Shown piece by piece: positions 1 through 64,000 of a stretch of 64,000 nucleotides of DNA. The DNA comes from Chloroflexota bacterium. GTDB taxonomy: Bacteria; Chloroflexota; Anaerolineae; Anaerolineales; Villigracilaceae. The stretch is taken from contig JACRPQ010000004.1 of the NCBI GenBank assembly GCA_016223135.1, positions 62,001 to 126,000 on the forward strand. The letters run 5' to 3'. Numbering within the stretch: the first letter of the stretch is position 1; each line of letters starts with the position of its first letter. The position numbers were made by a program, and so were the translations under genes. The notes beneath the pieces are model-generated. The model had not been told where the DNA came from. It did not search any database and worked only from the letters and a program-made list of their open reading frames with translations.

Positions 1-1
1 C

Positions 2-313
2 ATCGTAGCGCTGCACGGCATCCGCCTCGTCTCGACGAGCGACCTGAAGGAAAAGCGAAAAGGCGACAAGGTGATGATTGCCATCCGCCCGGAACGCATT
101 GGCTTTATCGCCGAAGGGGAAAAAGAAAACGTCTTTGAAGGCAGGGTCGAAAACATCACCTTCCTCGGCTCCGTCGTTCGCCTTCAACTTCGCGTCGGCG
201 AAACCATTTTCAACATGGACACCTTCAACCGCCCGTCCCTGCAATTGCCGGGGAATGGCGACACCATACGGGTGACTTGTTCCTCAAAAGCGGTCCTCGT
301 CCTGAGCGAATAA
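2..313 (+). CDS. ABC transporter ATP-binding protein, C-terminal TOBE part (partial)
   Basis: The reading frame is open from the window edge to a TAA at 311-313, giving the last 103 residues of a protein that starts upstream. The piece contains 'IAIRPERIGF' followed by a short beta-rich stretch ('VENITFLGSVVRLQL'). This is the TOBE domain that closes PotA/MalK-like importer ATPases and senses substrate or regulates the ATPase. PotA-type spermidine/putrescine or iron importers are the nearest match; the substrate cannot be told from this piece. The Walker motifs are outside the window. A strong hairpin terminator follows directly, so this gene ends its transcription unit. Confidence 0.8.
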   Translation: MVALHGIRLVSTSDLKEKRKGDKVMIAIRPERIGFIAEGEKENVFEGRVENITFLGSVVRLQLRVGETIFNMDTFNRPSLQLPGNGDTIRVTCSSKAVLVLSE

Positions 314-333
314 CCACCGCATCGCAAGAAAAA

Positions 334-376
334 AAACGGCTCGAGGGAGCAATGCCCTTGAGCCGTTTGATTTTCC
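334..376 (+). terminator. Rho-independent terminator after the ABC ATPase
   Basis: A 14-bp stem (334-347 with 355-368, one G-U pair) closes a 7-nt loop and is followed by a T-rich tract (GATTTT). It begins 20 bases after the stop codon. Confidence 0.8.
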
Positions 377-739
377 CACACCCTCAGCAAATCCTCGGCA
401 GCATCTCTCCTCCCAGCATATCCACCACGCGGCTGCTGCCAATGGCGGTCTTGAACAGTACACGTCCTTTCTCGCAGGCAATGGCAACCGGTTTGATACG
501 GAGCCTAGTGCGGCGTTCATGTCGCCTGAACACACGAGATACACTTGGGCAGGATCAGGGCAAGAATCTTGCGCTGCCCGTACCATGAGTTCCTAAAATA
601 ATTGGTGCCGCCCCGCTCGATTTGCCGTGGTGATGAACATCATCATTTGGCGGGGAGAAAAGGCACAGGCGGGCAGGGTGCGCGCGATGCGATGCACAGC
701 ACAAGGCGAACTGGTAAAATCTCCTGCAAGGACTCATCC
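377..739. other. Intergenic stretch with a decayed palindromic-repeat remnant
   Basis: No convincing gene is seen between the terminator and the methyltransferase start. Bases 506-543 match the core of repeat family A (CATGTCGCCTGAA.ACGCGAGATA type) with several changes, so this looks like an old copy. A weak -10-like TAAAAT lies at 715-720, ahead of the methyltransferase. Confidence 0.5.
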
Positions 740-1534
740 ATGCCCAAAAAGAAGATTCTTTTTTACCAAAAGGATGACCTCCTCATCCTGAACGACAACA
801 TCTTGACCACCACCGCTATCGAGGCGGAGACGGTGGATTTGATCGTCACCTCGCCTCCTTACAATGTGGACGTTCAATATGGTTCGCACAAAGACGACAT
901 CTCCTACGCCGATTACCTGACCTTCTCCCAAAAATGGCTGACTCAGTGCTTCCGCTTCCTGCGGGACGATGGGCGGCTGTGCCTCAACGTGCCGCTCGAC
1001 AAAAACAAGGGCGGTCAGCAAAGCGTCGGCGCCGACCTGACCACGCTGGCAAAGCAAATCGGCTACAAGTATCATTCCACCATCATTTGGAACGAAGGCA
1101 ATATTTCGCGCCGCACCGCCTGGGGGTCATGGATGAGCGCTTCCGCTCCCTTCGTCATCGCGCCGGTGGAATTGATTATCATCCTCTATAAAAACACCTG
1201 GAAGAAGAGCGGTGAAAGCAAACAATCGGACATCACCCGCGACGAATTCATGAACTGGACCAATGGTTTGTGGACGTTCAACGGTGAAAGCAAGAAGAAA
1301 ATCGGTCACCCGGCGCCCTTCCCTCTGGAATTGCCTCGCCGCTGTATTAAGATGTTCAGTTATGTCGGCGATACCGTGCTAGACCCCTTCATGGGGAGCG
1401 GCACTACGCTCATTGCGGTTGGCATGCTCGGGCGCAGGGGCATCGGCGTGGAAGTGGATAAAGCCTATTGCCGGCTGGCGCAAAAACGAATCGAGAGCGC
1501 AGGGGAACTCTTTCAACGTCCGCTGTCGTTGTAG
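740..1534 (+). CDS. Site-specific DNA methyltransferase (beta-type motif order, N4-cytosine or N6-adenine)
   Basis: 264 residues from the ATG at 740, which has AAGGA about 9 bases upstream; a longer frame to 602 lacks a ribosome site. The catalytic motif TSPPYN is at residues 37-42 and the SAM-binding motif DPFMGSGTT at about 215-223. Motif IV before motif I is the beta-class order of the PF01555 family. A serine before PPY is more usual in N4-cytosine enzymes, but N6-adenine enzymes of this family also have it. The enzyme would transfer a methyl group from SAM to a short DNA site. No restriction endonuclease is beside it, so it may be a solitary regulator or phage-protection enzyme. A terminator follows. 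Confidence 0.88.
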   Translation: MPKKKILFYQKDDLLILNDNILTTTAIEAETVDLIVTSPPYNVDVQYGSHKDDISYADYLTFSQKWLTQCFRFLRDDGRLCLNVPLDKNKGGQQSVGADLTTLAKQIGYKYHSTIIWNEGNISRRTAWGSWMSASAPFVIAPVELIIILYKNTWKKSGESKQSDITRDEFMNWTNGLWTFNGESKKKIGHPAPFPLELPRRCIKMFSYVGDTVLDPFMGSGTTLIAVGMLGRRGIGVEVDKAYCRLAQKRIESAGELFQRPLSL

Positions 1535-1573
1535 TCGTGCCTACCCCCAATCGGCGCAATTTGAAACGCACCC

Positions 1574-1609
1574 AAAAAGCCCCCGCTTCTTCAGCAGGGG
1601 CTTTTTTCA
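1574..1609 (+). terminator. Rho-independent terminator after the methyltransferase
   Basis: Stem AAAAAGCCCC.GCT (1574-1587) pairs with AGC.GGGGCTTTTT (1593-1606) with one mismatch, and the T run continues. It could also act on the minus strand. Confidence 0.8.
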
Positions 1610-1629
1610 TTCAGCCGCGATATTACTCA

Positions 1630-1730
1630 CTCACCTACGCAGTTTCTTCGTAGCGCGGCACATCGTCCCCGAAGGGGGGGCATGTCGCCTGAAAACGCGA
1701 GATAAATCTCGCGCTACTGCGCAGCATCAG
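1630..1730. mobile_element. MITE-like element, family A, copy 1
   Basis: A 101-bp non-coding element with core CGCGAGATAAATCTCGCG, starting CTCACC and ending CATCAG. It is flanked by a perfect 7-bp direct repeat TTACTCA (1623-1629 and 1731-1737). The right-hand duplication contains the stop codon of the giant surface-protein gene (minus strand, 1731-1733). It is 17 bp longer than the two other copies because of an extra C/G-rich stretch around 1661-1680. No transposase is encoded. Confidence 0.75.
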
Positions 1731-4700
1731 TTACTCATCCACAATTTTGACCAACACGGCGCGCACCGCCAGACGATAGCGATATTGCCGGCTCGCCGCA
1801 TCATACTCGCGGCAGGTGATGAGTGTGAGCCAGGAATACTCCTCATGCTGCAGCGGTGAGAGCGAGTAGGGCGAAACCTGCCGCACCTGGCGCACTTCGT
1901 AAATGTAACGTTGTCCGCCGAGGTGGACGATAATCTGGTCGCCGTAGCGCAGATTGCCCAGATTCACAAAAGGTCCGGGCTGACCGTTGGGCAGTGACAC
2001 ATGCGCGGTGAGCGCCGAATTGCCGGCGTGGGTGGGGTAGGCGGTGCCTTCCAGCCAGCCAGCCTGATTCCACAGCCAGGTCAGGTCCCATTCTTCGCCT
2101 TTGGCGGGAATGCCCACGATGGGCATCTTCACGCCCAGTTTTGGAATCTCCAGCCAGAAATCGCCCAGAGCGGTGTAAGCCTTATCGGCTGGCTGCGGCG
2201 GGATGTCCGTCACTACACCGGGCGCGAAGCCGGTAGCCGGCAGGCGCGGCACAGTGATGGTCACGTTTGCCTGCACGCCATAGATGTTTACGGCGCTGGG
2301 CGGATCGTAATAGCGCTCGGTAGAGGTGTTGTTGTACGGCGATTGCGGCGCGCTGAAATCGCCGGGCAGGCTGGTCCACGCCAACGAGGCGGTATTTTGC
2401 ACTTCCCGACCGGGCGAGAGATTGCCCAACGTCGCCTGGAATTGCACGACCGCTTCACTGCGGCTGCTGCCGGTCAACAGCGGGAAGTTTGCCCAGGTTA
2501 CTCTCAGCGTAGGCGCAGCCGTGTCGTCGGTCACGCCGCCGGCAGGTCCGCTGATGATCGTGAGCGAGCCGGGTACGTAGGTCAAGCCTGCTGGCAGGAC
2601 ATCGGTCAGGACAACGTCAAAGGCGTCCACGTTGCTCTGCGCGGTGTGGCGCAAGGTCAGGGTGAAGGTGATGGTGGAGCCGGGCAGGGCAACCGCGCGG
2701 TCTGCGGTTTTATTGAGTTCGAAATCGGGTTCGACGATGGTCACGTCCGAGGCGGAGGCGGCAAGCGAGCCGCTGGACCAGGTGAGCGCGGCGCTGTTGT
2801 TCAACGAGATGCCGTCCTGGTTTTCGATGACATCCAGCACAACGGCGGTGTACCGAATCGTCACTATACCGTCTGCCGTGCCGCTGTTGCTGACATCGCC
2901 GAGGGTGAAGGTGACGCGGCGCCCCGGATCGGCAGGGTTCGTGCTGCCGCTCGGTTCGGTCTGGACCGTTGGGTTGGTGGGGTCGCCGCAGGCAGCCGCG
3001 AAGCCGCCAGCGAGGGTGGTGGTGATGTCGGCGGAGGAGGGCGTGACGCTCAGACAGCCCACAAATGCCAAGCCGCGATCCAGCACGTCGGTCAGAGTCA
3101 GGTTCGGCAGCGTGCCGCCAGCCGGGATGGTGAAGACGAGTTCGTAGGTGAGTATCTCGCCGATGGCGGCGGAGGGGTCTGTGGTGAAGGGTTGGTTGGT
3201 GGCGATGAGAGATTTTATGAGATCACCGCTGGGGTTAGTGACAACAATATCCGTATCATCATCGCTGTTGTTGGCGGGGGTTGGATCGTCCACGCCGGTG
3301 GGCAGGGTGATGGTTACGGTGTTGGTCAGGCTGCCGCTGGCGGCGCTTGCCGCGATGTGGGCGGTGACGGTGTAGGTGATGGAGGCACCGGACGGCAGGT
3401 TCACCGTATCGCTGAAGTCGGTGGTGGAGCCGGTGACAGGATCGCAGCCGCTGGCGCCGCCCGTTTGCGTCGTGCAAGCCCAATCCCACGTATCAAATTG
3501 GGACGGTTTCAGGTCGCTGACCACAGCCCCCAGGGCGTCGCTCGGACCGGCATTGCTGACGACGATGGTGTAGGTGATGGTCGAATCGGGTGAGACAACT
3601 GTCACGCCGTCATCCTTGGTAACCGAGAGGTCGGCTTGTGGGTTTGGCGTGTCGGTGTCGGAGGCGGTGTTGTCGGCGGGGGTGGAATCGGCGGGGTGCG
3701 AGATGGTGACGGTGTTGGTCAGGCTGCCGGTGGCGGAGGAAGCCACTTGGGTGGTGACGGTGTAAGTGATGCTCGAACCGGCGGGCATGTTCACCGTATC
3801 GCTGAAGTTCGTCGTGATAGGTCCACCTGAACCGCTGCAGGTTGCGCCGCCGCTCGGCACACAAGTCCACGTCCAGGAGGTGAATTGCGGCGGGATGTTA
3901 TCCGTCACGCTCACGCCCAACGCATCGCTTGGACCCGCATTCGTGACGATAATGGTGTAGGTCAGTGTATTGCCGGGGACGTATTCGGTCACGCCGTCAT
4001 CTTTGGTAACGGAAATGGCTGCCTGTGAGTTCTGCGTGTCGGTGTCGCTGGCGGTGTTGTTACCAGAGTTAGTATCGGTCACACCAGCAGGCGGTTCAAT
4101 ATTGGCGGTGTTGACCAGGTCGCCCGTCGCCGAGGAGGGGATGACCACTGTGACGGTGTAGGTGATGGAGGAATTGGCGGGCAAGTCCACTGTATCGCTG
4201 AAATTAACATTGCCGGGACCGTAAGGGTCACAGCCGGTTGCGCCGCCGGTGGTGCCGGCGCACGTCCACGTCCAAGAGGTGGCTTGGGAGGGGATGTTGT
4301 CGGTCAAAATGGCGCCGCTCACGTCGCTGGGACCGTTGTTGCCGATTACCACGGTATAGGTGACGCCCACACCGGGGGTGTAAGTGGTTGAGCCGTCGGT
4401 CTTGGTGACGTATAGGTCAGCCTGGAAATTGGGCGTGTCGGTGTCGGAGGCGGTGTTGTCGCCGGGGGTGGAATCGGCGGGGTGTGAGATGGTGACGGTG
4501 TTGGTCAGGCTGCCGGTAGCGGAGGAAGCCACTTGCGCGGTGACGGTGTAGGTGATGGAGGAACCGGCAGGCATGTTCACCGTATCGCTGAAGTCGGTCG
4601 TGATGGGACCGCCTGACCCATTACAGGTTGCGCCGCCGCTTGAAACGCACGTCCACGTCCAAGAGGTGAATTGCGGCGGGATGTTATCCGTCACGCTCAC

Positions 4701-7700
4701 GCCCAACGCATCGCTCGGACCAGTGTTGGTGACGGTGATGGTATAGGTCAGCGTGCTGCCGGGGATGTATTCCGTCACGCCGTCGTCTTTAGTGACGGAG
4801 ATAGCAGCCTGCGAGTTTTGCGTGTCGGTGTCGCTGGCGGTGTTGTTGCCAGGAGTTGAGTCAGTGACGCCGGCTGGCGAGGTGACGGTAACGGTGTTGG
4901 TCAGGTTACCGGTTGCGGAGGAAGCCACCTGCGCGGTGACGGTGTAGGTGATGCTCGAACCGGCGGGCAGATTGACGGTATCGCTGAAGTTGGCGCTGCC
5001 GCTGTAGGGGTCACAGCCGCTGGCGCCGCCCGTTTGGGCAGTGCACGCCCAAGTCCAGGAGGTAACTTGCGAGGGAACAGCATCACTGACGAGCGAGCCA
5101 GGCGCATCGCTGGGACCGGCATTGCTGACAACAATGGTGTAGGTCAGCGTGCTGCCGGGGATGTATTGGGTCACGCCGTCATCCTTGGTGGCGGAGAGGT
5201 CGGCTTGCGGATTAGCGGTGTCGGTGTCGCTGGCGCTGTTGTTGCCGGGAGTCGGATCGGTGATGCCAGCCGGCGGTGTCACGGTGGCGGTATTGGTCAG
5301 GTCGGTGGTCGCTGCCGGGGCAGTTTGGGCGGTGACGGTGTAAGTGATGGATGAACCGGCAGGCAGATTTACCGTATCCGTGAAGTCAGTCGTGATGGGA
5401 CCGCCTGAGCCGTTGCAGGTTGCGCCACCGCTTGTGGTGCAGGTCCAGTTCCAAGAGGTGATTTGCGGCGGGATGTTGTCGCTCACCGTCGCGCCGATAG
5501 CATCGCCGTTGCCGATGTTGCTGACCACGATGGTGTATGTCAGCGGCGAGCCGGGCACATAGGAGGTCTGCCCATCGGTCTTGGTGATGGTCAAGTCGGG
5601 GTAGGTGAGGGTGACGGTTTGTGAGGCGGAGTCGTTGTAATCGTTGATGCCGCCGGAGCCGGTGCGCTCTTTGGCATTCGTGCCGTTGGTCGAGGTCCAG
5701 GTCATCGAGGCGGTGTTGGTCAGCGTGTCGCCAGGGTTGGGCGGACCAGGAGGACCGTTGACGGTGACCTGGTAGGTGAGCGAGGCGGTGTTGCCGACGG
5801 ACAGCGAACAGGGCGCGGCGCAGGTCCAGGTGAGGGTGGGGGCAGCAGTGTCATTCGTCGTCCAGCCGGCTGGGGCGGAGATGGAGCCGCTGACGTAGGT
5901 CAGACCGGATGGGAGGGTATCGGTAACAACGACGTCGTAGGCGGAGGCGGTGCTGGTCGGTAGATGTGAGACGGTTAAGGTGTAGGTGAGGGTTTGACCG
6001 TAGGCGGGGGTTGTATCGTCCACTGCCTTGGCAATATTCAGCTCAGGCTCAATGACGGTAACATTGACCGAGTCGCTGGCTGAGCCGCCGGTCCAGGTGA
6101 CGGTGGCGGCGTTGGTAAGAGTCGTGCCGTTCTGGTTGCCGCTCTCGTTGACGACAACCGCCACAACCTGGACGAGGAAGGCGTTGTTGTTCGTCACGTT
6201 ATCGGCGGCGGTGGTCGTATCGCCAAAGACGAGGGTCAGGTCGCCGCCGGAGCCGCCGGGAGCGGTAACAGTGGGAGCAGGCAGTGTGCCGTTGTAGTCG
6301 GCAGCCAGGATGCCGCCGCTGGCAGCCGCCGTTGTGATGATTTGGTGGCTGACGTATTCGAGCCCGAGCGGCAGGTTATCCACGACTTGCAGAGCAGGCG
6401 TCACGCCTTCGGGCAGGGTGATGAGGAGGTTGAAGGTCACTTGCTGACCAATGGCGTACTGGGTTGGGACGGGATTGAGTTTGTCAATTTGCGGCACAGC
6501 GAGCAGCGTATTGGCGCTGCCGGAAGCAGTGTAATCGTTTTGGGCGGGTGTGCCGCTGCCGTCCCGTTCGCCGGTGGTCGAGCCAGGCGTGCCGGTATTG
6601 TTCGAGCCGGTTGGGTTGCCAATGGTGCCGTTCGTCCCCGGCAGACTGGTGTAGGTCAGGTTGGCGGTGTTGGGGATGGTGTAGCCGACCGGGGCGCTGG
6701 CGGCAACCGTGCCGCTCACCGTGACGGTGATGGATTGTCCGGGATCGAGGCAGGATGCGGTGAAGGTCAGGGTGTTGCCGGTAAACGAGCCGCCGTTGTG
6801 ACTGAAGGGAGTCGTGCCGCCGCCGTTGCCGGTGCAGGTCGCGCCCTGGGTGGTGGTCACATTGGTGACTGCCAGGCTGGTCAGATACGAGTTGAAGGAA
6901 TCGGTCACGCTGAGATCGAAGGCGGTGGAGCGGTTGATGCCAGAGGCGGCAGAGATAGTCAGGGTATAAGCGATGGTATCGCCCGCATCCACAGGAGCAG
7001 TCGCGACAGCTTTGGCAAAGGTGAGCAGAGGTTCGGCAACAACGACCTGAATTTGATTCGAGGTCGCGCCGTTTTGCACGCTGTTGATGAACACACTGAA
7101 GGTATTATTGCGCGCATCGCCGGCGTCGTTGCTGCCGGCGGCGGTGTTGTCCACCAAGGCGTTGAATTCGATGATGACGTATTCGGCATCGGCGTCGCTG
7201 TCGTTGTTGGTCAGCGTGCCGAGTTTGAAGTAGGGGTCTGTGCCGCTTCCATAGGAGTCGAGGTCGCTGGTGAGCGAGTTGGAGGAACCGACGTTCTGGT
7301 CAGGCAAGGCGTAGGTGGGCGTGACCACGGTCGGGTCGCCGCCGTTGACCCAGGGACCGCTGCCAAAGGATCCGCTGCCCAGCGCCAAAGCGAGCGTACT
7401 GCCGGTTGGCTCTGTGGAGGCAATCGGCGCGCCGTTGGAAAGCAGCGCCAGGCGGGCTGTGCCGTCGTCCAGATAGGTCAAGCCGGCGGGCAATTGGTCT
7501 TGAATCTGGAAATTCGGGCTGGCGCCTTCGGGGAGCTGTACCACCAGGCGATAGCGGACGATTTCTCCAATGGCGACACGCGGAATCGTTGCGCCAGAGG
7601 GGATGCCGGTATGGGCTTCGGAAGTGGCAGCCAGGAATTTCTGCGGCGCAATGCTGTTGATGGTCACGCTGGTTTGTCCCTGCGTGCGGTAATCGTTCAG

Positions 7701-10700
7701 CACGCCGGTACCCAGCAAGCCGCCTGTGCCGTTGCGTTCATCCGAATCGGTGTTGTAGGTTGAGCGGTCCGCAACTGCGCCGGGCAGGCTGGTCCACTGG
7801 GTTTGGGCGGTGTTGGTGATGGTTTGCCCAGGCGAGACGGAGTAGCCCACGGTGGCATTAAAAGTGATGCTGCAAGTCCCGCCGGGATTGAGTTGACTGA
7901 CAGAAGTGCTCAGCGTGCTTGTGCCAGAGTCGTAAGAAATCAGCAAAGGAGTTGCCCCACACGAACCGGAAGCAGACCCTGAAACATAGCTCAGCCCAGT
8001 CGGGATGACATCGCTCCAAGTCACATCGTAAGCAGTGGTGGAGCCGGATGCGGGGTTGCTCAGGGTGACGGTAAAGGTCACAGTGTCGCCGGCGTCGGCA
8101 GTAGTGGGCAGGACGGATTTGGCGGTGTTGACGGTCGGCTCGATGACGGTCAGATTTGCAGCAGAGGCAGAAGCGCTGCCTCCATTCCATGTGAAGCGCG
8201 CGGCGTTGTTAAGAAGCGTTCCCGATTGATTGCCAGCCACATTGAGGGCAACGACTCGGTATGTCAGGGTGATGGTCTCAGCGGTCGTATTATCGTTGTC
8301 GCTGTTGGTGATGTCGCCAAAATTGAACGTGACCGCCTGTCCGCCCGCTGCAACGCTGGGGGTGGTACTGCCCGTGATGGAAAGCGAGGGGGAGAGTGTT
8401 GCTGAATCCAGGGCGACAAATGCCAGACCCGCATCGAGTGTATCCACCAGTTGCGCGTTAGACGTAACGCCTTCGGGAATGGTCAGCGTGACAGTGTAGG
8501 TGGCAATCTCGCCGATGACCGCCTGAGTACTGCCGTTGGATGTGTCATTAATTTCTGTGGAGATGAGCGTTTTAGCGATGGCTGGGGCGACAGTGGTAAC
8601 GGTCGCATCCTCGGATTGCGGCGCGGGCAGGAAGTTCGGTCCGCCCTCTGAGCCGGAGTAGTTGGTCAGTGACCCTGTATTGGTGTAAGTGCCGGGGGCA
8701 ATGTTCGATTTCAGGCGCAAATCGTAGGTAATAACGATGACGTTATTGCCCGAGTTGGGATCATGCACCTGACAGACGCCCTGCCCAACGGGATCCACCA
8801 GTTTGATCCCGCCGCCAAACAAATCGGCGGGCGTGGCGGCTGTGTTGTCGGGTTTGGTATAAGAAATGGGACCCGTGCCGCTGCCGTAATAAACTTGCAA
8901 GTTGATGCTGTTCGGGTCACCAATGGTGGGATATTCAAATGCCAGCGCATCGAAGACATCCTGGATGACGATGTCGAACGCGCCGTTGATGCTGGAGCCG
9001 CTGTTTTCCAAGAAAATGGCAAAGGTGACGAGGTCGCCGGCGTCCACGCCGCTGATATCGCTGTTAATCGGTGTACTGGCAAGGAGATTGGAATTGATGG
9101 TGCCGCTCCAACGAGGACCAGCCGATCCAGGGGCGGTGAAGGTGACCGGCAAAGCAGGGGTGAAGACTGCTCCCGGGCGGTCGCTTGCCACGGCGCTTTT
9201 CGTAGTGGTTAGCACCGGCTCGGTGAGGACGAGTTGCACGATGGCGTTGGCATCGGCAGGGGCGCCGTTGGTGGAGCCTTCGTAGGCGCGCGCCTGGTTG
9301 GTCAGGTAGAGGCGGTCGGCGAAGGGGTCGTCAGAAACGGTGACGGTGAAGAGGATATCCACCGTGTAGGGCTGTTCGGTGGGTCCATCGAAGTCGCCGT
9401 AGAAAAAGTTCAGGCGGTTGTTTGTGATATCGGAGGTGATGGTCGGAACGATGAGAGAATAGTTGTAGAAAGTGTCGGAGGGTCCGAACTTGGCGACGCC
9501 GGCGGGAGGCGCGACGGCGTTGACGGTCGGGTTGAACGTCCAAGCGGGTCCCGCTGTGCCGTTCTCATCCGGGTCGCCAACGTGGAAGACGGGCAGGGGC
9601 AGATAGTCGTCGAGCGCCAAGTCTTCCACATCACCGGTGGTCAACGTGTAGGTCAAACGGTAGGTGACCCTATCGCCCGGTTTGACCTCCACCGGTGTGC
9701 CGAAGGAGGTGCTACCGTTGACGGCATAGATGGTTTTGGTCAGCACGCCACGACCGATTGTGACCGAGGCGGAAGAAGTATCGGCTTCCCGATCGGTGAC
9801 AGTGGATACGTCGGTTGTGGAGAGGACGAGTCCTTCAATGGAGACAGTATTCGCCAGTGTGTCGCCCTGGTCCACGCTGGAATCGCCGGAGGGGAAAGTG
9901 TCCGTGAAGTTCTGTTGGATGAGCGTACGGAAGACGATGCTGCCGGTGGTGGGACCGTCGTTGTAACCGGTGCAAGACGGGTCGCCGGCGACGCCGCCGG
10001 TCGGAACGCAGCCGCCGATGAGACGACCATCCTGACCACGGGTGATAATTTCATCCGAAACGCGGAAGATCAGAGTTGTTGTACCGTTGATCGGTGGAGT
10101 ATTGCTCTCACACTCTGCGCCGGCACCGGTGTAATGACAAGCGACATCGTAGTTGGCTGCGTTGAACCCTGCTGCACTAAGCGTATATGTATTGCCATTG
10201 ATTTGCAAAGTGGGGGTGAAGCCAGGCGCGAAATGTTGACCATCCGAGATGACATCGGTGATTACCACGCCATTGAAGGCAAAGAAATCTGAAATCTGGA
10301 AATTGAGCGTGTATTCCAAATATTTGCCGGGAGCTGGGTCGCCGCCGCCCACCACGCTGACGCTCTTTTGGATGGCGATGGATTTGTCCGTCAGGGTGTG
10401 TTCGCAGCCGGTCGGGTTCTGGGTAAATGTGCCGCCGGTGTCGCGGGTGTCAATGGGCGCCCATGTCCCGCCGCCGCTGGCGTTGTTGCAGGAGGTAACG
10501 TCATCGCCGCTGGCGGGGTCAATCACCGAAGCGCTGCTGGAATCACGCAGTGGGATGTAATACTCGAAGGTCATCGTCACCGTACCGCTGACGGAGGCGA
10601 AGTTACAGGAGAGCGTGCCGCCGGGGGTAGTGGTGGAAGGCAAGGTACAGGAGGCGCCGCCGGGGTTGGTGCTGACCAGCGAGACGAATTGCATGTTGTT

Positions 10701-11540
10701 TGGCAGGATGTCGCTTAGGTTGAAGGAGGTCATCGTCTGCCCGGGGGCAATCGCAGCGGTGACGGTGTACTGGCGCGGGAAGTTGGGTCCCGTGGCGGTC
10801 TCGTCTTCGGGTCCGTTGTAGGTTTTTTGGAGGGTAAACAGGGTGGGGGTGACGCTGGCGCTCGTCCAAGCGCTGAGGGTCAGGCTGGGGTCGTCGCCGC
10901 AGCACCAGTCATTAAGCGGGGTGTAGCCGAACTGATAGCCGCCGCGCGCCTGAATGGTGAGAGGCGTGCCCAAGTCCGCCAGGTTGCTCATTGAGACAGT
11001 GACATCCACATTCACCGGCGGCTGATCGGACGTGAATGAACCGAAAGGCAGGCGCAGGGCGACGAAGGTATCGCCGGCGTTCCCACAGACTTGTACCGGG
11101 TTACCGGTGTTGTTTACCATGTAGGGGTGATTGACGCAGGTCACGCCGCCGGAGCCGGGGAAAGTTAGGATGGTGTTCTCGACTGCAACACCAAGATACG
11201 TAGCGCTGACGAAGGTCAGACCATCCATTGTGCTCGTGTTTTGATTGCCGTCGGCGCCGTTGCGTGGGATGATGAGGTCAATGAGGGGACCGTAGCCGGG
11301 ATCGGTTGGGTCGGGATTGTCGAAGGTAACGGTGAAGTTGACGTTGTTGCCGATGAATGCTCCAGCCGGCACGTTGAGGCTGACTGCTGGTGCGGAGGCG
11401 GCTGACGGTCTCTCATCCGTCGCAGCAGAGGCAAGGGAATTTCCCCACACACTCTGACCGGCAAGAAACATCAGGATAAGAGCAAAACGAAAAACAAAAC
11501 GCAACCGGTTAGGAATGCGAGAGAGAGATGGAAACGACAT
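1731..11540 (-). CDS. Giant secreted DUF11-repeat surface protein with LPATG motif and fused C-terminal sortase domain
   Basis: 3,269 residues from the ATG at 11540 (GGAGG 5 bases upstream); a frame start at 11633 would add 31 residues before the signal peptide. A signal peptide occupies about residues 1-42 (hydrophobic core FRFALILMFLAG, then ASAA). Next come long beta-rich modules of DUF11/isopeptide-Ig type, at least four of a two-part kind (AIGE..TYxxxxTxPEG, then EPxxxxAK). Six tandem ~130-residue modules follow (KDDGVT..PGSTLTYTI..N.GPSDA), each with a pair of cysteines. Near the end LPATG (3100-3104) is followed not by a membrane anchor but by a ~145-residue sortase domain with H3180 (LTAHVS), C3243 (LITC) and a downstream Arg (3256 or 3260). 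The likely role is an adhesin or cell-surface fibre able to join itself to a partner; that role is inferred. Confidence 0.9.
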   Translation of the reverse strand: MSFPSLSRIPNRLRFVFRFALILMFLAGQSVWGNSLASAATDERPSAASAPAVSLNVPAGAFIGNNVNFTVTFDNPDPTDPGYGPLIDLIIPRNGADGNQNTSTMDGLTFVSATYLGVAVENTILTFPGSGGVTCVNHPYMVNNTGNPVQVCGNAGDTFVALRLPFGSFTSDQPPVNVDVTVSMSNLADLGTPLTIQARGGYQFGYTPLNDWCCGDDPSLTLSAWTSASVTPTLFTLQKTYNGPEDETATGPNFPRQYTVTAAIAPGQTMTSFNLSDILPNNMQFVSLVSTNPGGASCTLPSTTTPGGTLSCNFASVSGTVTMTFEYYIPLRDSSSASVIDPASGDDVTSCNNASGGGTWAPIDTRDTGGTFTQNPTGCEHTLTDKSIAIQKSVSVVGGGDPAPGKYLEYTLNFQISDFFAFNGVVITDVISDGQHFAPGFTPTLQINGNTYTLSAAGFNAANYDVACHYTGAGAECESNTPPINGTTTLIFRVSDEIITRGQDGRLIGGCVPTGGVAGDPSCTGYNDGPTTGSIVFRTLIQQNFTDTFPSGDSSVDQGDTLANTVSIEGLVLSTTDVSTVTDREADTSSASVTIGRGVLTKTIYAVNGSTSFGTPVEVKPGDRVTYRLTYTLTTGDVEDLALDDYLPLPVFHVGDPDENGTAGPAWTFNPTVNAVAPPAGVAKFGPSDTFYNYSLIVPTITSDITNNRLNFFYGDFDGPTEQPYTVDILFTVTVSDDPFADRLYLTNQARAYEGSTNGAPADANAIVQLVLTEPVLTTTKSAVASDRPGAVFTPALPVTFTAPGSAGPRWSGTINSNLLASTPINSDISGVDAGDLVTFAIFLENSGSSINGAFDIVIQDVFDALAFEYPTIGDPNSINLQVYYGSGTGPISYTKPDNTAATPADLFGGGIKLVDPVGQGVCQVHDPNSGNNVIVITYDLRLKSNIAPGTYTNTGSLTNYSGSEGGPNFLPAPQSEDATVTTVAPAIAKTLISTEINDTSNGSTQAVIGEIATYTVTLTIPEGVTSNAQLVDTLDAGLAFVALDSATLSPSLSITGSTTPSVAAGGQAVTFNFGDITNSDNDNTTAETITLTYRVVALNVAGNQSGTLLNNAARFTWNGGSASASAANLTVIEPTVNTAKSVLPTTADAGDTVTFTVTLSNPASGSTTAYDVTWSDVIPTGLSYVSGSASGSCGATPLLISYDSGTSTLSTSVSQLNPGGTCSITFNATVGYSVSPGQTITNTAQTQWTSLPGAVADRSTYNTDSDERNGTGGLLGTGVLNDYRTQGQTSVTINSIAPQKFLAATSEAHTGIPSGATIPRVAIGEIVRYRLVVQLPEGASPNFQIQDQLPAGLTYLDDGTARLALLSNGAPIASTEPTGSTLALALGSGSFGSGPWVNGGDPTVVTPTYALPDQNVGSSNSLTSDLDSYGSGTDPYFKLGTLTNNDSDADAEYVIIEFNALVDNTAAGSNDAGDARNNTFSVFINSVQNGATSNQIQVVVAEPLLTFAKAVATAPVDAGDTIAYTLTISAASGINRSTAFDLSVTDSFNSYLTSLAVTNVTTTQGATCTGNGGGTTPFSHNGGSFTGNTLTFTASCLDPGQSITVTVSGTVAASAPVGYTIPNTANLTYTSLPGTNGTIGNPTGSNNTGTPGSTTGERDGSGTPAQNDYTASGSANTLLAVPQIDKLNPVPTQYAIGQQVTFNLLITLPEGVTPALQVVDNLPLGLEYVSHQIITTAAASGGILAADYNGTLPAPTVTAPGGSGGDLTLVFGDTTTAADNVTNNNAFLVQVVAVVVNESGNQNGTTLTNAATVTWTGGSASDSVNVTVIEPELNIAKAVDDTTPAYGQTLTYTLTVSHLPTSTASAYDVVVTDTLPSGLTYVSGSISAPAGWTTNDTAAPTLTWTCAAPCSLSVGNTASLTYQVTVNGPPGPPNPGDTLTNTASMTWTSTNGTNAKERTGSGGINDYNDSASQTVTLTYPDLTITKTDGQTSYVPGSPLTYTIVVSNIGNGDAIGATVSDNIPPQITSWNWTCTTSGGATCNGSGGPITTDFTDTVNLPAGSSITYTVTAQTAPAATTDLTNTATVTPPAGITDPTPGNNSASDTDTANPQADLSATKDDGVTQYIPGSTLTYTIVVSNAGPSDAPGSLVSDAVPSQVTSWTWACTAQTGGASGCDPYSGSANFSDTVNLPAGSSITYTVTAQVASSATGNLTNTVTVTSPAGVTDSTPGNNTASDTDTQNSQAAISVTKDDGVTEYIPGSTLTYTITVTNTGPSDALGVSVTDNIPPQFTSWTWTCVSSGGATCNGSGGPITTDFSDTVNMPAGSSITYTVTAQVASSATGSLTNTVTISHPADSTPGDNTASDTDTPNFQADLYVTKTDGSTTYTPGVGVTYTVVIGNNGPSDVSGAILTDNIPSQATSWTWTCAGTTGGATGCDPYGPGNVNFSDTVDLPANSSITYTVTVVIPSSATGDLVNTANIEPPAGVTDTNSGNNTASDTDTQNSQAAISVTKDDGVTEYVPGNTLTYTIIVTNAGPSDALGVSVTDNIPPQFTSWTWTCVPSGGATCSGSGGPITTNFSDTVNMPAGSSITYTVTTQVASSATGSLTNTVTISHPADSTPADNTASDTDTPNPQADLSVTKDDGVTVVSPDSTITYTIVVSNAGPSDALGAVVSDLKPSQFDTWDWACTTQTGGASGCDPVTGSTTDFSDTVNLPSGASITYTVTAHIAASAASGSLTNTVTITLPTGVDDPTPANNSDDDTDIVVTNPSGDLIKSLIATNQPFTTDPSAAIGEILTYELVFTIPAGGTLPNLTLTDVLDRGLAFVGCLSVTPSSADITTTLAGGFAAACGDPTNPTVQTEPSGSTNPADPGRRVTFTLGDVSNSGTADGIVTIRYTAVVLDVIENQDGISLNNSAALTWSSGSLAASASDVTIVEPDFELNKTADRAVALPGSTITFTLTLRHTAQSNVDAFDVVLTDVLPAGLTYVPGSLTIISGPAGGVTDDTAAPTLRVTWANFPLLTGSSRSEAVVQFQATLGNLSPGREVQNTASLAWTSLPGDFSAPQSPYNNTSTERYYDPPSAVNIYGVQANVTITVPRLPATGFAPGVVTDIPPQPADKAYTALGDFWLEIPKLGVKMPIVGIPAKGEEWDLTWLWNQAGWLEGTAYPTHAGNSALTAHVSLPNGQPGPFVNLGNLRYGDQIIVHLGGQRYIYEVRQVRQVSPYSLSPLQHEEYSWLTLITCREYDAASRQYRYRLAVRAVLVKIVDE
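3225..5605 (-). repeat. Six tandem ~390-405 bp coding repeats in the giant surface gene
   Basis: Six successive units encode the KTDG/KDDGV..PGS.LTYTI module. Some units are nearly identical at DNA level: the stretch near 3892-3935 recurs near 4677-4720, for example. Each protein unit carries a WTC..C cysteine pair and ends NNTASDTDT or similar. Such near-identity favours unit gain or loss by recombination and can collapse in short-read assemblies. Confidence 0.85.
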
Positions 11541-11651
11541 AAGCCCTCCGTTGGCAGAATGGGTATTGGCAGCTGATTGTGCCACTGGCTCGGCAGAGAT
11601 ACCATGGCGCCCAGATGGGCATCTCTGCTTCATTCACCGCTGCAATTTCAG

Positions 11652-11681
11652 ATTTTATTCCCCCCATTGGTACCAGGTCAA
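11652..11681 (-). promoter_or_regulatory. Candidate sigma-70-type promoter of the giant surface gene
   Basis: On the minus strand TTGACC (11681-11676) and TAAAAT (11657-11652) are 18 bases apart. This gives a leader of about 105 nt before the ATG at 11540. The call is by sequence only. Confidence 0.4.
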
Positions 11682-11746
11682 CGTTGATTCATCACAACTT
11701 TGAAAGGATTTTTTTACTGCAAGCAACGACTCAGGCTGCCTGGAAA

Positions 11747-11778
11747 AGACCCTAAAGGTTTCCGAAACCTTTAGGGTC
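11747..11778 (-). terminator. Perfect hairpin downstream of the 201-residue membrane protein
   Basis: AGACCCTAAAGGTTT pairs perfectly with AAACCTTTAGGGTCT across a 2-nt centre. On the minus strand TCTTTTCC follows, a weak T run. The ACCCTAAAGGT arm recurs in other intergenic repeats here (35143-35348, 40222-40326, 56959-57064), so this may be a repeat serving as a terminator. Confidence 0.55.
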
Positions 11779-11784
11779 TGTGAA

Positions 11785-12390
11785 TTACCCCAACTTGAAC
11801 CCTGCCACAAAGCAAATCGTCATGAGCAGGAGCAGGCTGGGAAGGATTTTGAGGATGGTAGAGCGCGGGACGATGGGCTTGCCGGCTTTGAGGAACGAGA
11901 GCAATAACCCCGCCAGCCCGATCATCGCGCCGCCCAAGCCGACCAGCGCGAAACCGGGTTTCATCGTCCCGTTGGCGGCGAGGATGGAGGGCAGAAGGAA
12001 GATGGTCATGCCTGCGATGCCGTGAACAATGGCAAGCACAAAGGTTGGGAGTTTGCCGGGGACGGGAATCGAGCGGGTCAAGGTCACAGCGAGGAAACCG
12101 CCGATGGCGAAGATCAGGTACGGGGTCCGCAGCGAAGCGATGTGCTGCCAGACGAGTCCAAGCGAGAGGGCAAGCGGGATGACCGTCGAGACGACGACCA
12201 CGATGGGCGAATCCAGCGCTTCGAATCCAAGGATGATGAGGAGCAGTCCCGCCACAAGCAGGACGCCGAAGGCGATGGTGTAGGCGATGATGGGGATTTC
12301 GTCCAGCCCGTTGATGCCGACGGCAACCTGATAGGCGGCGAGGATGCCGGTGAGGAGGAGTAGAACGCGGTCGGTGGAAGTCATTTTCAT
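11785..12390 (-). CDS. Multi-pass membrane protein of unknown function
   Basis: 201 residues, mostly hydrophobic, with about six membrane segments (for example VLLLLTGILAAYQVAVGI, IIAYTIAFGVLLVAGLLLII, ILPSLLLLMTICFVAGF near the C terminus). No family motif was recognised. It begins 7 bases after the stop of the heme-O-synthase-like gene, so the two are probably co-transcribed. No good ribosome site is seen (CCCTCCC precedes the ATG), which fits translational coupling. A role beside heme or quinone chemistry is guilt by association only. Confidence 0.65.
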   Translation of the reverse strand: MKMTSTDRVLLLLTGILAAYQVAVGINGLDEIPIIAYTIAFGVLLVAGLLLIILGFEALDSPIVVVVSTVIPLALSLGLVWQHIASLRTPYLIFAIGGFLAVTLTRSIPVPGKLPTFVLAIVHGIAGMTIFLLPSILAANGTMKPGFALVGLGGAMIGLAGLLLSFLKAGKPIVPRSTILKILPSLLLLMTICFVAGFKLG

Positions 12391-12397
12391 GGGAGGG

Positions 12398-13288
12398 CTA
12401 AATCGAAAGCAAAATCATCGAGATGAGCATGTAGAGCGAGGCGTATTTGAAGAGCGAGAAGTTGACGCGCTCGGATGGGCGGAAGACGGTGGCGAAGGAG
12501 AGCAAAAGCAAGCCCGATGAAAGCACGATGAGCAGACGCAAAATACCCGCCTGCACGCCGATCATCACGCTGGCGGTGCCGATGCTGGCGGCGGCGATGA
12601 TGGACGAGAGCGCAATCACGGCGCGGGTGGTCTCGAAGCCGTAAGTAGAGGGAAAGGTCGGCACGCCGGCGGCGTTGTAGTCGTCGAAGAATTTGATGGA
12701 GAAGGTGAGGGTGTGGGTGGGAATCCAGAAGAGCACCGAGGCGGCAAGCAGCAGACCGATGATTTCGATTTCGCCGACGGCAAGGACGCGCCCCGCCAGG
12801 ATGGGCATGGCGCCCGAAATGCCGCCCCAGACAATGCTCCAGCAGGTGCGGCGTTTGAGCCAGAGGGTGTAGACCGCCACGTCGAAGAACCAGCCGAGGA
12901 AGACCACAAAGCCATAGAGGGGTTGAATCGCCGCCGCCCAACCGATGCCGAGAATCGAAATGAGCATGCCGCCGCGGAAGATTTCGGCGCGGGTCAGTTC
13001 GCCCGAGGCGTTGGGACGTTTCTGCGTGCGCCGCATCTTTGCGTCAATGTCGTGGTCGTACCACATGTTCATAATAGTGGAACCGCCGATAGCGAGGAAG
13101 AGACTCGCCGACATTGCCAGCAAAAGCAGGAAGTTCGGCGGGGTGTGCGCGCTCATGTAACCCGCGATTCCTGTGGCGAGGAGCAAGCCGGATTGCAGGG
13201 GTTTCACCAGCAGCCAAAATTGTGCAAACTTTGAACGGCGTTTGGCTGTTGGAGATTGAAGACTGGTAATTGGTAATTGGGCGGTCAT
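12398..13288 (-). CDS. ctaB: Protoheme IX farnesyltransferase (heme O synthase)-like UbiA-family protein
   Basis: 296 residues from the ATG at 13288, which has AAGGAG 6 bases upstream; an upstream frame start is less likely. The first Asp-rich motif is NMWYDHDIDAKMRRTQKRP (residues 74-92), close to the heme O synthase signature. YTLWLKRRT and GAMP follow at 140-162, and the second Asp motif is FFDDYNAAGVP (200-210). There are about eight to nine membrane segments. The family moves a farnesyl group onto heme b to give heme O for heme-copper oxidases. No cytochrome oxidase genes are in the window, and the sequence departs from typical CtaB at some conserved places, so another prenyl acceptor is possible. 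It sits upstream of the membrane protein at 11785. Confidence 0.72.
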   Translation of the reverse strand: MTAQLPITSLQSPTAKRRSKFAQFWLLVKPLQSGLLLATGIAGYMSAHTPPNFLLLLAMSASLFLAIGGSTIMNMWYDHDIDAKMRRTQKRPNASGELTRAEIFRGGMLISILGIGWAAAIQPLYGFVVFLGWFFDVAVYTLWLKRRTCWSIVWGGISGAMPILAGRVLAVGEIEIIGLLLAASVLFWIPTHTLTFSIKFFDDYNAAGVPTFPSTYGFETTRAVIALSSIIAAASIGTASVMIGVQAGILRLLIVLSSGLLLLSFATVFRPSERVNFSLFKYASLYMLISMILLSI

Positions 13289-13440
13289 GCAAACTCCTTT
13301 GGAAGCAGACAGATGCACAGGTGAATACGTGTACAGGTAAATAATTCAGGCGGCAAGTATACCTGTGTACGTGTGTGCCTGTCTACTTGTGCATGTCATC
13401 AAGTTTATTCCCATGAAGATGCCGCTAGTGGTGAAGTTTA
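13289..13440. repeat. Imperfect palindromic repeat rich in CTGTGTAC/GTACAGGT words
   Basis: Bases about 13310-13400 form an inverted repeat (ATGCACAGGTGAATACGTG against CGTGTGTGCCTGTC..TGTGCAT). The same CCTGTNTACCTGT words occur inside lysA at about 27197-27235. No gene is seen here. Confidence 0.55.
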
Positions 13441-13541
13441 ACGTCAGTTCGGGATAAGCGTCCCGAAGGCTGATTCTGCTCTCGAACCCGCTGCGTCAAA
13501 AGCCTTCGGGACGATTCAAAAGCCTTATCCCGAATTCAGGT
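13441..13541. mobile_element. MITE-like element, family B, copy 1
   Basis: 101 bp, beginning ACGTCAGTTCGGGATAAG and ending CTTATCCCGAATTCAGGT, so the ends are inverted repeats with a short indel. It is flanked by a perfect 7-bp duplication AAGTTTA (13434-13440, 13542-13548). It differs at one position from the copy at 35234-35334. Confidence 0.8.
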
Positions 13542-13621
13542 AAGTTTATGAAAAGCATTTGCGAAGGCGGTAGTAATGAAATCTCCCTCTCTCGTTTTTT
13601 GGGCAATGACGGAAGGGCAAC

Positions 13622-13647
13622 AAAAAAGCCGTCCCAGTAGGGACGGC
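13622..13647 (-). terminator. Rho-independent terminator of the cyclitol/prenyltransferase operon
   Basis: On the minus strand GCCGTCCC-TACT-GGGACGGC is followed by six T residues. It lies 33 bases beyond the stop of the UbiA-like gene. Confidence 0.85.
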
Positions 13648-13679
13648 AAAACGGCATGGAAAAAGCGATTTTGCAAATC

Positions 13680-14579
13680 TCACCGAAGCAGGACAAACAC
13701 CGTCACAATGACCAACTGCGCCAGTGGATAGTAACTGGCTCTATCGAACAATTTGGCGGCGAGGCGCCCTTCCTGCCGGTTTCGGTAAAGGTTCCAGGCG
13801 GGAAGAAGGAGCAGGAAAAAGCCGGCAAGGGTTGATGCAGCCAAATAGGGCAGACCCAGCGCGAGCGGAGAAAGACGCGGCAGGAAGAGGCTGAGAATCA
13901 CCGTCAGCGTGAGGGCGGTCAGGACGACCAGTCCCGCTTTTTGAGGTCCGAATTGAACCGGGATGGTCTTCGCGCCGATGAGTTTGTCTTCGGCGGTGTC
14001 GTTCCAATCTGCGGGAACGTTCTGTCCTCCGATCTCCCAGAAGAGTATCCAGGCAAAGAGCAGAAGCAGCGAGGCAGGCGCGGGTTGAGGATCCACCACA
14101 TAGACGGCGGCGATGGGACCGCTGGCTTTGACCAGCCCGCTGACGAACATCCGCATCCACGTGACCTTGAGGAGCAGACAGTAGATGGCTTCAAGAACAG
14201 CCGCGGCGATGAGTATGAAAACGATGAAGGGGTTGAGGACATACGCGCCGACCAGCGCCGCTGCAAACCAGACGGCAAACCATACCAAGCCGCTGCGATA
14301 ATCGAGCACGCTCTGCGCGAGTGGGTAGCGCATGTCGGAGGCTTCAACGGAATATCCTTCATTCAAACCGCTTCTGGCGAACTTTTCCTTGTCCACCGCA
14401 TAGCCGACGAGGTCGTTGAGGGCATAGATGGCTGTGTAGGCGGCAAAGGCGGTGAAGATGGAGATGGCAATGACCTGCCATTGCGGGAACGCGCCCAGCC
14501 ATAAGAGGGCGGAGAATCCCGGCGCCGCCAGGTCAAGGATGCCGTGCATAGTACGGGAGAGGGCAAAGAATCGTTTCAT
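13680..14579 (-). CDS. UbiA-family prenyltransferase
   Basis: 299 residues with about eight membrane segments. Two Asp-rich Mg-prenyl-diphosphate sites are visible: NDLVGYAVD (55-63) and DWNDTAEDK (191-199). These define the UbiA superfamily, which joins a prenyl chain to an aromatic or cyclic acceptor in the membrane. It is not close to CtaB, and the acceptor cannot be read from the sequence. It starts 6 bases after the UbiG-like methylase and is the last gene before a terminator. In this set (sugar-phosphate cyclase, methylase) a cyclitol or quinone-like acceptor is a reasonable inference. Confidence 0.8.
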   Translation of the reverse strand: MKRFFALSRTMHGILDLAAPGFSALLWLGAFPQWQVIAISIFTAFAAYTAIYALNDLVGYAVDKEKFARSGLNEGYSVEASDMRYPLAQSVLDYRSGLVWFAVWFAAALVGAYVLNPFIVFILIAAAVLEAIYCLLLKVTWMRMFVSGLVKASGPIAAVYVVDPQPAPASLLLLFAWILFWEIGGQNVPADWNDTAEDKLIGAKTIPVQFGPQKAGLVVLTALTLTVILSLFLPRLSPLALGLPYLAASTLAGFFLLLLPAWNLYRNRQEGRLAAKLFDRASYYPLAQLVIVTVFVLLR

Positions 14580-14585
14580 GGGCGT

Positions 14586-15293
14586 TTATCTCTTGATGAA
14601 GTGAGCCATGTAGTTGACGTCTTCTTTATCGTGCGCGACCTTCCAAGTGTTCAGGATGGGATTGTACATCAGGCTGGCAAGGCGCACAAATTCAAGCCCG
14701 CTTTGGCGCGCCCATTCCTTCAATTCGCCGGGGCGGATCAACATGCGATAGGTGTGCGTTCCGCGCGGCAACAGGCGCAGGATGTATTCGCCGCCAACGA
14801 TGGCAAAGAGAAAGGCTTTGGGCGTGCGGTTGATGGTGGAGAAGAAGGCATGCCCGCCGGGCTTGAGGGCGCGCGCGCAAGCCGCAATCACCTTTTGCGG
14901 TTCGGGGACATGCTCAAGCATTTCCATGCAGGTGATGGCGTCGAAACTCCCCGGCTGGGATTCGGCAACCTCCTCCACGCTGACGACGCGATAGTCGATG
15001 GCGAGTCCCTGCGCCTGAGCGTGCTGCCGCGCCGCTTCGATGGAAGCCGTGGAGAGGTCAATGCCCATGACGCGGGCGCCCGCTTTGGCAAGCGCTTCGG
15101 AGAGGATGCCGCCGCCGCAGCCCACATCGAGAATCGCCGGCGAGGAGACGGTTAGAGGTTCGGTGATGAAGCGCGTCCGCAGGGGGTTGATGACGTGCAG
15201 CGTGCGCATTTCGCCTTTCAGGTCCCACCAGATGTGCGCCACATTGTCGAACTTGTTGATTTCTTTGTCGTCGAAATTATTGAATTGGGTCAT
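14586..15293 (-). CDS. UbiG-like SAM-dependent O-methyltransferase
   Basis: 235 residues. The SAM motif LDVGCGGG is at 55-62. The upstream signature GEMRTLHVINPLR (27-39) is that of UbiG, which methylates polyprenyl-hydroxyphenol or catechol intermediates of ubiquinone. HTYRMLIRPGEL and a C-terminal NYMAHFIKR also fit UbiG. Most Chloroflexota are thought to use menaquinone, so a UbiG-like enzyme here is unexpected and may act on the product of the neighbouring cyclase and prenyltransferase. It lies between the cyclase (139 bases upstream) and the UbiA-like gene (6 bases downstream). Confidence 0.82.
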   Translation of the reverse strand: MTQFNNFDDKEINKFDNVAHIWWDLKGEMRTLHVINPLRTRFITEPLTVSSPAILDVGCGGGILSEALAKAGARVMGIDLSTASIEAARQHAQAQGLAIDYRVVSVEEVAESQPGSFDAITCMEMLEHVPEPQKVIAACARALKPGGHAFFSTINRTPKAFLFAIVGGEYILRLLPRGTHTYRMLIRPGELKEWARQSGLEFVRLASLMYNPILNTWKVAHDKEDVNYMAHFIKR

Positions 15294-15332
15294 TGAAAAT
15301 ACCTTGAGATGATTCTGTAATTCTTGTTTTAA

Positions 15333-15394
15333 CCACGGATGAAAGGGATAAAAGTGATTTATTTTCTTATCCCTTTCATCGCTTTTATCCGTGG
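15333..15394. repeat. Intergenic hairpin inside the operon
   Basis: CCACGGATGAAAGGGATAA pairs with TTATCCCTTTCAT..ATCCGTGG. It lies between the cyclase stop and the UbiG-like start. It belongs to the CCACGGAT/ATCCGTGG type of dispersed repeat and could attenuate or stabilise the transcript. Confidence 0.6.
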
Positions 15395-15432
15395 CTGATT
15401 TGAATTGCCGAACGCTCTCACCTTTATTGAAG

Positions 15433-16614
15433 TCATCGAATCAAGAGGGCGGCGCTGTGGTCACTTTCGACCGCCAGAGTGGTGAAAGGATTTACTGCCA
15501 TTCTTTGAACGAGGGCGCGGTGGGCGGTTTGGATTTCGCCAAGCGTGATGTCGTTGAGGAAAACGCAATCGCCGATGCCGTGCGGCATGGGGACGCGCTG
15601 TAATCCGTTGCGGTGATAGGTGCGCTCTTCGAGCGATTGCCAGAGTTCCGGCGGGTTGAGCAGGGAAATGTCGAGGACGATGCCGAGTGCGGCGATGAGG
15701 CGGAAGAGACGGTCAACTTCCGCGCTGGCGAGCAAGCCGCGGGTTTGCGCAAGAAGCGATGAGAAGACGATGTCGAGCAGGACCGCTTCGCCGTGCAGAA
15801 GATGCGCCTCGTTGCGGGTTTCGAGTCCATAACTGAACGTGTGACCGAAGTCCACTTTGCGGGCGAGGTCGTCCTCGAAGAGGTTCGGCTCGAGTTCTTC
15901 GAGCATGCCCGTGATGGCGCGGTCGAGGATGATGCCGCCCATTGTATTTTGGAAACGCGCTTCGACGCTCTCGACGCCATGGCTTTCGAGCATGGCGAAG
16001 AGGCGGGCGTCTTTGATAACCGCAAGTTTGATAATCTCCGCTACGCCGTTGAGCAGGTGACGGCGCGGCAGGGTTTTGAGGAAGGATTTGTCGAGCAGAA
16101 CCCGCTTGGGAGGTTCGAATGAGCCGAGCCGGTTTTTGTGACCGTTGAAATTGATGCCCGTCTTGATGCCGATGGAGGCGTCCACATAGCCCATCAGGGT
16201 GGTGGGGACTTTGATGTGCGGGACGCTGCGGCGGTAACTGCTGGCAACGAAGCCCACCACATCGGTGAGGACGCCGCCGCCAATGGCGATGATTGGCTCG
16301 TCGCGGCGGTGGATGGGGAACGCATCCAATTCGCGGACGAGGTATTGATAGAACGCAATGGTTTTGTTTTCCTCGCCGCCCGGGAAGGTGACGATCTTCG
16401 CATCCACGCCGTGATGGAGGAAGTAGCGATGAATGTCCGCGCCGAAGTGCCTCTCCACGTTTGCGTCCACCACGACGAAGCGGCGGGCGCTGGCGCTCAC
16501 TCCCGGATACAACAGGTCGGTGTTGCGCAGATCGAAGACGTTGGGCGAGTTGACAATTTCATACTGGATGGGGCGCTGATAGTTGACGCGCCAGGCTTGC
16601 CTTGCGTGCGTCAT
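15433..16614 (-). CDS. Sugar-phosphate cyclase of the 2-epi-5-epi-valiolone synthase type (dehydroquinate-synthase superfamily)
   Basis: 393 residues from the ATG at 16614, whose ATGA overlaps the luxS stop. Superfamily features: NAD-binding GGGVLTDVVG (112-121) and zinc ligands E193, H258 (DFGHTF) and H274 (LHGEA). The active-site stretch reads PTTLMGYVDASIGIKTG (137-153), then INFNGHKNRLG. Dehydroquinate synthases instead have KTGVNHPxGKNMIG. The NGHKNRLG form and LPRRHLLNGVAEI are those of C7-cyclitol synthases that use sedoheptulose 7-phosphate. The product is therefore probably a valiolone-type cyclitol, not dehydroquinate. Substrate assignment is an inference from these residues. Confidence 0.78.
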   Translation of the reverse strand: MTHARQAWRVNYQRPIQYEIVNSPNVFDLRNTDLLYPGVSASARRFVVVDANVERHFGADIHRYFLHHGVDAKIVTFPGGEENKTIAFYQYLVRELDAFPIHRRDEPIIAIGGGVLTDVVGFVASSYRRSVPHIKVPTTLMGYVDASIGIKTGINFNGHKNRLGSFEPPKRVLLDKSFLKTLPRRHLLNGVAEIIKLAVIKDARLFAMLESHGVESVEARFQNTMGGIILDRAITGMLEELEPNLFEDDLARKVDFGHTFSYGLETRNEAHLLHGEAVLLDIVFSSLLAQTRGLLASAEVDRLFRLIAALGIVLDISLLNPPELWQSLEERTYHRNGLQRVPMPHGIGDCVFLNDITLGEIQTAHRALVQRMAVNPFTTLAVESDHSAALLIR

Positions 16615-17090
16615 ACAACCCGCCGCCAATCCGCCTTTGCGTCCAGCACCCGGCGTGCGAGTTTCTGGGCGAGTTCAAGGCTGTGATTTTTGTAGTTGCC
16701 GCACTGTTGAATGTTGGCGTATGGCACTTCGCTGGCAACCAGAATATCGTTCAGGATGGTCTCGTAGATGCTAAGGATTCTGTCCGCTCGTCCTTCATTG
16801 TATAGGATGAGATAGAAGCCGGTCTGGCATCCCATCAAACCGACGGAGATAAAGTTTTCTTTCATGTATTTCTGGAAGCCCCACAGCAGGAAATGCTCGA
16901 AGGAATGCATTTCTGTCGAAGACAGGAATTCCACGTTGGGGCGGTTGATGCGTAAATCCACCGCATAGACCACATCGCCGTTCGGTCCTTCGGTGAACGA
17001 GCGCAGTTTGACGTGCGGGGCTTTGAGCAGGCGGTGGTCGAGTTCACCGACCGTTTCCCGCTGCCAGCCGAGTTGTTCGATATTGACCAT
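16611..17090 (-). CDS. luxS: S-ribosylhomocysteine lyase
   Basis: 159 residues. The iron/zinc ligands are H62 and H66 (EMHSFEH) and C130 (QCGNYKNHSL). The catalytic residues E65 and C88 (GCQTGFY) are present, and VDLRINRPN (45-53) is the family substrate region. LuxS splits S-ribosylhomocysteine to homocysteine and DPD, the precursor of AI-2, as part of SAH recycling after methylation. AAAGGAG lies 8 bases before the ATG. Its stop overlaps the start of the sugar-phosphate cyclase by 4 bases, so the two are translationally coupled. No SAH nucleosidase gene is in the window. Confidence 0.93.
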   Translation of the reverse strand: MVNIEQLGWQRETVGELDHRLLKAPHVKLRSFTEGPNGDVVYAVDLRINRPNVEFLSSTEMHSFEHFLLWGFQKYMKENFISVGLMGCQTGFYLILYNEGRADRILSIYETILNDILVASEVPYANIQQCGNYKNHSLELAQKLARRVLDAKADWRRVV

Positions 17091-17106
17091 TGTAAGTACT
17101 CCTTTG

Positions 17107-17245
17107 GCTCACCGTCCTTGCGAACGAAACGAAGCAATCTCCGCTATGGCGAGGGGATTGCTTTGGGTCTCGACACCTGCACTTGCATGCAGGTGCAAGT
17201 GTACGAGCGAGAAAAACGCTCGCTCTACTCGACCCTCGCAATGAC
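17107..17245. repeat. Composite palindromic repeat between luxS and the TIM-barrel gene
   Basis: Contains the widespread word CGAAGCAATC, the outer words CCGTCCTTGCGAA and TCGCAATGACGG as an imperfect inverted pair, a CACTTGCATGCAGGTG palindrome, and a CGCTCGCTCTACTCGACC word. The last is related to the palindrome inside the GT2 gene (53700-53772). No gene is seen. Confidence 0.55.
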
Positions 17246-17252
17246 GGAACAA

Positions 17253-18494
17253 TTAAACAAATTGCGACAAATGCCTGAAACTGTCGTTCAGGGCTTTTTG
17301 CCAGGATTGGACGTGATGATACAGTTCCACCGAGGCGTAGCCCGAAAAGCCGTTATCGGTCAGCGCCTTGAAACTGGAGGCAAAATCAAGCGTGCCTTCG
17401 CCGGGGATTTCATGGAAGTGGACGATGCCCGTCAGCGTGTTGGCGACCATTTTATCCAGAATCGGTTTGCCGCCGCCGCTTTCGGGAGAGCGCAGGTAGG
17501 CGACGATGGGCTTGGCGCGTTCCAGCACATCGTAACTTAAGCCGGGCACGGAGATGAGATAGACGAAGATTTCATTATCGAAGGGCGTCGCGCCGGCATA
17601 CAGACGGTCATAGTCCACGTAATGCACCTCAGCGCGAACGCCGGCGGCATCGAGAATTTGCAGGATGTCGTTTTTCCGCGCGGCGGTCACGGGCTGATCG
17701 TAAAAGTAAATCGGATGTTCGCGATCCACCAGCAGGTATTCGGCGGTGTCGGGGAAGTAAATGAGATAGCGCGCAAAGTCCAAATCCATCGTCAGGTTTT
17801 CGGACCTCTTGACGAGTTTCAGGTTGCAGCCTTCGCGCGCGTCCGAAATGTGCATGTAGCGCGTGTAGGGCGCGGCGCGTCCCAGCGCGTTGACGTAATC
17901 CACCTCCGAACAATAGGCGTGGATGATGTCCACGTGCAGGGCAAACTTGGGTGAATTGATTTCCTTTACCAGCGAGAGTCCCTGCTCCATCGTTTCGATG
18001 TACATGCCGGGTTCAGGCTCAATCAACAGCGTAATATCCTCGTCATCGCGAATGGTGCGCAGACATTGGTGGATGCTGTCCACGAGCAGCTCGCGGGGAT
18101 TGACCGACGGATTGGAGACGTGTTCATCGCGAATGAACCCGCTTCCAAATGTGACGAGGTTGACGCCCAACTGACGCGCCACCTCCACCCCGCGCCTCAC
18201 CAGACCGATGCGGCGTTTGCGCCCCGCCAAATCGGGACTCATCAACGACGGTTCGTGCGGGCGCTGAGGCGTGAAAAAGTGCGAAGCGGTCGCCACGCAG
18301 GCGGCTTTGACGCGCGTCGTCTGCAATTTGCGCTTGACGTTCGCAATGTCTTCGTCGGTGATGTCGAAGGGATTGAACTGATCGCGGTGGAATGAAATTT
18401 CGATGCCGGCATAGCCCGCTTTGTCCACCGCGTCAATGGCATCCAGAAATTTCAGGTTGGTCAACCCGAAGGTGCTATAACTAAGTTGAATCAT
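17253..18494 (-). CDS. Xylose-isomerase-like TIM-barrel protein (sugar phosphate isomerase/epimerase type)
   Basis: 413 residues, longer than the usual 270-300 of this family. The N-terminal half starts MIQLSYSTFGL with GYAGIEISFHRDQF at about 28-41 and carries LLIEPEPG and FALHVDIIHAY strands typical of AP-endonuclease-2-like barrels. A middle stretch (about 235-330) is extra, and the C-terminal part returns to the barrel (GIVHFHEIPGEG, GYASVELY). The reaction is unknown; metal-dependent isomerisation or epimerisation of a sugar or cyclitol is likely. GGAGAGA precedes the ATG. It is the first gene of the luxS-cyclase-ubiG-ubiA run, with a 162-base repeat-filled gap before luxS. Confidence 0.7.
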   Translation of the reverse strand: MIQLSYSTFGLTNLKFLDAIDAVDKAGYAGIEISFHRDQFNPFDITDEDIANVKRKLQTTRVKAACVATASHFFTPQRPHEPSLMSPDLAGRKRRIGLVRRGVEVARQLGVNLVTFGSGFIRDEHVSNPSVNPRELLVDSIHQCLRTIRDDEDITLLIEPEPGMYIETMEQGLSLVKEINSPKFALHVDIIHAYCSEVDYVNALGRAAPYTRYMHISDAREGCNLKLVKRSENLTMDLDFARYLIYFPDTAEYLLVDREHPIYFYDQPVTAARKNDILQILDAAGVRAEVHYVDYDRLYAGATPFDNEIFVYLISVPGLSYDVLERAKPIVAYLRSPESGGGKPILDKMVANTLTGIVHFHEIPGEGTLDFASSFKALTDNGFSGYASVELYHHVQSWQKALNDSFRHLSQFV

Positions 18495-18604
18495 ACTCTC
18501 TCCAAAAACTCAAAACTGCCGCCAGAAAGGCAGGTTCGCGTTTCGCGGGTGGAATTATATGCGAATTGCGGGTTCTGGAAAGCCCTTCTCCTGCGAGGGA
18601 AGGT

Positions 18605-19930
18605 TCACTGCAGCCGTTGACGTACTGCCGCGGCGTGGGCGGTGAGACCTTCCTCGCGGGCGATGACCTCGGCGGCAGGTCCAATGGCGCGCAGCGCGGA
18701 TTCGTTCAGCCCCACCAGGCTGATGATTTTAACAAAATCCAAAACGTTCAACGGGCTGGCAAAGCGCGCCGTCCCGCCGGTCGGCATGGTATGACTGGGA
18801 CCGGCGACATAATCGCCCAGCACCTCGAAACTGGTTTCGCCCAGGAAAATTCCGCCGGCATTTTGCACGCGTTCGATATGCTCCCAGGGATTGCGGAGCA
18901 GCAGACAGAGATGTTCGGGGGCGTACTCGTTGGCGAGGTCGAAAGCCTGCTCCAGGTCGCGGGTGACGACGATGCCGCTGTTGTTTGTCAGTGATTGGCT
19001 CAAAATCTCGGCTCGCCCCAGCGCTTCCATTTGATGAGCGACAGCAGCCTGCACTTTTTCCGCCAGGGCGCGGCTGGGGGTGAGCAGGATGGCGGAAGCC
19101 AGCACGTCATGTTCCGCCTGCGCCAGCAAATCGGCGGCGGCAAACTGCGGGTTGGCGCTTTCATCGGCGATGACGAGAGTCTCGGTGGGACCCGGCAAGC
19201 CGTCAATCCCCACCATGCCATAGACTTGACGCTTGGCAAGAGTGGTGAAGAGACCACCAGGACCGCAGATTTTATCCACCCGCCGCACCGACTCGCTGCC
19301 AAACGCCAGCGCGCCGATCGCCTGCGCGCCGCCGGCGCAATAGACCGCGTCTGCGCCGGCGATGTGCGCCGCCGCCAGCACAGCCGGATGAGGCAGTCCG
19401 CTTTCGCGCTGTGGAGGAGAAATGACAGCCACGAACGGCACGCCCGCCACCTTCGCCGGGATGACGCCCATCAGCGCGGAGCTGGGCAGGGGCGCTGTGC
19501 CGCCCGGCACATAAATGCCGACGCTGGGAATCGGACGCACCAGTTGACCCAATGTGCCGTCTTGGCTGTTGTGAATCCAACTGATGGCTGGCTGCCGGCG
19601 GTGGAAATCCTCGATGCGCCGCGCCGCCAATTGCAGCGCCTCACGCAGTGATGGCGCAAGCGACTCAACCGCCGCCTGAATTTGTTCGGGCGCGACGGCA
19701 ATAGCAGCCAGGTCAATCCCATCCAGACGCTTCGTCCATTCGCGCAGGGCGCGGTCGCCTTCGCGGCGCACATCGTTCAGGATGCGGCGTACCGCCTCGT
19801 CCGGCGTGACGCGCTCGCCGAAGAGCGTTTCGAGACGCGCCAGCAGCGATTCGGGAACGGGAAATTCGTCCCAGGCGTGACGTTTCAAAATGGTGCGTGC
19901 GGCGGTTTCGGAATCCAAAATAGAAAGCAT
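18605..19930 (-). CDS. hisD: Histidinol dehydrogenase
   Basis: 441 residues, the usual length. Conserved stretches include [28 protein letters not shown], the AEHDV active-site region, NEYAPEHL with its catalytic Glu-His, [15 protein letters not shown] and [12 protein letters not shown]. HisD oxidises L-histidinol to histidine in two NAD steps using zinc. Two motif positions are unusual: [13 protein letters not shown] where PGGxAxYPSSVLM is common, and AEHDVLA where AEHDPxA is common. No other his genes are nearby. It lies 110 bases upstream of the TIM-barrel gene, on the same strand. Confidence 0.93.
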
Positions 19931-20142
19931 AGGTTGTTCCTCGATGTTGTCGGCTCATCATACGAATTACACATGAGCCGGGTTATGTTTCCAGCGGCGC
20001 AATAAGTTTGGGCATACTCGCTCATTGGGAATCGCCGTTGATGGAAAGCGACGGCAAATCTGCGTAATCCGTGTACCAAATCACGGCAACTCCCAGAGAG
20101 TCAGCAAATTGCGACCAGACGTTACGTTAACTGTGAAGCGAT

Positions 20143-20148
20143 TATAAT
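20143..20148 (+). promoter_or_regulatory. Candidate -10 box ahead of the importer operon
   Basis: TATAAT, 31 bases before the lipoprotein ATG. No good -35 box is seen (CGTTAC at 17-base spacing). The region 19931-20142 between the divergent hisD and importer genes shows nothing else recognisable. Confidence 0.35.
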
Positions 20149-20179
20149 GCAGCGCATATTTCCATTCTGGAGGAGAAAC

Positions 20180-21142
20180 ATGAAAACATCCCGCATCCTT
20201 CTTGTTGTTCTGCTCATCGCGCTGGCAGTGATGAGCGCCTGTGCTCCCAAGCCGAGCGGTCCTATCAAAGTCCGCATCGGTACCCAGCCATGGATTGGCT
20301 ACGGTCCCTGGTGGATTGCGCAGGAAAAAGGCTTGTTCGCCAAATACGGCTTGGAAGTGGAATTGGTGGACTTCGTGCAGGATACCGAAGTCAACGCCGC
20401 GTTTGCTTCCGGCGAAATGGACGCCGCCAACCTCGCCACCCACACCGCCATCAAGTTGTTCGCCAACGGCGTGGACCTGAAAGTGGTTCTGCTCGAAGAC
20501 GCCTCTTATGAAGCCGATGCCATGCTGGCTTCAGCGGGCGTGCAATCCATCGCCGACCTGAAAGGCAAAGGCGTGGCGTATGAGGAAGGCTCCACCAGCG
20601 ATTTGCTCCTCAACTACGCCCTGGCGCAAAACGGCATGTCGCTGGCGGATATTACTCCCGTCCCCATGCCCGCTTCAGACGCCGGCTCCGCGTTGATTGC
20701 CGGTCAGGTGGATGTGGCGGTCACCTATGAGCCGTACATTTCCGCGGCATTGGCTGAGAGCCAGGACGTACACGTCCTTTACACCGCCGGGGAGCGCCCA
20801 GGCTTGATTTCGGATGTCTTCGTGGTGAGCGACAAATTCGCCCAGGAAAATCCCGAGGCGGTCAAAGCCCTGCTCAAGGTCTGGGATGAAGCGATGGCGT
20901 TCTACAAGTCGAATCCCGACGAAGCGAAAAGCATCATCGCCAACGCGGTCGGCAGTTCGCTGGAGGAACTCGCCACCGCCTTCGACGGCGTGCAGTTCTA
21001 CGACCTGAGCGCCAATCAGTCCGAACTGAGCGGCGGTTTCACGGAGACCATTCAGGACGTGGCGGAAGTCTCCAAGTCCATCGGCTTGTTCGAGACCATT
21101 CCCGACCTGAAAACGATGGTGGACACATCGTTTTTGAAGTAG
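20180..21142 (+). CDS. ABC importer substrate-binding lipoprotein (SsuA/NMT1-like)
   Basis: 320 residues from the ATG at 20180 (GGAGGAG 5 bases upstream). A lipoprotein signal ends with VMSAC, so C21 would be lipidated. The mature part begins VRIGTQPWIGYGPWWIAQEKGLF, the typical start of SsuA/TauA/NMT1-like binding proteins for sulfonates, nitrate, taurine or thiamine precursors. The substrate cannot be assigned. A permease and ATPase follow, so this is the receptor of a complete importer. Confidence 0.88.
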   Translation: MKTSRILLVVLLIALAVMSACAPKPSGPIKVRIGTQPWIGYGPWWIAQEKGLFAKYGLEVELVDFVQDTEVNAAFASGEMDAANLATHTAIKLFANGVDLKVVLLEDASYEADAMLASAGVQSIADLKGKGVAYEEGSTSDLLLNYALAQNGMSLADITPVPMPASDAGSALIAGQVDVAVTYEPYISAALAESQDVHVLYTAGERPGLISDVFVVSDKFAQENPEAVKALLKVWDEAMAFYKSNPDEAKSIIANAVGSSLEELATAFDGVQFYDLSANQSELSGGFTETIQDVAEVSKSIGLFETIPDLKTMVDTSFLK

Positions 21143-21146
21143 GTTG

Positions 21147-21178
21147 TTGTAGGGCAAGTCTGAAGACTTGCCCTACAA
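21147..21178. repeat. Perfect 14-bp stem hairpin between importer genes
   Basis: TTGTAGGGCAAGTC pairs with GACTTGCCCTACAA across a 4-nt loop. It sits 5 bases after the binding-protein stop and before the permease. Such a hairpin could protect the upstream mRNA so the binding protein is made in excess. Confidence 0.7.
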
Positions 21179-21215
21179 TGTTGACGTTCGAGTTAGTTGA
21201 CGTTAGAGAACGTCA

Positions 21216-22031
21216 ATGCGCCATGTCATGAAAAAACATTCCTCTCCCCTTCTCGAATTACGCCGTCCCATTCCCCCCGCTTGGTATTGGGGAGCGGGGT
21301 TGGGCTTCATCGCTTTGTTCGTGCTGGTGTGGGTGCTCCTCACCTCGCTGGGGCTGGTGTCGCGCATCTTTCTGCCTCCGCCGCTGGCGGTGTGGAACGA
21401 ATTGCTGCGCCAGGCGCAAAGCGGCATTCTCTGGCAGGATGCCGGCGTCAGCCTGTACCGCATTTTCGTCGGGTGGCTGATTTCCACCCTGCTGGCGGTT
21501 CCCATCGGAATCCTGATGGGCAATTTTCAATTCTTCGAGGGCTTGTTCGAACCGTTCATTGACCTGGTGCGCTACATGCCCGCCGTGGCTTTCGTCCCGC
21601 TGACAATTCTTTGGCTGGGCGTGGGCGACACGCAAAAGTTTGCGATTCTCTTCATCGGCACGTTCTTTCAGGAAGCGCTGCTCATCATGGACAACGTCAA
21701 GACCGTGCCGCGCGAGTTGATTCAGGTCAGTTCCACCTTTGGCTTGAGCAAGTGGGAGATTCTGCGGGATGTCATCCTGCGCGCCGCCATGCCGGGCATC
21801 TGGGATACCTTTCGCATCACGCTCGGCTGGGCGTGGACGTATCTGGTCGTGGCGGAACTGGTCGCCGCCAGCGTGGGTCTCGGCTACCGCATCATGCGCG
21901 CCCAGCGCTTTCTGGAAACCGAGACCATCATCCTGGGCATCCTCATCATCGGCGCGATGGGCTTGATTACCGATTATCTCTTCAAACTCACCTACAAAAA
22001 ACTCTTCCGCTGGGCGGTGCAATCGCGATGA
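21216..22031 (+). CDS. ABC importer permease (SsuC-like)
   Basis: 271 residues with about six membrane segments. The cytoplasmic coupling loop reads STFGLSKWEILRDVILRAAMP (about 174-194), the EAA-type motif of BPD_transp_1 permeases. The start may be the ATG at 21216 or 21228. Its stop overlaps the start of the ATPase (ATGA at 22028-22031), which shows translational coupling within the importer operon. Confidence 0.88.
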   Translation: MRHVMKKHSSPLLELRRPIPPAWYWGAGLGFIALFVLVWVLLTSLGLVSRIFLPPPLAVWNELLRQAQSGILWQDAGVSLYRIFVGWLISTLLAVPIGILMGNFQFFEGLFEPFIDLVRYMPAVAFVPLTILWLGVGDTQKFAILFIGTFFQEALLIMDNVKTVPRELIQVSSTFGLSKWEILRDVILRAAMPGIWDTFRITLGWAWTYLVVAELVAASVGLGYRIMRAQRFLETETIILGILIIGAMGLITDYLFKLTYKKLFRWAVQSR

Positions 22032-22828
22032 GCCTCCCCAAACTTCACATCCAGAATGTCTCCAAACGCTTCGACCTGGGAGGGGGGGAAGGTCTGCTGG
22101 CTGTGCAGGATGTTTCGCTGACGGTGCAGCCGAACGAGTTCGTCTCGCTGCTCGGACCTTCGGGCTGCGGCAAGTCCACCATTCTGATGATGGCAGCCGG
22201 GCTGGAGGAAATCAGTGAGGGACATATCCGCGTGGATGGGCAGGACATCGAAGGTCCCGGCTTGGATCGCGGCGTGGTGTTTCAGTCCTACACGCTCTTT
22301 CCCTGGCTGACCGTTGCCGGCAACGTGCGCTTTGCCCTGAAGAAAAGTCATCTGAGCGCGGCGGAGCAGGACGATTTGGTGCGCCGCCATCTTGAACTGG
22401 TGGGGCTGGCGGATTTTGCCGCCGCCTATCCCAATCAACTTTCGGGGGGAATGCGCCAGCGGGTGGCGATTGCGCGAGCGCTGGTCTATCGTCCGCAAAT
22501 CCTGCTCATGGATGAGCCCTTCGGCGCGCTCGACGCTCAGACGCGAATGCTGATGCAGGAACTCCTGCTGGAGGTCTGGCAAAAAGACCGCACGACGGTG
22601 CTTTTCGTCACTCACGACGTGGACGAAGCCATCCTGCTTTCGGATCGGATTTATGTGATGACCGCGCGTCCGGGGCGCATCAAAGCGGAAATCACAGTGG
22701 ACCTGCCGCGTCCACGTCACTGGCTGGAGACCGAAGGTTCGCTCCGCTTTGCGGAACTGCGCCGCGAAGCGCTGCGCCTGCTGCATGAGGAAGTCAGGCA
22801 GGAGGGACGCTCAAAAAATATCCGTTAG
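22028..22828 (+). CDS. ABC importer ATP-binding protein (SsuB-like)
   Basis: 266 residues. Walker A GPSGCGKST, Q-loop VVFQSYTLFPW, signature LSGGMRQR, Walker B ILLMDEP with D-loop GALDAQT and H-loop FVTHDVDEA are all intact. It powers the importer formed with the two upstream genes. The ATG lies inside the permease stop (ATGA). The frame also runs far upstream inside the permease gene, but homology begins at MSLPKLHIQNVSKRF. Confidence 0.92.
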   Translation: MSLPKLHIQNVSKRFDLGGGEGLLAVQDVSLTVQPNEFVSLLGPSGCGKSTILMMAAGLEEISEGHIRVDGQDIEGPGLDRGVVFQSYTLFPWLTVAGNVRFALKKSHLSAAEQDDLVRRHLELVGLADFAAAYPNQLSGGMRQRVAIARALVYRPQILLMDEPFGALDAQTRMLMQELLLEVWQKDRTTVLFVTHDVDEAILLSDRIYVMTARPGRIKAEITVDLPRPRHWLETEGSLRFAELRREALRLLHEEVRQEGRSKNIR

Positions 22829-22942
22829 AGAAGTATCCCCTCGCCCTCTTGCGGGGAAGAGGGCTGCAAATTTCAATGTCACTGCATTAAGGAGGGCAGA
22901 GCGGCGGCAAAGCAAGCCATCATTGTATAATAACCATTCAAC

Positions 22943-25900
22943 ATGACTTGGCATTTCAACCCTTTCCTCCTCGTCCCCGCTTTCTCCGCCATCCTGAACG
23001 CCTCGCTGGCTTGGTTCGGCTGGCGCAGACGGCACGCGCCCGGGGCGGCGGCGTTTGCGTTGGTCATGTTGGCGGCGGCGCTTTGGTCAGCCTTCAACGC
23101 GCTGGAACTCGGCGCAGCCGATTTGCCGACCAAAGTCTTCTGGCTGAAACTCGAATACATTGGCATTCTGCTCCTGCCCACAGCCTGGCTGGTCTTTGCT
23201 TTGCAATACACGGGACGAGAAAAATGGCTCACGCGCCGCGCTTTACTGATTTTAGCCATCGAGCCAATCGTCATGCTGCTCCTGCTGTGGACGAACGACC
23301 TGCATGGTTTGTTCGCGCGTCATTACGGGGTGAGGCAGGTTGGCATGCTCTTGGAATGGGACAATGTGACAGGTCCGCTTTATTGGGTGAACGTTGTCTA
23401 CTCGTATGTCCTCATTACGGCAGGGATTTTTCTGCTGCTTCACCATTTTGCCAGCCTGCCCTCCCCTCACGGCAAAAGGGAACTGGTTATCATTGCCGGC
23501 GTTCTCCTGCCTTGGTTTGGCAACCTGCTTTATGTTTTGTATGATTTTCCTGTCCCCGGTCTCGACCCCACACCCTTCGCCCTCACCCTGACTGGTCTCG
23601 CCTTTGCCTGGGGGCTTTTCTCGCTGCGCCTGTTGGATTTTCATCCTCCTCCCTTTGCTTTGCCGCAAGAACTGCCCGCCTGGCGTCAGCGTGTGCTGGA
23701 GGACATCCTGCGCGGTGTGTTTATCATTTGGTTGTTTGCCCTGGCAAGCGGCATTTACAACGTCATCGAAACCTACCAACGGGAACGGGAGATTTCTCCC
23801 CATTTAATATCGGTCGCTATCGGAACCATTGCTTTCTACATTAGCGTGACCGTCCTGATTGCCATCATCACCTTTCTTCGCCGCGTGCCCTATTTCCTGC
23901 GCGCCGGCGCGTTTCTTTTCATCCTGTATATCCTTGGGACTGTCGGTCTGGCGCTCGTTTCCCTGAGCGGCGACGGGCGCGTGTTCCTCTTTGCCTTCAT
24001 CGCCCTCTCCGCCGTTTTCTTTGATCTGCGCTTCAGCCTGTTCGCCGCCGCTCTCAGCCTGGTCACCTTGATTGGCATGGGCTGGTTGCAGGTGAGCGGC
24101 GTCATCGTCGTGCCAGCCGAGCGGCAAATCAACTCCACCAACGCCAGCGCCTGGACCAGCGGAACCCTCGTCTTCATCATCCTGAGCGCCGCGGCGCTGA
24201 TTTCCATCACCTATCTGATACGGACGCTGGAACACAGCCTCAATCATCTACGCCAAACGCTGACGCGCGAACAGCGCCTGATGCGCATGACGCTTACGGT
24301 GAGAGATATCAACCAATTTATCGTCCGCGAGCGCGACCCGCTGCAGCTGCTGGAGCATGTCTGCGAACGCCTGGTTGACGGACGTGAATACGACTTCGTT
24401 TGGATTGGACTACTGGAACCGGACGGCGTCACGCTGAAAGCCGCTGCTTCGGCGGGCGAGAAAATAGACTTGGAAAAATTCGCTTCGCGCCTCGACCTTC
24501 CGCCGGGCGCGCCGACCTGTGCTGTCAACGCCCTTCAGACGCGTCGTCCCATCCGTGTCCCGCAAGACGACCTCTGTAAACACTGTCCTATGCTCACCGC
24601 TTGCCCCCAGCGCGCATCCCTGGCGTTGCCCATGATTTATGAGGATCGCGGCTTGGGCGCCTTAGTGGTAGATCATGCTACATCTCCTGTTTTCCTTGAC
24701 GAAGAAGAAACCGCCATGCTGGAGGAACTTACCGCCGACCTCGCGCATGCCCTCGCCGCCCTGCGCGCCGAAGAACAGCAGCGTACTTTGGCTGAACGCT
24801 CTGGCAACCTGCTCTTTGCCCGCGACGAGGACATGCTCTGGACGGAGGTCATCGCCGCCGTGCAAAAGGTTTTGCGCGCCGAACGGGTTGCCATTTACCG
24901 ATATGACCGCCAAACCGACAGCCTCTCCTGTCCGCGTTCGTATGGGCTTTCAGCCAGCTACGTCAGCGAAATCAACCGCCGCTTCCATGAGGCGCCCGGC
25001 AGCGCCATCCTGCGCGAACCGCGCCCGATCATCATCCAAAATGTGGAAACCGATCCCGCCACTGCCCCCTTGCGGGAATGGATGTTGCGTGAGGGCTTCC
25101 GCTCTTACGCCGTGTTCCCCTTCTACACATCGAAAGGAATGAGCGGCGCGTTCACCGCCTATCGCAATGCCCCCGGCGTGTTCACCGCCTCCGACCTCGC
25201 CGCTGGCGAAACCTTGGTGCGCATGATTGGCTTGGCGCTCGAAAACATGGAACTCAACGCCGAGACGCGCCGCAAAGCCTCCGAACTGGGGGCGCTCTAT
25301 GCCGCCGCCCAGGATATGGCATCCAGCCTGCTCGATACGGATTCCCTGTTGCTGGCGCTTGCCCGCCACGTGACCGAGACTCTGGGCGCCACCAGCGCCT
25401 ACATCACATCCGTCAGCCTGGAAGAAAAAACACTGCGCGTGATTTCGGAATACTGGTCGGATCGCGCCTCTCCCTCCGAACGGCAACCGGATTTGGGACG
25501 GATCTATCCCTTGCAAGACTACCCCATTTTTCACCGCGTCCTGCTGAGCGGCAAAGCGGACGTGTTGCACGCCGACGACCCGCGCCTTTCCGCCGCCGAG
25601 CGCCTGCAATGCGAACAATATGGCATACATTCCATCCTGTTCATCCCCGTCATGGCGCATGGGAAAATACTGGGCGGGCTGGAAGTATGGGAAAGCCGCC
25701 GCAAACGCGAATTTACCCAGTCTGAAATCATCCTCGCCCAGGCAATGGCGGGTCATGCCGCAGCCGTGCTCGAAAGCGCGCAATTGTTCGAGAAACTCAG
25801 CGAAGCATACGACAGCACCCTCGAGGGCTGGGCGCGCGCCCTCGAACTGCGTGACGAACCGACCGAGGGTCACACCCGCCGCGTCACAGAACTGACCCTG

Positions 25901-26356
25901 CGCCTGGCGCGCGCTTTGGGCTTGAGCGAAGAGCAAATCCTCCACATCCGCCGCGGCGCCATCCTGCACGACATTGGCAAGATGGGTATCCCCGATTCCA
26001 TCCTGCACAAAGCAGGCGCGCTCACAGCGGAGGAAGAGGCGCTCATGCGCCGGCATCCGCAATTTGCTTACGACATGCTGCAGCCCATCGAATTCCTGCG
26101 CCTTGCCCTCGAGATACCCTGGTGCCATCATGAAAAATGGGATGGAACTGGCTACCCGCGCGGTCTCAAGGGCGAGGAAATCCCCCTTGCGGCGCGCATC
26201 TTCGCCGTAGCCGACGTGTATGACGCCCTCACCAGCGACCGTCCCTACCGCAAGGCATGGACGGAAGCACAGACACTCGAATATATACGCGCCCAATCGG
26301 GAAAATACTTCGACCCCCAAGTCGTTGAAGCCTTCTTCTCGCTTCGCAGAGGCTAG
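22943..26356 (+). CDS. Membrane HD-GYP protein with 7TM sensor region and GAF domains
   Basis: 1,137 residues. Residues about 1-230 form a 7TM region like the HisKA_7TM sensor; about 250-430 form a second membrane block. GAF-like domains follow at roughly 440-600, 610-770 and 775-935, and an HD-GYP domain at about 945-1135. Its catalytic motifs are LHDIGK (H1009-D1010), HHEKWDGTGYP (1062-1072) and DVYDALTSDRPYR. HD-GYP proteins break down cyclic-di-GMP; with these sensor modules this one probably responds to an unknown ligand or redox state. The first GAF holds a CKHCPMLTACPQ stretch (four Cys) that may bind a metal. TATAAT is at 22926-22931. Confidence 0.88.
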   Translation: MTWHFNPFLLVPAFSAILNASLAWFGWRRRHAPGAAAFALVMLAAALWSAFNALELGAADLPTKVFWLKLEYIGILLLPTAWLVFALQYTGREKWLTRRALLILAIEPIVMLLLLWTNDLHGLFARHYGVRQVGMLLEWDNVTGPLYWVNVVYSYVLITAGIFLLLHHFASLPSPHGKRELVIIAGVLLPWFGNLLYVLYDFPVPGLDPTPFALTLTGLAFAWGLFSLRLLDFHPPPFALPQELPAWRQRVLEDILRGVFIIWLFALASGIYNVIETYQREREISPHLISVAIGTIAFYISVTVLIAIITFLRRVPYFLRAGAFLFILYILGTVGLALVSLSGDGRVFLFAFIALSAVFFDLRFSLFAAALSLVTLIGMGWLQVSGVIVVPAERQINSTNASAWTSGTLVFIILSAAALISITYLIRTLEHSLNHLRQTLTREQRLMRMTLTVRDINQFIVRERDPLQLLEHVCERLVDGREYDFVWIGLLEPDGVTLKAAASAGEKIDLEKFASRLDLPPGAPTCAVNALQTRRPIRVPQDDLCKHCPMLTACPQRASLALPMIYEDRGLGALVVDHATSPVFLDEEETAMLEELTADLAHALAALRAEEQQRTLAERSGNLLFARDEDMLWTEVIAAVQKVLRAERVAIYRYDRQTDSLSCPRSYGLSASYVSEINRRFHEAPGSAILREPRPIIIQNVETDPATAPLREWMLREGFRSYAVFPFYTSKGMSGAFTAYRNAPGVFTASDLAAGETLVRMIGLALENMELNAETRRKASELGALYAAAQDMASSLLDTDSLLLALARHVTETLGATSAYITSVSLEEKTLRVISEYWSDRASPSERQPDLGRIYPLQDYPIFHRVLLSGKADVLHADDPRLSAAERLQCEQYGIHSILFIPVMAHGKILGGLEVWESRRKREFTQSEIILAQAMAGHAAAVLESAQLFEKLSEAYDSTLEGWARALELRDEPTEGHTRRVTELTLRLARALGLSEEQILHIRRGAILHDIGKMGIPDSILHKAGALTAEEEALMRRHPQFAYDMLQPIEFLRLALEIPWCHHEKWDGTGYPRGLKGEEIPLAARIFAVADVYDALTSDRPYRKAWTEAQTLEYIRAQSGKYFDPQVVEAFFSLRRG

Positions 26357-26358
26357 GC

Positions 26359-27657
26359 TTACAAACTCTCCTCGCGCCGCAGCAAATCTGCCGCCGTTTC
26401 CCGCCGCACGATCAACCTCGCATTTCCCTCTTCCAGCCAAATCACCGCCGGGCGCCGCGCGCCGTTGTAATTGGACGACATGCTCAAGTGATACGCGCCC
26501 GAAACGGGGATGGCAATTAATTCACCATCTTCGACTTTGGGCATCGGCAAATCCTCGATGACCACATCTCCTGACTCGCAGTATGGTCCCGCGATGGAGA
26601 CTCTCTCGCTTCGTTCCCGACCTGGAGCCTGCACCGGCAAACAGGAATATCTCGCCCCGTAGAGCGCGAAGCGTGGATTGTCCGCCATGCCGCCGTCCAC
26701 GAGAATCCAAGTCTTGCTGTCGCGCCGTTTCACCGCGCCCACGCGATAGACCGCCACCCCCGCCCGCGCCACCAGACTGCGCCCCGGCTCTAAGTGCAAA
26801 TGCGGCAAATCAAGCCCGCGCACCCGACATCCCTCCACTACTGCTTCGGCAATTCCACGCACGTAATTCTCGATGGACGGATGCGGCAACTCATCCTCGT
26901 GATATGCCACCCCCCACCCCCCGCCGGGACAAAAATGCCATTCCCCAATGAAACCGATTTCCTTCGCAAGGTCGAGCGCCAACTCAATTGCGGGAATGAG
27001 CGGCTCCGGGTCGCGGAAGTTCGAGCCTTGATGAAAGTGAATCCCTTTGAGCGGTAAATTTTTTGATTTGCAGATGTGCGCGGCTTGGAGGATTTCCTCG
27101 CGCGTCATGCCGAACTTGCTGTCGTGCTGACCGGTCTGCGTGTGGGCGTGATGGGTATGGACAGCCACGCCGGGCAGAAGACGCAGCCACAGCGACACCT
27201 GTTTACCTGTGTACCTGTCTACCTGCTTACCTATCCCCTCCAACTCCGTCAAATTGTCAACAACAATCGTTCCCGCGTCTTGCAGCGCCGACTTCAAATC
27301 GGCTGACGACTTATTCACCCCATGCACAAGGATTTTTTCGCGCGGCACGCCGCCAGCGAGGGCAATCGCGATCTCGCCTTCGCCTGTGCAATCCACAAAA
27401 AAACCATGTGCTTGTGTCCATTGTGCGATGGCTTTGCACAGGAAGGCTTTGCCGGCATAGGTGATGTGGGATGGGGCAGGATAGTAGGCGGATAACGCGT
27501 CGGTGTAGGCTTTGGCGGCAAAGTCGACGGTGGCGCGATCGTAAATGTAAAGCGGAGTCCCATACAGGTCCGCGAGAGAGGCGAGGTTATGACCGGCAAT
27601 GGTCAGGGTGTCGCGTTCGATTTTCGTCGAAACGGGGAACAGGTCGAGGCGGTCCAT
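26359..27657 (-). CDS. lysA: Diaminopimelate decarboxylase
   Basis: 432 residues. The PLP lysine is K70 in YAGKAF; HFHQGSN, the GGGWGVAY phosphate-binding glycines, EPGRSLVARAG and the active-site Cys in CESGD are present. The enzyme makes lysine from meso-diaminopimelate. The peptide IGKQVDRYTGKQ (142-153) is encoded by tandem CCTGTNTAC words (27197-27235) that also occur in intergenic DNA near 13310-13400; it looks like an in-frame repeat insertion at a variable loop. The gene is 11 bases downstream of the FtsB-like gene and ends 2 bases from the convergent HD-GYP gene. Confidence 0.93.
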   Translation of the reverse strand: MDRLDLFPVSTKIERDTLTIAGHNLASLADLYGTPLYIYDRATVDFAAKAYTDALSAYYPAPSHITYAGKAFLCKAIAQWTQAHGFFVDCTGEGEIAIALAGGVPREKILVHGVNKSSADLKSALQDAGTIVVDNLTELEGIGKQVDRYTGKQVSLWLRLLPGVAVHTHHAHTQTGQHDSKFGMTREEILQAAHICKSKNLPLKGIHFHQGSNFRDPEPLIPAIELALDLAKEIGFIGEWHFCPGGGWGVAYHEDELPHPSIENYVRGIAEAVVEGCRVRGLDLPHLHLEPGRSLVARAGVAVYRVGAVKRRDSKTWILVDGGMADNPRFALYGARYSCLPVQAPGRERSERVSIAGPYCESGDVVIEDLPMPKVEDGELIAIPVSGAYHLSMSSNYNGARRPAVIWLEEGNARLIVRRETAADLLRREESL

Positions 27658-27668
27658 GAAGCGTTACG

Positions 27669-28046
27669 TCAATCCCCAAAGAAGAGCGTGTACCACACTT
27701 CCCAATTTTGCAGAGGTGTGGGGGTGGGAATAGGCGTGCTGAGGATGATGGGGGCTTCGCCGGGCGCTTCCACCGGAACGACGGGCAGGTCGCCTTCGCG
27801 AATATAATGCCCGTCCACGCGCGCCCATTCTTCCACCGCCGCAGTGGAGTTGGCATACGCCACGGCGGTTTGGAGAGCATACTGCGTTTGCACTGCCTGC
27901 GTTGCCTCAGCGCGGATTTTTTTTGCCTGTTGGCTCAGCAGGTTGAGCTCCTCCAGGCGGCGGTTGAACTCGAGAATCACAAACACCAAAACGGCAATGC
28001 CAATGACTGCCAGCACACGGCGCACATGAATGGGAAGGGATGGCAT
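27669..28046 (-). CDS. FtsB/DivIC-like septum formation initiator protein
   Basis: 125 residues: a short basic N terminus, one membrane segment (VLAVIGIAVLVFVILEF, about 11-27), then a coiled coil (RRLEELNLLSQQAKKIRAEA) and the conserved region VEEWARVDGHYIREGD (about 70-85). The tail is proline/threonine rich. This is the layout of FtsB/DivIC proteins, which help assemble the division septum with FtsL and FtsQ. The assignment is by architecture and the EEWAR..IREGD stretch. It is 11 bases upstream of lysA, and both may be one operon. Confidence 0.72.
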   Translation of the reverse strand: MPSLPIHVRRVLAVIGIAVLVFVILEFNRRLEELNLLSQQAKKIRAEATQAVQTQYALQTAVAYANSTAAVEEWARVDGHYIREGDLPVVPVEAPGEAPIILSTPIPTPTPLQNWEVWYTLFFGD

Positions 28047-28130
28047 GGGGTTATCTTAATCGGTATCGAACGCTCTGGCAAGCGGCTATAATCGGGTCTG
28101 AAGCCTAAAGTCTTTGAATTGGAGAATTAC

Positions 28131-28535
28131 ATGCCCAAAGTGAAACAAATCAACCATGTGGCGGTTGTGGTGGACGATATGGAGAAGGCGCTCGGCTTCT
28201 GGCGCGACGCGCTTGGAATGGAACTGCACGAACTGCGCGATGTGCCTGCCGAACAATCACGGGTGGCGTTCCTGCCCCTGCTTGGCTCGGAGGTGGAATT
28301 GGTTCAACCCACCACCGCGGATTCCGGCATCGCCAAATACCTCGCCAAACGCGGAGCGGGGATGCACCACCTCTGCCTGGAGGTGGATGACATCGAAGGC
28401 ATGCTGGCGCAATTGAAATCAAAGGGCGTGCGCCTCATCAATGAGGAACCTCGCACTGCCGCCGACGGGAAGAAATACGCCTTCATCCACCCTGAAAGCG
28501 CCGGCGGCGTGCTGGTGGAACTCTACCAAATCTGA
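28131..28535 (+). CDS. mce: Methylmalonyl-CoA epimerase (VOC family)
   Basis: 134 residues from the ATG at 28131 (GGAG 7 bases upstream; an in-frame TTG lies 12 bases earlier). Two VOC half-barrels are seen, with metal ligands in INHVAVVVDD, VELVQP, GMHHLCLEVDD and VLVELYQ. The enzyme interconverts the two methylmalonyl-CoA epimers in propionate or branched-chain breakdown, which fits the acyl-CoA dehydrogenase and EtfB elsewhere in the window. A TATAAT at 28087-28092 may be its -10 box. Confidence 0.87.
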   Translation: MPKVKQINHVAVVVDDMEKALGFWRDALGMELHELRDVPAEQSRVAFLPLLGSEVELVQPTTADSGIAKYLAKRGAGMHHLCLEVDDIEGMLAQLKSKGVRLINEEPRTAADGKKYAFIHPESAGGVLVELYQI

Positions 28536-28598
28536 TTCGTCGGAAAGTAATACAAAGGACACAAAGAGAAGAAGAAACCTTCGCGGTTGAATTGATCA

Positions 28599-30029
28599 AT
28601 GTTTGAGAATATCGTCTCCATCCTTCGTGATCAATGCGGGCTGGTCAAAGACCGCCCCCTCATCGCCGGCATCTCCGGCGGACCGGACAGCCTGTGCCTG
28701 CTCGGTCTGCTGCGCGAGCACGGCTACCGCGTCATTGTGGCGCACTTCAACCATAAACTGCGCTCCGATGCCGACGCCGATGCCAATGCCGTCGAACAAG
28801 CCGCCAGCCGCATGAACTTTGCTTCCGTCATCGAAAGCGGCGACGTGCGCGAATACGCCGCCCGCGAAAAACTCTCCATCGAAGAAGCCGCCCGTTACAT
28901 GCGCTACCATTTCCTGATGGCGCAGGCGCGCCGCTTCAAGGCACAGGCAGTGGCGGTTGGTCACACCGCCGACGACCAGGTGGAAACCGTACTCATGCAC
29001 TTCATCCGCGGCGCGGGGCTGGCGGGACTCAAAGGCATGACCTACCGCACCATCCTTCCCCTCTTTGACCCGCAAATTCCCATCGTCCGTCCCCTGCTCG
29101 ATGCCTGGCGCGAAGAGACCATCGTCTATTGCGCGGCGCACGGACTGCGACCGCGCTTCGACCCAAGCAACGACTCGCTCGATTTCTTGCGTAACCGCCT
29201 GCGCCATCAATTAATTCCCATCCTTGAATCCTATAACCCGCGTTTCCGCGAGGTCCTCAAGCGTACCGCCCATTCCCTTGCCGCTGATCACGAAATCCTT
29301 CTGCAAGTGGTGGAAAGCGCCTGGTCAGAGAGCGTTGTCCAACAAACGGACAATTTCATCGCCTTCGACATCCCCGCTCTGACCAAACAGCCGCTCGGAC
29401 TCCAACGACACCTGATTCGCCGTTCCCTCGAACTGCTCCGCCCCGATAATTTGGACGTCACCTTTGCAGCGCTGGAACGCGCCGTCCATTTCATCAACGA
29501 CCCTGCCCACCGTTCGCGCATGGAACTCGGCAGCGACTTGCACCTCCTGCGCGAGGGGGCGCTGGTTTACCTCCTCACCGGCGACTCCGATCTTCCCATT
29601 GAACGCTGGCCCCAACTGCCAGAAGGGCAGGATGTCATCCCGCTGCCGGTGCCTGGCGTGGTTTCGTTGGCTGGCGGTTGGAAAATGACCAGCGAACGCT
29701 GGAACATGGCGTCCCTGGCGATGGATCAGGCACGTTCGAACGACGACCCGTTCCAGGTCTGGTTGGATGCGAAACAACTCAACGACACGCTCGAGCTGCG
29801 CGTGCGTCGCGACGGAGACCGTTTTGAGCCGCTCGGCATGGCTGGTCACCAGATGAAGTTGTCCGATTTCTTCATCAACGTCAAACTGCCCCAGCGCGCG
29901 CGTGACCGCTGGCCCCTGCTGTGCATGGGCGATAAAGTGATATGGGTGCCGGGTTACCGCCCCGCTCATTCCTTCCGTCTCACGGAGAACACACGGCAGG
30001 CTGTGTATTTTTCACTGACACATGGATAA
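28599..30029 (+). CDS. tilS: tRNA(Ile)-lysidine synthetase
   Basis: 476 residues. The ATP-pyrophosphatase P-loop is ISGGPDS (about 24-30), with the HFNHKLR, GHTADDQ.ET and RNRLRHQLIP motifs typical of TilS, plus a C-terminal domain (LRVRRDGDRFEPLGM..KLSDFFIN). TilS turns C34 of the AUA-reading tRNA-Ile into lysidine and is essential. It follows the epimerase by 63 bases on the same strand. A hairpin lies immediately downstream. Confidence 0.93.
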   Translation: MFENIVSILRDQCGLVKDRPLIAGISGGPDSLCLLGLLREHGYRVIVAHFNHKLRSDADADANAVEQAASRMNFASVIESGDVREYAAREKLSIEEAARYMRYHFLMAQARRFKAQAVAVGHTADDQVETVLMHFIRGAGLAGLKGMTYRTILPLFDPQIPIVRPLLDAWREETIVYCAAHGLRPRFDPSNDSLDFLRNRLRHQLIPILESYNPRFREVLKRTAHSLAADHEILLQVVESAWSESVVQQTDNFIAFDIPALTKQPLGLQRHLIRRSLELLRPDNLDVTFAALERAVHFINDPAHRSRMELGSDLHLLREGALVYLLTGDSDLPIERWPQLPEGQDVIPLPVPGVVSLAGGWKMTSERWNMASLAMDQARSNDDPFQVWLDAKQLNDTLELRVRRDGDRFEPLGMAGHQMKLSDFFINVKLPQRARDRWPLLCMGDKVIWVPGYRPAHSFRLTENTRQAVYFSLTHG

Positions 30030-30059
30030 AAAAGAGACGGTCACTTTGCGACCGTCTCT
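30028..30059 (-). terminator. Terminator between convergent tilS and recombinase-like gene
   Basis: Stem AGAGACGGTC (30033-30042) with GACCGTCTCT (30050-30059). On the minus strand it is followed by six T, so it serves the recombinase-like gene best, but it may act on tilS too. Confidence 0.75.
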
Positions 30060-30068
30060 TCATTCTCG

Positions 30069-30965
30069 TTATTTATTCCCCGCCAATTGTTTCAACTTGA
30101 TGAACAACTCCCGCCACTGAATTTTGGATACCCCCAATTTTTGGCGGATCTTATCCGGCTCCTCGCCGGCGCGATAATCGTTCAGGGCGCACGTCCAGCG
30201 GCACATATCGAAGGAAAGGTGTTTTTTCAAGCCCGCTTCATTGCCGATGTCTTCGAGCAGATATTCCAGCCGCCGCGGCGACCAGGGGAAGAGTTTTTCT
30301 TGCGGATGGTATTGGGCAAGATACTCTTCATAGGCGGGAATCCAGTCTTCGGGCAGAGGCAGTTTCCGTTCCTTGTAGCGATTCGCGGGTGAGGGGTATT
30401 TGACGAAAATCTGCGGTCCGTTGGGAGAGTCCAGTTCGACGTGTTCGAGCAGCAGCCCCAATGTCTCGCTCTTTTTGATGCCGGTGGTCAGCAGAAGGTA
30501 AACCAAGGCATAAGGACGGGCATCAGGTTTGGCGGCGCGGCGGTGACGGTCTGCGGCGAGGAGAACTTCATCGTATTCTTTGGGGGTCAACACCAGCGGG
30601 AGCGGACTAACCACAGAACGCTGGGGAATCTTTTCGGCAGGGTCCACCGTCAATACGCCGTATTGACTCAACCAGCGAAACAGGGATTTGACCGAGGTAA
30701 TGCGCCGCGCCAGCGTTTTGGGACTGCACGGTACATCGCGCTCTTTTTCCATCCAGTCAAAGAAGCGGGTGAGGTCTTTGGTGGTGATTTTCCCGAGCGC
30801 TGTCTCTTCCGGGAGGAAGGAGGCAAGCAGGCGCACATCCGAGAGGAAGGCTTTGATGGTGTTTGGCGAGCGCCCCTGATCGGTGAGAAATCTTTCCCAC
30901 GAAAGGATGGCGGAAACCAATGAAGTGTTTTGCGTCAGATGGGAAGTGATTTTGTTTTCCGGCAT
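30069..30965 (-). CDS. Tyrosine-recombinase homologue lacking catalytic residues
   Basis: 298 residues with both parts of a XerC/D-like recombinase: an N-terminal SAM-like DNA-binding domain (ILSWERFLTDQGRSPNTIKAF, about 20-40; TLARRITSVKSLFRWL) and a C-terminal catalytic-fold domain. By eye the catalytic set is mostly gone. TGLR is TGIK (K164), the HxxR box is DMCR (D253, R256 kept), LGHS is LGVS (V279), and there is no tyrosine after residue 264. The beta-hairpin Lys (K198 or so) remains. It should bind DNA but not cut it. It stands alone between tilS and a tRNA gene. Confidence 0.75.
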   Translation of the reverse strand: MPENKITSHLTQNTSLVSAILSWERFLTDQGRSPNTIKAFLSDVRLLASFLPEETALGKITTKDLTRFFDWMEKERDVPCSPKTLARRITSVKSLFRWLSQYGVLTVDPAEKIPQRSVVSPLPLVLTPKEYDEVLLAADRHRRAAKPDARPYALVYLLLTTGIKKSETLGLLLEHVELDSPNGPQIFVKYPSPANRYKERKLPLPEDWIPAYEEYLAQYHPQEKLFPWSPRRLEYLLEDIGNEAGLKKHLSFDMCRWTCALNDYRAGEEPDKIRQKLGVSKIQWRELFIKLKQLAGNK

Positions 30966-31278
30966 GACATCTCCTACTTGGTTTCGTATAGTTTAGCGGG
31001 AAAGAAGAGCAGTGTCAACACCTATACCCGGTCGATTTCACAGAAAAGGAACAAGCGCAGCCGCCATACGCCGCCACTGGAACAGTACGAAAGTTCGCCA
31101 GGCGGAAATTGGGGGTAAAATGATGAAGCGTCCTCCCCAGCGGCGAAGGTGGGGAGAGTTGGTTCGTGAAGTTGTAGGGATGGTGGGAATTGGTAAGATG
31201 AGGCATATCGAGCCGCGGGCAGCCGATCATCCTTGCCGCCCTTTCCGCGAGGAATTTGTAAATGAAAGAAGACACAAA
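30966..31278. other. Gap with no clear gene
   Basis: A frame is open from 31012 into the coiled-coil gene, but has no ribosome site and an arginine-rich, low-quality composition. No repeat with clear ends is seen. A promoter for the coiled-coil gene or the recombinase-like gene may be here, but no good boxes were found. Confidence 0.4.
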
Positions 31279-31506
31279 ATGACCAAAAAACAACAGGAAG
31301 AATTGGAACAGCGCAAGCAAGAACGCCAGCAACTGGAAGAGGAGCAGGAAAAACAACGTTTACAGCGACAACAGGAACGCCTGAAACTCGAACAGGAACA
31401 GGCAGAAAAACAGAAACTGCGTAAACAGGAACAGCTAAAACTGGAGCAGGAACAGGCGGAAAAACAAAAATTGCGCCGGCAGAAGCAGGATCAAGAGAAA
31501 GCCTGA
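31279..31506 (+). CDS. Small charged coiled-coil protein
   Basis: 75 residues from the ATG at 31279, made almost wholly of Q, E, K, R and L. It contains the duplicated unit KLEQEQAEKQKLR (two copies about 18 residues apart), so it should form one long helix. The function is unknown. The ribosome site is weak (GAAAGAAG), and the same frame is open to 31012; the downstream start is preferred because the composition changes there. A terminator follows. Low-complexity coding bias means it could be spurious, although codons are used like neighbouring genes. Confidence 0.5.
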   Translation: MTKKQQEELEQRKQERQQLEEEQEKQRLQRQQERLKLEQEQAEKQKLRKQEQLKLEQEQAEKQKLRRQKQDQEKA

Positions 31507-31528
31507 ACCGCAAGAAATATCCCCAAAA

Positions 31529-31562
31529 ACAAAAGCGCCCGATAAAACGGGCACTTTTGTTA
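31529..31562 (+). terminator. Terminator after the coiled-coil gene
   Basis: AACAAAAGCGCCCG pairs with CGGGCACTTTTGTT (one mismatch) around an ATAAAA loop. T/A-rich flanks on both sides would let it work in both directions, including ahead of the tRNA. Confidence 0.65.
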
Positions 31563-31578
31563 CAACGGTTCGACATTG

Positions 31579-31652
31579 TGGGCGAGATAGGGCTCGAACC
31601 TACGACCTCTGCTATGTCAAAGCAGTGCTCTAACCAACTGAGCTACCCGCCC
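31579..31652 (-). tRNA. tRNA-Val (anticodon GAC)
   Basis: On the minus strand a full cloverleaf can be drawn: acceptor GGGCGGG/CTCGCCC with one G-U pair, D arm GCTC..GAGC, anticodon stem CTGCT/AGCAG with loop TTGACAT, variable AGGTC, T arm GTAGG-TTCGAGC-CCTAT, discriminator A. The anticodon GAC reads valine codons. CCA is not encoded. It would be a potential integration site for the recombinase-like family nearby, but no attachment repeat was seen. Confidence 0.95.
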
Positions 31653-31701
31653 GGTGGATGGACATTATAACGAGGGAGGGCGGTTTTGGCAATACGGCTT
31701 G

Positions 31702-31878
31702 CTAGCCGCGCCAAGCCAGGGTGTGATACACCACCGACGCCGCGACGAGCAAAACAATCACCCCGCCCGTGACCTTTGCCACCGGCTTGCGCTCTTCCAC
31801 AGGCTTGCTAAGTTGAGCGGCGCTCAGGCGGGCGCCCGTCGCGGCAGCAGCGGGAATAGCGGCACAAATCATGCACAT
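31702..31878 (-). CDS. Small single-span membrane protein with N-terminal MCMIC
   Basis: 58 residues from the ATG at 31878, with AAGGAG 6 bases upstream (a GTG two codons earlier is possible). The N terminus MCMICAAIPAAAATG holds two cysteines three apart. A hydrophilic middle (PVEERKPVAKV) and one membrane span (GGVIVLLVAASVVYHTLA) follow. The Cys pair could bind metal or be oxidised. No family is recognised. The good ribosome site supports a real gene. Confidence 0.55.
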   Translation of the reverse strand: MCMICAAIPAAAATGARLSAAQLSKPVEERKPVAKVTGGVIVLLVAASVVYHTLAWRG

Positions 31879-31993
31879 ACACACTCCTTCCTCTAAAACA
31901 TACTGTAGACGAATATCTTGAACAATATTGTAACATTTTACTCCCCCCTTTCACCCCGCACATTACGAATTTGTGGAGCGTCTGCTCGCCGGA

Positions 31994-33133
31994 ATGAAGT
32001 ATTATCGCCCCATGCTCAAAAGACTGCTTGGTGACATCCTGACCGACCTGGGTCCCCTCGAAGGCGACTACCGCGCCGCCAACCTGAAAAGCGACATCCG
32101 CCAGGGAATCCTCTACATGCTGGTCGCCAGTCTGGGAATCCTGACCCTCTTCAGTACGGGCAGCCTCCCCCTGCACATCCCATTCATCCGCTGGGCGTTT
32201 GCTGCGCCGCTTGGCTACACAATCGTCACCGCCCTCTTTGCGGCGCTTCTCTACCATGCCGCCAAAGTCCGCACTTATGACCGCCTGATGACCGCGTGGC
32301 TCCTCTTTACCCTGCTCTTCCGCATCATTCCAAACCCTGACCTTATTACCAGCAGTCCCGCCGCCGCCCTTCTCGACATCCTCCTGCTCTTCGTCGTTTA
32401 TCTCGCTTCCCCCCTGTCCCTCCGCACTACAATCGCCATGGCGGTTGGATTTTCCATCAGCACGTTATACGTCACCCACTACATCCAAACCGCCGCCGAC
32501 CTTCAAACCCTCATCGTTCAAATCTTCGCCCACATCACAACCCACCTGCTGGGCTGGCTTGCCCACCTGCAATTGCAAACCTACCGCCGCAAATCCTTTC
32601 AGGCATTCAGGGACGAAAAAGACGCCAAGGAAATGGTGGCATACCTCGCCAACATTGACCCCCTTACCAGAAGCCTCACCCGCCGCCAATTCCTCAACAT
32701 TGCCGAAAGCGAATTCCGCCGCTTTCAGCGTTATCAACGCCCGCTTTCCATCATGATCCTCGACGCCGATTACTTCAAAGCGATCAACGAGATGCACGGA
32801 CATCATGCCGGCGATCTCGTCCTGCGCAGTCTTTCGCTCACTGCGCTGGAGCAAAAACGCGCCCAAGACACCTTCGGGCGGCTGGGCAGCGAAGAATTTG
32901 GACTGCTCATGCCGGAAACTTCCCTCGACCAGGCGCGCGTCGTCGCAGAACGCATCCGCCTCGTCTGGGAAGCCTCCCCGGTCAAACTGGACGGGGAACT
33001 GATTCGCTCCACCATCAGCATTGGTCTCGCCCAAGCCGAATCCACCGACCGCTCGCTCGAAGACCTCCTCCGCCGCGCCGATCAAATGCTCTATAAAGCC
33101 AAAACCAACGGACGAAACCGCGTCGAATCGTAA
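31994..33133 (+). CDS. Membrane diguanylate cyclase (GGDEF domain)
   Basis: 379 residues from the ATG at 31994; GTG at 31973 or ATG at 32012 are alternatives, and none has a clear ribosome site. About six membrane segments (residues ~25-200) form a sensor, followed by a GGDEF domain: DPLTRSLTRRQF, the metal Asp in ILDADYFKAIN, the signature GRLGSEEFG (GSEEF in place of GG[DE]EF) and STISIG. No RxxD inhibitory site is evident before the signature. It should make cyclic-di-GMP, provided the Ser at the second glycine place is tolerated. Confidence 0.85.
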   Translation: MKYYRPMLKRLLGDILTDLGPLEGDYRAANLKSDIRQGILYMLVASLGILTLFSTGSLPLHIPFIRWAFAAPLGYTIVTALFAALLYHAAKVRTYDRLMTAWLLFTLLFRIIPNPDLITSSPAAALLDILLLFVVYLASPLSLRTTIAMAVGFSISTLYVTHYIQTAADLQTLIVQIFAHITTHLLGWLAHLQLQTYRRKSFQAFRDEKDAKEMVAYLANIDPLTRSLTRRQFLNIAESEFRRFQRYQRPLSIMILDADYFKAINEMHGHHAGDLVLRSLSLTALEQKRAQDTFGRLGSEEFGLLMPETSLDQARVVAERIRLVWEASPVKLDGELIRSTISIGLAQAESTDRSLEDLLRRADQMLYKAKTNGRNRVES

Positions 33134-33150
33134 CCCCCGCAAGCCTTCGC

Positions 33151-33303
33151 TTATCTTCCCCCGCTTTGCAATAACAGGAACACAATCAGCGCCGTTACCG
33201 CCAAAATGCCAATCTGCACCGATGGGCGAGTGAGCGCCGAACGATAGCGGCGCAATTGCGGCGAAGTTCTGCGCCGGCGGCGCGGATAATATCTTCTCGA
33301 CAT
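33151..33303 (-). CDS. Small basic single-span membrane protein
   Basis: A 50-residue frame with ATG at 33303 and GGAGATG just upstream. The N-terminal half is very basic (MSRRYYPRRRRRTSPQLRRY) and the C-terminal half is one membrane helix (VQIGILAVTALIVFLLLQSG). The layout suggests a membrane protein with a positively charged cytoplasmic tail. It ends 17 bases from the convergent GGDEF gene and lies 17 bases downstream of the STAS gene on the same strand. Function unknown. Confidence 0.5.
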   Translation of the reverse strand: MSRRYYPRRRRRTSPQLRRYRSALTRPSVQIGILAVTALIVFLLLQSGGR

Positions 33304-33320
33304 GTCATCTCCCTGCACAA

Positions 33321-33719
33321 TCAAAAGGATTGGAGCGCCTGCTCGAAGTCATCATAGATTTTGAAGAAAAGATTCAACTTTGCGTTTTCGAGGGCTTCCT
33401 TTACTTCCGCCCGAGGGCTGAGCAGGCGCACATGCTTGCGGGCGTTGCCGCTGTGCGTGAAATCGGGGTTCTCGTCCTCCTCCACCTTGTGCGGAATGCC
33501 GCTGTAAATCAACGCAATCTTGTGGATGGCGACCAGTCCCGTGCTGCTGATGGCAGGCACCTCGCTCAGGTCCAGAATGAGGTTGCGGGCGGGGTTGTTA
33601 TAAAGTTCCCGCGCCTTGTTGACCACTTCCACAAAATTCTCGGCGTTGATTTCGCCTCGCACTTTCATCACAGCCACCGCCTGTGATTTTCCCTGTTCGA
33701 TGGAAACCTGAACATTCAT
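33321..33719 (-). CDS. STAS-domain protein (anti-sigma-factor-antagonist type)
   Basis: 132 residues from the ATG at 33719 (AGAGG upstream). The STAS core is seen: VMKVRGEINAENFVEVV, LILDLSEVPAISSTGLVAIHKI, with the phosphorylatable serine in ISSTG. The C-terminal end (ARKHVRLLSPRAEVKEAL..FFKIYDDFEQALQSF) is shared with the STAS protein at 35376. Such proteins switch partner-binding kinases or sigma factors by phosphorylation. No RsbW-type kinase or sigma factor is in the window. Confidence 0.85.
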   Translation of the reverse strand: MNVQVSIEQGKSQAVAVMKVRGEINAENFVEVVNKARELYNNPARNLILDLSEVPAISSTGLVAIHKIALIYSGIPHKVEEDENPDFTHSGNARKHVRLLSPRAEVKEALENAKLNLFFKIYDDFEQALQSF

Positions 33720-33821
33720 GGGCACCTCTAATAAAAATCACTCGTTCACGAAAACGCATCTTGGACAGTTTCTACCGCCATTTTACGCGAAAGCGCACAC
33801 CCTGTGCGCCATTCTCATACC

Positions 33822-35099
33822 CTAGCGAAAATTGAATTCCTCGAAATGGATGTTGCGGGCGGCAACGCCCGCCTCCCGAAAGCCTCTCTCGAACGCTTGA
33901 ACCATCGCCAACGGTCCACACATATACACATGATGCTCCCGCAGATCGCCGCCGGCGTTTTTCAAAATCTCATCAACCGTCAATGAGCCGTTCGCCGCCG
34001 AAAAGCGTACATGAACCTTGAGCCGCGCATGCTTCTTTGCCGCGGCTTCGATTTCATCCAGAAACAGCGCCTCTTCGCGGTGACGAACCACATAATAAAA
34101 CTCCACATCCTTTTCAAGAACATTTATATCCCGCAAAAAAGAGAGGAACGGCGTCAGTCCGATGCCGCCCGCCACCCAAATCTGCTTCTGCCCGCCGCTT
34201 TTGTAATCGAACAGCCCATACGCGCCCTCGACCACCGCTTCCATGCCGGGCTGGAGATGGGCGAACAAGGCGCGGGTGAAGTCCCCGCTCGCTTTGACGG
34301 TCACCCGCAAAACGTCCTCGTGAGGCGCGCTGGAGAGGGTGAAGGGATGCGATTCGTCGAGTATCCTGCTCGAAGGGAAACGCACAAAGATGAATTGTCC
34401 CGCGCGGGGTTGGGGAATGGAGTCCCGTTTGGGGCGCAGAGTCACCTCAGTGGTCGAAGGCGTGGGATGCTTCACCGCTTCCACTGTGTAGGGGAGGTAT
34501 TTTTTGAAGAACCGCCCGAAGACCTCGGTGTATAGGTACGAAACCGCGCCGATGATGAAAAAGATTTGCACCCAGTTGATGGCAATGAAGGCGTTGAGCG
34601 GACGCGGAACCGTCAGCGAATGCAGGAAGCCTGCGATGAAAAAGATGCCGACGAATCGTTTCAGCCTCTTCCAACCTTCATAAGTGCCGCCCGTGATGCG
34701 GTTCAGGAATGGGATGCGCGGCGACAGGCTGACCAGCGCAATGGCGACGATGCCCGTAAAGGCAAACACAGCCAGGTAGTTGCCCAGCGCCCAGCCTGTC
34801 AACGAGATGGGAACCGTCAGCACATGCACAAAAATAAGAAGCAGGGCGGCGGTGGAAGTGTGGCGATGGGTCACATACATCCGATCCAGCCCGCCAAAGA
34901 ACGGCTCCGCCCATTTGGGACGCGCAGAAATGAGCAGCGAAAAAGCCAACAGCACGATGTTGACCGAACCGATGACTTCCCCGGCATAGGCGCGCGCGAA
35001 ATGTTCGCGCCCGTCGTTTACAGGCGGGAAGACCAGCCACACGGCAACGGTCAACAAAACGCACAGGACAATAAAGAGATTACCGGCATATCGCTTCAT
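33822..35099 (-). CDS. Ferric-reductase-like transmembrane flavoprotein
   Basis: 425 residues from the ATG at 35099 (GGAGGAG upstream). The N-terminal half has about six membrane spans with heme-ligand-type histidines in VTHRHTSTAALLLIFVH and FFIAGFLHSL. The C-terminal half is a ferredoxin-NADP-reductase-like module: HPFTLSSAP (FAD), GGIGLTPFLSFLRD (NAD(P)H) and YMCGPLAMV. It probably moves electrons from NAD(P)H through FAD and heme across the membrane to a metal or oxygen. It is flanked by two paralogous STAS genes on the same strand. Confidence 0.85.
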   Translation of the reverse strand: MKRYAGNLFIVLCVLLTVAVWLVFPPVNDGREHFARAYAGEVIGSVNIVLLAFSLLISARPKWAEPFFGGLDRMYVTHRHTSTAALLLIFVHVLTVPISLTGWALGNYLAVFAFTGIVAIALVSLSPRIPFLNRITGGTYEGWKRLKRFVGIFFIAGFLHSLTVPRPLNAFIAINWVQIFFIIGAVSYLYTEVFGRFFKKYLPYTVEAVKHPTPSTTEVTLRPKRDSIPQPRAGQFIFVRFPSSRILDESHPFTLSSAPHEDVLRVTVKASGDFTRALFAHLQPGMEAVVEGAYGLFDYKSGGQKQIWVAGGIGLTPFLSFLRDINVLEKDVEFYYVVRHREEALFLDEIEAAAKKHARLKVHVRFSAANGSLTVDEILKNAGGDLREHHVYMCGPLAMVQAFERGFREAGVAARNIHFEEFNFR

Positions 35100-35142
35100 G
35101 GGCGCTCCTCCAATCAAGCAACAAGCAATGCAAATGCCACTC

Positions 35143-35348
35143 AGACCCTAAAGGTCTTTCCCCCAAAGTAAAGCCCACGATTGACGGGGATTTTTTGTTG
35201 GGGACACATTTTCGACTGCAAAGGAGACCTTTAACGTCAGTTCGGGATAAGCGTCCCGAAGGCTGATTCTGCTCTCGAACCCACTGCGTCAAAAGCCTTC
35301 GGGACGATTCAAAAGCCTTATCCCGAATTCAGGTACCTTTAGGGTCTG
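35143..35348. repeat. Palindromic repeat with CAGACCCTAAAGGT ends, interrupted by a family B element
   Basis: CAGACCCTAAAGGT (near 35144-35157) is the reverse complement of ACCTTTAGGGTCTG (35335-35348). When the 101-bp family B insertion and one copy of its duplication are removed, a ~100-bp element with these ends is restored. Confidence 0.65.
35234..35334. mobile_element. MITE-like element, family B, copy 2
   Basis: 101 bp, identical to the copy at 13441-13541 except one base (G to A). It is flanked by a perfect 7-bp duplication ACCTTTA (35227-35233, 35335-35341), which lies inside another palindromic repeat. Confidence 0.85.
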
Positions 35349-35375
35349 CGGTTGACTCGAGTTTTCAGACACTCT

Positions 35376-35786
35376 CTAAAACGACTGCACCGCCGCCTTG
35401 AAATCGGTGTAAATTTCAAAGGCGGCGCTGAAGCCCACCATATCCAGCACGCTTTGGACTTCCGCGCGCGGATTGAGCAATTTTACATGCCTCTGCACGC
35501 CCGACTCGCTCGCATTTCCCACCGAATGAATTGCAGACCAGCCCGCCTCGACATCAGGCAAAGGCTCGCCGCGCGCCAGCAAGGCGATTGTGTGCAGCGC
35601 CACCAGCCCGGCGCTGCTGATGTACGTCAGCCCGCCCAGATCGAGCAGAAAGTCACGCCCGCCGCCTTCGTACACTTCACTGGCTATATCAATCAGGCTC
35701 TGATAATTCTGACCATCCAACTGCCCATCCACCCTGAACACAGTCACCGGCACCTTTCCCTGCTCCTGTGAAACGGAAATATCCAT
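35376..35786 (-). CDS. STAS-domain protein, second copy
   Basis: 136 residues from the ATG at 35786 (GGAGAG upstream). It begins MDISVSQEQGKVPVTVFRVDGQLDG and has DLGGLTYISSAGLVALHTIAL with the serine in ISSAG. An inserted stretch (ARGEPLPDVEAGWSAIHSVG) separates the core from the C-terminal VQRHVKLLNPRAEVQSVL..FEIYTDFKAAVQSF. It is a paralogue of the gene at 33321. Two STAS paralogues around one redox gene suggest a shared switch, which is an inference. Confidence 0.85.
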   Translation of the reverse strand: MDISVSQEQGKVPVTVFRVDGQLDGQNYQSLIDIASEVYEGGGRDFLLDLGGLTYISSAGLVALHTIALLARGEPLPDVEAGWSAIHSVGNASESGVQRHVKLLNPRAEVQSVLDMVGFSAAFEIYTDFKAAVQSF

Positions 35787-35848
35787 TTGTCTCTCCTCTG
35801 GCTGGGGCGGCGGGACCTGCCGCGCAGAGACCCTTCCGCATGGCGGAA

Positions 35849-37081
35849 TTATATCCCCGCTTTGCGGTTTAACCGTTCCAGGCGATGACGAATTTCCTCC
35901 AGCCAGTGCCGCCGCACATAAGCGGGCATCTCCGTTTGTTCCGCCTGCTTCAACGCAGATTTTGCCCACTTCAACGCCTGCTTCACATCGCGCCGCTGAT
36001 GCTCGTAAAACTTCGCCAGTTCGATGAAGGCATACAGATGACCGCGCTTCGCCGCCTGCTCCCACAAACGGACGGCTTCCTCCAAATCGCCGCGCCGTTT
36101 TTGCAGGATGGACAAACGCTTCACTGCCACGCTGAAATCTGACTCATCCAACCCCAGCTCGAGTCCACGCTCGAACAGCCGCGCCGCCTCCTCCCAGCGA
36201 CCCAGGTCCTCGAACAATTTGCCGAGCGCCACAAAATCCAGACCGTGCTGCACTTTGCCGTTGTAGGGATTTTCGAGCAGGTCGTTCATGTGTGCCAGTA
36301 AAGCCGCCATTGCCGCCACGTCCATGGCGTTGTGATAGAACACCCCCGCCAGCGGACGCGCATCGCCCGTGCGCAGATAATCGAAATACAGCCAGGGAAT
36401 TTCATACCCCGGCACCTCCTCGCTCGAACGCGTGAACCCCAGCACGTGTTCCTCGAGGAACTTCAGCGCGCGCGACTCGAGCCGCTCACGCCACAGACGG
36501 CGCGCAAGTGGAAGTAAATCCAAATGCGAGTAACCGTCAAAGGGGCAGGGCGCGGCGTGCAACGTGTAACGTGTCCGCAGTAACGGCGCATCGAACGCCT
36601 TGCCGTTGAAGGTGACCAGCGCCTCGCACGGCGCAAGGAAACCTGCCAGCCCATCCAGCAGGGCGGGCTCCTCGGACGGGTCGCGCATGAAAAACTGCCG
36701 CACCACAAAGGCATCGTCCATAAAACGTGCCGCGCCGACGAGGAAGGCATACGTCCCTGTGCCGCCAGCCAGACCGGAAGTCTCGGTATCGAGAAAGGCA
36801 AACTTCGAGAGCGGCAAGGCGGAAAGCCGCGGGTCATTTGCCCATTGAGCAATCAACGAAAGAGGCAGGGATGAAAGCAGCGGGGACGCGCCGTAAATAT
36901 GGCTGAGGGGATACGTCTTTTCGGCGACGAACACCTCCCCGCGCGGGGTGGAGAGAAAACTCCCAGCCACGACCGAGTCAATCGAACGGGAATCAGGCTT
37001 GGGCGGAGTCGGAAGCGCGCGCGCCGTCTTCACGCCAAGCGATTTGAGTTTATCTGCCAGGGAGGGTTTCTCTGCCGTCAT
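35849..37081 (-). CDS. YprB-like RNase H-fold exonuclease with TPR-like tail
   Basis: 410 residues. The nuclease part (about 90-280) has the DEDD-type acidic residues: FLDTETSGLAGG (DxE), LVTFNGKAFDAPLL, SHLDLLPLARRLW and YHNAMDVAAMAAL. The last ~130 residues are helical repeats (ALGKLFEDLGRWEEAARLFERGLELG..., AVRLWEQAAKRGHLYAFIELAKFYEH) like TPR/Sel1 units. It probably degrades a nucleic acid with 3'-5' polarity; partner binding may be through the tail. The substrate is not known. It stands alone, 62 bases upstream of the STAS gene. Confidence 0.8.
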   Translation of the reverse strand: MTAEKPSLADKLKSLGVKTARALPTPPKPDSRSIDSVVAGSFLSTPRGEVFVAEKTYPLSHIYGASPLLSSLPLSLIAQWANDPRLSALPLSKFAFLDTETSGLAGGTGTYAFLVGAARFMDDAFVVRQFFMRDPSEEPALLDGLAGFLAPCEALVTFNGKAFDAPLLRTRYTLHAAPCPFDGYSHLDLLPLARRLWRERLESRALKFLEEHVLGFTRSSEEVPGYEIPWLYFDYLRTGDARPLAGVFYHNAMDVAAMAALLAHMNDLLENPYNGKVQHGLDFVALGKLFEDLGRWEEAARLFERGLELGLDESDFSVAVKRLSILQKRRGDLEEAVRLWEQAAKRGHLYAFIELAKFYEHQRRDVKQALKWAKSALKQAEQTEMPAYVRRHWLEEIRHRLERLNRKAGI

Positions 37082-37127
37082 ATCAATCCAATGAACGATT
37101 CTGATTACTTTGCACTTTCAAAATTGT

Positions 37128-37219
37128 ACGCAGATGAACGCTGAAAACGCTGATTCTTCTTGTTTTTTTTCTTGGCGGTTGCGCTTAAAAATCTGCGCTC
37201 GTCTGCGTTTTTCAGCGTC
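37128..37219. repeat. Dispersed palindromic repeat (ACGCAGATGAACGCTGA type)
   Basis: ACGCAGATGAACGCTGAAAACGCTGATT is matched by an inverted form ending GTCTGCGTTTTTCAGCGT around a T-rich centre. A second copy at 51002-51157 is split by a family A element. Confidence 0.65.
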
Positions 37220-37319
37220 CCGAATCAATGTGTAAGGTAATCAATGAACGATTATAACCAGCCGCGTCACTTTTCGGGCGCAGGGACGTTCTATACTATG
37301 CTACACTTGCGCAACTCCC

Positions 37320-38762
37320 ATGAATCAACCTGCGAAAAAACGGCTTCCTTTCTGGCTCAAACTGCTCTACGGCTCCGGCGACTGGGGCATCTCCAGCATC
37401 GGTATGATGCGCTCGATTTTTTACGCCATCTACCTGACCGATGTGGTGGGGCTGGAGCCGCGCCTTGCCTCCTTTGGCGCGCTGGCGGGCATTGTGTGGG
37501 ACGCCGTCAATGACCCCATCATCGGCATCCTCAGCGACCGGCTGCACACCCGCTGGGGACGCCGCCGCCCCTTCCTGCTCTGGTTTGCCATTCCCTTTGG
37601 GATGAGTTTTGTCATCCTATGGTCGGCGCCCAATTGGGAAAGCCAGACGGCGCTGTTGATTTACGTCACGCTCGCCTTCATGCTCTCGGATACGCTGACC
37701 ACCCTCATCTCCGTCCCGTTTCTTTCTCTGACCCCCGAACTGACGCCCGACTACGACGAACGCACCACGCTGACGAGTTTCCGCTCGGTCTTTCAACTGC
37801 TGGGGGCGCTCTCGATGGTGGTCGCTGCGCCCGCCATCGTGGACATGGTGCTTCGTTCCGGCGGCACACAGCAGCAGGGATTCATGCTGGTGGGCGCAAT
37901 TTTCGGCGTCATCGGCGCCATCCCGCTGTTGCTGCTGGGTCTGCTGGTGCGCGAAACATCCACGCCAGAACAACAGCAAAGCCTGCCCTTCCGCCAAACC
38001 CTGCGCGCCGCCTGGAAGAACATCCCCTTCCGCTATGCGGTGGGCATTCACATGCTCAACTGGTCGGCGGTGGACATGGTCGCAGTGACGTTCCCGTATT
38101 TTCTCCTGTATTGGGTGGCGCAGGGGGACATGCTTGCTTCCATTCGCTTGTTCGGTTTCGACCTGGCGTATGAATCGGCGTTCTTCGGCATCCTCATGTC
38201 GGTTTGCATTCTGTTCGTGCCGTTCTGGCTGTGGGTTTCCAAAGTGCGTAACAAACGCGAGGCGTATATGCTCGGCATGAGTCTGTGGGTGGCGGTGGAA
38301 ATTATGATATTCACGGTTCAGCCGGGGCAGACCGATGTTTTGCTGTGGATCGCCGCGCTGGCGGGGGTGGGAGTCTCTGCCGCTTATGTGCTGCCCGACG
38401 CCATCTTCGCCGATGTCATCGAATGGGACGAACTGCGCACCCGCCGCCGGCAGGAGGGAATTTTCTACGGCATCCGCACGCTCATCCGCAAGTTGACGGG
38501 GGCGCTGGTGATTTTTGTGACGCTGCAGCTGCTCGGCTGGTCGGGCTACGTCACTCCGCCGGAAGGCGCGGTTCAGTTTACCCAATCCGATTCGGCGCTG
38601 AGGATGATTCGCCTGTTGGTTTCCCCGCTTGGCGCGGTAATGCTCTCCGGCGCCATCCTGCTTGCCTGGTTGTTCCCGCTTTCCCGCGAACAACACGGGC
38701 GCATCCAGCGTCTGCTGGAGCAGCGGCGGGCGCAGCAGGCAGAAGAGCCGCACGGCTCCTAA
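37320..38762 (+). CDS. GPH-family (MFS) sugar:cation symporter-like transporter
   Basis: 480 residues with about 12 membrane spans. The start region YGSGDWGISSIGMMRSIFYAIYLTDVVGL matches the GPH signature, and RLHTRWGRRRPFLLW is the cytoplasmic loop of the fold, followed by VPFLSLTPELTPDYDERTTLTSFR. Typical substrates are glycosides or glucuronides driven by Na+ or H+. The substrate here is unknown. It ends against the convergent glycerate kinase gene, separated by a palindrome. Confidence 0.87.
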   Translation: MNQPAKKRLPFWLKLLYGSGDWGISSIGMMRSIFYAIYLTDVVGLEPRLASFGALAGIVWDAVNDPIIGILSDRLHTRWGRRRPFLLWFAIPFGMSFVILWSAPNWESQTALLIYVTLAFMLSDTLTTLISVPFLSLTPELTPDYDERTTLTSFRSVFQLLGALSMVVAAPAIVDMVLRSGGTQQQGFMLVGAIFGVIGAIPLLLLGLLVRETSTPEQQQSLPFRQTLRAAWKNIPFRYAVGIHMLNWSAVDMVAVTFPYFLLYWVAQGDMLASIRLFGFDLAYESAFFGILMSVCILFVPFWLWVSKVRNKREAYMLGMSLWVAVEIMIFTVQPGQTDVLLWIAALAGVGVSAAYVLPDAIFADVIEWDELRTRRRQEGIFYGIRTLIRKLTGALVIFVTLQLLGWSGYVTPPEGAVQFTQSDSALRMIRLLVSPLGAVMLSGAILLAWLFPLSREQHGRIQRLLEQRRAQQAEEPHGS

Positions 38763-38794
38763 CGCGCCCGCCCGCTGGGATTTATGAGCTGATG

Positions 38795-38866
38795 TTACGC
38801 ACCGTCCCGAAGGTTTTGGTAAAAATCAAGATCGAATTCCAGGAACCTTCGGGACGTTCTGCGTAA
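38795..38866. repeat. Palindromic repeat overlapping the 3' end of the glycerate kinase gene
   Basis: TTACGCACCGTCCCGAAGGTT pairs with AACCTTCGGGACG.TCTGCGTAA. The glycerate kinase stop codon (38826-38828) lies within it, so the final ~13 residues of that enzyme are encoded by the repeat. Confidence 0.65.
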
Positions 38867-40145
38867 GGTCAGTTACGAGAAAGACCAGATCATTGACATT
38901 CGTCCCCGTCGGACCGCTGCGGATTAAATCGCCCAGCGCCTCGAAGTAGTGATACGCATCATTCCTGGACAAGAAACCTGCCGCGTCCAACCCAAGCCTT
39001 TTCCCACGCTGAAACGTCTCGCCTGTCACAACCGCTCCTGCCGCATCGGTGGGACCGTCCTCGCCGTCGGTCGCCAGCGAGATGAGCATGGCATTTTCCT
39101 GCCCTTGTAATTCCTCCACCGCCGACAGCGCCAGTTCCTGATTCCTTCCGCCTTTGCCGCCGCCGCGCAGCGTGACGGTCGTCTCTCCGCCGGCAATCAG
39201 GCAAAACGGACGTTCCCTTTTCGAGCGTTCCTCTTTCAGCCGCTTGGCAAGCATCACACCAACGTCGCGCGCCTCCCCTTGCAATTCATTCGTCAGGACC
39301 TCCGCCTCGAACCCTTCACGTTTTGCCTGTTTCATTGCGGCTTGCGAGGCAAGGCGGTTGTCGCCGATGATAATGTTTTGCACGCGGGAAAAATCATAGG
39401 CAGTTTCAGCAGGCTGCGAGGCGCGCAGCCACTGAGTTACGGAGTTCAAGACTTCCCTGTCTCTCTGTGTTTCTGCGGCGGAATGTGGAAAATATTTTTC
39501 GATGATTGCCAGCGCATCCTCGCTTGTCGTCGGGTTCGGAGAGGTTGGACCGGAGGCAATCGCCTCGAGCGGATTGCCGATCACGTCCGAAAGAATCAGA
39601 CTGATCACCTTTGCCTTCGTCGCGCGCGCCAACCCTCCACCCTTGACGCGGTCCAACTGGCGGCGCAGGGTGTTGATTTCGTCAATGCGCGCGCCGCAGG
39701 AGAGCAGGAGCGCGGTCAGCGTTTGCAGGTCTTCCAGCGGGATGTATGGCGCGGTCATCAATGCCGAGCCGCCGCCGGAGAGAAGGCAAACGAGCGTGTC
39801 CTCCTCGCGCAATGCGGAGACGAATTGCAGGGCGGCTTCGCCCGCGCGGAGCGAATCCAGGTTTGGGAGCGGGTGCCCGCCCAATAGAACCGGGAACAGC
39901 CTGCGGTCGAGCGGCGAGGCGTGTTTGCTGATGGCGAGCGTGCCGGCGAGAGGAATCGCTTCCGCAAGGGCAGTCAGCATCGGGATGGCGGCTTTTCCAA
40001 TCCCCAAGCCATAGACATTGCCGCTGAGGGGCGGCAGGCTGCGCCGCACTGCCTCGGCGGGGTCTACCGCTGCGAGCGCCGCCGCAAGGATGCGCAGCAG
40101 GCGCGGGTCGCGCAGGCTGCGGGCGGCGAAACGAGAGGCGTCCAT
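38826..40145 (-). CDS. Glycerate 2-kinase (GckA/MOFRL family)
   Basis: 439 residues. N-terminal kinase part: VYGLGIGKAA (about 44-53), GGHPLPN, CLLSGGGSALMTAP and TLRRQLDRVKGGGLA. C-terminal MOFRL part: GETTVTLRGGGKGGRNQELALSA, SLATDGEDGPTDAAGA and SGPTGTNVNDL. It phosphorylates glycerate at C2 to feed glycolysis or serine metabolism. The last ~13 residues (after LVFLVT) come from a palindromic repeat; related enzymes usually end near the TNVNDL region, so the tail is probably an added extension without function. GCCC-rich leader, no clear ribosome site. Confidence 0.9.
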   Translation of the reverse strand: MDASRFAARSLRDPRLLRILAAALAAVDPAEAVRRSLPPLSGNVYGLGIGKAAIPMLTALAEAIPLAGTLAISKHASPLDRRLFPVLLGGHPLPNLDSLRAGEAALQFVSALREEDTLVCLLSGGGSALMTAPYIPLEDLQTLTALLLSCGARIDEINTLRRQLDRVKGGGLARATKAKVISLILSDVIGNPLEAIASGPTSPNPTTSEDALAIIEKYFPHSAAETQRDREVLNSVTQWLRASQPAETAYDFSRVQNIIIGDNRLASQAAMKQAKREGFEAEVLTNELQGEARDVGVMLAKRLKEERSKRERPFCLIAGGETTVTLRGGGKGGRNQELALSAVEELQGQENAMLISLATDGEDGPTDAAGAVVTGETFQRGKRLGLDAAGFLSRNDAYHYFEALGDLIRSGPTGTNVNDLVFLVTDLTQNVPKVPGIRS

Positions 40146-40221
40146 ATCGTCTATGATAGCAGAAACAACCGGACGTGTTTTCGAACATGTCCAGCGGCAT
40201 AAGAGAGTGTTTTTTAAAAAT

Positions 40222-40326
40222 TTCTTTACCGTACACAGAAACCCTAAAGGTCTGCTTTCCCTTCGTGAATTTGAGAATTTCCAAAAAGACCTTTAGGGTT
40301 TTTCACGAGAGAAATGTACGGTAGAG
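40222..40326. mobile_element. MITE-like element, family C, copy 1
   Basis: 105 bp starting TTCTTTACCGTACAC and ending GAGAAATGTACGGTAGAG, with an inner ACCCTAAAGGTC..GACCTTTAGGGT pair. It is about 96% identical to 56959-57064. No clear target duplication is seen at this copy. Confidence 0.7.
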
Positions 40327-40463
40327 AGGTCAAAATCAGGATTCACCACAGATAAACATGGATGAACACCGAGTCTTGGAAAATATTGTCGCTAAAACGT
40401 TCCCAAATCCTTTTTATCTGTGTTTATAGGTGGTTGAAAACGAATTTCAAAACACTTTAATCA

Positions 40464-40495
40464 AAAAGACCGCGAGCGTTTGCCCTCGGTCTTTT
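40464..40495 (-). terminator. Rho-independent terminator of the UPF0173 hydrolase gene
   Basis: On the minus strand AAAAGACCG-rich arms (40487-40495 with 40464-40472) enclose the loop and are followed by TTTTTGATT. Confidence 0.7.
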
Positions 40496-40507
40496 CTCTT
40501 TCTTCTC

Positions 40508-41194
40508 TTACAGCGAATACCTCTCGCCCGGCTTTAAAACGACCGCCTTGGTCTTCGTCTCTTTTTCCACGCGTTTCGCCCAGGCGTCCGCGTCCTGCGC
40601 GATCAAGTCCCAGGTGTTGTAGTGGATGGGGATGACGACCTTCGGCTCGAGCAGTTTGACGGCGCGCAGCGCATCGGCGGGACCCATGGTGTAGTTGTCG
40701 CCGATGGGGATGACCGCCAGGTCAAGACCTTCCTCGCCAATCAACTTCATATCTCCAAACAGACCGGTATCCTGCGCCATGTAGATTTTCTTGCCGTCGT
40801 TCGTGGTGAGCAGGAAGCCGGCCGGGTTGCCGCCGTTCGAGCCGTCGGGCAGCGCCGAGCCATGAAAGGCAAGCGTCAGTTTGAGGTAACCGAAGGGATG
40901 TTTGAAGCCGCCGCCGTGCTGTTGACCGTGCGTCTTGGCGACGCCCTGCTTTTCGAACCAGCCGGCAATCTCGTAGTTGCTGATGACCGTCGCGCCGCTG
41001 CGTTTGGCGATGGCGATGGCGTCGCCCACGTGGTCGCCGTGTCCGTGGCTGACAAGGATGAAGTCCGCCTCCACCGCCTCGGCGGAGGTGGAAGCGGCGG
41101 GGTTGCCGGTGAAGAAGGGGTCAATGAGAAGTTTATAGCCGCCGGTTTCGAGTCCGAGGGCGGCATGTCCGTACCAGGTCAGTTTGTTCGTCAT
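40508..41194 (-). CDS. UPF0173-type metal-dependent hydrolase
   Basis: 228 residues from the ATG at 41194 (AAAGGAGG 6 bases upstream), the normal length for the family. The metallo-beta-lactamase motif is HGHGDHVGD (about 50-58); further metal ligands are in GFLLTT...MAQDTGLFGDM and VIPIHYNTWD. The fold binds two metal ions and hydrolyses an ester or phosphodiester; the substrate is unknown for this family. It diverges from the channel gene. Confidence 0.88.
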   Translation of the reverse strand: MTNKLTWYGHAALGLETGGYKLLIDPFFTGNPAASTSAEAVEADFILVSHGHGDHVGDAIAIAKRSGATVISNYEIAGWFEKQGVAKTHGQQHGGGFKHPFGYLKLTLAFHGSALPDGSNGGNPAGFLLTTNDGKKIYMAQDTGLFGDMKLIGEEGLDLAVIPIGDNYTMGPADALRAVKLLEPKVVIPIHYNTWDLIAQDADAWAKRVEKETKTKAVVLKPGERYSL

Positions 41195-41296
41195 ATCAGC
41201 CTCCTTTCTGAGTGAACGTCCCGCAGACAGCGTGGATGGAAGTGCAGGACACGGATAATCCAAGTATAGGCAAAATCGAATGGGAGTCAATTCCTG

Positions 41297-41325
41297 TTGG
41301 CAGGCTGGCTGAAAAAACCTATAAT
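41297..41325 (+). promoter_or_regulatory. Promoter of the channel gene
   Basis: TTGGCA (41297-41302) and TATAAT (41320-41325) are separated by 17 bases, close to the sigma-70 ideal. It lies 24 bases before the ATG at 41350, so it supports that start over the longer open frame. Confidence 0.65.
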
Positions 41326-41349
41326 GAGCAAAACCATTCGGGAGACACC

Positions 41350-43269
41350 ATGAAACCCACCCTGCGCCAACGCCTCGGCTATCAGTTCGATAATTGGATG
41401 TCGCGCGGCACGCCCGCCATGATTTTCATGTTGTTCGGGCTTTCGTTGACCATTGTCGTCATCGCGGGAGCGTTCATCGCGCTGACAGGCATCTCACAGG
41501 GCGGCGAACGTCTCTCCTTTGGCGAAGCCGCTTGGGAAAGCCTGATGCGCACGCTCGACCCCGGCACCATGGGGCAGGATCAGGGCTTGTGGTTTCGCCT
41601 GGTCATGCTGGGCGTGACGCTGGGCGGCATCTTCATCGTCAGCGCGTTGATTGGCGTGCTCAACAACGCCATTCAAGGACACATCGAACGCCTGCGCAAG
41701 GGACGCTCGCGCGTGCTGGAAGCGAACCATACGGTGGCGCTGGGCTGGTCGCCGCAGATTTTCACCATCCTCAACGAGTTGATGATTGCCAACGAAAACC
41801 AGCCTCACGCCCGCATCGTCATCCTGGCGGACGAAGACAAGGTGAAAATGGAGGATGTTATCCGCGAGCGGGTACGGTATCGGGGCAGGACGCGCATCAT
41901 CTGCCGCAGCGGCAGCCCGCTCGACCCGAACGACCTCGAAATTGTCAGCCCGCACACCGCCAAAGCCATCATCGTCCTGCCGCCCGAAACGGACGATCCC
42001 GACGCCGACGTCATCAAGACGGTCATGGCAATCACCAACAACCCAAACCGCCGCCCGCAGCCCTACAACATCGTCGCCTCCATTCGCAAAGCCGAAAATC
42101 TCGATATTCTCCGCATCGTTGGCGAACATGACCATCTCCAAATCGTCTTTACGGAAGAAATGATTGCCCGCGTCGTGGCGCAGACCTCGCGCCAATCGGG
42201 GCTTTCGGTGGTGTACACCGAACTGCTGAACTTCGGCGGCGATGAAATCTACTTCAAGAACGAAACCGAACTGACCGGCAAAACCTTCGGCGAGGCGCTG
42301 TTGATGTACGAAGATTCCTGCCTGCTGGGTCTCCGCAGGGCAGACGGCTCGATCCGCCTCAACCCGCCGATGGATACAACCATCGAGCGCGGCGACCACG
42401 TCATTGCTCTCTCGGAAGATGACAACACGATTCAACTCTCTGCCTATGCAACCGCGCTCGATGCAGGACGAGGGCTGATTCCCGTCAATGAGCGGGTCAT
42501 CCGCTCGAGCCGCACCTCCCCCAACCCTTTGCCCGAAAAATGCCTGATCCTGGGTTGGAATCGCAGCGGCGCCATCATCGTCCGCGAACTGGATGCCTAC
42601 GTTCCTCCCGGCTCACTGCTGACCATCGTCGCGGATATTGACAACATCGAAAAGCAGATTGAAGCGCAGAGCATGCGCACGGTCAATCAAACACTGGACG
42701 TGCGCAAAGGCGACACGACCGACCGCGCCCTGCTCGACAGCCTGCGCATCCATGAGTACGACCATGTCATCGTGCTGGCATACAGCGCCCTCAAGCCTCA
42801 GCAAGCCGACGCCAAGACTCTCGTCACGCTCCTGCACCTGCGCGACATCGCCAAACGCGACGCCACGCCTTTCTCCATCGTCAGCGAAATGCTCGACCTG
42901 CGCAACCGCGAACTCGCCGAAGTTACCCAGGTGGACGACTTCATCGTCAGCGACCATCTCATCAGCCTGATGCTGGCGCAGCTCTCCGAAAACCCCGAAC
43001 TCTACAACATTTTTACGGAAATCTTCGCCCCCCAAGGCGCGGAAATCTACCTCAAGCCCATCGGCGATTATGTGGAAACGGGAACGCCCGTCAACTTCTA
43101 CACGGTGGTCGAAGCGGCGCGCCGCCGCGGCGAAACTGCCATCGGTTACCGCCTCGCCTCCGAAGCCAAAGACGCCTCCCGCGCACACGGCATCCACACC
43201 AACCCGCCCAAATCGCACGAGGTCATCTTCAGCCCTGCCGACAAGGTCATCGTCATCGCCGAAGAATAA
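41350..43269 (+). CDS. CASTOR/POLLUX-like ion channel with two RCK-type domains
   Basis: 639 residues from the ATG at 41350. Two membrane segments (MIFMLFGLSLTIVVIAGAFIAL; LVMLGVTLGGIFIVSALIGVL) flank a pore-like loop with ESLMRTLDPGTMG. LEANHTVALGWSPQIFTIL then opens a Rossmann-like RCK domain; this sequence is the hallmark of the plant CASTOR/POLLUX (DMI1) channel family. A second Rossmann part begins PEKCLILGWNRSGAIIVREL. Bacterial members are potassium or calcium channel candidates; ion and gating ligand are not known. A family A element is inserted right at its stop codon. Confidence 0.82.
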   Translation: MKPTLRQRLGYQFDNWMSRGTPAMIFMLFGLSLTIVVIAGAFIALTGISQGGERLSFGEAAWESLMRTLDPGTMGQDQGLWFRLVMLGVTLGGIFIVSALIGVLNNAIQGHIERLRKGRSRVLEANHTVALGWSPQIFTILNELMIANENQPHARIVILADEDKVKMEDVIRERVRYRGRTRIICRSGSPLDPNDLEIVSPHTAKAIIVLPPETDDPDADVIKTVMAITNNPNRRPQPYNIVASIRKAENLDILRIVGEHDHLQIVFTEEMIARVVAQTSRQSGLSVVYTELLNFGGDEIYFKNETELTGKTFGEALLMYEDSCLLGLRRADGSIRLNPPMDTTIERGDHVIALSEDDNTIQLSAYATALDAGRGLIPVNERVIRSSRTSPNPLPEKCLILGWNRSGAIIVRELDAYVPPGSLLTIVADIDNIEKQIEAQSMRTVNQTLDVRKGDTTDRALLDSLRIHEYDHVIVLAYSALKPQQADAKTLVTLLHLRDIAKRDATPFSIVSEMLDLRNRELAEVTQVDDFIVSDHLISLMLAQLSENPELYNIFTEIFAPQGAEIYLKPIGDYVETGTPVNFYTVVEAARRRGETAIGYRLASEAKDASRAHGIHTNPPKSHEVIFSPADKVIVIAEE

Positions 43270-43273
43270 TCAC

Positions 43274-43357
43274 CTCACCTTACGTAGTTTATTCGTAGCG
43301 TGACATTCATGTCGCCTGAAAACGCGAGATAAATCTCGCGCTACCGTGTAAGGTGAG
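43274..43357. mobile_element. MITE-like element, family A, copy 2
   Basis: 84 bp, CTCACCTTACG.. to ..GTAAGGTGAG, with the CGCGAGATAAATCTCGCG core. Flanks TAATCAC (43267-43273) and TAATCAT (43358-43364) differ only at the last base. The left duplication holds the channel stop TAA and the right one the pxpA stop (TCA on this strand). Confidence 0.75.
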
Positions 43358-43360
43358 TAA

Positions 43361-44086
43361 TCATAACGCTCGCACCTCGATCCCAGCCGCCGCCAGCGCC
43401 TCCCGCACCCGGCGCGCATTCTCCGCCGCGCGCGGATGATCGCCGTGCAGGCACAACGTCTCCACGCGCACGCGCCTGCCGCCAAACGTCACCCCATACC
43501 GCGCGAGTTCAAGCGCGTGAGCCGCCACCTCCTCCGGCGACTCGATGATGGCATGCGGCTCTTTGCGTGAGACCAGCGTCCCATCGGGATTGTAGTTACG
43601 GTCCGGGAAACCTTCATTGGCGACGTTCAAGCCCGCCGCGACTCCCGCCTCGACCAACCCGCAGCCTGCCAGCCCAACCAAAATCAACTCCCCGCCGACA
43701 GCCTTCACCGCGCGCGCGATGGCATTTGCCAATTCCTGCTCCCTTGCTGCCTGGTTATACAACGCCCCATGCGGCTTGACATGACGCAGCGTCACGCCCT
43801 CGGCGCGCGCAATCTCCGCCAGCGCCTGCACCTGTTCCCGCACCAGCGCCTCCACCTCCTCCGCCGGCAGCGACATCTCGCGCCGCCCAAACCCTTCCCG
43901 GTCCCGCCAGCCCGGATGCACCCCCACCGCCACGCCGTAACGCTTCGCCAGCCTCACAGTCTCGCGCATGGTGACCGCATCGCCTGCATGGAATCCGCAG
44001 GCGATGTTCGCAGACGTAATGTAAGGCATGATGTCTACATCGCTGCCGATGCCTTCGCCCATGTCACAGTTGAGGTCAATCTTCAT
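43361..44086 (-). CDS. pxpA: 5-oxoprolinase subunit A (LamB/YcsF family)
   Basis: 241 residues. It begins MKIDLNCDMGEG and contains SANIACGFHAGD, GVHPGWRDREGFGRR, HVKPHGALYN and LCLHGDHP, the conserved stretches of LamB/YcsF. With PxpB and PxpC it opens the 5-oxoproline ring using ATP to give glutamate. It starts directly after the pxpC stop and is the last gene of rlmD-pxpB-pxpC-pxpA. Its stop codon lies within the target duplication of the adjoining family A element. Confidence 0.93.
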   Translation of the reverse strand: MKIDLNCDMGEGIGSDVDIMPYITSANIACGFHAGDAVTMRETVRLAKRYGVAVGVHPGWRDREGFGRREMSLPAEEVEALVREQVQALAEIARAEGVTLRHVKPHGALYNQAAREQELANAIARAVKAVGGELILVGLAGCGLVEAGVAAGLNVANEGFPDRNYNPDGTLVSRKEPHAIIESPEEVAAHALELARYGVTFGGRRVRVETLCLHGDHPRAAENARRVREALAAAGIEVRAL

Positions 44087-45031
44087 TTACTCCTCCACGA
44101 TCCTCTCCAACTTCTTCATCATCTCCCGATACTTCTTCTGCGCCTTTCCCGCCGTCGTCCGCTGAAAACGGATTTTACTTTTCCCCGGCACACACTGCGC
44201 CAGCAAAGGCAGATCGGCGCTGATCACTGCGCCAATTTTGGGATACCCGCCCGTCGTCGGGCAATCTGCCATCATGATGATGGGCTGTCCGCCGGCGGGA
44301 ACTTGGATGGCGCCCATCGCCATCCCCTCGGAGAGCAGTTCGGCTTTTCTGCGATGTGTCAACGCGGGACCTTCGAGGCGGTAGCCCATGCGGTCGGATG
44401 CCGGGCTGAGTGTGTATTCATGCGATAGGAATGCCGCGATACTTTCCTCTGTGAAATACTCGTCTTGTGGACCGAGGATGACATCCAGGGTCGGATTGTC
44501 GGCATAAGCGGGCTGCGCCGGGGTGGGCAGACTCCGCGCGGCAAGGTCGGTGAGAGGACGGGGCGGCGCGCCAGCCTTCAGTACATCGCCGGCTTGCAGG
44601 CGTCTGCCGTCGAGTCCGCCAAAGGGACCGCGCAGGTAGGTTGAGGCGGAACCAAGTGTCGGCGGAGTCTGAACGCCGCCCGCGACGGCGAGGTACGCCC
44701 ACATGCCGGCATCCAGTTTGTCGAGTCGAATCGTCCAGCCGCCGCGCACGTAGTACGAACTCCAGAGCGGGAAGTCCCAGATGTAAATCGAGAGGGAATA
44801 ACCGCTGCCTGCAACTGCAATCACACAATCGCGCAGGGCGCGCAGGGTGATTCCGCCCAAACCGATTTCGACGGCGGCAGCGCCAGGGTCATTGCCTGCC
44901 AGGCGGTTCGCGGCGCGGAAGGCAAACCAGTCCATCGGACCCGAGACTGGCACGCCGAATTTCCTCCAGCCAATGCGTCCGGCATCCTGTAGGGTGGCTA
45001 AACCGTTGACTTCGATGATTGCGAGCGACAT
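44087..45031 (-). CDS. pxpC: 5-oxoprolinase subunit C (biotin-dependent carboxyltransferase/KipA family)
   Basis: 314 residues. Conserved parts: GLATLQDAGRIGWRKFGVPVSGPMD, FRAANRLAGNDPGAAAVEI, GPQDEYFTEE, SDRMGYRLEG, EGMAMGAIQVPAGGQPIIMMADCPTTGGYPKIG. The subunit belongs to the allophanate-hydrolase-2/KipA family and works with PxpB in the oxoprolinase. It lies 2 bases after pxpB and abuts pxpA without a gap. Confidence 0.93.
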   Translation of the reverse strand: MSLAIIEVNGLATLQDAGRIGWRKFGVPVSGPMDWFAFRAANRLAGNDPGAAAVEIGLGGITLRALRDCVIAVAGSGYSLSIYIWDFPLWSSYYVRGGWTIRLDKLDAGMWAYLAVAGGVQTPPTLGSASTYLRGPFGGLDGRRLQAGDVLKAGAPPRPLTDLAARSLPTPAQPAYADNPTLDVILGPQDEYFTEESIAAFLSHEYTLSPASDRMGYRLEGPALTHRRKAELLSEGMAMGAIQVPAGGQPIIMMADCPTTGGYPKIGAVISADLPLLAQCVPGKSKIRFQRTTAGKAQKKYREMMKKLERIVEE

Positions 45032-45033
45032 TT

Positions 45034-45681
45034 TTACACGGGTACAAACTTCACTTCATCGCCCGGCGCAAACAGGAAGGGCGCATCGGCGCGGGGGTTG
45101 AACAGCGTCAGCGGCGTCCAGCCGATGAGATGCCAGCCGCCCGGCGAATCGAGCGGGTAGATGCCGGTCTGCGCGCCGGCGATGGCGACCGTCCCGGCGC
45201 GGACGCGGGTGCGCGGCGTCGCCAGACGCGGCATGACCAGCGCCTTGTCGAGTTCCCCCATGTACGGGAAGCCCGGCGTAAAGCCCATCATGAAAACCGT
45301 GTAGGTTCGCTGCGTGTGCAGGCGAATGACCTCCTCAACGCGCAGGCGGCAATGACGCGCAACGGATTCCAAATCCACGCCGAACTCGCCGCCGTATCGC
45401 ACAGGAACATCGATTTGCCGCGGCTTTCGAGCGGCGGCTGTCTCCCCTTGAGCAAGTTTCTCGCGCAAAAAATCCTTCACCTGCGCAAACGAAACGATGA
45501 GCGGGTCATAATGCACGAGCAGGGTTGCGTAGGCAGGGACGGTTTCGATGACCCCAGGGATTGAAGAAGCCTCGATGAGATGCGCCAGCGCGTGAATGCG
45601 CTGATTGACCTTGAAATCCATCTCGTTTCCCCATTGAACCAGCATGGCTGAATCGCCGAGCGGCAGGATGCGCGGCTTCAT
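45034..45681 (-). CDS. pxpB: 5-oxoprolinase subunit B (KipI/allophanate hydrolase 1 family)
   Basis: 215 residues from the ATG at 45681, which overlaps the rlmD stop (ATGA at 45678-45681). Conserved parts: ILPLGDSAMLVQWG, IETVPAYATLLVHYDP, VDVPVRYGGEFGVDLE, FMMGFTPGFPYMGEL, VAGTVAIAGAQTGIYPLDSPGGWHLIG with slight variation. It pairs with PxpC. The frame continues upstream inside rlmD, but homology begins at MKPRILPLGD. Confidence 0.93.
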   Translation of the reverse strand: MKPRILPLGDSAMLVQWGNEMDFKVNQRIHALAHLIEASSIPGVIETVPAYATLLVHYDPLIVSFAQVKDFLREKLAQGETAAARKPRQIDVPVRYGGEFGVDLESVARHCRLRVEEVIRLHTQRTYTVFMMGFTPGFPYMGELDKALVMPRLATPRTRVRAGTVAIAGAQTGIYPLDSPGGWHLIGWTPLTLFNPRADAPFLFAPGDEVKFVPV

Positions 45682-46916
45682 CGTTCGAACAAGCTGATGC
45701 TCTCGATGTGATACGTCTGCGGGAACATATCGAACGGCGTTACATCCTTCAATTTGTATCCCCCATTGATCAGCCGCGCCGCATCGCGCGCCAGCGTGGA
45801 CGGGTCGCAGGAGACGTAGGCGACGATGCGCGGATTCCACTTTAGGATTCCATCCACGACCGCCTTATCCAAGCCCGCGCGCGGCGGGTCAACCAGGACG
45901 ATATCCGGCTGCGCTTCGAGATGCGGAATCACCGCCTCTGCCTCAGCCTCGTAAAGTTCCACGTTCCCGAACTCATCCAGATTCACGGCGAAATCCTCGC
46001 AGGCAGATTCTGACGACTCGATGCCGATGAGACGCCCACAGCGGGGTGCGAGAAAGGCGCTGAAGAGACCGACGCCGCAATAGACATCGAGAACCGTGTG
46101 GGAAGTGGTGATTGGTAAATGAGCAATGAGATGTTCCACCATTTTCTCCGCCATGACGGTGTTGACCTGAAAGAACGACGCGGCGGAGACTTTGAAATCG
46201 CGTCCCAGCACGCGCATCAGGATATGGTCGCTGCCTGCCATGACTACCGCATTGCCCTCATAGAGATGCACCACCGAAACATCCGCTTCGATTCCCAAAT
46301 CGGGCGGTTCGGGGGAGTCGGATTCGAGGATGAGCATCCGCTCGCCGTCCGCGCCGAGGCGCAGGGAGACGCGCTCGATGCCCGTGCGCGGCTCAAAGTC
46401 GAGTTGGGTCCAGAGCTCGTTGATGGGAATTTCGGGAAGATGGCATTCGGTAATTTCCATCACTCCTCCCCCCTCTCCCTGCAGAAGAGGGGAAACGTAG
46501 CCCAATTGACCTTCATCGGTCAAATGAAACTGCACATGATTGCGGTAATTCCACGGCTGCGGCGACGCCACCACCGGCTGAACGGGCGGGTTCTCGATTT
46601 TGCCAATGCGCTGGAGTTGGTCAATGAGAATGCTTCGCTTTGCCTGCAATTGTCTTTCGTAGGGGAGATGTTGGTAATGACATCCGCCGCACACGCCGAA
46701 ATGTTTGCACTTGGCTTCTATCCGTTCTGGCGAAGGTTCGATAATCTCCACAATTTCCCCGCGGGCGAAATTCTTCTTCTCCTCCGTCAGCCTCACGCGC
46801 ACCCGCTCCCCCGGCAGCCCAAATGGGACGAAGACCGCGCGATTGTCGGGCAGGCGTCCCATCGCCTCGCCGCCGTAGGTCAGTTTTTCGAGTTGAATGT
46901 CGAAGGTTGGGGTCAT
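45678..46916 (-). CDS. 23S rRNA (uracil-5-)-methyltransferase RumA/RlmD-like
   Basis: 412 residues. A TRAM domain (1-60) is followed by a 4Fe-4S cluster site with C70, C76, C79 and C158. The SAM fold has LDVYCGVGLFSAF, VDPPRAGLDKAVVDG and the nucleophile region SCDPSTLARD. It methylates a uridine (23S rRNA U1939 or U747 type). Residues about 143-151 (PLLQGEGGG) are encoded by a CTCCCCCCTCTCCCTGCAG stretch that resembles a dispersed repeat and sits at a loop before C158. First gene of a unit with pxpBCA, linked by an ATGA overlap. Confidence 0.9.
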   Translation of the reverse strand: MTPTFDIQLEKLTYGGEAMGRLPDNRAVFVPFGLPGERVRVRLTEEKKNFARGEIVEIIEPSPERIEAKCKHFGVCGGCHYQHLPYERQLQAKRSILIDQLQRIGKIENPPVQPVVASPQPWNYRNHVQFHLTDEGQLGYVSPLLQGEGGGVMEITECHLPEIPINELWTQLDFEPRTGIERVSLRLGADGERMLILESDSPEPPDLGIEADVSVVHLYEGNAVVMAGSDHILMRVLGRDFKVSAASFFQVNTVMAEKMVEHLIAHLPITTSHTVLDVYCGVGLFSAFLAPRCGRLIGIESSESACEDFAVNLDEFGNVELYEAEAEAVIPHLEAQPDIVLVDPPRAGLDKAVVDGILKWNPRIVAYVSCDPSTLARDAARLINGGYKLKDVTPFDMFPQTYHIESISLFER

Positions 46917-47186
46917 TTCATTGTCAAAGGTCTAACGTCGAAAGTCGGTTCAATTGTGGAAATTTTCTGCATCAAGCGTACTAAACTCTCGAAGGACGGG
47001 ATTGTTTTTGTATTCTCTTTGCAACAACAATGCGCCAATCCACATTTGAAATCGCAAAAGGTATTTTTTTAGCGAATAAGGCTTGGGAAAATTCTTGTTC
47101 ATAATCGCATTATAAACTGTTGGAAAGAAAAAGGAGCTCGATGAATTCAATTCACCAAGCTCCAACGTTTGACTTTCGACGTTCGA
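46917..47186. other. Gap between divergent-convergent neighbours with an outer inverted repeat
   Basis: CTAACGTCGAAAGTC (about 46932-46946) matches GACTTTCGACGTTCG (about 47171-47185) as an inverted pair, enclosing AT-richer DNA. TATAAA-like sequence on the minus strand near 47110 could be a promoter for rlmD. No gene is seen. Confidence 0.4.
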
Positions 47187-48254
47187 CTACTTCTTCAAAT
47201 ATTCTTCCATCGCGGCGAGCAGTTTCTCAATGTCGGTCATCTGAATCTCGCCCATGTGCGCAATGCGGAAGGTCGTCTCCTTGATGGGACCGTAGCCGCC
47301 GGCAATGCGCATTTCGCGCTGTTTGAGGAAAGTGTTCAAGTCCGAGACGTTGATGCCGCGCTCGTTTTTGATGGTGGTGACCGTCTGCGAACGATAGCCC
47401 GGCGGCGCGTACATCGAGAGGTCGTGCGCCTCCGCCCATTCCTGCACGCGCTTTGCCATTGCGGAATGACGCGCGAAGCGGTTGTCGAGTCCCTCCGCAA
47501 GGATGCGGTCGAGTTGGAAGTCGAGGGCGTAGATGAGGGACATGGCGGGAGTCGCGGGGGAGGAATCCTTCAGGCGGTGCTTCTCCATGCGGACGAGGTC
47601 GAAGTACCAGCCGCGATTCTCGACGGTTTTGGCTTTTTCCATTGCGCGGTCGGAGACGGCGCCCAAGCCCAAGCCCGGCGGCAGGGCGAGGCATTTTTGT
47701 GAGGAGGTCAGCACCATGTCGAGCCCCCAAGCGTCCATTTCGATTTTCGCGCCGCCCAGCGATGAGACGGCATCCACGAGGATGAGCGTATCGGGGGAGA
47801 CGGCTCGAACCGCCTCCGCAATTTCCTTCACAGGATTTTGCATCCCGGTGGAAGTTTCGTTGTGGACGACGGTCAGGGCTTCGAATCCGCCTTTTCGGAC
47901 GGTATCTGCTATCCGTTCGGGAGAGGCGGGCGTGTCCCAGTCGAAGGTGAGTTTTTCGGCTTCCTTGCCGTTCGAAACGGCGACCTCGTACCAGCGGTCT
48001 GCAAAAGCGCCGTTGACCACCGAAAGCACGCGCCGCTGAACAAAGTTGCGGATGGCGGCTTCCTGCAAGCCAGTGCCGGAGGAGGCGGTGAGGAAGACGC
48101 GGTATTGGGTGTAGAAAACCTGCTGCGCCTTTTCGGCGGCGCGGCGGTAGATGGCTTCGAATTCCTTGCTGCGATGCGGCAGCATGGGCTTGGCTTGCGC
48201 CTGCAAGACTTCATCGGCGACATCCACCGGACCGGGAACAAACATGCGGGACAT
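47187..48254 (-). CDS. Class V aminotransferase (alanine-glyoxylate/serine-pyruvate type)
   Basis: 355 residues from the ATG at 48254 (GGAG upstream). The PLP lysine is K187 in TSSQKCLALPPG, with D161 in LVDAVSSLGG and the phosphate-binding SSGTGLQEA (58-66). FVPGPVDVADEV at the start is the family entry motif. Likely reactions are serine or alanine:glyoxylate or pyruvate transamination; the exact donor is not resolved. It lies 41 bases downstream of the small membrane gene on the same strand. Confidence 0.88.
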   Translation of the reverse strand: MSRMFVPGPVDVADEVLQAQAKPMLPHRSKEFEAIYRRAAEKAQQVFYTQYRVFLTASSGTGLQEAAIRNFVQRRVLSVVNGAFADRWYEVAVSNGKEAEKLTFDWDTPASPERIADTVRKGGFEALTVVHNETSTGMQNPVKEIAEAVRAVSPDTLILVDAVSSLGGAKIEMDAWGLDMVLTSSQKCLALPPGLGLGAVSDRAMEKAKTVENRGWYFDLVRMEKHRLKDSSPATPAMSLIYALDFQLDRILAEGLDNRFARHSAMAKRVQEWAEAHDLSMYAPPGYRSQTVTTIKNERGINVSDLNTFLKQREMRIAGGYGPIKETTFRIAHMGEIQMTDIEKLLAAMEEYLKK

Positions 48255-48295
48255 GATCACTCCATGTAGGGCGGCATCCATGCCGCCTTACGTTC

Positions 48296-48463
48296 TTATT
48301 TCAGGAAGAACGAAATGACGATCAGGACGACGATAAAGAAACCAGCCAGCGTGCCAATGCGGGTGAGGTCTTTCTTCACGTCCGAGTAATCGGGGTTGAA
48401 CTCCGTGCGGCTCGATGCGGAAGACACACTGACGGTTGGGGTTCGTTTGTTATTCTTTGCCAT
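48296..48463 (-). CDS. Small single-span membrane protein next to the sortase
   Basis: 55 residues, ATG at 48463. Its ribosome site AAGGAG overlaps the stop codon of the sortase gene, so translation of the two is linked. A polar N terminus (KRTPTVSVSSASSRTEFNPDYSDVKKDLTRIG) leads to one C-terminal membrane helix (TLAGFFIVVLIVISFFL). No family is recognised. Tail-anchored shape and tight coupling suggest it works with the sortase or the membrane machinery around it. Confidence 0.65.
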   Translation of the reverse strand: MAKNNKRTPTVSVSSASSRTEFNPDYSDVKKDLTRIGTLAGFFIVVLIVISFFLK

Positions 48464-48474
48464 TTTTTTACTCC

Positions 48475-49362
48475 TTAATTTTGCAACCGCGCAAAGACGA
48501 CAATGCGCTGATTGTTGACAAGATATGGATAGCATGAGATCAAGGTTGCCGTGGGGCTGCCGGTGGGCGCCATCACCTCCACCGCCGTCGGCTCGACGAT
48601 GACAGTGCGTTCCACCACATACACGTACTGCCGCTGTTGGGTGTAGATGATGATTTGGTCGCCTGGCGCCAGCCGGTCGAGGTGACGGAAGATCTCGCCA
48701 TAGACATCATTATGCGCCGAGAGCACCACGTTGCCGTTCTGCCCCGGGTTCGCCGAGCCGATGTTCTGCCCCACGCCCTTCTTCAACTGCTCCCAGCCGT
48801 CGCCCTGCACAATCGGCGCATCCACGTTGATGGCGGGGATTTGAATGCGGATCGCCTGGTCGGGCGCGGGCGTGGGGATGGGCAGGTTCGCCAGCGACTG
48901 CACCATCGGGCGCAAATGCTCTGGGATTTCGGCGTCGTTGGGGCGGGTGTTGCCGAAGGCATCGGGCGGCGTATGTCCCGAAGGCAGCACCACCGCCATG
49001 ACCAGCGGGGTGGGGGTGAACGTCTCCTGAATGAGGGCGGAGGCAACCTCTTCGTTCAACTCGCGCAGGATGCCCAAACCGCTGATGAGGACGCCCACCA
49101 GACCCATCACTGCCAGGACTTCCACCGCCAAGAGGAGCCGGTCAAAGACCCGGCGGCGCGTCGAAACCTGGACTGGAGGCTGGTCGCTGGAACCCTCGAG
49201 CGTATCCACCACCGGAGCAATGGGCTCAGGTTCCACGTCCACCACGCGCCCGGTCCGTTTGAAGTGTTCCAGGCGTTCGCGCCGTGCGCCGCGCCGTTTT
49301 TCGATCAGCAGGCGGCGCAGTTCTTCCACAGAAAGTTCTTCGGGGGCTTTTCGTCTTGGCAT
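48475..49362 (-). CDS. Membrane-anchored sortase
   Basis: 295 residues. A basic N terminus (MPRRKAPEELSVEELRRLL) is followed by one membrane span (about 75-98), a linker and the sortase domain (about 168-292). The catalytic residues H217 (LSAHND), C277 (TLISCYPY) and R286 (QRIVVF) are present. PAINVDAPIVQGDGW is the usual early strand. Sortases cleave LPxTG-like motifs and join proteins to the wall or to each other. It is a candidate partner for the LPATG of the giant protein, although that protein has its own sortase domain. Confidence 0.9.
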   Translation of the reverse strand: MPRRKAPEELSVEELRRLLIEKRRGARRERLEHFKRTGRVVDVEPEPIAPVVDTLEGSSDQPPVQVSTRRRVFDRLLLAVEVLAVMGLVGVLISGLGILRELNEEVASALIQETFTPTPLVMAVVLPSGHTPPDAFGNTRPNDAEIPEHLRPMVQSLANLPIPTPAPDQAIRIQIPAINVDAPIVQGDGWEQLKKGVGQNIGSANPGQNGNVVLSAHNDVYGEIFRHLDRLAPGDQIIIYTQQRQYVYVVERTVIVEPTAVEVMAPTGSPTATLISCYPYLVNNQRIVVFARLQN

Positions 49363-49413
49363 GGCGAGGGGATTATACCGCTGTTGCCCGCCTCACCGTT
49401 TCCCATTCAGCGT

Positions 49414-50859
49414 CTAGCCATGCAGCACTTTCAAGATAAACTCGGCAGTCCGCTTTCCAGACGTGCCGTCGGTGAAGGTGATTTCGTCTTCGATGAATTT
49501 GCGGCGTTCAGCGGAGTCAATGGTTCGGTCTTTGAGATAGAGGTTCAAAGCCTCGCGCAGTTCCGCCTCGGTTGCCGCCACGCGTCCCGCCTTGGCATCG
49601 CGGAAGCGTTTGTGGGTGGGCCAATCGCCGATTTCCTTCAGCGAGAGCGAGAATTTCCTCGGGTGATTCCAGCCGTTGGGCGAATCAATCACTGCCGCGA
49701 CGATGGGCGTGTCATGCACGGCGGCTTCGACGACCATCGTGGAATAGACCGTGACGAACACATCCGAATACGCGAGCATGGAGGCTTTCTCGTCCATGTC
49801 CTCGCCGCCGTAGTAGCCGAGCGAGCCGCCCAGCGGCTTGGGCTGCACAACGTGGACATGCGGATACTTCTTCTCCAAGTCGAAGACGCGGGCGCGTTCT
49901 TCGGCGAAGATTTTCGGCTTGTCCTGAAAATGACTCGGATGCAGGCGGATCAACAACTGCGAAGGCTCCGCCAGCGAATCGGACGAAACCAGTTTCGCCA
50001 GCGCTTCGATGTTCGGATAGTTCGGCGCAAAATGAACGAAACTGCTGGCATACGAAATCAACTTGCGGTTTGAGTCGAGGTTGTGCAATTTGAAATACTC
50101 TTCGCGCGGCATGAGCCACTGTTTGCGGAAGTAACCGTCATACGAGGGGATGCCCCCGATGTGGACATGCGCCGGGTCCCAGTCTGAGCCGAGAACGAGT
50201 TCATCCTTTTGCAATTGCGACCAGCACGTCGCCCATTGTACGTCGGCGCCGGAGATGTTGTAGGAGGAGGAATTGTCCCAGCCGACGATGACGGTCATGT
50301 TGGGGATGCCGCGGCGGGCGGATTCGCGCAAGAGGTAGCGGTCCATGCGCCAGCCGGGAGTCGAGGTGATGACCAAATCGGGTTGGTATTTGTCGAAGAG
50401 GTCGGTATAGATTCCGGGGTCGGGGGTGAAGCGGTTTTGCATCCGCACGAGGAGTTTGCGCGCCCAGCGAAAATTCCGCAAGAGAAGAATCATCAACGCG
50501 GAGGGAATCCAAATCCCCAAGCGGAACTTCCACGAGTTTTCCGCCCACACTTCCCAGATGTGGCTGTCCATGGCTTCGGTGTTGATGCGGTTGGATCCAC
50601 CTACGCGTCGCAGGTAGGCGAGTAGCCATTGCAGGCGGGGGGCGACTTTGCGGGCGTAGTCGTTTGCCTGTTTGAGCCGCAGTCCTTCGAAGGTGAGACC
50701 GGGCTGCGGAAAGCGCGAGGCGAGTTGCGAGGCGAGGGCGTCATCGGTGAGGAGGATAACTTCGACGCCCGCGTTGAGCAGCGTCGGGATGACGTCGCTT
50801 TGCAGGAAGTAGATGATTGCCATGCCGTGATCGGCGGAGATGAAGATTTTTTTAGTCAT
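49414..50859 (-). CDS. GT-B-fold glycosyltransferase-like protein (CDP-glycerol-phosphotransferase-like)
   Basis: 481 residues. It begins KKIFISADHGMAIIYFLQSDV, like the N domain of GT-B enzymes, and has PDLVITSTPGWRMDRYL, then a nucleotide-binding half with LIRLHPSHF and a typical STMVVEAAVHDTPIVAAV loop. These resemble CDP-glycerol glycerophosphotransferases and related enzymes, but no standard family could be fixed. The region LLRNFRWARKLLVRM may touch the membrane. It probably builds a cell-surface polymer, which fits the nearby sortase and GT2 gene. Its start (ATG 50859) has no strong ribosome site. Confidence 0.65.
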   Translation of the reverse strand: MTKKIFISADHGMAIIYFLQSDVIPTLLNAGVEVILLTDDALASQLASRFPQPGLTFEGLRLKQANDYARKVAPRLQWLLAYLRRVGGSNRINTEAMDSHIWEVWAENSWKFRLGIWIPSALMILLLRNFRWARKLLVRMQNRFTPDPGIYTDLFDKYQPDLVITSTPGWRMDRYLLRESARRGIPNMTVIVGWDNSSSYNISGADVQWATCWSQLQKDELVLGSDWDPAHVHIGGIPSYDGYFRKQWLMPREEYFKLHNLDSNRKLISYASSFVHFAPNYPNIEALAKLVSSDSLAEPSQLLIRLHPSHFQDKPKIFAEERARVFDLEKKYPHVHVVQPKPLGGSLGYYGGEDMDEKASMLAYSDVFVTVYSTMVVEAAVHDTPIVAAVIDSPNGWNHPRKFSLSLKEIGDWPTHKRFRDAKAGRVAATEAELREALNLYLKDRTIDSAERRKFIEDEITFTDGTSGKRTAEFILKVLHG

Positions 50860-51202
50860 AGAGTCGGATCGTCAAAAGTGAAAGTGTAGCAAGACATAGC
50901 CTATTGTATCTCGACATTTCACTCCGCTGGAGGTGAACAGATGTTTGTGAGCGTTTTGCAGAACCATAAAAATAGTCTAGCGACCTGACAGTTTCAAATG
51001 GGACGCTGAAAGACGCAGATAAACGCAGAAAAAACAACTTAAATCACTCACCTTACGCGGTAGCGCGAGATTTATCTCGCGTTTTCAGGCGACATAAATA
51101 TCGCACTACGAATAAACTGTGTAGCATCAGTTAAATCAGCGTTCATCTGCGTTCTAAAACAAAAGTGCCGGCTGGCTAGAAAATAATTTACGGGAGGAAG
51201 CA
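50860..51202. other. Gene-free gap with a palindromic repeat interrupted by a family A element
   Basis: The GACGCTGAAAGACGCAGATAAACGCAG arm (from 51002) and the AGCGTTCATCTGCGTT arm (to about 51157) form one dispersed palindrome. It is split by the 84-bp family A copy at 51047-51130. No gene is seen. Confidence 0.6.
51047..51130. mobile_element. MITE-like element, family A, copy 3
   Basis: 84 bp, CTCACC.. to ..CATCAG, with the core in the opposite orientation to copy 1. Flanked by a perfect 8-bp duplication TTAAATCA (51039-51046, 51131-51138). It is nested in another palindromic repeat. Confidence 0.8.
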
Positions 51203-51231
51203 TTCACACTCCAATTACGGGATGTTATACT
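51203..51231 (+). promoter_or_regulatory. Candidate promoter of the SPFH gene
   Basis: TTCACA (51203-51208) and TATACT (51226-51231) with a 17-base spacer, 63 bases before the ATG. Confidence 0.5.
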
Positions 51232-51293
51232 GCCCGCAAATTTGAATAGCCTGCAGGGCGTTCAGTGTCCAATTTTCATCAAAGGAGAAATGC

Positions 51294-53297
51294 ATGACGA
51301 TTACACTGTCCATACTTCCTTACATCGGCTTCCTCGTACTGAGCCTGGGCGTGTTGACTTTTCTGCTGGGAATTCGTTTCATCCCCAATAACCGTATTGG
51401 GTTGGTGGAGAAACGATTCAGCGGGCGCGGCTCGGTCAAGTCGGGGCTGATTGCCCTGAACGGGGAGGCAGGGTATCAACCGCGCGTTCTGCGCGGCGGC
51501 ATACACTGGCTGATGCCGATTCAATACATCATCCACAAAGCGCCGCTGGTGACAATTACGCAGGGCAAGATCGGATATGTGTTTGCCCGCGATGGCAAAC
51601 CGCTGGAACCCGGTCAAGTGCTGGCATCCAACGTGACTGCCAACGACTTCCAGGATGTGGAGGCGTTTCTCAAGAATGGCGGTCAGCGCGGACCTCAGAG
51701 ATTGATCCTGCGCGAAGGAACGTATGCCATCAATTTGCTGCAATTCATCGTCATCACCGAGGGACGCGTCTATTCTCTGCCGCTCAACCGCGAGGAGGCT
51801 GTCATCATCCAAAACATGGCGCAGTCCATCGCCGAGCGCAATGGCTTCACACCCGTCGTTATCAAGGACACGGATGACCTTGTTGGCATTGTGACCGTCC
51901 ACGATGGACCGTCGCTCAAGCAGGGCGAAATCATCGCTCCCATCGTCGGGGACGACCCAAACCAGCCCGAGACGTATCACAACAAATTCCAAAACCCCGA
52001 CCGCTTCCTGGCGGCGGGCGGATTCCGCGGACGACAATTGCAAGTTCTCGTGGAAGGCACATATTACATCAACCGTCTCTTCGCCACGGTGGAGATGATT
52101 CCGAAGACCACCATTGAGGTTGGATATGTGGGTGTGGTGGTCTCCTATACCGGTGAGATGGGCGTTGATCTTTCTGGCAAGGAATACCGTCATGGCGAAC
52201 TGGTGGAGAAGGGCAAACGCGGCGTATGGAACGAGGCGCTCCTGCCGGGCAAATACGCGTTCAACACGTACGCGGGCAAGGTTATCCTTGTCCCGACCAC
52301 GAACATCATCTTGAAGTGGATTCGCAACGAGACGGGCGCCCATCGTTACGATGAAAACCTGACCGAAGTTTCGCTCATCACGAAAGACGCGTTCGAACCG
52401 TCTCTGCCGCTTTCGGTTGTCGTCCACATTGACTATCAGAAGGCGCCGCTCGTCATTCAACGCTTTGGCGATATCAAGAAACTCGTTGAACAGACGTTGG
52501 ATCCGATGGTGGCTGCGTACTTCAAGAACGTCGGTCAGACGCGAACGTTGATTCAACTCTTGCAGGAACGCAGTCTGATTCAGCAGGTTGCCAGTCAGGA
52601 GATGAAGGAGAAGTTTGCGCACTACAACCTCGAACTGGAAGAAGTGCTGATCGGTACGCCTTCCTCGCCTGCGGATGATCAACAAATCGAATCCATCCTG
52701 ACCCAGTTGCGGTTGCGTCAGATCGCAATGGAGCAAGTAGAGACGTATGGACGCCAACAACAAGCCGCCGTCAAGGAACGCGAACTGCGCGAGGCTGAGG
52801 CACGCGCCGCCATGCAAACGAAGATGACCGAAGCAGAGTTGAATATCAACATCCAAAGCGATCAGGGAAAAGCCGAATACCAGAAATCCATTCAACAGGC
52901 TGCGCAGATCCGTGCGCTGGCAGAAGCGGAAGCCGAAAAGACCGCCCGCATCGGTATCGCGCAGGCGCTGGCAATCGAGGAACAGGTACGCGCCTACGGC
53001 GGTCCGCAATTCCAGGTGACGCAGCAAGTGCTTCAGCGCTTTGCGGATGCCATTCAACAAGCGGGTGTGGATGTGGTGCCGCGCGTCCTCATCAAAGGCG
53101 GCGCTGATGGTGACACAGGCACGGGCAGTGTGATTGAGGCGCTGATGGCAATGCTTCTTTCCGAGAAACTTGGCGCGTCGGTCACCGATCAGGGAGAACG
53201 TTCGCCTGAAATAGAGGCATTGCGAAAACAGATTCGTGAGAGTATGGCGAAGCCATCTACCGAGACACAAAAACCCGCAAACAAAAAAGTAGAGTGA
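51294..53297 (+). CDS. SPFH/flotillin-like membrane protein
   Basis: 667 residues with AAAGGAGAAATGC before the ATG. An N-terminal membrane helix (about 5-26) is followed by an SPFH (band 7) region with FIPNNRIGLVEKRFSG at its start and TTIEVGYVGVVVSYTG in the middle. The region is unusually long (about 30-480), with what looks like two band-7-like halves. A coiled coil rich in Ala/Glu follows (about 480-590: KERELREAEARAAMQTKM, ALAEAEAEKTARIGIAQAL), then the FADAIQQAGVDVVPRVLIKG tail common in flotillins. It probably oligomerises on the inner face of the membrane and organises membrane proteins. Confidence 0.85.
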   Translation: MTITLSILPYIGFLVLSLGVLTFLLGIRFIPNNRIGLVEKRFSGRGSVKSGLIALNGEAGYQPRVLRGGIHWLMPIQYIIHKAPLVTITQGKIGYVFARDGKPLEPGQVLASNVTANDFQDVEAFLKNGGQRGPQRLILREGTYAINLLQFIVITEGRVYSLPLNREEAVIIQNMAQSIAERNGFTPVVIKDTDDLVGIVTVHDGPSLKQGEIIAPIVGDDPNQPETYHNKFQNPDRFLAAGGFRGRQLQVLVEGTYYINRLFATVEMIPKTTIEVGYVGVVVSYTGEMGVDLSGKEYRHGELVEKGKRGVWNEALLPGKYAFNTYAGKVILVPTTNIILKWIRNETGAHRYDENLTEVSLITKDAFEPSLPLSVVVHIDYQKAPLVIQRFGDIKKLVEQTLDPMVAAYFKNVGQTRTLIQLLQERSLIQQVASQEMKEKFAHYNLELEEVLIGTPSSPADDQQIESILTQLRLRQIAMEQVETYGRQQQAAVKERELREAEARAAMQTKMTEAELNINIQSDQGKAEYQKSIQQAAQIRALAEAEAEKTARIGIAQALAIEEQVRAYGGPQFQVTQQVLQRFADAIQQAGVDVVPRVLIKGGADGDTGTGSVIEALMAMLLSEKLGASVTDQGERSPEIEALRKQIRESMAKPSTETQKPANKKVE

Positions 53298-53308
53298 TCG
53301 GGTAACAC

Positions 53309-53347
53309 AAAACGAACCTCCTGCGAATATGCCAGGAGGTTCGTTTT
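53309..53347 (+). terminator. Terminator after the SPFH gene
   Basis: AAAACGAACCTCCTG pairs with CAGGAGGTTCGTTTT, a 15-bp perfect stem with about 9 loop bases. A and T runs on either side make it able to act on both the SPFH gene and the convergent GT2 gene. Confidence 0.8.
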
Positions 53348-53361
53348 AGGTGGCGTGGCGA

Positions 53362-54399
53362 TTACGAATAATACCAACTGAAAATCTTGTTATACACCGC
53401 CAGCAATATCTTCTTCACGGGCGGCAGTTCCAACAAACGCTTCCCAACCCCTTCTTTCCTCTTTCCTCTTTCTTTTTGCTTCCCCAGTTCCCCCCTCAAA
53501 TACCCCAGCGTGTTGGACATGTTCATCGCCAGCGGGTCGGAGACCATCAGGCGCAGCAAGCCCGCGTCGTTCATGCGCTGATCCAACTGGCGGACTTGTC
53601 CCATCGGCTTGTCCATGTCGAAGGGCAGGAAGCGCTGGAGGGTGGATTTGTAGGCGGTGAATTGCCAGTGCGAGGCGCCTGCGTAGGCGACGATTGGTTT
53701 CGCCTCGGTCTCGGTACGGCGGCGGTCGAGTAGCGTTCTTTGCGTATCGAGACCGCCGCCTACTCGACCATCGGCTGATGGATCATAAGTTATTTTCCAG
53801 TCTCTGGTCTCCGCATAGACTTTCTTGTTCTCTTCTTCAGTTTGTCCGAGTGAGAGATTGAATTCGAGGAAGGTCTCCCAGGGGATGAACTGACCCTCTT
53901 CGAGCGTTGCGTTTTTCCGCGCCCAATCGAGCGTGGCGGAGTAGAACTCAGGCGGCGTGCGGAAGGGACGCGCCGTCACCATGCCGACGTTCGGAAAGGC
54001 TTCGAGAATTTCCACAGAGCGCGCCAGCCAACCCGGAGAGAACAACACGTCGCTATCAGTGTAGGCGATGATTTCGCCCGGCGCGCCGCCGAAGATGACG
54101 TTCCACGCGCCGCCCTTGCCGACGTTCTTTTCGGAGAGAATCAGATACTGGATGCGCCCCTCCTCTTTTTCTTTGACGAGAAAATCGCGCACCTCGGCGC
54201 ACGAGCCGTTGTCGAAGACCATCAGGTCAAAGGGCAGACCCGCATCTTTCCTCATGGATTCCAGGCAGACCTTCAGCACGTCCAGCGTCTCGGCGTAGAA
54301 GCCGCTCAGGAAGGGGATGTAGTTGAGCAGCGCGGCAGTGATACGCTGCGGCTTGGCAACGGTTTTGACGAACTTGGCGGGGTTTTGACCTTTTCTCAT
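53362..54399 (-). CDS. Family 2 glycosyltransferase
   Basis: 345 residues. The GT-A fold is seen in DLMVFDNGSCAEVRDFL, EKNVGKGGAWN and the DxD-like IIAYTDSDVLFSPGWL (about 110-125). It transfers a sugar from a nucleotide donor to a surface glycan or lipid. Two low-complexity insertions are odd: DGRVGGGLDTQRTLLDRRR (about 210-228), encoded by a GGTCGAGTAG..CTACTCGACC palindrome, and KQKERGKRKEG near the C terminus. The first looks like a repeat that landed in frame. The start is ATG at 54399. The gene converges on the SPFH gene. Confidence 0.8.
   Translation of the reverse strand: MRKGQNPAKFVKTVAKPQRITAALLNYIPFLSGFYAETLDVLKVCLESMRKDAGLPFDLMVFDNGSCAEVRDFLVKEKEEGRIQYLILSEKNVGKGGAWNVIFGGAPGEIIAYTDSDVLFSPGWLARSVEILEAFPNVGMVTARPFRTPPEFYSATLDWARKNATLEEGQFIPWETFLEFNLSLGQTEEENKKVYAETRDWKITYDPSADGRVGGGLDTQRTLLDRRRTETEAKPIVAYAGASHWQFTAYKSTLQRFLPFDMDKPMGQVRQLDQRMNDAGLLRLMVSDPLAMNMSNTLGYLRGELGKQKERGKRKEGVGKRLLELPPVKKILLAVYNKIFSWYYS
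53700..53772. repeat. Palindromic repeat inside the GT2 coding sequence
   Basis: GGTCTCGGTAC.GGCGGCGGTCGAGTAG is followed by GTATCGAGACCGCCGCCTACTCGACC, giving inverted and direct copies of the same words. The reading frame passes through without a stop. CTACTCGACC also occurs in the intergenic repeat near 17223-17232. Confidence 0.65.
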
Positions 54400-54541
54400 C
54401 TCGGGTTCAGGTTCCAGTTTTCAGGTTTCAAGTCCGCACAGTATACATCCCGTTTCGTGAATTCTGCAACTTTTTTACACCTGCCGCATCCAAAAGATGG
54501 TTATCAAAGAATACTTTCTGACAAGGAGCATCAGATTTCAC

Positions 54542-54934
54542 ATGGAAATGATCATTGACTTCCCCGGCGGCTCGCGCGTGGACGCTCATTTTGGCGGCTT
54601 CACCGTCCCCACCGACCAGCCCCCCGCTGCCAGCGCCCCCACGCCCTTTGCCGTCTTCCTCTCTTCGATTGGAACTTGTGCGGGCATCTACGTCCTCGGC
54701 TTTTGCCGTCAGCGCGGCATTCCCACCGACGGCATCCGCATCATTCAGCGCATTCACAGCAACCCCTTCACCGGCATGGTGAGCAAAATTGACCTGGACA
54801 TTCAGGTCCCCTCCAATTTCCCGGATAAGTACCGCGATTCGCTCATCCGTGCGGCGGACTTGTGCGCGGTAAAGAAACACCTTGAAACCCCGCCCACTTT
54901 CGAAATCACAACCACCAAAATTGAGATGGCATAA
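54542..54934 (+). CDS. OsmC-family protein
   Basis: 130 residues from the ATG at 54542; an ATG at 54497 would add 15 residues that do not look like the family. It has the OsmC fold features: FPGGSRVDAHFGGFTV, the first peroxidatic-type cysteine in SSIGTCAGIYVLGF and the second in AADLCAVKKHL. The family reduces organic hydroperoxides or other thiol-reactive compounds. It opens a run of four thiol-redox genes followed by groES, all on the plus strand. Confidence 0.87.
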   Translation: MEMIIDFPGGSRVDAHFGGFTVPTDQPPAASAPTPFAVFLSSIGTCAGIYVLGFCRQRGIPTDGIRIIQRIHSNPFTGMVSKIDLDIQVPSNFPDKYRDSLIRAADLCAVKKHLETPPTFEITTTKIEMA

Positions 54935-54977
54935 CTCAAAGCCTCTCCACCTATTACAGGCAGATAAGGAATAAAAA

Positions 54978-55646
54978 ATGGAAAGAGTTCTCAACGACCA
55001 AATCGTCAAGCAAATCAACGACGTGTTCGCCGGCTTGCAGGAACCCGTGCAAGTGCTGTATTTCGGCTCGAAGGATAACTGCGATTACTGTAACGAGACC
55101 CGCCAACTGCTCGAAGAAGTGAGCGCCCTGAGCGACAAAATCGAGTTGAGCGTGTACGACGTGCAGGAAAACGCCGACGTGGCGAAGCAGTTCAACGTCG
55201 CGTATGCGCCGGGGATCGTCATCGCCGCCAAAGACAACGCCGAAGTGACCAACCTCGGCATCCAGTTCTCCGGCATCCCCTCCGGTCACGAGTTCAGCAC
55301 CCTCATCAACGACATCATCATCGTTTCCAAACGGGACTCGGGACTGGACCCCAAAACCCGCGAATATCTCAAAAACCTCGACAAGCCTCTGCACTTGCAG
55401 GTGTTCGTCACACCCACCTGCCCCTACTGCCCGCGCGCGGTTCTGCTCGCCCACCAAATGGCGATGGAAAACCCGAAGATGATTCGCGCCGAAGGCGTGG
55501 AAGCGACTGAATTCCCCGAACTGGCAGACCGCTTCAACGTGCGCGGCGTGCCGCAAACCGTGATCAACTCCGGCGCAGGGATGGTCGTCGGCGCAGTTCC
55601 CGAACACAACCTGCTGGCGGAGATCCAGCGCGCGCTGCAAAACTAA
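54978..55646 (+). CDS. Protein disulfide oxidoreductase (two-thioredoxin-fold PDO/glutaredoxin-like)
   Basis: 222 residues made of two thioredoxin folds. The first active site is CDYC (C35, C38), the second CPYC (C148, C151), with cis-Pro regions in YAPGIVIA and RGVPQTVI. This is the layout of PDO proteins of thermophiles and of the N-terminal part of AhpF. It probably shuffles electrons to or between protein disulfides in the cytoplasm, perhaps to the OsmC protein upstream. It is 43 bases downstream of osmC-like gene. Confidence 0.88.
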   Translation: MERVLNDQIVKQINDVFAGLQEPVQVLYFGSKDNCDYCNETRQLLEEVSALSDKIELSVYDVQENADVAKQFNVAYAPGIVIAAKDNAEVTNLGIQFSGIPSGHEFSTLINDIIIVSKRDSGLDPKTREYLKNLDKPLHLQVFVTPTCPYCPRAVLLAHQMAMENPKMIRAEGVEATEFPELADRFNVRGVPQTVINSGAGMVVGAVPEHNLLAEIQRALQN

Positions 55647-55651
55647 CGAAC

Positions 55652-55709
55652 AACGTCCCGCAGGTTTCCTGCGAACGATGCACTTCCTCAAACAAACCTG
55701 CGGGACGTT
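55652..55709. repeat. 16-bp inverted repeat between PDO and TlpA genes
   Basis: AACGTCCCGCAGGTTT pairs perfectly with AAACCTGCGGGACGTT across 26 bases. It begins 5 bases after the PDO stop and ends 3 bases before the first TlpA ATG, so it occupies the place where a ribosome site should be. Confidence 0.7.
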
Positions 55710-55712
55710 ATT

Positions 55713-56315
55713 ATGAAACAAGACGGTGACATGACCAAGTCAACGAAGAAATATCGCCGCAAGCAAAAGAAGGCTTTTCCCATCGTTCCTGTGGCAGTGG
55801 GAGCGCTTCTGGTGGGGTTCGCTGTTCTGATGGTGGCTGCCCCCAAGGCACAGGTCAATGCGGGAGCGCAAAATTCGGTCGTACCGATGGCGGTCAATTT
55901 TGAAGCGCCGGAACTCGCTTTGCAAAATCTCACGGGCGAGACCGAGTCGCTGGCAGATTATCGCGGGCAAGTCGTCCTCGTCAACAACTGGGCAACGTGG
56001 TGTCCGCCCTGCAAAGCCGAGATGCCCACCCTGGTGGCGTATTACAACAAACACGCGGCAGATGGCTTCTCGATTATTGCCATCGAAGCGGGCGAGCCGG
56101 CAGAGACCGTTCGGCAATTTGTGAAAGATTATGGGATGAATTTCTCCGTCTGGCTTGATCCGGGCGGTGAGGCGTTAAAAGCCTTTCGCAACGGCACGCT
56201 CCCCAACTCCTACGTGATAGACCGCACAGGAATCGTCCGCCTGGCATGGACAGGCGAAATCAGCATGGAAATGCTCGAAAAGTATGTCACACCACTGATT
56301 GCAGAAGGCAATTAA
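55713..56315 (+). CDS. TlpA/ResA-like membrane-anchored thioredoxin
   Basis: 200 residues from the ATG at 55713 (ATG at 55731 is an alternative, giving 194). A basic N terminus and one membrane span (about 22-43) are followed by a TlpA-type domain: NFEAPELALQNLTGE, QVVLVNNWATWCPPCKAEMP with C97 and C100, and NSYVIDRTGIV with the cis-Pro region before it. It acts outside the membrane as a thiol reductant, for instance in cytochrome c maturation. No ribosome site is visible, because a palindromic repeat ends 3 bases upstream. Confidence 0.88.
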   Translation: MKQDGDMTKSTKKYRRKQKKAFPIVPVAVGALLVGFAVLMVAAPKAQVNAGAQNSVVPMAVNFEAPELALQNLTGETESLADYRGQVVLVNNWATWCPPCKAEMPTLVAYYNKHAADGFSIIAIEAGEPAETVRQFVKDYGMNFSVWLDPGGEALKAFRNGTLPNSYVIDRTGIVRLAWTGEISMEMLEKYVTPLIAEGN

Positions 56316-56343
56316 ACCAAGCCTACAACGTTTCGAGGTGCAA

Positions 56344-56598
56344 ATGGCAGAAACAAAACCCCAACCCCGTGTTATCATTTTCACCACTCCCACCTGCTCT
56401 TTTTGCAACATGGCAAAAAAGTATTTCCGCGAAAAGGGCATCAAATTCAAGGACGTGGACGTAAGCCGCGACCCCGCCGCCGCGCGCGACATGGTGCGCC
56501 GCTCCGGTCAGCAGGGCGTGCCAGTCATTGACATCGGCGGAAAGATTGTGGTCGGCTTCGACCGCGTAAAAATCAACAAATATCTTGGTATCCAATAA
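56344..56598 (+). CDS. Glutaredoxin-like protein (NrdH type)
   Basis: 84 residues from the ATG at 56344 (GAGGTG upstream). The active site is CSFC (C18, C21), followed by KKYFREKGI.FKDVDV and the glutathione/thioredoxin-reductase interaction region GVPVIDIGGKIVVGFDR. Small size and GVPV fit the NrdH/glutaredoxin-like group that takes electrons from thioredoxin reductase or a low-molecular-weight thiol. It is the fourth redox gene of the run. Confidence 0.88.
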   Translation: MAETKPQPRVIIFTTPTCSFCNMAKKYFREKGIKFKDVDVSRDPAAARDMVRRSGQQGVPVIDIGGKIVVGFDRVKINKYLGIQ

Positions 56599-56665
56599 CC
56601 CGCCGCATAAGAGACGCTCTCTAGCGTCGAAACTTTATGTGTAACACCAACCTCTGGAGGTCAAC

Positions 56666-56944
56666 ATGTCGAAAAAAATCAATCTTCAACCCTTAGGCAC
56701 ACGCGTGCTGGTCAAACCGCTGGAACAGGAAAGCAAAACCGCTTCCGGTTTGCTCCTGCCCGAAACCGCCAAAGAAAAACCGCAGACGGGTCTTGTCGTG
56801 GCAGTGGGCGACGACGAAGACATCAAACTGAAGGTCAACGACAAGGTGTTGTTCGCCAAATACAGCGGCACCGAGTTCAAACTGGACGGCACGGAATATC
56901 TCCTGCTCGAAGCCAACGACGTGCTGGCGAAATTCCTGAATTAA
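56666..56944 (+). CDS. groES: Co-chaperonin GroES
   Basis: 92 residues with CTGGAGG before the ATG. It begins INLQPLGTRVLVKPLEQESKTASGLLLPETAKEKPQ, with the mobile loop (KTASGLLLP) that contacts GroEL, and ends LLLEANDVLAKFLN. GroES caps the GroEL cage. No groEL follows; instead the stop codon leads straight into a stack of repeat elements. No CIRCE operator (TTAGCACTC type) was found upstream, so regulation differs from the classic HrcA type. Confidence 0.95.
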   Translation: MSKKINLQPLGTRVLVKPLEQESKTASGLLLPETAKEKPQTGLVVAVGDDEDIKLKVNDKVLFAKYSGTEFKLDGTEYLLLEANDVLAKFLN

Positions 56945-56958
56945 CGTCAGTTCGGGAT

Positions 56959-57064
56959 TTCTTTACCGTACACAAAAACCCTAAAGGTCTGCTTTCCCGT
57001 CGTGAATTTGAGAATTTCCAAAAAGACCTTTAGGGTTTTTTCGCGAGAGAAATGTACGGTAGAG
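56959..57064. mobile_element. MITE-like element, family C, copy 2
   Basis: 106 bp, TTCTTTACCGTACAC to GTACGGTAGAG, about 96% identical to 40222-40326. Flanked by a perfect 10-bp direct repeat AGTTCGGGAT (56949-56958, 57065-57074). Confidence 0.75.
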
Positions 57065-57074
57065 AGTTCGGGAT

Positions 57075-57214
57075 GCTCTGTTGCAAGCATAAGATAGGCA
57101 TGGTAAATCGCTCTGTTGCAAGGATTTTCCCGAGCGTACTCGGCGGTCTCTACCGCCGGGTTTGCGCAAGAGAGCGCAAACTACGCAGATTTTTTTGATG
57201 ATTGCAACAGAGCA
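57075..57214. mobile_element. MITE-like element, family D
   Basis: 140 bp with GCTCTGTTGCAA at the left end and its complement TTGCAACAGAGC at the right end. Flanked by AGTTCGGGAT on both sides (57065-57074, 57215-57224). A second GCTCTGTTGCAA word lies inside, near 57110. Only one copy is in the window. Confidence 0.65.
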
Positions 57215-57426
57215 AGTTCGGGATAAGGACTTTCTCACCGTAGAGACGCAGAGAACGCTGAGAAAACCTCAAGAAATTTCTGCGAACTCAGCGTCTTTGC
57301 GGTAAATTTTCGGACGCGAGCGTTTATCCCGAATGGAGGTCAAATACCCATTTGAGGCACCGCAGAGATTCTTTATTTCTTCGTGTCCTTCGTGGCTAAC
57401 CGCCTGAGGAGGGCAACTTCCTCACT

Positions 57427-57457
57427 AAAAATCCGAAGTCAAGGCTTCGGATTTTTT
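57427..57457. terminator. Hairpin terminator, both strands
   Basis: AAAAATCCGAAG (57427-57438) pairs with CTTCGGATTTTT (57445-57456), with T runs on both strands. It is far from any seen gene end (483 bases after groES), so it may be what is left of a lost gene or serve the groES transcript through the repeats. Confidence 0.65.
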
Positions 57458-57566
57458 TGTTTCCCCAAATCAGGTATCATCAAAGTGTAATTGGCGGTCT
57501 CTACTGCCAGATTGCACACGTTTTTTTGTAATGCGTTGATCAACCACCCAAAAAGAAGGACAACCC

Positions 57567-58004
57567 ATGGAAACAATTCTCCTCATCATCCTCATCGGTC
57601 TGGCGGGCGGCGTGGCGGTAGGGCTGCAAAGCCCGATGGCGAGTCTTCTCACCCAAAAATTGGGGCTTTTCGAAAGCGTCTTCATCATCCATCTTGGCGG
57701 GGCGGCGGCGGCATTGATTCCCCTGCTGATGCACGGCGGCGGGAAGTTGAGTCAGTGGCGGAGCGTGCCGTGGTACACGCTCGGCGCGGGGGTCTTTGGG
57801 CTGGTGGTCATTGCGGCAATCAGTTACACAATCCCACGCGCGGGCGTGGCGGCGGCAATCACCACCGTTGTAGCCGGGCAAATTCTGACGGGCATGGTGA
57901 TTGATCACTTCGGGCTGTTGGCATCCGTCATTCGTCCTTTCGATGTCACCCGCGCCGTCGGTCTGGGAATCGTCCTCTTTGGAGTCTGGCTGACGGTACG
58001 CTGA
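57567..58004 (+). CDS. DMT-superfamily small transporter (YdcZ/DUF606-like)
   Basis: 145 residues with about five membrane spans (ILLIILIGLAGGVAVGLQSPM; ESVFIIHLGGAAAALIPLLM; WYTLGAGVFGLVVIAAISYTI; GVAAAITTVVAGQILTGMVIDHFG; VGLGIVLFGVWL). QSPMNxxL-like sequence after the first span, GQ near TVVAGQILTGMVIDHFG, and the 145-residue length fit the DUF606 family of half-size drug/metabolite transporters. The substrate is unknown. It ends 33 bases before polX on the same strand. Confidence 0.8.
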   Translation: METILLIILIGLAGGVAVGLQSPMASLLTQKLGLFESVFIIHLGGAAAALIPLLMHGGGKLSQWRSVPWYTLGAGVFGLVVIAAISYTIPRAGVAAAITTVVAGQILTGMVIDHFGLLASVIRPFDVTRAVGLGIVLFGVWLTVR

Positions 58005-58014
58005 GTTTCACGCT

Positions 58015-58020
58015 TATAAT
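58015..58020 (+). promoter_or_regulatory. Candidate -10 box of polX
   Basis: TATAAT 17 bases before the ATG; CTGACG at 57990-57995 could be a -35 box with a long 19-base spacer. The leader would be very short. Confidence 0.35.
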
Positions 58021-58037
58021 CGCCCTGGAGGTGTCGC

Positions 58038-59768
58038 ATGATGAACAACCGTCAACTGGCAGACACGTTCACCCTCATCGCCAATTTACTGGAGATCAAG
58101 GGCGAGATCATTTATAAAACGCTGGCATACCGCAAGGCGGCAGAAAGCCTGCTGAGCCTGGGGCGTGAAGCCGCCGAATATTGGAAGGAGGGCAAACTCG
58201 AAGACATCCCCGGCGTGGGCAAAGCCATCGCCGAAAAGATAGACGAACTACTGCGCACCGGCAAACTCGAATTTTTGGAAAAACTCAAGCAGGAGGTGCC
58301 GGAGGAACTCGCCTCCTGGCTTGCCGTGCCGGGACTGGGACCTAAGAAGATTGCTTTGATATGGAAGACCCTCGGCATCACGGCTCTTTCGGACCTCGAA
58401 ACTGCTGCCAAAGAAGGGAAACTTCGCAGCCTCCCCGGCATGGGCGCCAAGTCCGAGAGCGCCATTCTCGAAGGGATTGCCTCCCTCGCCCGCAGGTCGG
58501 GGCGGATTCCACTTGGGAGAGCATATCCGCTGGCGCAGGAAATCGTGAGAACCCTCAAAGGGGTGAAGGGAGTCGTCGCTGCAGAACCCGCTGGCAGTTT
58601 AAGAAGGATGCGTTCCACCGTCGGCGATTTGGATATTCTCGTCGCCGCAAAGGATTCCGTGCCAGTGATGGAAGCGGTCGTCAATCTGCCCGGCGTCAGC
58701 CGCGTGCTGGGAAAGGGCGAAACGAAAGTCTCCATCGAATTTGCGGACGGCATCCGTGCGCAGGTGTGGGTGCATCCGCCACAGCGCTTTGGCACGGCGC
58801 TGCAATATGCCACCGGCTCGAAAGACCATAATGTGCAGTTGCGTCAACTCGCGCTCGAAAAGGGGCTATCGTTGTCGGAACACTCGTTTACAAAGGTCAA
58901 GGGCGGAAAGGAAATTCTGTGCGCCACCGAAGAGGAAGTGTATGCAACGCTGGGCTTGCCGTGGATTCCGCCCGAACTGCGCGAAGACCGCGGCGAGGTG
59001 CAGGCGGCGAAGGCGAACAAACTGCCGAAGTTGATCGAGGTCAAAGACATCAAAGCCGATTTGCAGGTGCATTCCACGTGGAGCGACGGAAAACTTTCGA
59101 TGCTGGAGATGGCGCGCGCTGCGGCAAAACGGGGCATCAAAGTCATTGCCTTTACCGACCATTCCGTGAGTCTCGGCGTCACGGGCGGGTTGAGCATCGA
59201 ACGGCACGAACAGCAAGCCGCGGAAATCAAAGCGATTCAAAAGCAGCTCGGCGATGAGATTTTGATTCTGCATGCCAGCGAAGTGGAAATCAAAGCCGAC
59301 GGCTCACTCGATTATCCCGACGAATTCCTCGCCAGCCTCGACCTGGTGTTGGCTTCGATGCACACCTCGCTCAGACAGCCGCGCGAAAAGGTGACCGAAC
59401 GCATGCTCAACGCCATCCGCAACCCGCACGTGGACATCATCGGTCATCCTACGGGACGACTGATTCCCGACCGCGAAGGCGCAGATTTGGACATGGACGC
59501 GGTTCTCAACGCCGCGGCAGAGAGCGGCGTCGCGCTGGAGATCAACGCGCATCCCTCCCGCCTCGACCTGGACGATATGTATGCCCGCCGCGCCAAAGAG
59601 TTGGGCATCCCCCTCAGCATCAACACCGACGCGCACTCCGAAGGCGATTTCGACATGCTCTTCTACGGCGTCGCCATTGCACGCCGCGCCTGGCTGACAA
59701 AGAACGATGTCATCAATGCCTGGTCAACAGAGAAGTTGTTGAAGTGGCTGAAGAACAGAGGAAAATAA
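58038..59768 (+). CDS. polX: DNA polymerase X with PHP exonuclease domain
   Basis: 576 residues from the ATG at 58038 (ATGATG, GGAGG upstream). Helix-hairpin-helix regions (IPGVGKAIAEKID, VPGLGPKKI, LPGMGAKSE) come first. The polymerase active site AGSLRRMRSTVGDLDILV follows, with Asp at 197 and 199. The C-terminal PHP domain has HSTWSDG (H345), FTDHS, HASEVEI, GHPTGR, EINAHPSRLDL and NTDAHS. PolX fills short gaps and removes 3' ends in base-excision repair. Length and motifs are complete. Confidence 0.94.
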   Translation: MMNNRQLADTFTLIANLLEIKGEIIYKTLAYRKAAESLLSLGREAAEYWKEGKLEDIPGVGKAIAEKIDELLRTGKLEFLEKLKQEVPEELASWLAVPGLGPKKIALIWKTLGITALSDLETAAKEGKLRSLPGMGAKSESAILEGIASLARRSGRIPLGRAYPLAQEIVRTLKGVKGVVAAEPAGSLRRMRSTVGDLDILVAAKDSVPVMEAVVNLPGVSRVLGKGETKVSIEFADGIRAQVWVHPPQRFGTALQYATGSKDHNVQLRQLALEKGLSLSEHSFTKVKGGKEILCATEEEVYATLGLPWIPPELREDRGEVQAAKANKLPKLIEVKDIKADLQVHSTWSDGKLSMLEMARAAAKRGIKVIAFTDHSVSLGVTGGLSIERHEQQAAEIKAIQKQLGDEILILHASEVEIKADGSLDYPDEFLASLDLVLASMHTSLRQPREKVTERMLNAIRNPHVDIIGHPTGRLIPDREGADLDMDAVLNAAAESGVALEINAHPSRLDLDDMYARRAKELGIPLSINTDAHSEGDFDMLFYGVAIARRAWLTKNDVINAWSTEKLLKWLKNRGK

Positions 59769-59770
59769 CC

Positions 59771-60010
59771 ATGAAAAACCCTTTCGGTGACCAGCCGCTG
59801 CCCGGCTCGTATCACAACCTCACGGAACGCATTCATAAAAAAGCGTCGGCGGCTGTCGGCGAGCAGGTCTTCGAGATGATGCTGAAGGCATGTGAAAGCG
59901 CCCTGGATGAGGAAAACGTCATCCTGTCCCGTCTGGAACGGAAGCGCCTGTTCTCCGAGGTTGTGAAAAGAATGATGGCAGATATGAGCAGGAGACTCGA
60001 ACATTCTTGA
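59771..60010 (+). CDS. Small hypothetical protein downstream of polX
   Basis: 79 residues, ATG at 59771, 2 bases after the polX stop, so it is in the same transcript. Mostly helical and charged (NLTERIHKKASAAVGEQVFEMM, LDEENVILSRLERKRLFSEVVKRMM), no membrane segment, no motif recognised. It may form a helical bundle or dimer. A role in repair is suggested only by its place. Confidence 0.65.
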   Translation: MKNPFGDQPLPGSYHNLTERIHKKASAAVGEQVFEMMLKACESALDEENVILSRLERKRLFSEVVKRMMADMSRRLEHS

Positions 60011-60322
60011 GAGACAACAGGTTTTCCAGCTGGGGCGGTGTTTTATCTCTCTCAGAACGGGTGAAGTTCAAAGGCAGGTTGTGTATGGCGTCACCAGTGG
60101 GGAAGCGCCGTGTCATGGCATAAGTGCGCCGGGGGATATGCAACATTCGATGCCGCTGTGCGTATGAATTGATGGAACAAAAAAGGAAATTATGCGTCAT
60201 GAAAATGACCCTTGCAGTTTTGAAATCATCATTTGCGCGCAGAAAAAAACAGTACTGTTAGGGGATACATCGCACTGCATAAAACGAGGTTAATAGAATC
60301 ATCAAAAGAAAGGAGGCGCCCT
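60011..60322. other. Gap holding at most a doubtful 33-codon frame
   Basis: No repeat with clear ends is seen. A 33-codon frame runs from the ATG at 60192 to a TAA at 60293, with AAAAGGAAATT just upstream and two to three cysteines (NDPCSFEIIICAQ). It could be a small protein or chance. Confidence 0.4.
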
Positions 60323-60445
60323 ATGTTCGTCGTTGCTGTCGTAGTCTGCTTGCTCGTGTTCGCTGTCATTGCCGGCGCGGACCTGCTCGTCTCGAACCTC
60401 AATTCGGACGAGTTGAGCAGCATGGGTGTCGAGAAGAAGCCATGA
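60323..60445 (+). CDS. Very small membrane protein
   Basis: 40 residues with AAAGGAGG 8 bases before the ATG, one of the best ribosome sites in the window. MFVVAVVVCLLVFAVIAGADLLVSNL is a membrane helix, followed by a short polar tail (NSDELSSMGVEKKP). The frame continues upstream to 60233, but the ribosome site fixes the short form. A strong terminator follows. Function unknown. Confidence 0.6.
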   Translation: MFVVAVVVCLLVFAVIAGADLLVSNLNSDELSSMGVEKKP

Positions 60446-60467
60446 GCGAGGACACCCACATTCCCTA

Positions 60468-60506
60468 GCCCGATGCTGTGGTTGAGCAGCGTCGGGCATT
60501 TTTTAT
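60468..60506 (+). terminator. Rho-independent terminator after the 40-residue gene
   Basis: GCCCGATGCTG pairs with CAGCGTCGGGC (one G-U pair) around an 8-base loop, and is followed by ATTTTTTATTTT. Confidence 0.85.
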
Positions 60507-60590
60507 TTTGGGAGGGAAAGACAGCGGGGAGAAACGGCGGTTCGAGCAGAATCAACCGTCGGTTGAGAAAGAAGCGGACGGTCTGCAAGG

Positions 60591-60596
60591 TATAAT
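60591..60596 (+). promoter_or_regulatory. Candidate -10 box of the acyl-CoA dehydrogenase operon
   Basis: TATAAT 25 bases before the ATG at 60622; TTGAGA at 60563-60568 is a possible -35 box, but at a long spacing of 22. Confidence 0.35.
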
Positions 60597-60621
60597 AAAG
60601 AAAAATTTCACAGGAACTCTC

Positions 60622-61836
60622 ATGGACTTTTCCCTTTCTCCCGAACACGAAATGACCCGCAAGATGGTGCGCGACTTCGTCCAAAAGGAAATCGCGCCGG
60701 TTATCAAGGAATACGACCGCAAACAGGAACCCATCCCCTTTATGCTCAAACGCATGGGCGAATTGGGAATCCTGGGTCTGCCTTTTCCAGTCCGTTATGG
60801 CGGGCAGGGCATGGATTACCTCGCTTGGGGGCTGGCGTGCGAAGAACTCGAAGCGGTGGATACCTCTCTGCGGGTGGTCATGTCGGTGCATACGGGCTTG
60901 TGCGCGATGAGCGTCTTTCAATGGGGGACGGAGGAGCAAAAGCGGAAATTCCTCGTGCCGCTGGCAAAAGGGGAGAAGATTGGGTGCGGCGCATTTACCG
61001 AGCCGGGCATGGGGTCGGATGTGGCGGCGATGCGGACTTCGGCAAAACGGGACGGCGACTTCTACATCCTGAACGGCGAAAAGATGTGGATTTCGCTCGC
61101 CTCCAAAGCGGACCTGGCGCTGGTGACCGCCAAAACGGATTTATCCTCCCCGAAGCCTTCTTCTGCTCTCTCCTCCTTCATCGTTGACTTGCACAGCGCG
61201 GGGGTGAAACGCGGCGACCTTCACGGCAAACTCGGCGTGCGAGCGGGTTCGACCGGCTGGATTTCGTTCACGGATGTGCGGGTGCCTGTTGAAAACCGCC
61301 TGGGCGAGGAGGGTGAGGGGTTCAAAATTACCATGTCTGCCTTCGATCATGGGCGTTACACTGTGGCTTCGGGCGCGGCGGGTATCATCCGCGCCTGCCT
61401 GGAAGCCAGCGTGAAGTATGCCAAGACGCGCACCACCTTTGGCAAGCCCATCGCGGAGCATCAGTTGATTCAGGAAAAAATCGCCAAAATGTCGCAGGAT
61501 TATGAGATTGCGCGCCTGTTGTATTATCAGGCAGGGTGGCTGAAAAATCAGGGCAAACGCTGTACGCGGGAGACCTCTTTTGCGAAGAAATTCGCCACCG
61601 AAGCCTCTTTCAGCGCCGCAAACGAAGCCATCCAAATCCACGGCGCATACGGCTACAGTGACGAATATGATGTGGAGCGCTATCTGCGCAACGCGCGCGG
61701 CGCGATGATTTACGAAGGTTCCAGTGAAATCCAAACCTTGATTCAAGCGGGCTATGCCCTCGGCGAGCGGATGGACAAGCCCCTGCGCTGTGAGGCGCCC
61801 GCCTATGATGCCGAGTTCTGGCAGGGAGAGCCGTGA
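60622..61836 (+). CDS. Acyl-CoA dehydrogenase
   Basis: 404 residues from the ATG at 60622. FAD and substrate motifs: [70 protein letters not shown] and [35 protein letters not shown] with the catalytic base E365. It oxidises an acyl-CoA to the enoyl-CoA and passes electrons to an electron-transfer flavoprotein; an EtfB start lies 2 kb downstream. The acyl chain cannot be told; the base position suits short/branched-chain types. The next gene starts on its stop codon. Confidence 0.92.
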
Positions 61837-62126
61837 TGGACATCCAGCCTCTTCATACGAAAATCGAGAAGACCATCCAAACCTCTTACGGCACGGTGGT
61901 CATGGAGCATTATTCCGGGTTCCCACGGGGCGAATCCAACATTTATTGTGTTGCTCCGAGCGGGAAGATACTGTGGTTTGCCGAAAAACCCGACCCCTAC
62001 ACGCTCTACTCGCGCTTGCGCTTCAACGAAGACGGCTGGACGCTTTCCACCTACACCATCCACGGTCACGCCTGCGACCTGGACATGGAAACCGGCAAAA
62101 TCCTCAGCAAGACCAGCATTCAATGA
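61836..62126 (+). CDS. Hypothetical protein overlapping the acyl-CoA dehydrogenase stop
   Basis: 96 residues, ATG at 61836 overlapping the upstream TGA by one base (TGATG), so translation is coupled. Sequence: mostly strand-forming (TSYGTVVMEHYSGFP, NIYCVAPSGKILWFAE, YTLYSRLRFNEDGWTLSTYTIHGHACDLDMETGKI). Repeated short strands and tryptophans resemble a small beta-sheet or WD/PQQ-like blade. No family was recognised. Confidence 0.7.
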   Translation: MDIQPLHTKIEKTIQTSYGTVVMEHYSGFPRGESNIYCVAPSGKILWFAEKPDPYTLYSRLRFNEDGWTLSTYTIHGHACDLDMETGKILSKTSIQ

Positions 62127-62183
62127 ACGCATTGGCGTTGCGCCGGGTGAGTACGGAGAGCGGCGCAGCCTTGTGGTGAAGTG

Positions 62184-63347
62184 ATGCAAAGCCTCCGCCG
62201 TCTATTTCTCCTGAAAAAATCCAGCCAGATTGCAATCAGCGTTCTGTTGGGCATTTACGTTATTGCGGGGATTCAGACGCATTTGATCTTCAGAAATACA
62301 AACCCTGAGTATGATTTCACCTTTTACGAAACGGCGCTCCAAAAAGCCCTGTCAGGTTCCGATCCCTATGACGTGCGCGAAATTGGTCCCGCTTATCTCT
62401 ACCCGCCGCCTGCGCTTTTTATAGTGGAAGCGCTCGACCTCCTGCGTGAGCCTCTCGTCAGAAGATTGCTTTTTACGGCGGTGAATGTTGTGATTCTGCT
62501 GTTGATTGTCCTTGGGGTGGGAGCATATTTCGGCTATTCGGCGCGGGCGATTTGGTTCTGGTTTCCGCTGGCGTTTTTCTATGCTCCGGCGCTCCAGACT
62601 CTGGAATTGGGGCAGATCAATCTTGTGACCGCATTGGGGATTCTTCTGTTTTTTATCTCAAAGAGTCCGATTCTCTCGGCGGTCGGTTTGACGCTGGGGA
62701 TGGTGACCAAAGTCACGCCGGCGGTATTTCTGGTGTACAGCCTTGTGAAAAGGGATATCAAGACCATCCTGCTTTCATTGATTATTCTGACGCTGGCTGT
62801 GGCGGCGAGCATAGGACGGTACGGCTTGCAGCCGCATCTGACGTACGTCGAGGTCTTCACACAACTTTTGAATACGTTTCCCATTTCACAGAATTCCCAG
62901 TCCTTTGTTTCCAAGGTGTGGGTGAATTTTTCGCCGGACATGCCGCCGATTCTCCTCCAAAGAATTTACATGCTGTATTTGGGAAGCCTTGTCCTTGCAA
63001 GCAGTCTCCTCTCTGCCAGGTCGCGCGACGCCGTGCCGATGTTTGTGACGCTTGGCTTGGCAGCCGCCGTTTCGCCAAACGTGATGTGGTACCACCATTA
63101 CGTTTTTCTGCTCATGCCCTTGTTCGTTTGGATGGGATGGCGGAAAATGGAGCAGACGGTGGTCTTATGGGTTATCATCGGATTGTTGATGGTTCAGATG
63201 GATTATTATTTCCTCACCACCGGTTTTCTCATTCATCTCTTCGTTCAAGGTTCGATCCTGTGGGTTCTCCTTCAGCAGTACGAACAACTGCGCGGATCCC
63301 CCTTGCGGCTGACAAGACCTTCCCTTGAAAACCACCTCCAATCATGA
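62184..63347 (+). CDS. GT87-type (DUF2029) membrane glycosyltransferase
   Basis: 387 residues with about nine to ten membrane spans. The outside loop YDFTFYETALQKALSGSDPYD carries the Asp near the start that is catalytic in GT87/PimE-like mannosyltransferases, and YLYPPPALF is also a family stretch. Donors are polyprenyl-phosphate sugars. It likely adds a sugar to a surface lipid or glycan. ATG at 62184 (GTG one codon earlier). Its stop overlaps the next gene by 4 bases. Confidence 0.8.
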   Translation: MQSLRRLFLLKKSSQIAISVLLGIYVIAGIQTHLIFRNTNPEYDFTFYETALQKALSGSDPYDVREIGPAYLYPPPALFIVEALDLLREPLVRRLLFTAVNVVILLLIVLGVGAYFGYSARAIWFWFPLAFFYAPALQTLELGQINLVTALGILLFFISKSPILSAVGLTLGMVTKVTPAVFLVYSLVKRDIKTILLSLIILTLAVAASIGRYGLQPHLTYVEVFTQLLNTFPISQNSQSFVSKVWVNFSPDMPPILLQRIYMLYLGSLVLASSLLSARSRDAVPMFVTLGLAAAVSPNVMWYHHYVFLLMPLFVWMGWRKMEQTVVLWVIIGLLMVQMDYYFLTTGFLIHLFVQGSILWVLLQQYEQLRGSPLRLTRPSLENHLQS

Positions 63348-63625
63348 ACGAACCTTCTCTCGGCTTTGTCATTCTCTTTCTGTTATTCAGCGCCTTGTTC
63401 TTTTCGAACACCTACCGGCTGTGGTTCAAAACGGACGAGTATTACCAGTCCCTGTATGACAGCCTTACCCGTGAACCGTCCATTTACCCTTTTAGGGACT
63501 TTTTCCTCAAGCGGCTGGAGAACAAACGGCGATGGGTGTTTTGGCAGAAAATTTTCAGCCTGTTGGGAACGGCGGCGGTTCTGGCGGTGGATGCGTTGGT
63601 GGTGATGGCATGGCTGAATAGTTGA
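63344..63625 (+). CDS. Small two-span membrane protein coupled to GT87
   Basis: 93 residues, ATG at 63344 in the ATGA overlap with the GT87 stop. One membrane span at each end (FVILFLLFSALFFSNTY; IFSLLGTAAVLAVDALVVMAW) around a basic loop (FFLKRLENKRRWVFW). No family is recognised. Coupling suggests it works with the glycosyltransferase. Confidence 0.7.
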   Translation: MNEPSLGFVILFLLFSALFFSNTYRLWFKTDEYYQSLYDSLTREPSIYPFRDFFLKRLENKRRWVFWQKIFSLLGTAAVLAVDALVVMAWLNS

Positions 63626-63728
63626 TGAATAATCTCGCCCAGCGTACGTTCGCCAGCGCAGCACAGACGGCAGAGACCGCCAGGTACGCGCTTTCGTGAA
63701 GTGCTGATAATGACTTTTAGGTCAAAAC

Positions 63729-63745
63729 AGTGGAATTATTCCACT
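63729..63745. promoter_or_regulatory. Perfect 17-bp palindrome upstream of etfB, operator candidate
   Basis: AGTGGAAT-T-ATTCCACT, an 8-bp perfect dyad with one centre base. It is 93 bases before the etfB start in AT-rich DNA. Short spacing and size suit a dimeric repressor site more than a terminator. Confidence 0.5.
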
Positions 63746-63837
63746 TCACAAAGCGTCGAAAACCAAAGAAAATTAGCATAACAGGCTGAGAAGCAAGATT
63801 TGTTTGTCCGGAATCTTATATCCTCAAGGAGGTCGCT

Positions 63838-64000
63838 TTGAAAATCATCGCGTGTATCAAACAAGTCCCGGACTCGGAAGCGAAAGTGCGCGCCGAGGGC
63901 GGGCAAGTGACGTGGGGGGACGCGCCGCTGGTCATCAACCCGTTCGACGAGTACGCCGTCGAAGGCGCGCTGCAGCAGAAGGAAGCGCACGGGGGAACGG
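63838..64000 (+). CDS. etfB: Electron transfer flavoprotein beta subunit (5' part)
   Basis: The first 54 codons of a gene that runs off the window. The start is TTG at 63838, fixed by AAGGAGG 6 bases upstream. The sequence begins LKIIACIKQVPDSEAKV and has INPFDEYAVEGALQQKE, the family's N-terminal nucleotide-binding features. EtfB with EtfA takes electrons from acyl-CoA dehydrogenases to the quinone pool, matching the dehydrogenase at 60622. Confidence 0.88.
   Translation, partial: MKIIACIKQVPDSEAKVRAEGGQVTWGDAPLVINPFDEYAVEGALQQKEAHGGT

Follow-up and report, generated by a model that had tools for sequence, protein, structure and literature searches.

The window analysed here is a stretch of 64,000 nucleotides from a contig of a Chloroflexota bacterium. 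Five genes are encoded on its minus strand, from position 18494 down to 13680, in the order TIM barrel, LuxS-like, cyclase, UbiG and UbiA, so that the same-strand arrangement described in the first-pass annotation is borne out. The upstream gene (17253–18494) codes for a TIM-barrel protein of 413 amino acids that is keto-sugar/keto-cyclitol epimerase- or dehydratase-like according to Pfam family PF01261 and a structure model. It is followed by the genes for a LuxS-like protein of 159 amino acids (16611–17090; PF02664), a putative sedoheptulose-7-phosphate-type cyclase of 393 amino acids (15433–16614; PF01761/PF24621, phylogenetic tree and solved matches), a UbiG-type S-adenosylmethionine O-methyltransferase of 235 amino acids (14586–15293; TIGR01983) and a UbiA-superfamily membrane prenyltransferase of 299 amino acids (13680–14579; PF01040 and the motifs NDxxGxxxD and DWNDxxED). 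The luxS stop codon and the cyclase initiation codon overlap by 4 bases (16611–16614) while ubiG and ubiA are spaced by 6 bases, both as reported before. The cyclase length is counted from the ATG within ATGA; an alternative TTG lies upstream at 16629. Two larger gaps, absent from the first-pass annotation, separate the TIM-barrel gene from luxS (162 bases) and the cyclase gene from ubiG (139 bases). The latter contains a palindromic repeat in two inverted copies of the CCACGGAT type (15333–15394; 2 matches against 0.00 expected). A terminator-like hairpin of 8 pairs followed by TTTTTT was found by hairpin scan on the minus strand at 13628–13647. The single terminator claimed earlier is present in this form, but hairpins over positions 10000–22000 are not in excess of shuffled sequences (10 observed against a mean of 13.0), nor are promoters in the same segment (4 observed, 4.4 by chance).

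The gene order is kept in relatives. Among 61 genomes, the window's own included, the same 15 carry the cyclase gene and an adjacent LuxS-like gene, and all five genes were found in order on one strand in each of the 14 regions fetched from relatives. The complete ordered set is also present in 71 of 80 named loci, a sample obtained by a scan that detects only cyclases retaining one of two peptides (80 of 90 retained); six of the nine incomplete loci are truncated by contig ends. The two collections have 11 contigs in common and together comprise 83 distinct contigs. Hosts of the cassette belong to four phyla (Chloroflexota, Mycobacterium, Proteobacteria and one Eremiobacterota). Of the 71 complete named loci, 58 have luxS overlapping the cyclase gene and 67 have the cyclase gene overlapping ubiG, unlike the window with its 139-base gap. 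Locus L106 encodes an in-frame cyclase-UbiG fusion of 650 amino acids, and locus L090 has no ubiG between cyclase and ubiA. Mycobacterium groups with, and apparently within, Chloroflexota in all five gene trees (FastTree, 72 rows each, used for groupings only, whatever their branch support; their label Proteobacteria stands for any locus not titled Chloroflexota, Mycobacterium or Eremiobacterota), which is the pattern expected of block transfer. The hisD and ctaB genes that flank the window cassette were found in none of the 14 fetched regions, and in the 80 named loci hisD was found once and ctaB never. The best explanation is that the five genes constitute one co-inherited metabolic pathway that moves as a block between phyla. 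In the literature searched, the cassette was met only as a gene list in an appendix (PMC8756737, in its accessible part).

The NGHKNRLG active-site form recognised in the first-pass annotation is located at cyclase residues 157–164. The best solved match of the protein is 4p53 (397 bits), which we take to be ValA and whose database entry is titled “Cyclase”, followed by 5tpr (327 bits), whose entry title reads “3-dehydroquinate synthase”; dehydroquinate synthases other than 5tpr score at most 178 bits. In the cyclase tree, which took in no DOIS, aminoDHQS or EVS and has four rows flagged as long-branched, 19 cassette and 6 sedoheptulose-7-phosphate cyclase rows are split from 4 AroB, 4 EboD and 1 other row with support 99/99. 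Cassette cyclases form a clade (100/100), as do the four EboD rows (100/100), outside which the cassette cyclase lies; the sedoheptulose-7-phosphate group has support 47/79, which does not fix the position of the cassette clade relative to ValA. Eight columns are fixed in three EEVS-type rows and different in AroB, and the cyclase follows EEVS in seven of them. It carries Tyr262 where EEVS and DDGS rows have Pro, a substitution suggesting that its product may differ from theirs. With the AroB model TIGR01357 it reaches 222 bits, below the cut-off of 305. As judged from its sequence, the cyclase is on the sedoheptulose-7-phosphate cyclase side, apart from AroB and EboD, and the earlier assignment to the valiolone-type rather than the dehydroquinate form agrees with both the 99/99 branch and the EEVS columns. 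An ordinary shikimate step was also considered and is ruled out, as the cyclase is not AroB-like and the window genome has a separate AroB-like gene.

The TIM-barrel protein passes PF01261 and exceeds its solved relatives by roughly 115–155 residues. Its structure model (pLDDT 92.7) has as best VIA matches the D-tagatose/ketose 3-epimerase-like chains 3wqo and 2zvr (Z about 30). The dehydroshikimate dehydratase AsbF is one of the weaker relatives, at Foldseek rank 8 and not among the 50 VIA matches listed. The modelled fold is ketose 3-epimerase-like and the predicted activity is that of an epimerase or a dehydratase; as ketose 3-epimerases are structurally nearest and AsbF is weaker, the enzyme may epimerise rather than dehydrate. 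UbiG passes TIGR01983 (267 bits, cut-off 103). UbiA passes PF01040 (88.6 bits) and falls far under every NCBIfam cut-off among its matches. The Asp and Asn residues of its two motifs are present in 76 of 76 rows; the first motif is without the usual middle Asp, at whose position 75 of 76 rows have Gly. Relatives of UbiG and UbiA act mostly on aromatic rings, and the UbiG family methylates phenolic hydroxyls.

The LuxS-like protein passes Pfam LuxS (PF02664; 115.3 bits, cut-off 27) and reaches the cut-off of none of the 10 NCBIfam lyase models that it matches, a result obtained for the window protein and for those of loci L081 and L136. His11, Arg39, His54, Glu57, His58, Cys84 and Cys126 are kept in 80 of 80 LuxS-like rows, so that all metal and catalytic residues of S-ribosylhomocysteine lyase (His54, Glu57, His58, Cys84, Cys126) are present. 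Asp78, whose site is occupied by Ser, Gly or Cys, and Ser80 are found in none of the 80 rows, Arg65 in 13 and Pro81 in 8, while six solved S-ribosylhomocysteine lyases aligned with them have Arg65 and Asp78 in all cases. The accessible part of PMC2656534 names Arg65 and Asp78 as substrate-binding in LuxS. The loss of binding residues does not prove a new substrate. The protein, which had been left without a role, is an intrinsic member of the cassette and, to judge from its sequence and setting, probably not an S-ribosylhomocysteine lyase.

We propose a redox-neutral route, of which we infer all substrates, both dehydrations, the aromatic product and its role, and to which we give about even odds (roughly 0.5). 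The cyclase would convert sedoheptulose 7-phosphate to a 2-epi-5-epi-valiolone-type keto-cyclitol (C7H12O6) and phosphate. The TIM-barrel and LuxS families are metal-dependent enolising enzymes, and the two cassette members would shift or epimerise the ketol and eliminate two waters. Since a cyclohexanone polyol minus two waters is a phenol, the expected compound is a hydroxymethyl-benzenetriol (C7H8O4), reached without a redox step. As in ubiquinone biosynthesis, UbiA would then prenylate the ring and UbiG methylate one of its hydroxyls, to give a prenylated methoxy-quinol formed without the shikimate pathway. A polyprenyl diphosphate synthase gene adjoins the cassette in 5 of the 83 distinct contigs, from three lineages, and is counted in favour of prenyl donor supply in the proposed pathway; the other 78 contigs, many of them short, are without a prenyl synthase of that cluster. 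To the extent that sequence can speak, the evidence supports an undescribed pathway in which a C7-sugar cyclase works together with a prenylating and a methylating enzyme. Of the outcomes named earlier as refuting it, neither of the two open to sequence analysis was observed, namely a grouping of the cyclase with true dehydroquinate synthases and a separation of the five genes in relatives.

Alternatively, the ring would stay a saturated or partly unsaturated cyclitol that the TIM-barrel enzyme epimerises as keto-cyclitol, the LuxS-like enzyme alters by shifting the carbonyl, UbiG methylates and UbiA links to a prenyl chain, so that a cyclitol lipid of the membrane results; this is the reading of the first-pass annotation and also the published ebo idea. 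Against it stands a UbiG score well above the ubiquinone methylase cut-off, in a family whose substrates are phenolic hydroxyls, and because UbiG and UbiA relatives mostly use aromatic rings a prenylated aromatic, quinol-like product is likelier than a methylated cyclitol. Of the methylated prenyl cyclitol first suggested, the prenylated and methylated ring is retained while its cyclitol nature gives way to an aromatic one as the likelier. A characterised EboC-type enzyme likewise prenylates aromatics (PMC9235831, accessible part), but the cyclitol lipid draws support from the closeness of the TIM barrel to ketose 3-epimerases, the C7-cyclitol type of the cyclase, the lack of an oxidoreductase among the five genes and the precedent of the ebo proposal (PMC5133447, accessible part); we regard it as rather unlikely. 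We find it improbable that the LuxS-like protein works as an ordinary S-ribosylhomocysteine lyase, either removing the by-product of UbiG methylation or making AI-2, the pathway then consisting of the other four genes. Its clear PF02664 score, the invariant catalytic and metal residues and the presence in the cassette of a methyltransferase, a source of S-adenosylhomocysteine, are as expected of such a lyase, but Asp78 and Ser80 are never kept and all three proteins scanned fall under the ten lyase cut-offs. The genomes speak on the same question. SAH hydrolase, which counts against the lyase, is present in the window genome and over cut-off in every one of the 15 cassette genomes in the relatives set. 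At a threshold of E 1e-3 no Pfs was found in the window genome, and Pfs/MTAN is over cut-off in 1 of those 15 and in 4 of 16 other cassette genomes, with weak nucleosidase-like matches under the cut-off in many of the 31; S-ribosylhomocysteine is thus without a recognised source in most cassette genomes. The five genomes with Pfs over cut-off (three Mycobacterium, a Comamonas MAG and genome G019) favour the lyase, whereas in 16 of 16 non-Chloroflexota genomes the cassette copy, identified by comparing coordinates, is the sole LuxS-family gene.

The ebo operon (eboA–F, EDB cluster; PMC5133447 and PMC6282210, accessible parts) was considered since a UbiA, a sugar phosphate cyclase and a TIM barrel recur together in one operon. 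That the cassette is a divergent form of it, doing the job of EboC, EboD and EboE in prenylated-metabolite export or synthesis, is very improbable, and identity with ebo is ruled out by clade, profile and BLAST evidence. The cyclase is not in the EboD clade. Profile comparison by hhalign gave a probability of 4.4% over 43 columns for the TIM barrel against EboE and of 0.6% for UbiA against EboC, both weak tests with shallow profiles. Three EboE and three EboC queries had no match at E 1e-3 in 94 loci. Queries for EboA (one), EboB (two) and EboF (two) likewise found nothing in these loci at 1e-3; the flanks covered reached about 9 kb at most and were often shorter, and a fast-evolving EboA could escape. 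For comparison, EboE proteins of three genera share 42–43% mutual identity. That unrelated housekeeping genes are chance neighbours here, as the two window gaps above 100 bases might suggest, is scarcely credible and is refuted by cassette conservation: the order is identical across four phyla with overlaps in most loci, the five gene trees are concordant, and the hisD and ctaB flanks almost never accompany the cassette.

Taken further, the aromatic route would be a second, shikimate-independent way to prenylated quinols in which a LuxS-fold enzyme, withdrawn from autoinducer chemistry, does one dehydration. The portable cassette that carries it would have crossed between phyla, mycobacteria included, and would provide the host with an additional electron carrier or an antioxidant lipid; we regard this extension as tentative, possible though on balance doubtful. 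A replacement of menaquinone was considered and ruled out. MenD exceeds its cut-off in 3 of the 15 genomes with the cassette, the window's included, and mqnC in none, but both are missing over cut-off in 12 of these 15 and also in 21 of 22 members of the family that have no cassette, so that the cassette does not track menaquinone-gene loss. Heme-copper oxidase scores over cut-off in all 15 genomes with the cassette and in 34 of the 46 without it, an association that is too weak and confounded by kinship. A link to denitrification was likewise examined, with cases too few to claim: the cassette adjoins nirS in SURF MAG 42 (PMC8756737, accessible part) and NorC/NorB-like genes at L107 (Pfam-checked at this locus only), and an FNR-like gene lies near it in 5 of the 83 distinct contigs.

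If the proposal is true, a compact way of making a prenylated ring compound from a common sugar phosphate is present in four phyla, and the LuxS-like protein would be the first known LuxS-fold enzyme outside the activated methyl cycle, as we know of no other with such a job. Annotation would be corrected as well, for the cyclases match “3-dehydroquinate synthase” models below cut-off. The LuxS-like proteins match “S-ribosylhomocysteine lyase” models in the same way, so that luxS of Mycobacterium or Rhodanobacter could be misread as quorum sensing. Since five short genes seem sufficient, the product is directly testable in E. coli.

The relation to known systems differs from enzyme to enzyme. 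The LuxS-like protein resembles LuxS S-ribosylhomocysteine lyase in fold family, metal ligands and catalytic Glu57 and Cys84, and departs from it by the absence of Asp78 and Ser80, the rarity of Arg65 (13/80), the mostly unrecognised Pfs and the biosynthetic setting. The nearest solved relatives of the window cyclase, 4p53 and 5tpr, share 44% and 38% identity with it; it has Tyr for Pro in GHxFS(P/Y) and belongs to a clade of its own (100/100). The BE-40644 cluster of Actinoplanes, in which a C7 cyclitol is modified and then farnesylated, makes a single actinomycete natural product and is set apart by its description, which in the accessible part of PMC5133447 includes no LuxS-like gene. The ebo operon shares three enzyme classes with the cassette, which has in addition the LuxS-like and UbiG genes, absent among the six ebo genes. 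The ebo product is predicted as an isoprenoid-cyclitol (PMC5133447, accessible part) and the EboC-type Ubi-297 farnesylates quinolines (PMC9235831, accessible part). The view that the gene combination was unrecognised is right in that this is not the ebo operon, but a prenylated C7-cyclitol had already been proposed for ebo (PMC5133447, accessible part). As with ubiquinone UbiA and UbiG, one ring would be both prenylated and O-methylated, and UbiG passes the curated model; unlike in the ubiquinone pathway, the ring would come from a sugar phosphate cyclase and not from chorismate.

The five genes form a real, conserved and mobile pathway cassette. Translation and profile searches confirm the five same-strand genes of the first-pass annotation; they lie on the minus strand from 18494 down to 13680, in the order TIM barrel, LuxS-like protein, cyclase, UbiG and UbiA. 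The 64-kb window belongs to a genome of 3.8 Mb in 19 contigs. Profile searches identified hisD upstream and the heme O synthase gene (ctaB) downstream of the set, which is closed by a terminator-like hairpin followed by six T (13628–13647, minus strand; hairpin scan). The best start for the cyclase is the ATG at 16614, with which the claimed 4-base overlap between the luxS stop and the cyclase start is borne out, and the NGHKNRLG motif lies at cyclase residues 157–164. A separate feature of the window is a 3300-aa DUF11-repeat protein (1731–11633, minus strand) with DUF11 in nine stretches and its own sortase domain at residues 3161–3295. An LPATG-like string seen in the translation precedes this domain, so that a sorting signal and a sortase within a single chain are possible.

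The LuxS-like gene was detected in 15 of 61 genomes (the window's own and 60 relatives). A high-scoring cyclase (516–892 bits) is present in the identical 15 genomes, on the same contigs, and all remaining cyclase matches score 155 bits or less. The conservation of gene order on which the first-pass annotation had made its proposal depend holds in the regions of all 14 relatives, which have the five genes with order and strand unchanged (a contig end truncates UbiA in genome G007). Neither hisD nor ctaB was found in these 14 regions. Named-species genomes were scanned by cyclase alignment, which detects only cyclases keeping one of two peptides; 90 loci were confirmed and 80 kept, and the 11 contigs shared with the relatives' regions bring the total to 83 distinct contigs. 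The complete cassette, in order and with each gene at a coverage of at least 80%, occurs in 71 of the 80 named loci. Six of the nine incomplete loci are cut by a contig end (L070, L074, L082, L088, L113, L126), UbiA of L112 is split over two reading frames, and L090 has no UbiG between cyclase and UbiA. The contig of L106 (a Natronospirales MAG) starts within the LuxS-like gene and carries an in-frame cyclase-UbiG fusion (171–2123; one 650-aa open frame), either genuine or due to faulty sequencing. Grouped by record title, the hosts of the 71 complete loci are 32 Chloroflexota, three Mycobacterium (szulgai, angelicum, simulans), one Eremiobacterota and 35 others, all taken as Proteobacteria. 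Of 400 sampled Chloroflexota (own genome included), 11 have a strong cyclase (>600 bits), and all 11 belong to the family of the window; outside this family there are four weaker matches (206–239 bits). The sample of the M. szulgai genus (n = 148) has a strong cyclase in three genomes. Two other genomes of that genus carry weaker S7P (sedoheptulose 7-phosphate) cyclase relatives (G478:C568:3924-5072 and G491:C1:225952-227076; 350–358 bits), which may belong to other pathways.

With starts chosen by rule, which makes these counts approximate, luxS and the cyclase gene overlap in 58 of the 71 loci, the cyclase gene and ubiG in 67, and ubiG and ubiA overlap or are separated by at most 30 bases in 56. 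In the window the cyclase/ubiG overlap is replaced by a gap of 139 bases, likely because of an inverted pair of a CCACGGAT-type repeat inside it (15333–15394; repeat search). The TIM/luxS gap (17091–17252) is filled with repeat-like palindromic sequence, including the single copy of GTCATTGCGAGG in the window, which taken alone does not exceed chance expectation. On five of the 83 distinct contigs, members of one FNR-like gene group lie near the cassette. In L107 (a Rhodanobacter MAG) the cassette is closely followed by a CRP/FNR-type regulator (12035–12817) and closely preceded by two proteins that read as NorC/NorB-like (4474–7127), one a cytochrome c and the other of the COX1 family.

Compared with solved structures, the window cyclase scores 397 bits with 4p53 (entry label "Cyclase"; presumably ValA), 327 bits with 5tpr (entry label "3-dehydroquinate synthase"; we take it to be the S7P cyclase DDGS) and at most 178 bits with other dehydroquinate synthases. 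Its identity is 40–44% to EEVS-type S7P cyclases, 35% to a fourth S7P cyclase, 36–38% to DDGS, 27–30% to EboD (the cyclase of the ebo operon) and 28–30% to the dehydroquinate synthase AroB. An IQ-TREE tree was computed from 34 rows (19 cassette, six S7P, four AroB, four EboD, one unclassed), with long-branch warnings on four of them (L147, L144, L002, 3clh). The 19 cassette cyclases form a single clade (100/100), united with the six S7P cyclases against AroB, EboD and the unclassed row (99/99), in agreement with the original reading that the enzyme is not of the dehydroquinate form. The sister group of the cassette cyclases is weakly supported (S7P group, 47/79). Of 63 columns that are invariant in the four AroB rows and nearly so in the cassette, 15 differ between the two. 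Eight of the 15 show one common residue in three EEVS-type rows (ValA plus two cyclases annotated as acting on sedoheptulose 7-phosphate), and at seven of the eight the cassette has it too (M237, N244, R252, V254, D255, S261, D281); the eighth is Tyr262 in the cassette, Pro in EEVS and DDGS, and His in AroB and EboD. The window genome has a second, AroB-like gene within a 523-aa frame.

One FastTree tree was built for each of the five cassette proteins (72 rows each, the window and 71 loci) and read for groupings, without support values. In all five the three Mycobacterium rows cluster together, Chloroflexota plus Mycobacterium are split from the remaining rows, and Chloroflexota alone requires two changes. 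Mycobacterium appears to be placed inside Chloroflexota in every tree, the concordant pattern expected from a single transfer of the whole block. In the IQ-TREE cyclase tree the two Mycobacterium rows included there fall into a set of eight (97/94) together with six Chloroflexota rows. One more Chloroflexota row stands outside this set (80/93), and the exact position of Mycobacterium is poorly supported.

The LuxS-like protein exceeds the Pfam cut-off, and in the three proteins examined none of the 10 matched NCBIfam lyase models reaches its own. Residues were surveyed in 80 rows (the window and 79 loci) with the numbering of B. subtilis LuxS. His11, Arg39, His54, Glu57, His58, Cys84 and Cys126 are found in all 80, as is a Gly preceding position Glu8. 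Position Asp78 is Ser, Gly or Cys and position Ser80 is Gly or Ala in every row, Pro81 is retained in eight and Arg65 in 13; in contrast, six aligned solved S-ribosylhomocysteine lyases all have Arg65 and Asp78. Glu57, Arg65 and Asp78 are described as important for LuxS substrate binding (PMC2656534). Each of the 16 non-Chloroflexota genomes examined has exactly one LuxS-family gene, by position that of the cassette. The nucleosidase Pfs/MTAN gave no match in the window genome at E 1e-3. Within the relatives set, a single one of the 15 genomes with the cassette has it above cut-off (G019, where it is fragmented), as do four of the 16 others (three Mycobacterium and a Comamonas MAG), so the usual source of S-ribosylhomocysteine was not recognised in 26 of 31 cassette genomes. 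Weaker nucleosidase-like matches occur in many of them, which may have a diverged Pfs. SAH hydrolase exceeds the cut-off in all 15 cassette-bearing members of the relatives set; two have its gene on the cassette contig (G003:C19:3-1319 and G010:C41:25672-26991, ~5 and ~12 kb off). Judged from sequence, the sugar-handling chemistry is kept and the S-ribosylhomocysteine site altered. Together with a source that went unrecognised in 26 of 31 genomes, this leads us to infer a changed substrate.

The TIM barrel belongs to PF01261, with TM_0416, IolI, AsbF and ketose epimerases as sequence relatives. Its structure model, built from 29 sequences (pLDDT 92.7, pTM 0.90), aligns in VIA-align with the ketose 3-epimerase-like proteins 3wqo and 2zvr at Z ~30 (rows less than 1 apart in Z being tied) and 2.1–2.3 Å over 251–257 residues. 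It is longer than both, the extra residues lying mostly at 221–360. Glu159, Asp189, His215 and Glu390 are invariant in 29 rows, at positions that we take to be the metal site of the ketose 3-epimerase-like family. UbiG exceeds its equivalog cut-off (267 versus 103 bits). UbiA exceeds that of PF01040 and reaches no NCBIfam cut-off; N55, D56, D63, D191, N193, D194 and D198 are found in 76 of 76 rows, and E197, as well as a Gly at the usual middle-Asp position, in 75.

Enzymes of the EEVS family convert sedoheptulose 7-phosphate to a keto-cyclitol. The cassette cyclase would likewise produce the keto-cyclitol C7H12O6, from which two enolisation-elimination steps would give C7H8O4, to be prenylated and then O-methylated. 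An aromatic product is attractive, all substrates being predicted, because loss of two waters from this keto-cyclitol suffices to make a phenol, the cassette has by family two enolising metalloenzymes and no oxidoreductase, and the families of the last two enzymes, UbiG and UbiA, act on phenols. A polyprenyl diphosphate synthase gene adjoins the cassette on five of the 83 distinct contigs (three Mycobacterium loci, Comamonas and strain HdN1), with PF00348 confirmed for four of the five. A characterised prenyltransferase of the EboC type is reported to act on aromatics (PMC9235831).

Two other identities were considered. Replacement of menaquinone is not supported by gene counts. The 61 genomes include 37 of the window's family; in 33 of them both menD and mqnC stay below cut-off, irrespective of the cassette. 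A heme-copper oxidase is above cut-off in 33 of the 37. The ebo operon, for which an isoprenoid-cyclitol product was proposed (PMC5133447), is rejected on the cyclase clade and on comparison of the TIM barrel with EboE and of UbiA with EboC. EboA, EboB, EboC, EboE and EboF queries found no match in 94 loci, where EboD matched the cassette cyclase alone. In the open-licence papers searched, the five-gene combination was found in PMC8756737 alone. Table A1 of its appendix has all five ORFs among the neighbours of nirS in SURF MAG 42, apparently without treating them as a pathway. S7P-cyclase pathways with a prenyltransferase are a known kind, and the cassette is a variant of it whose unusual part is an enzyme of the LuxS fold that appears to have been co-opted for biosynthesis.
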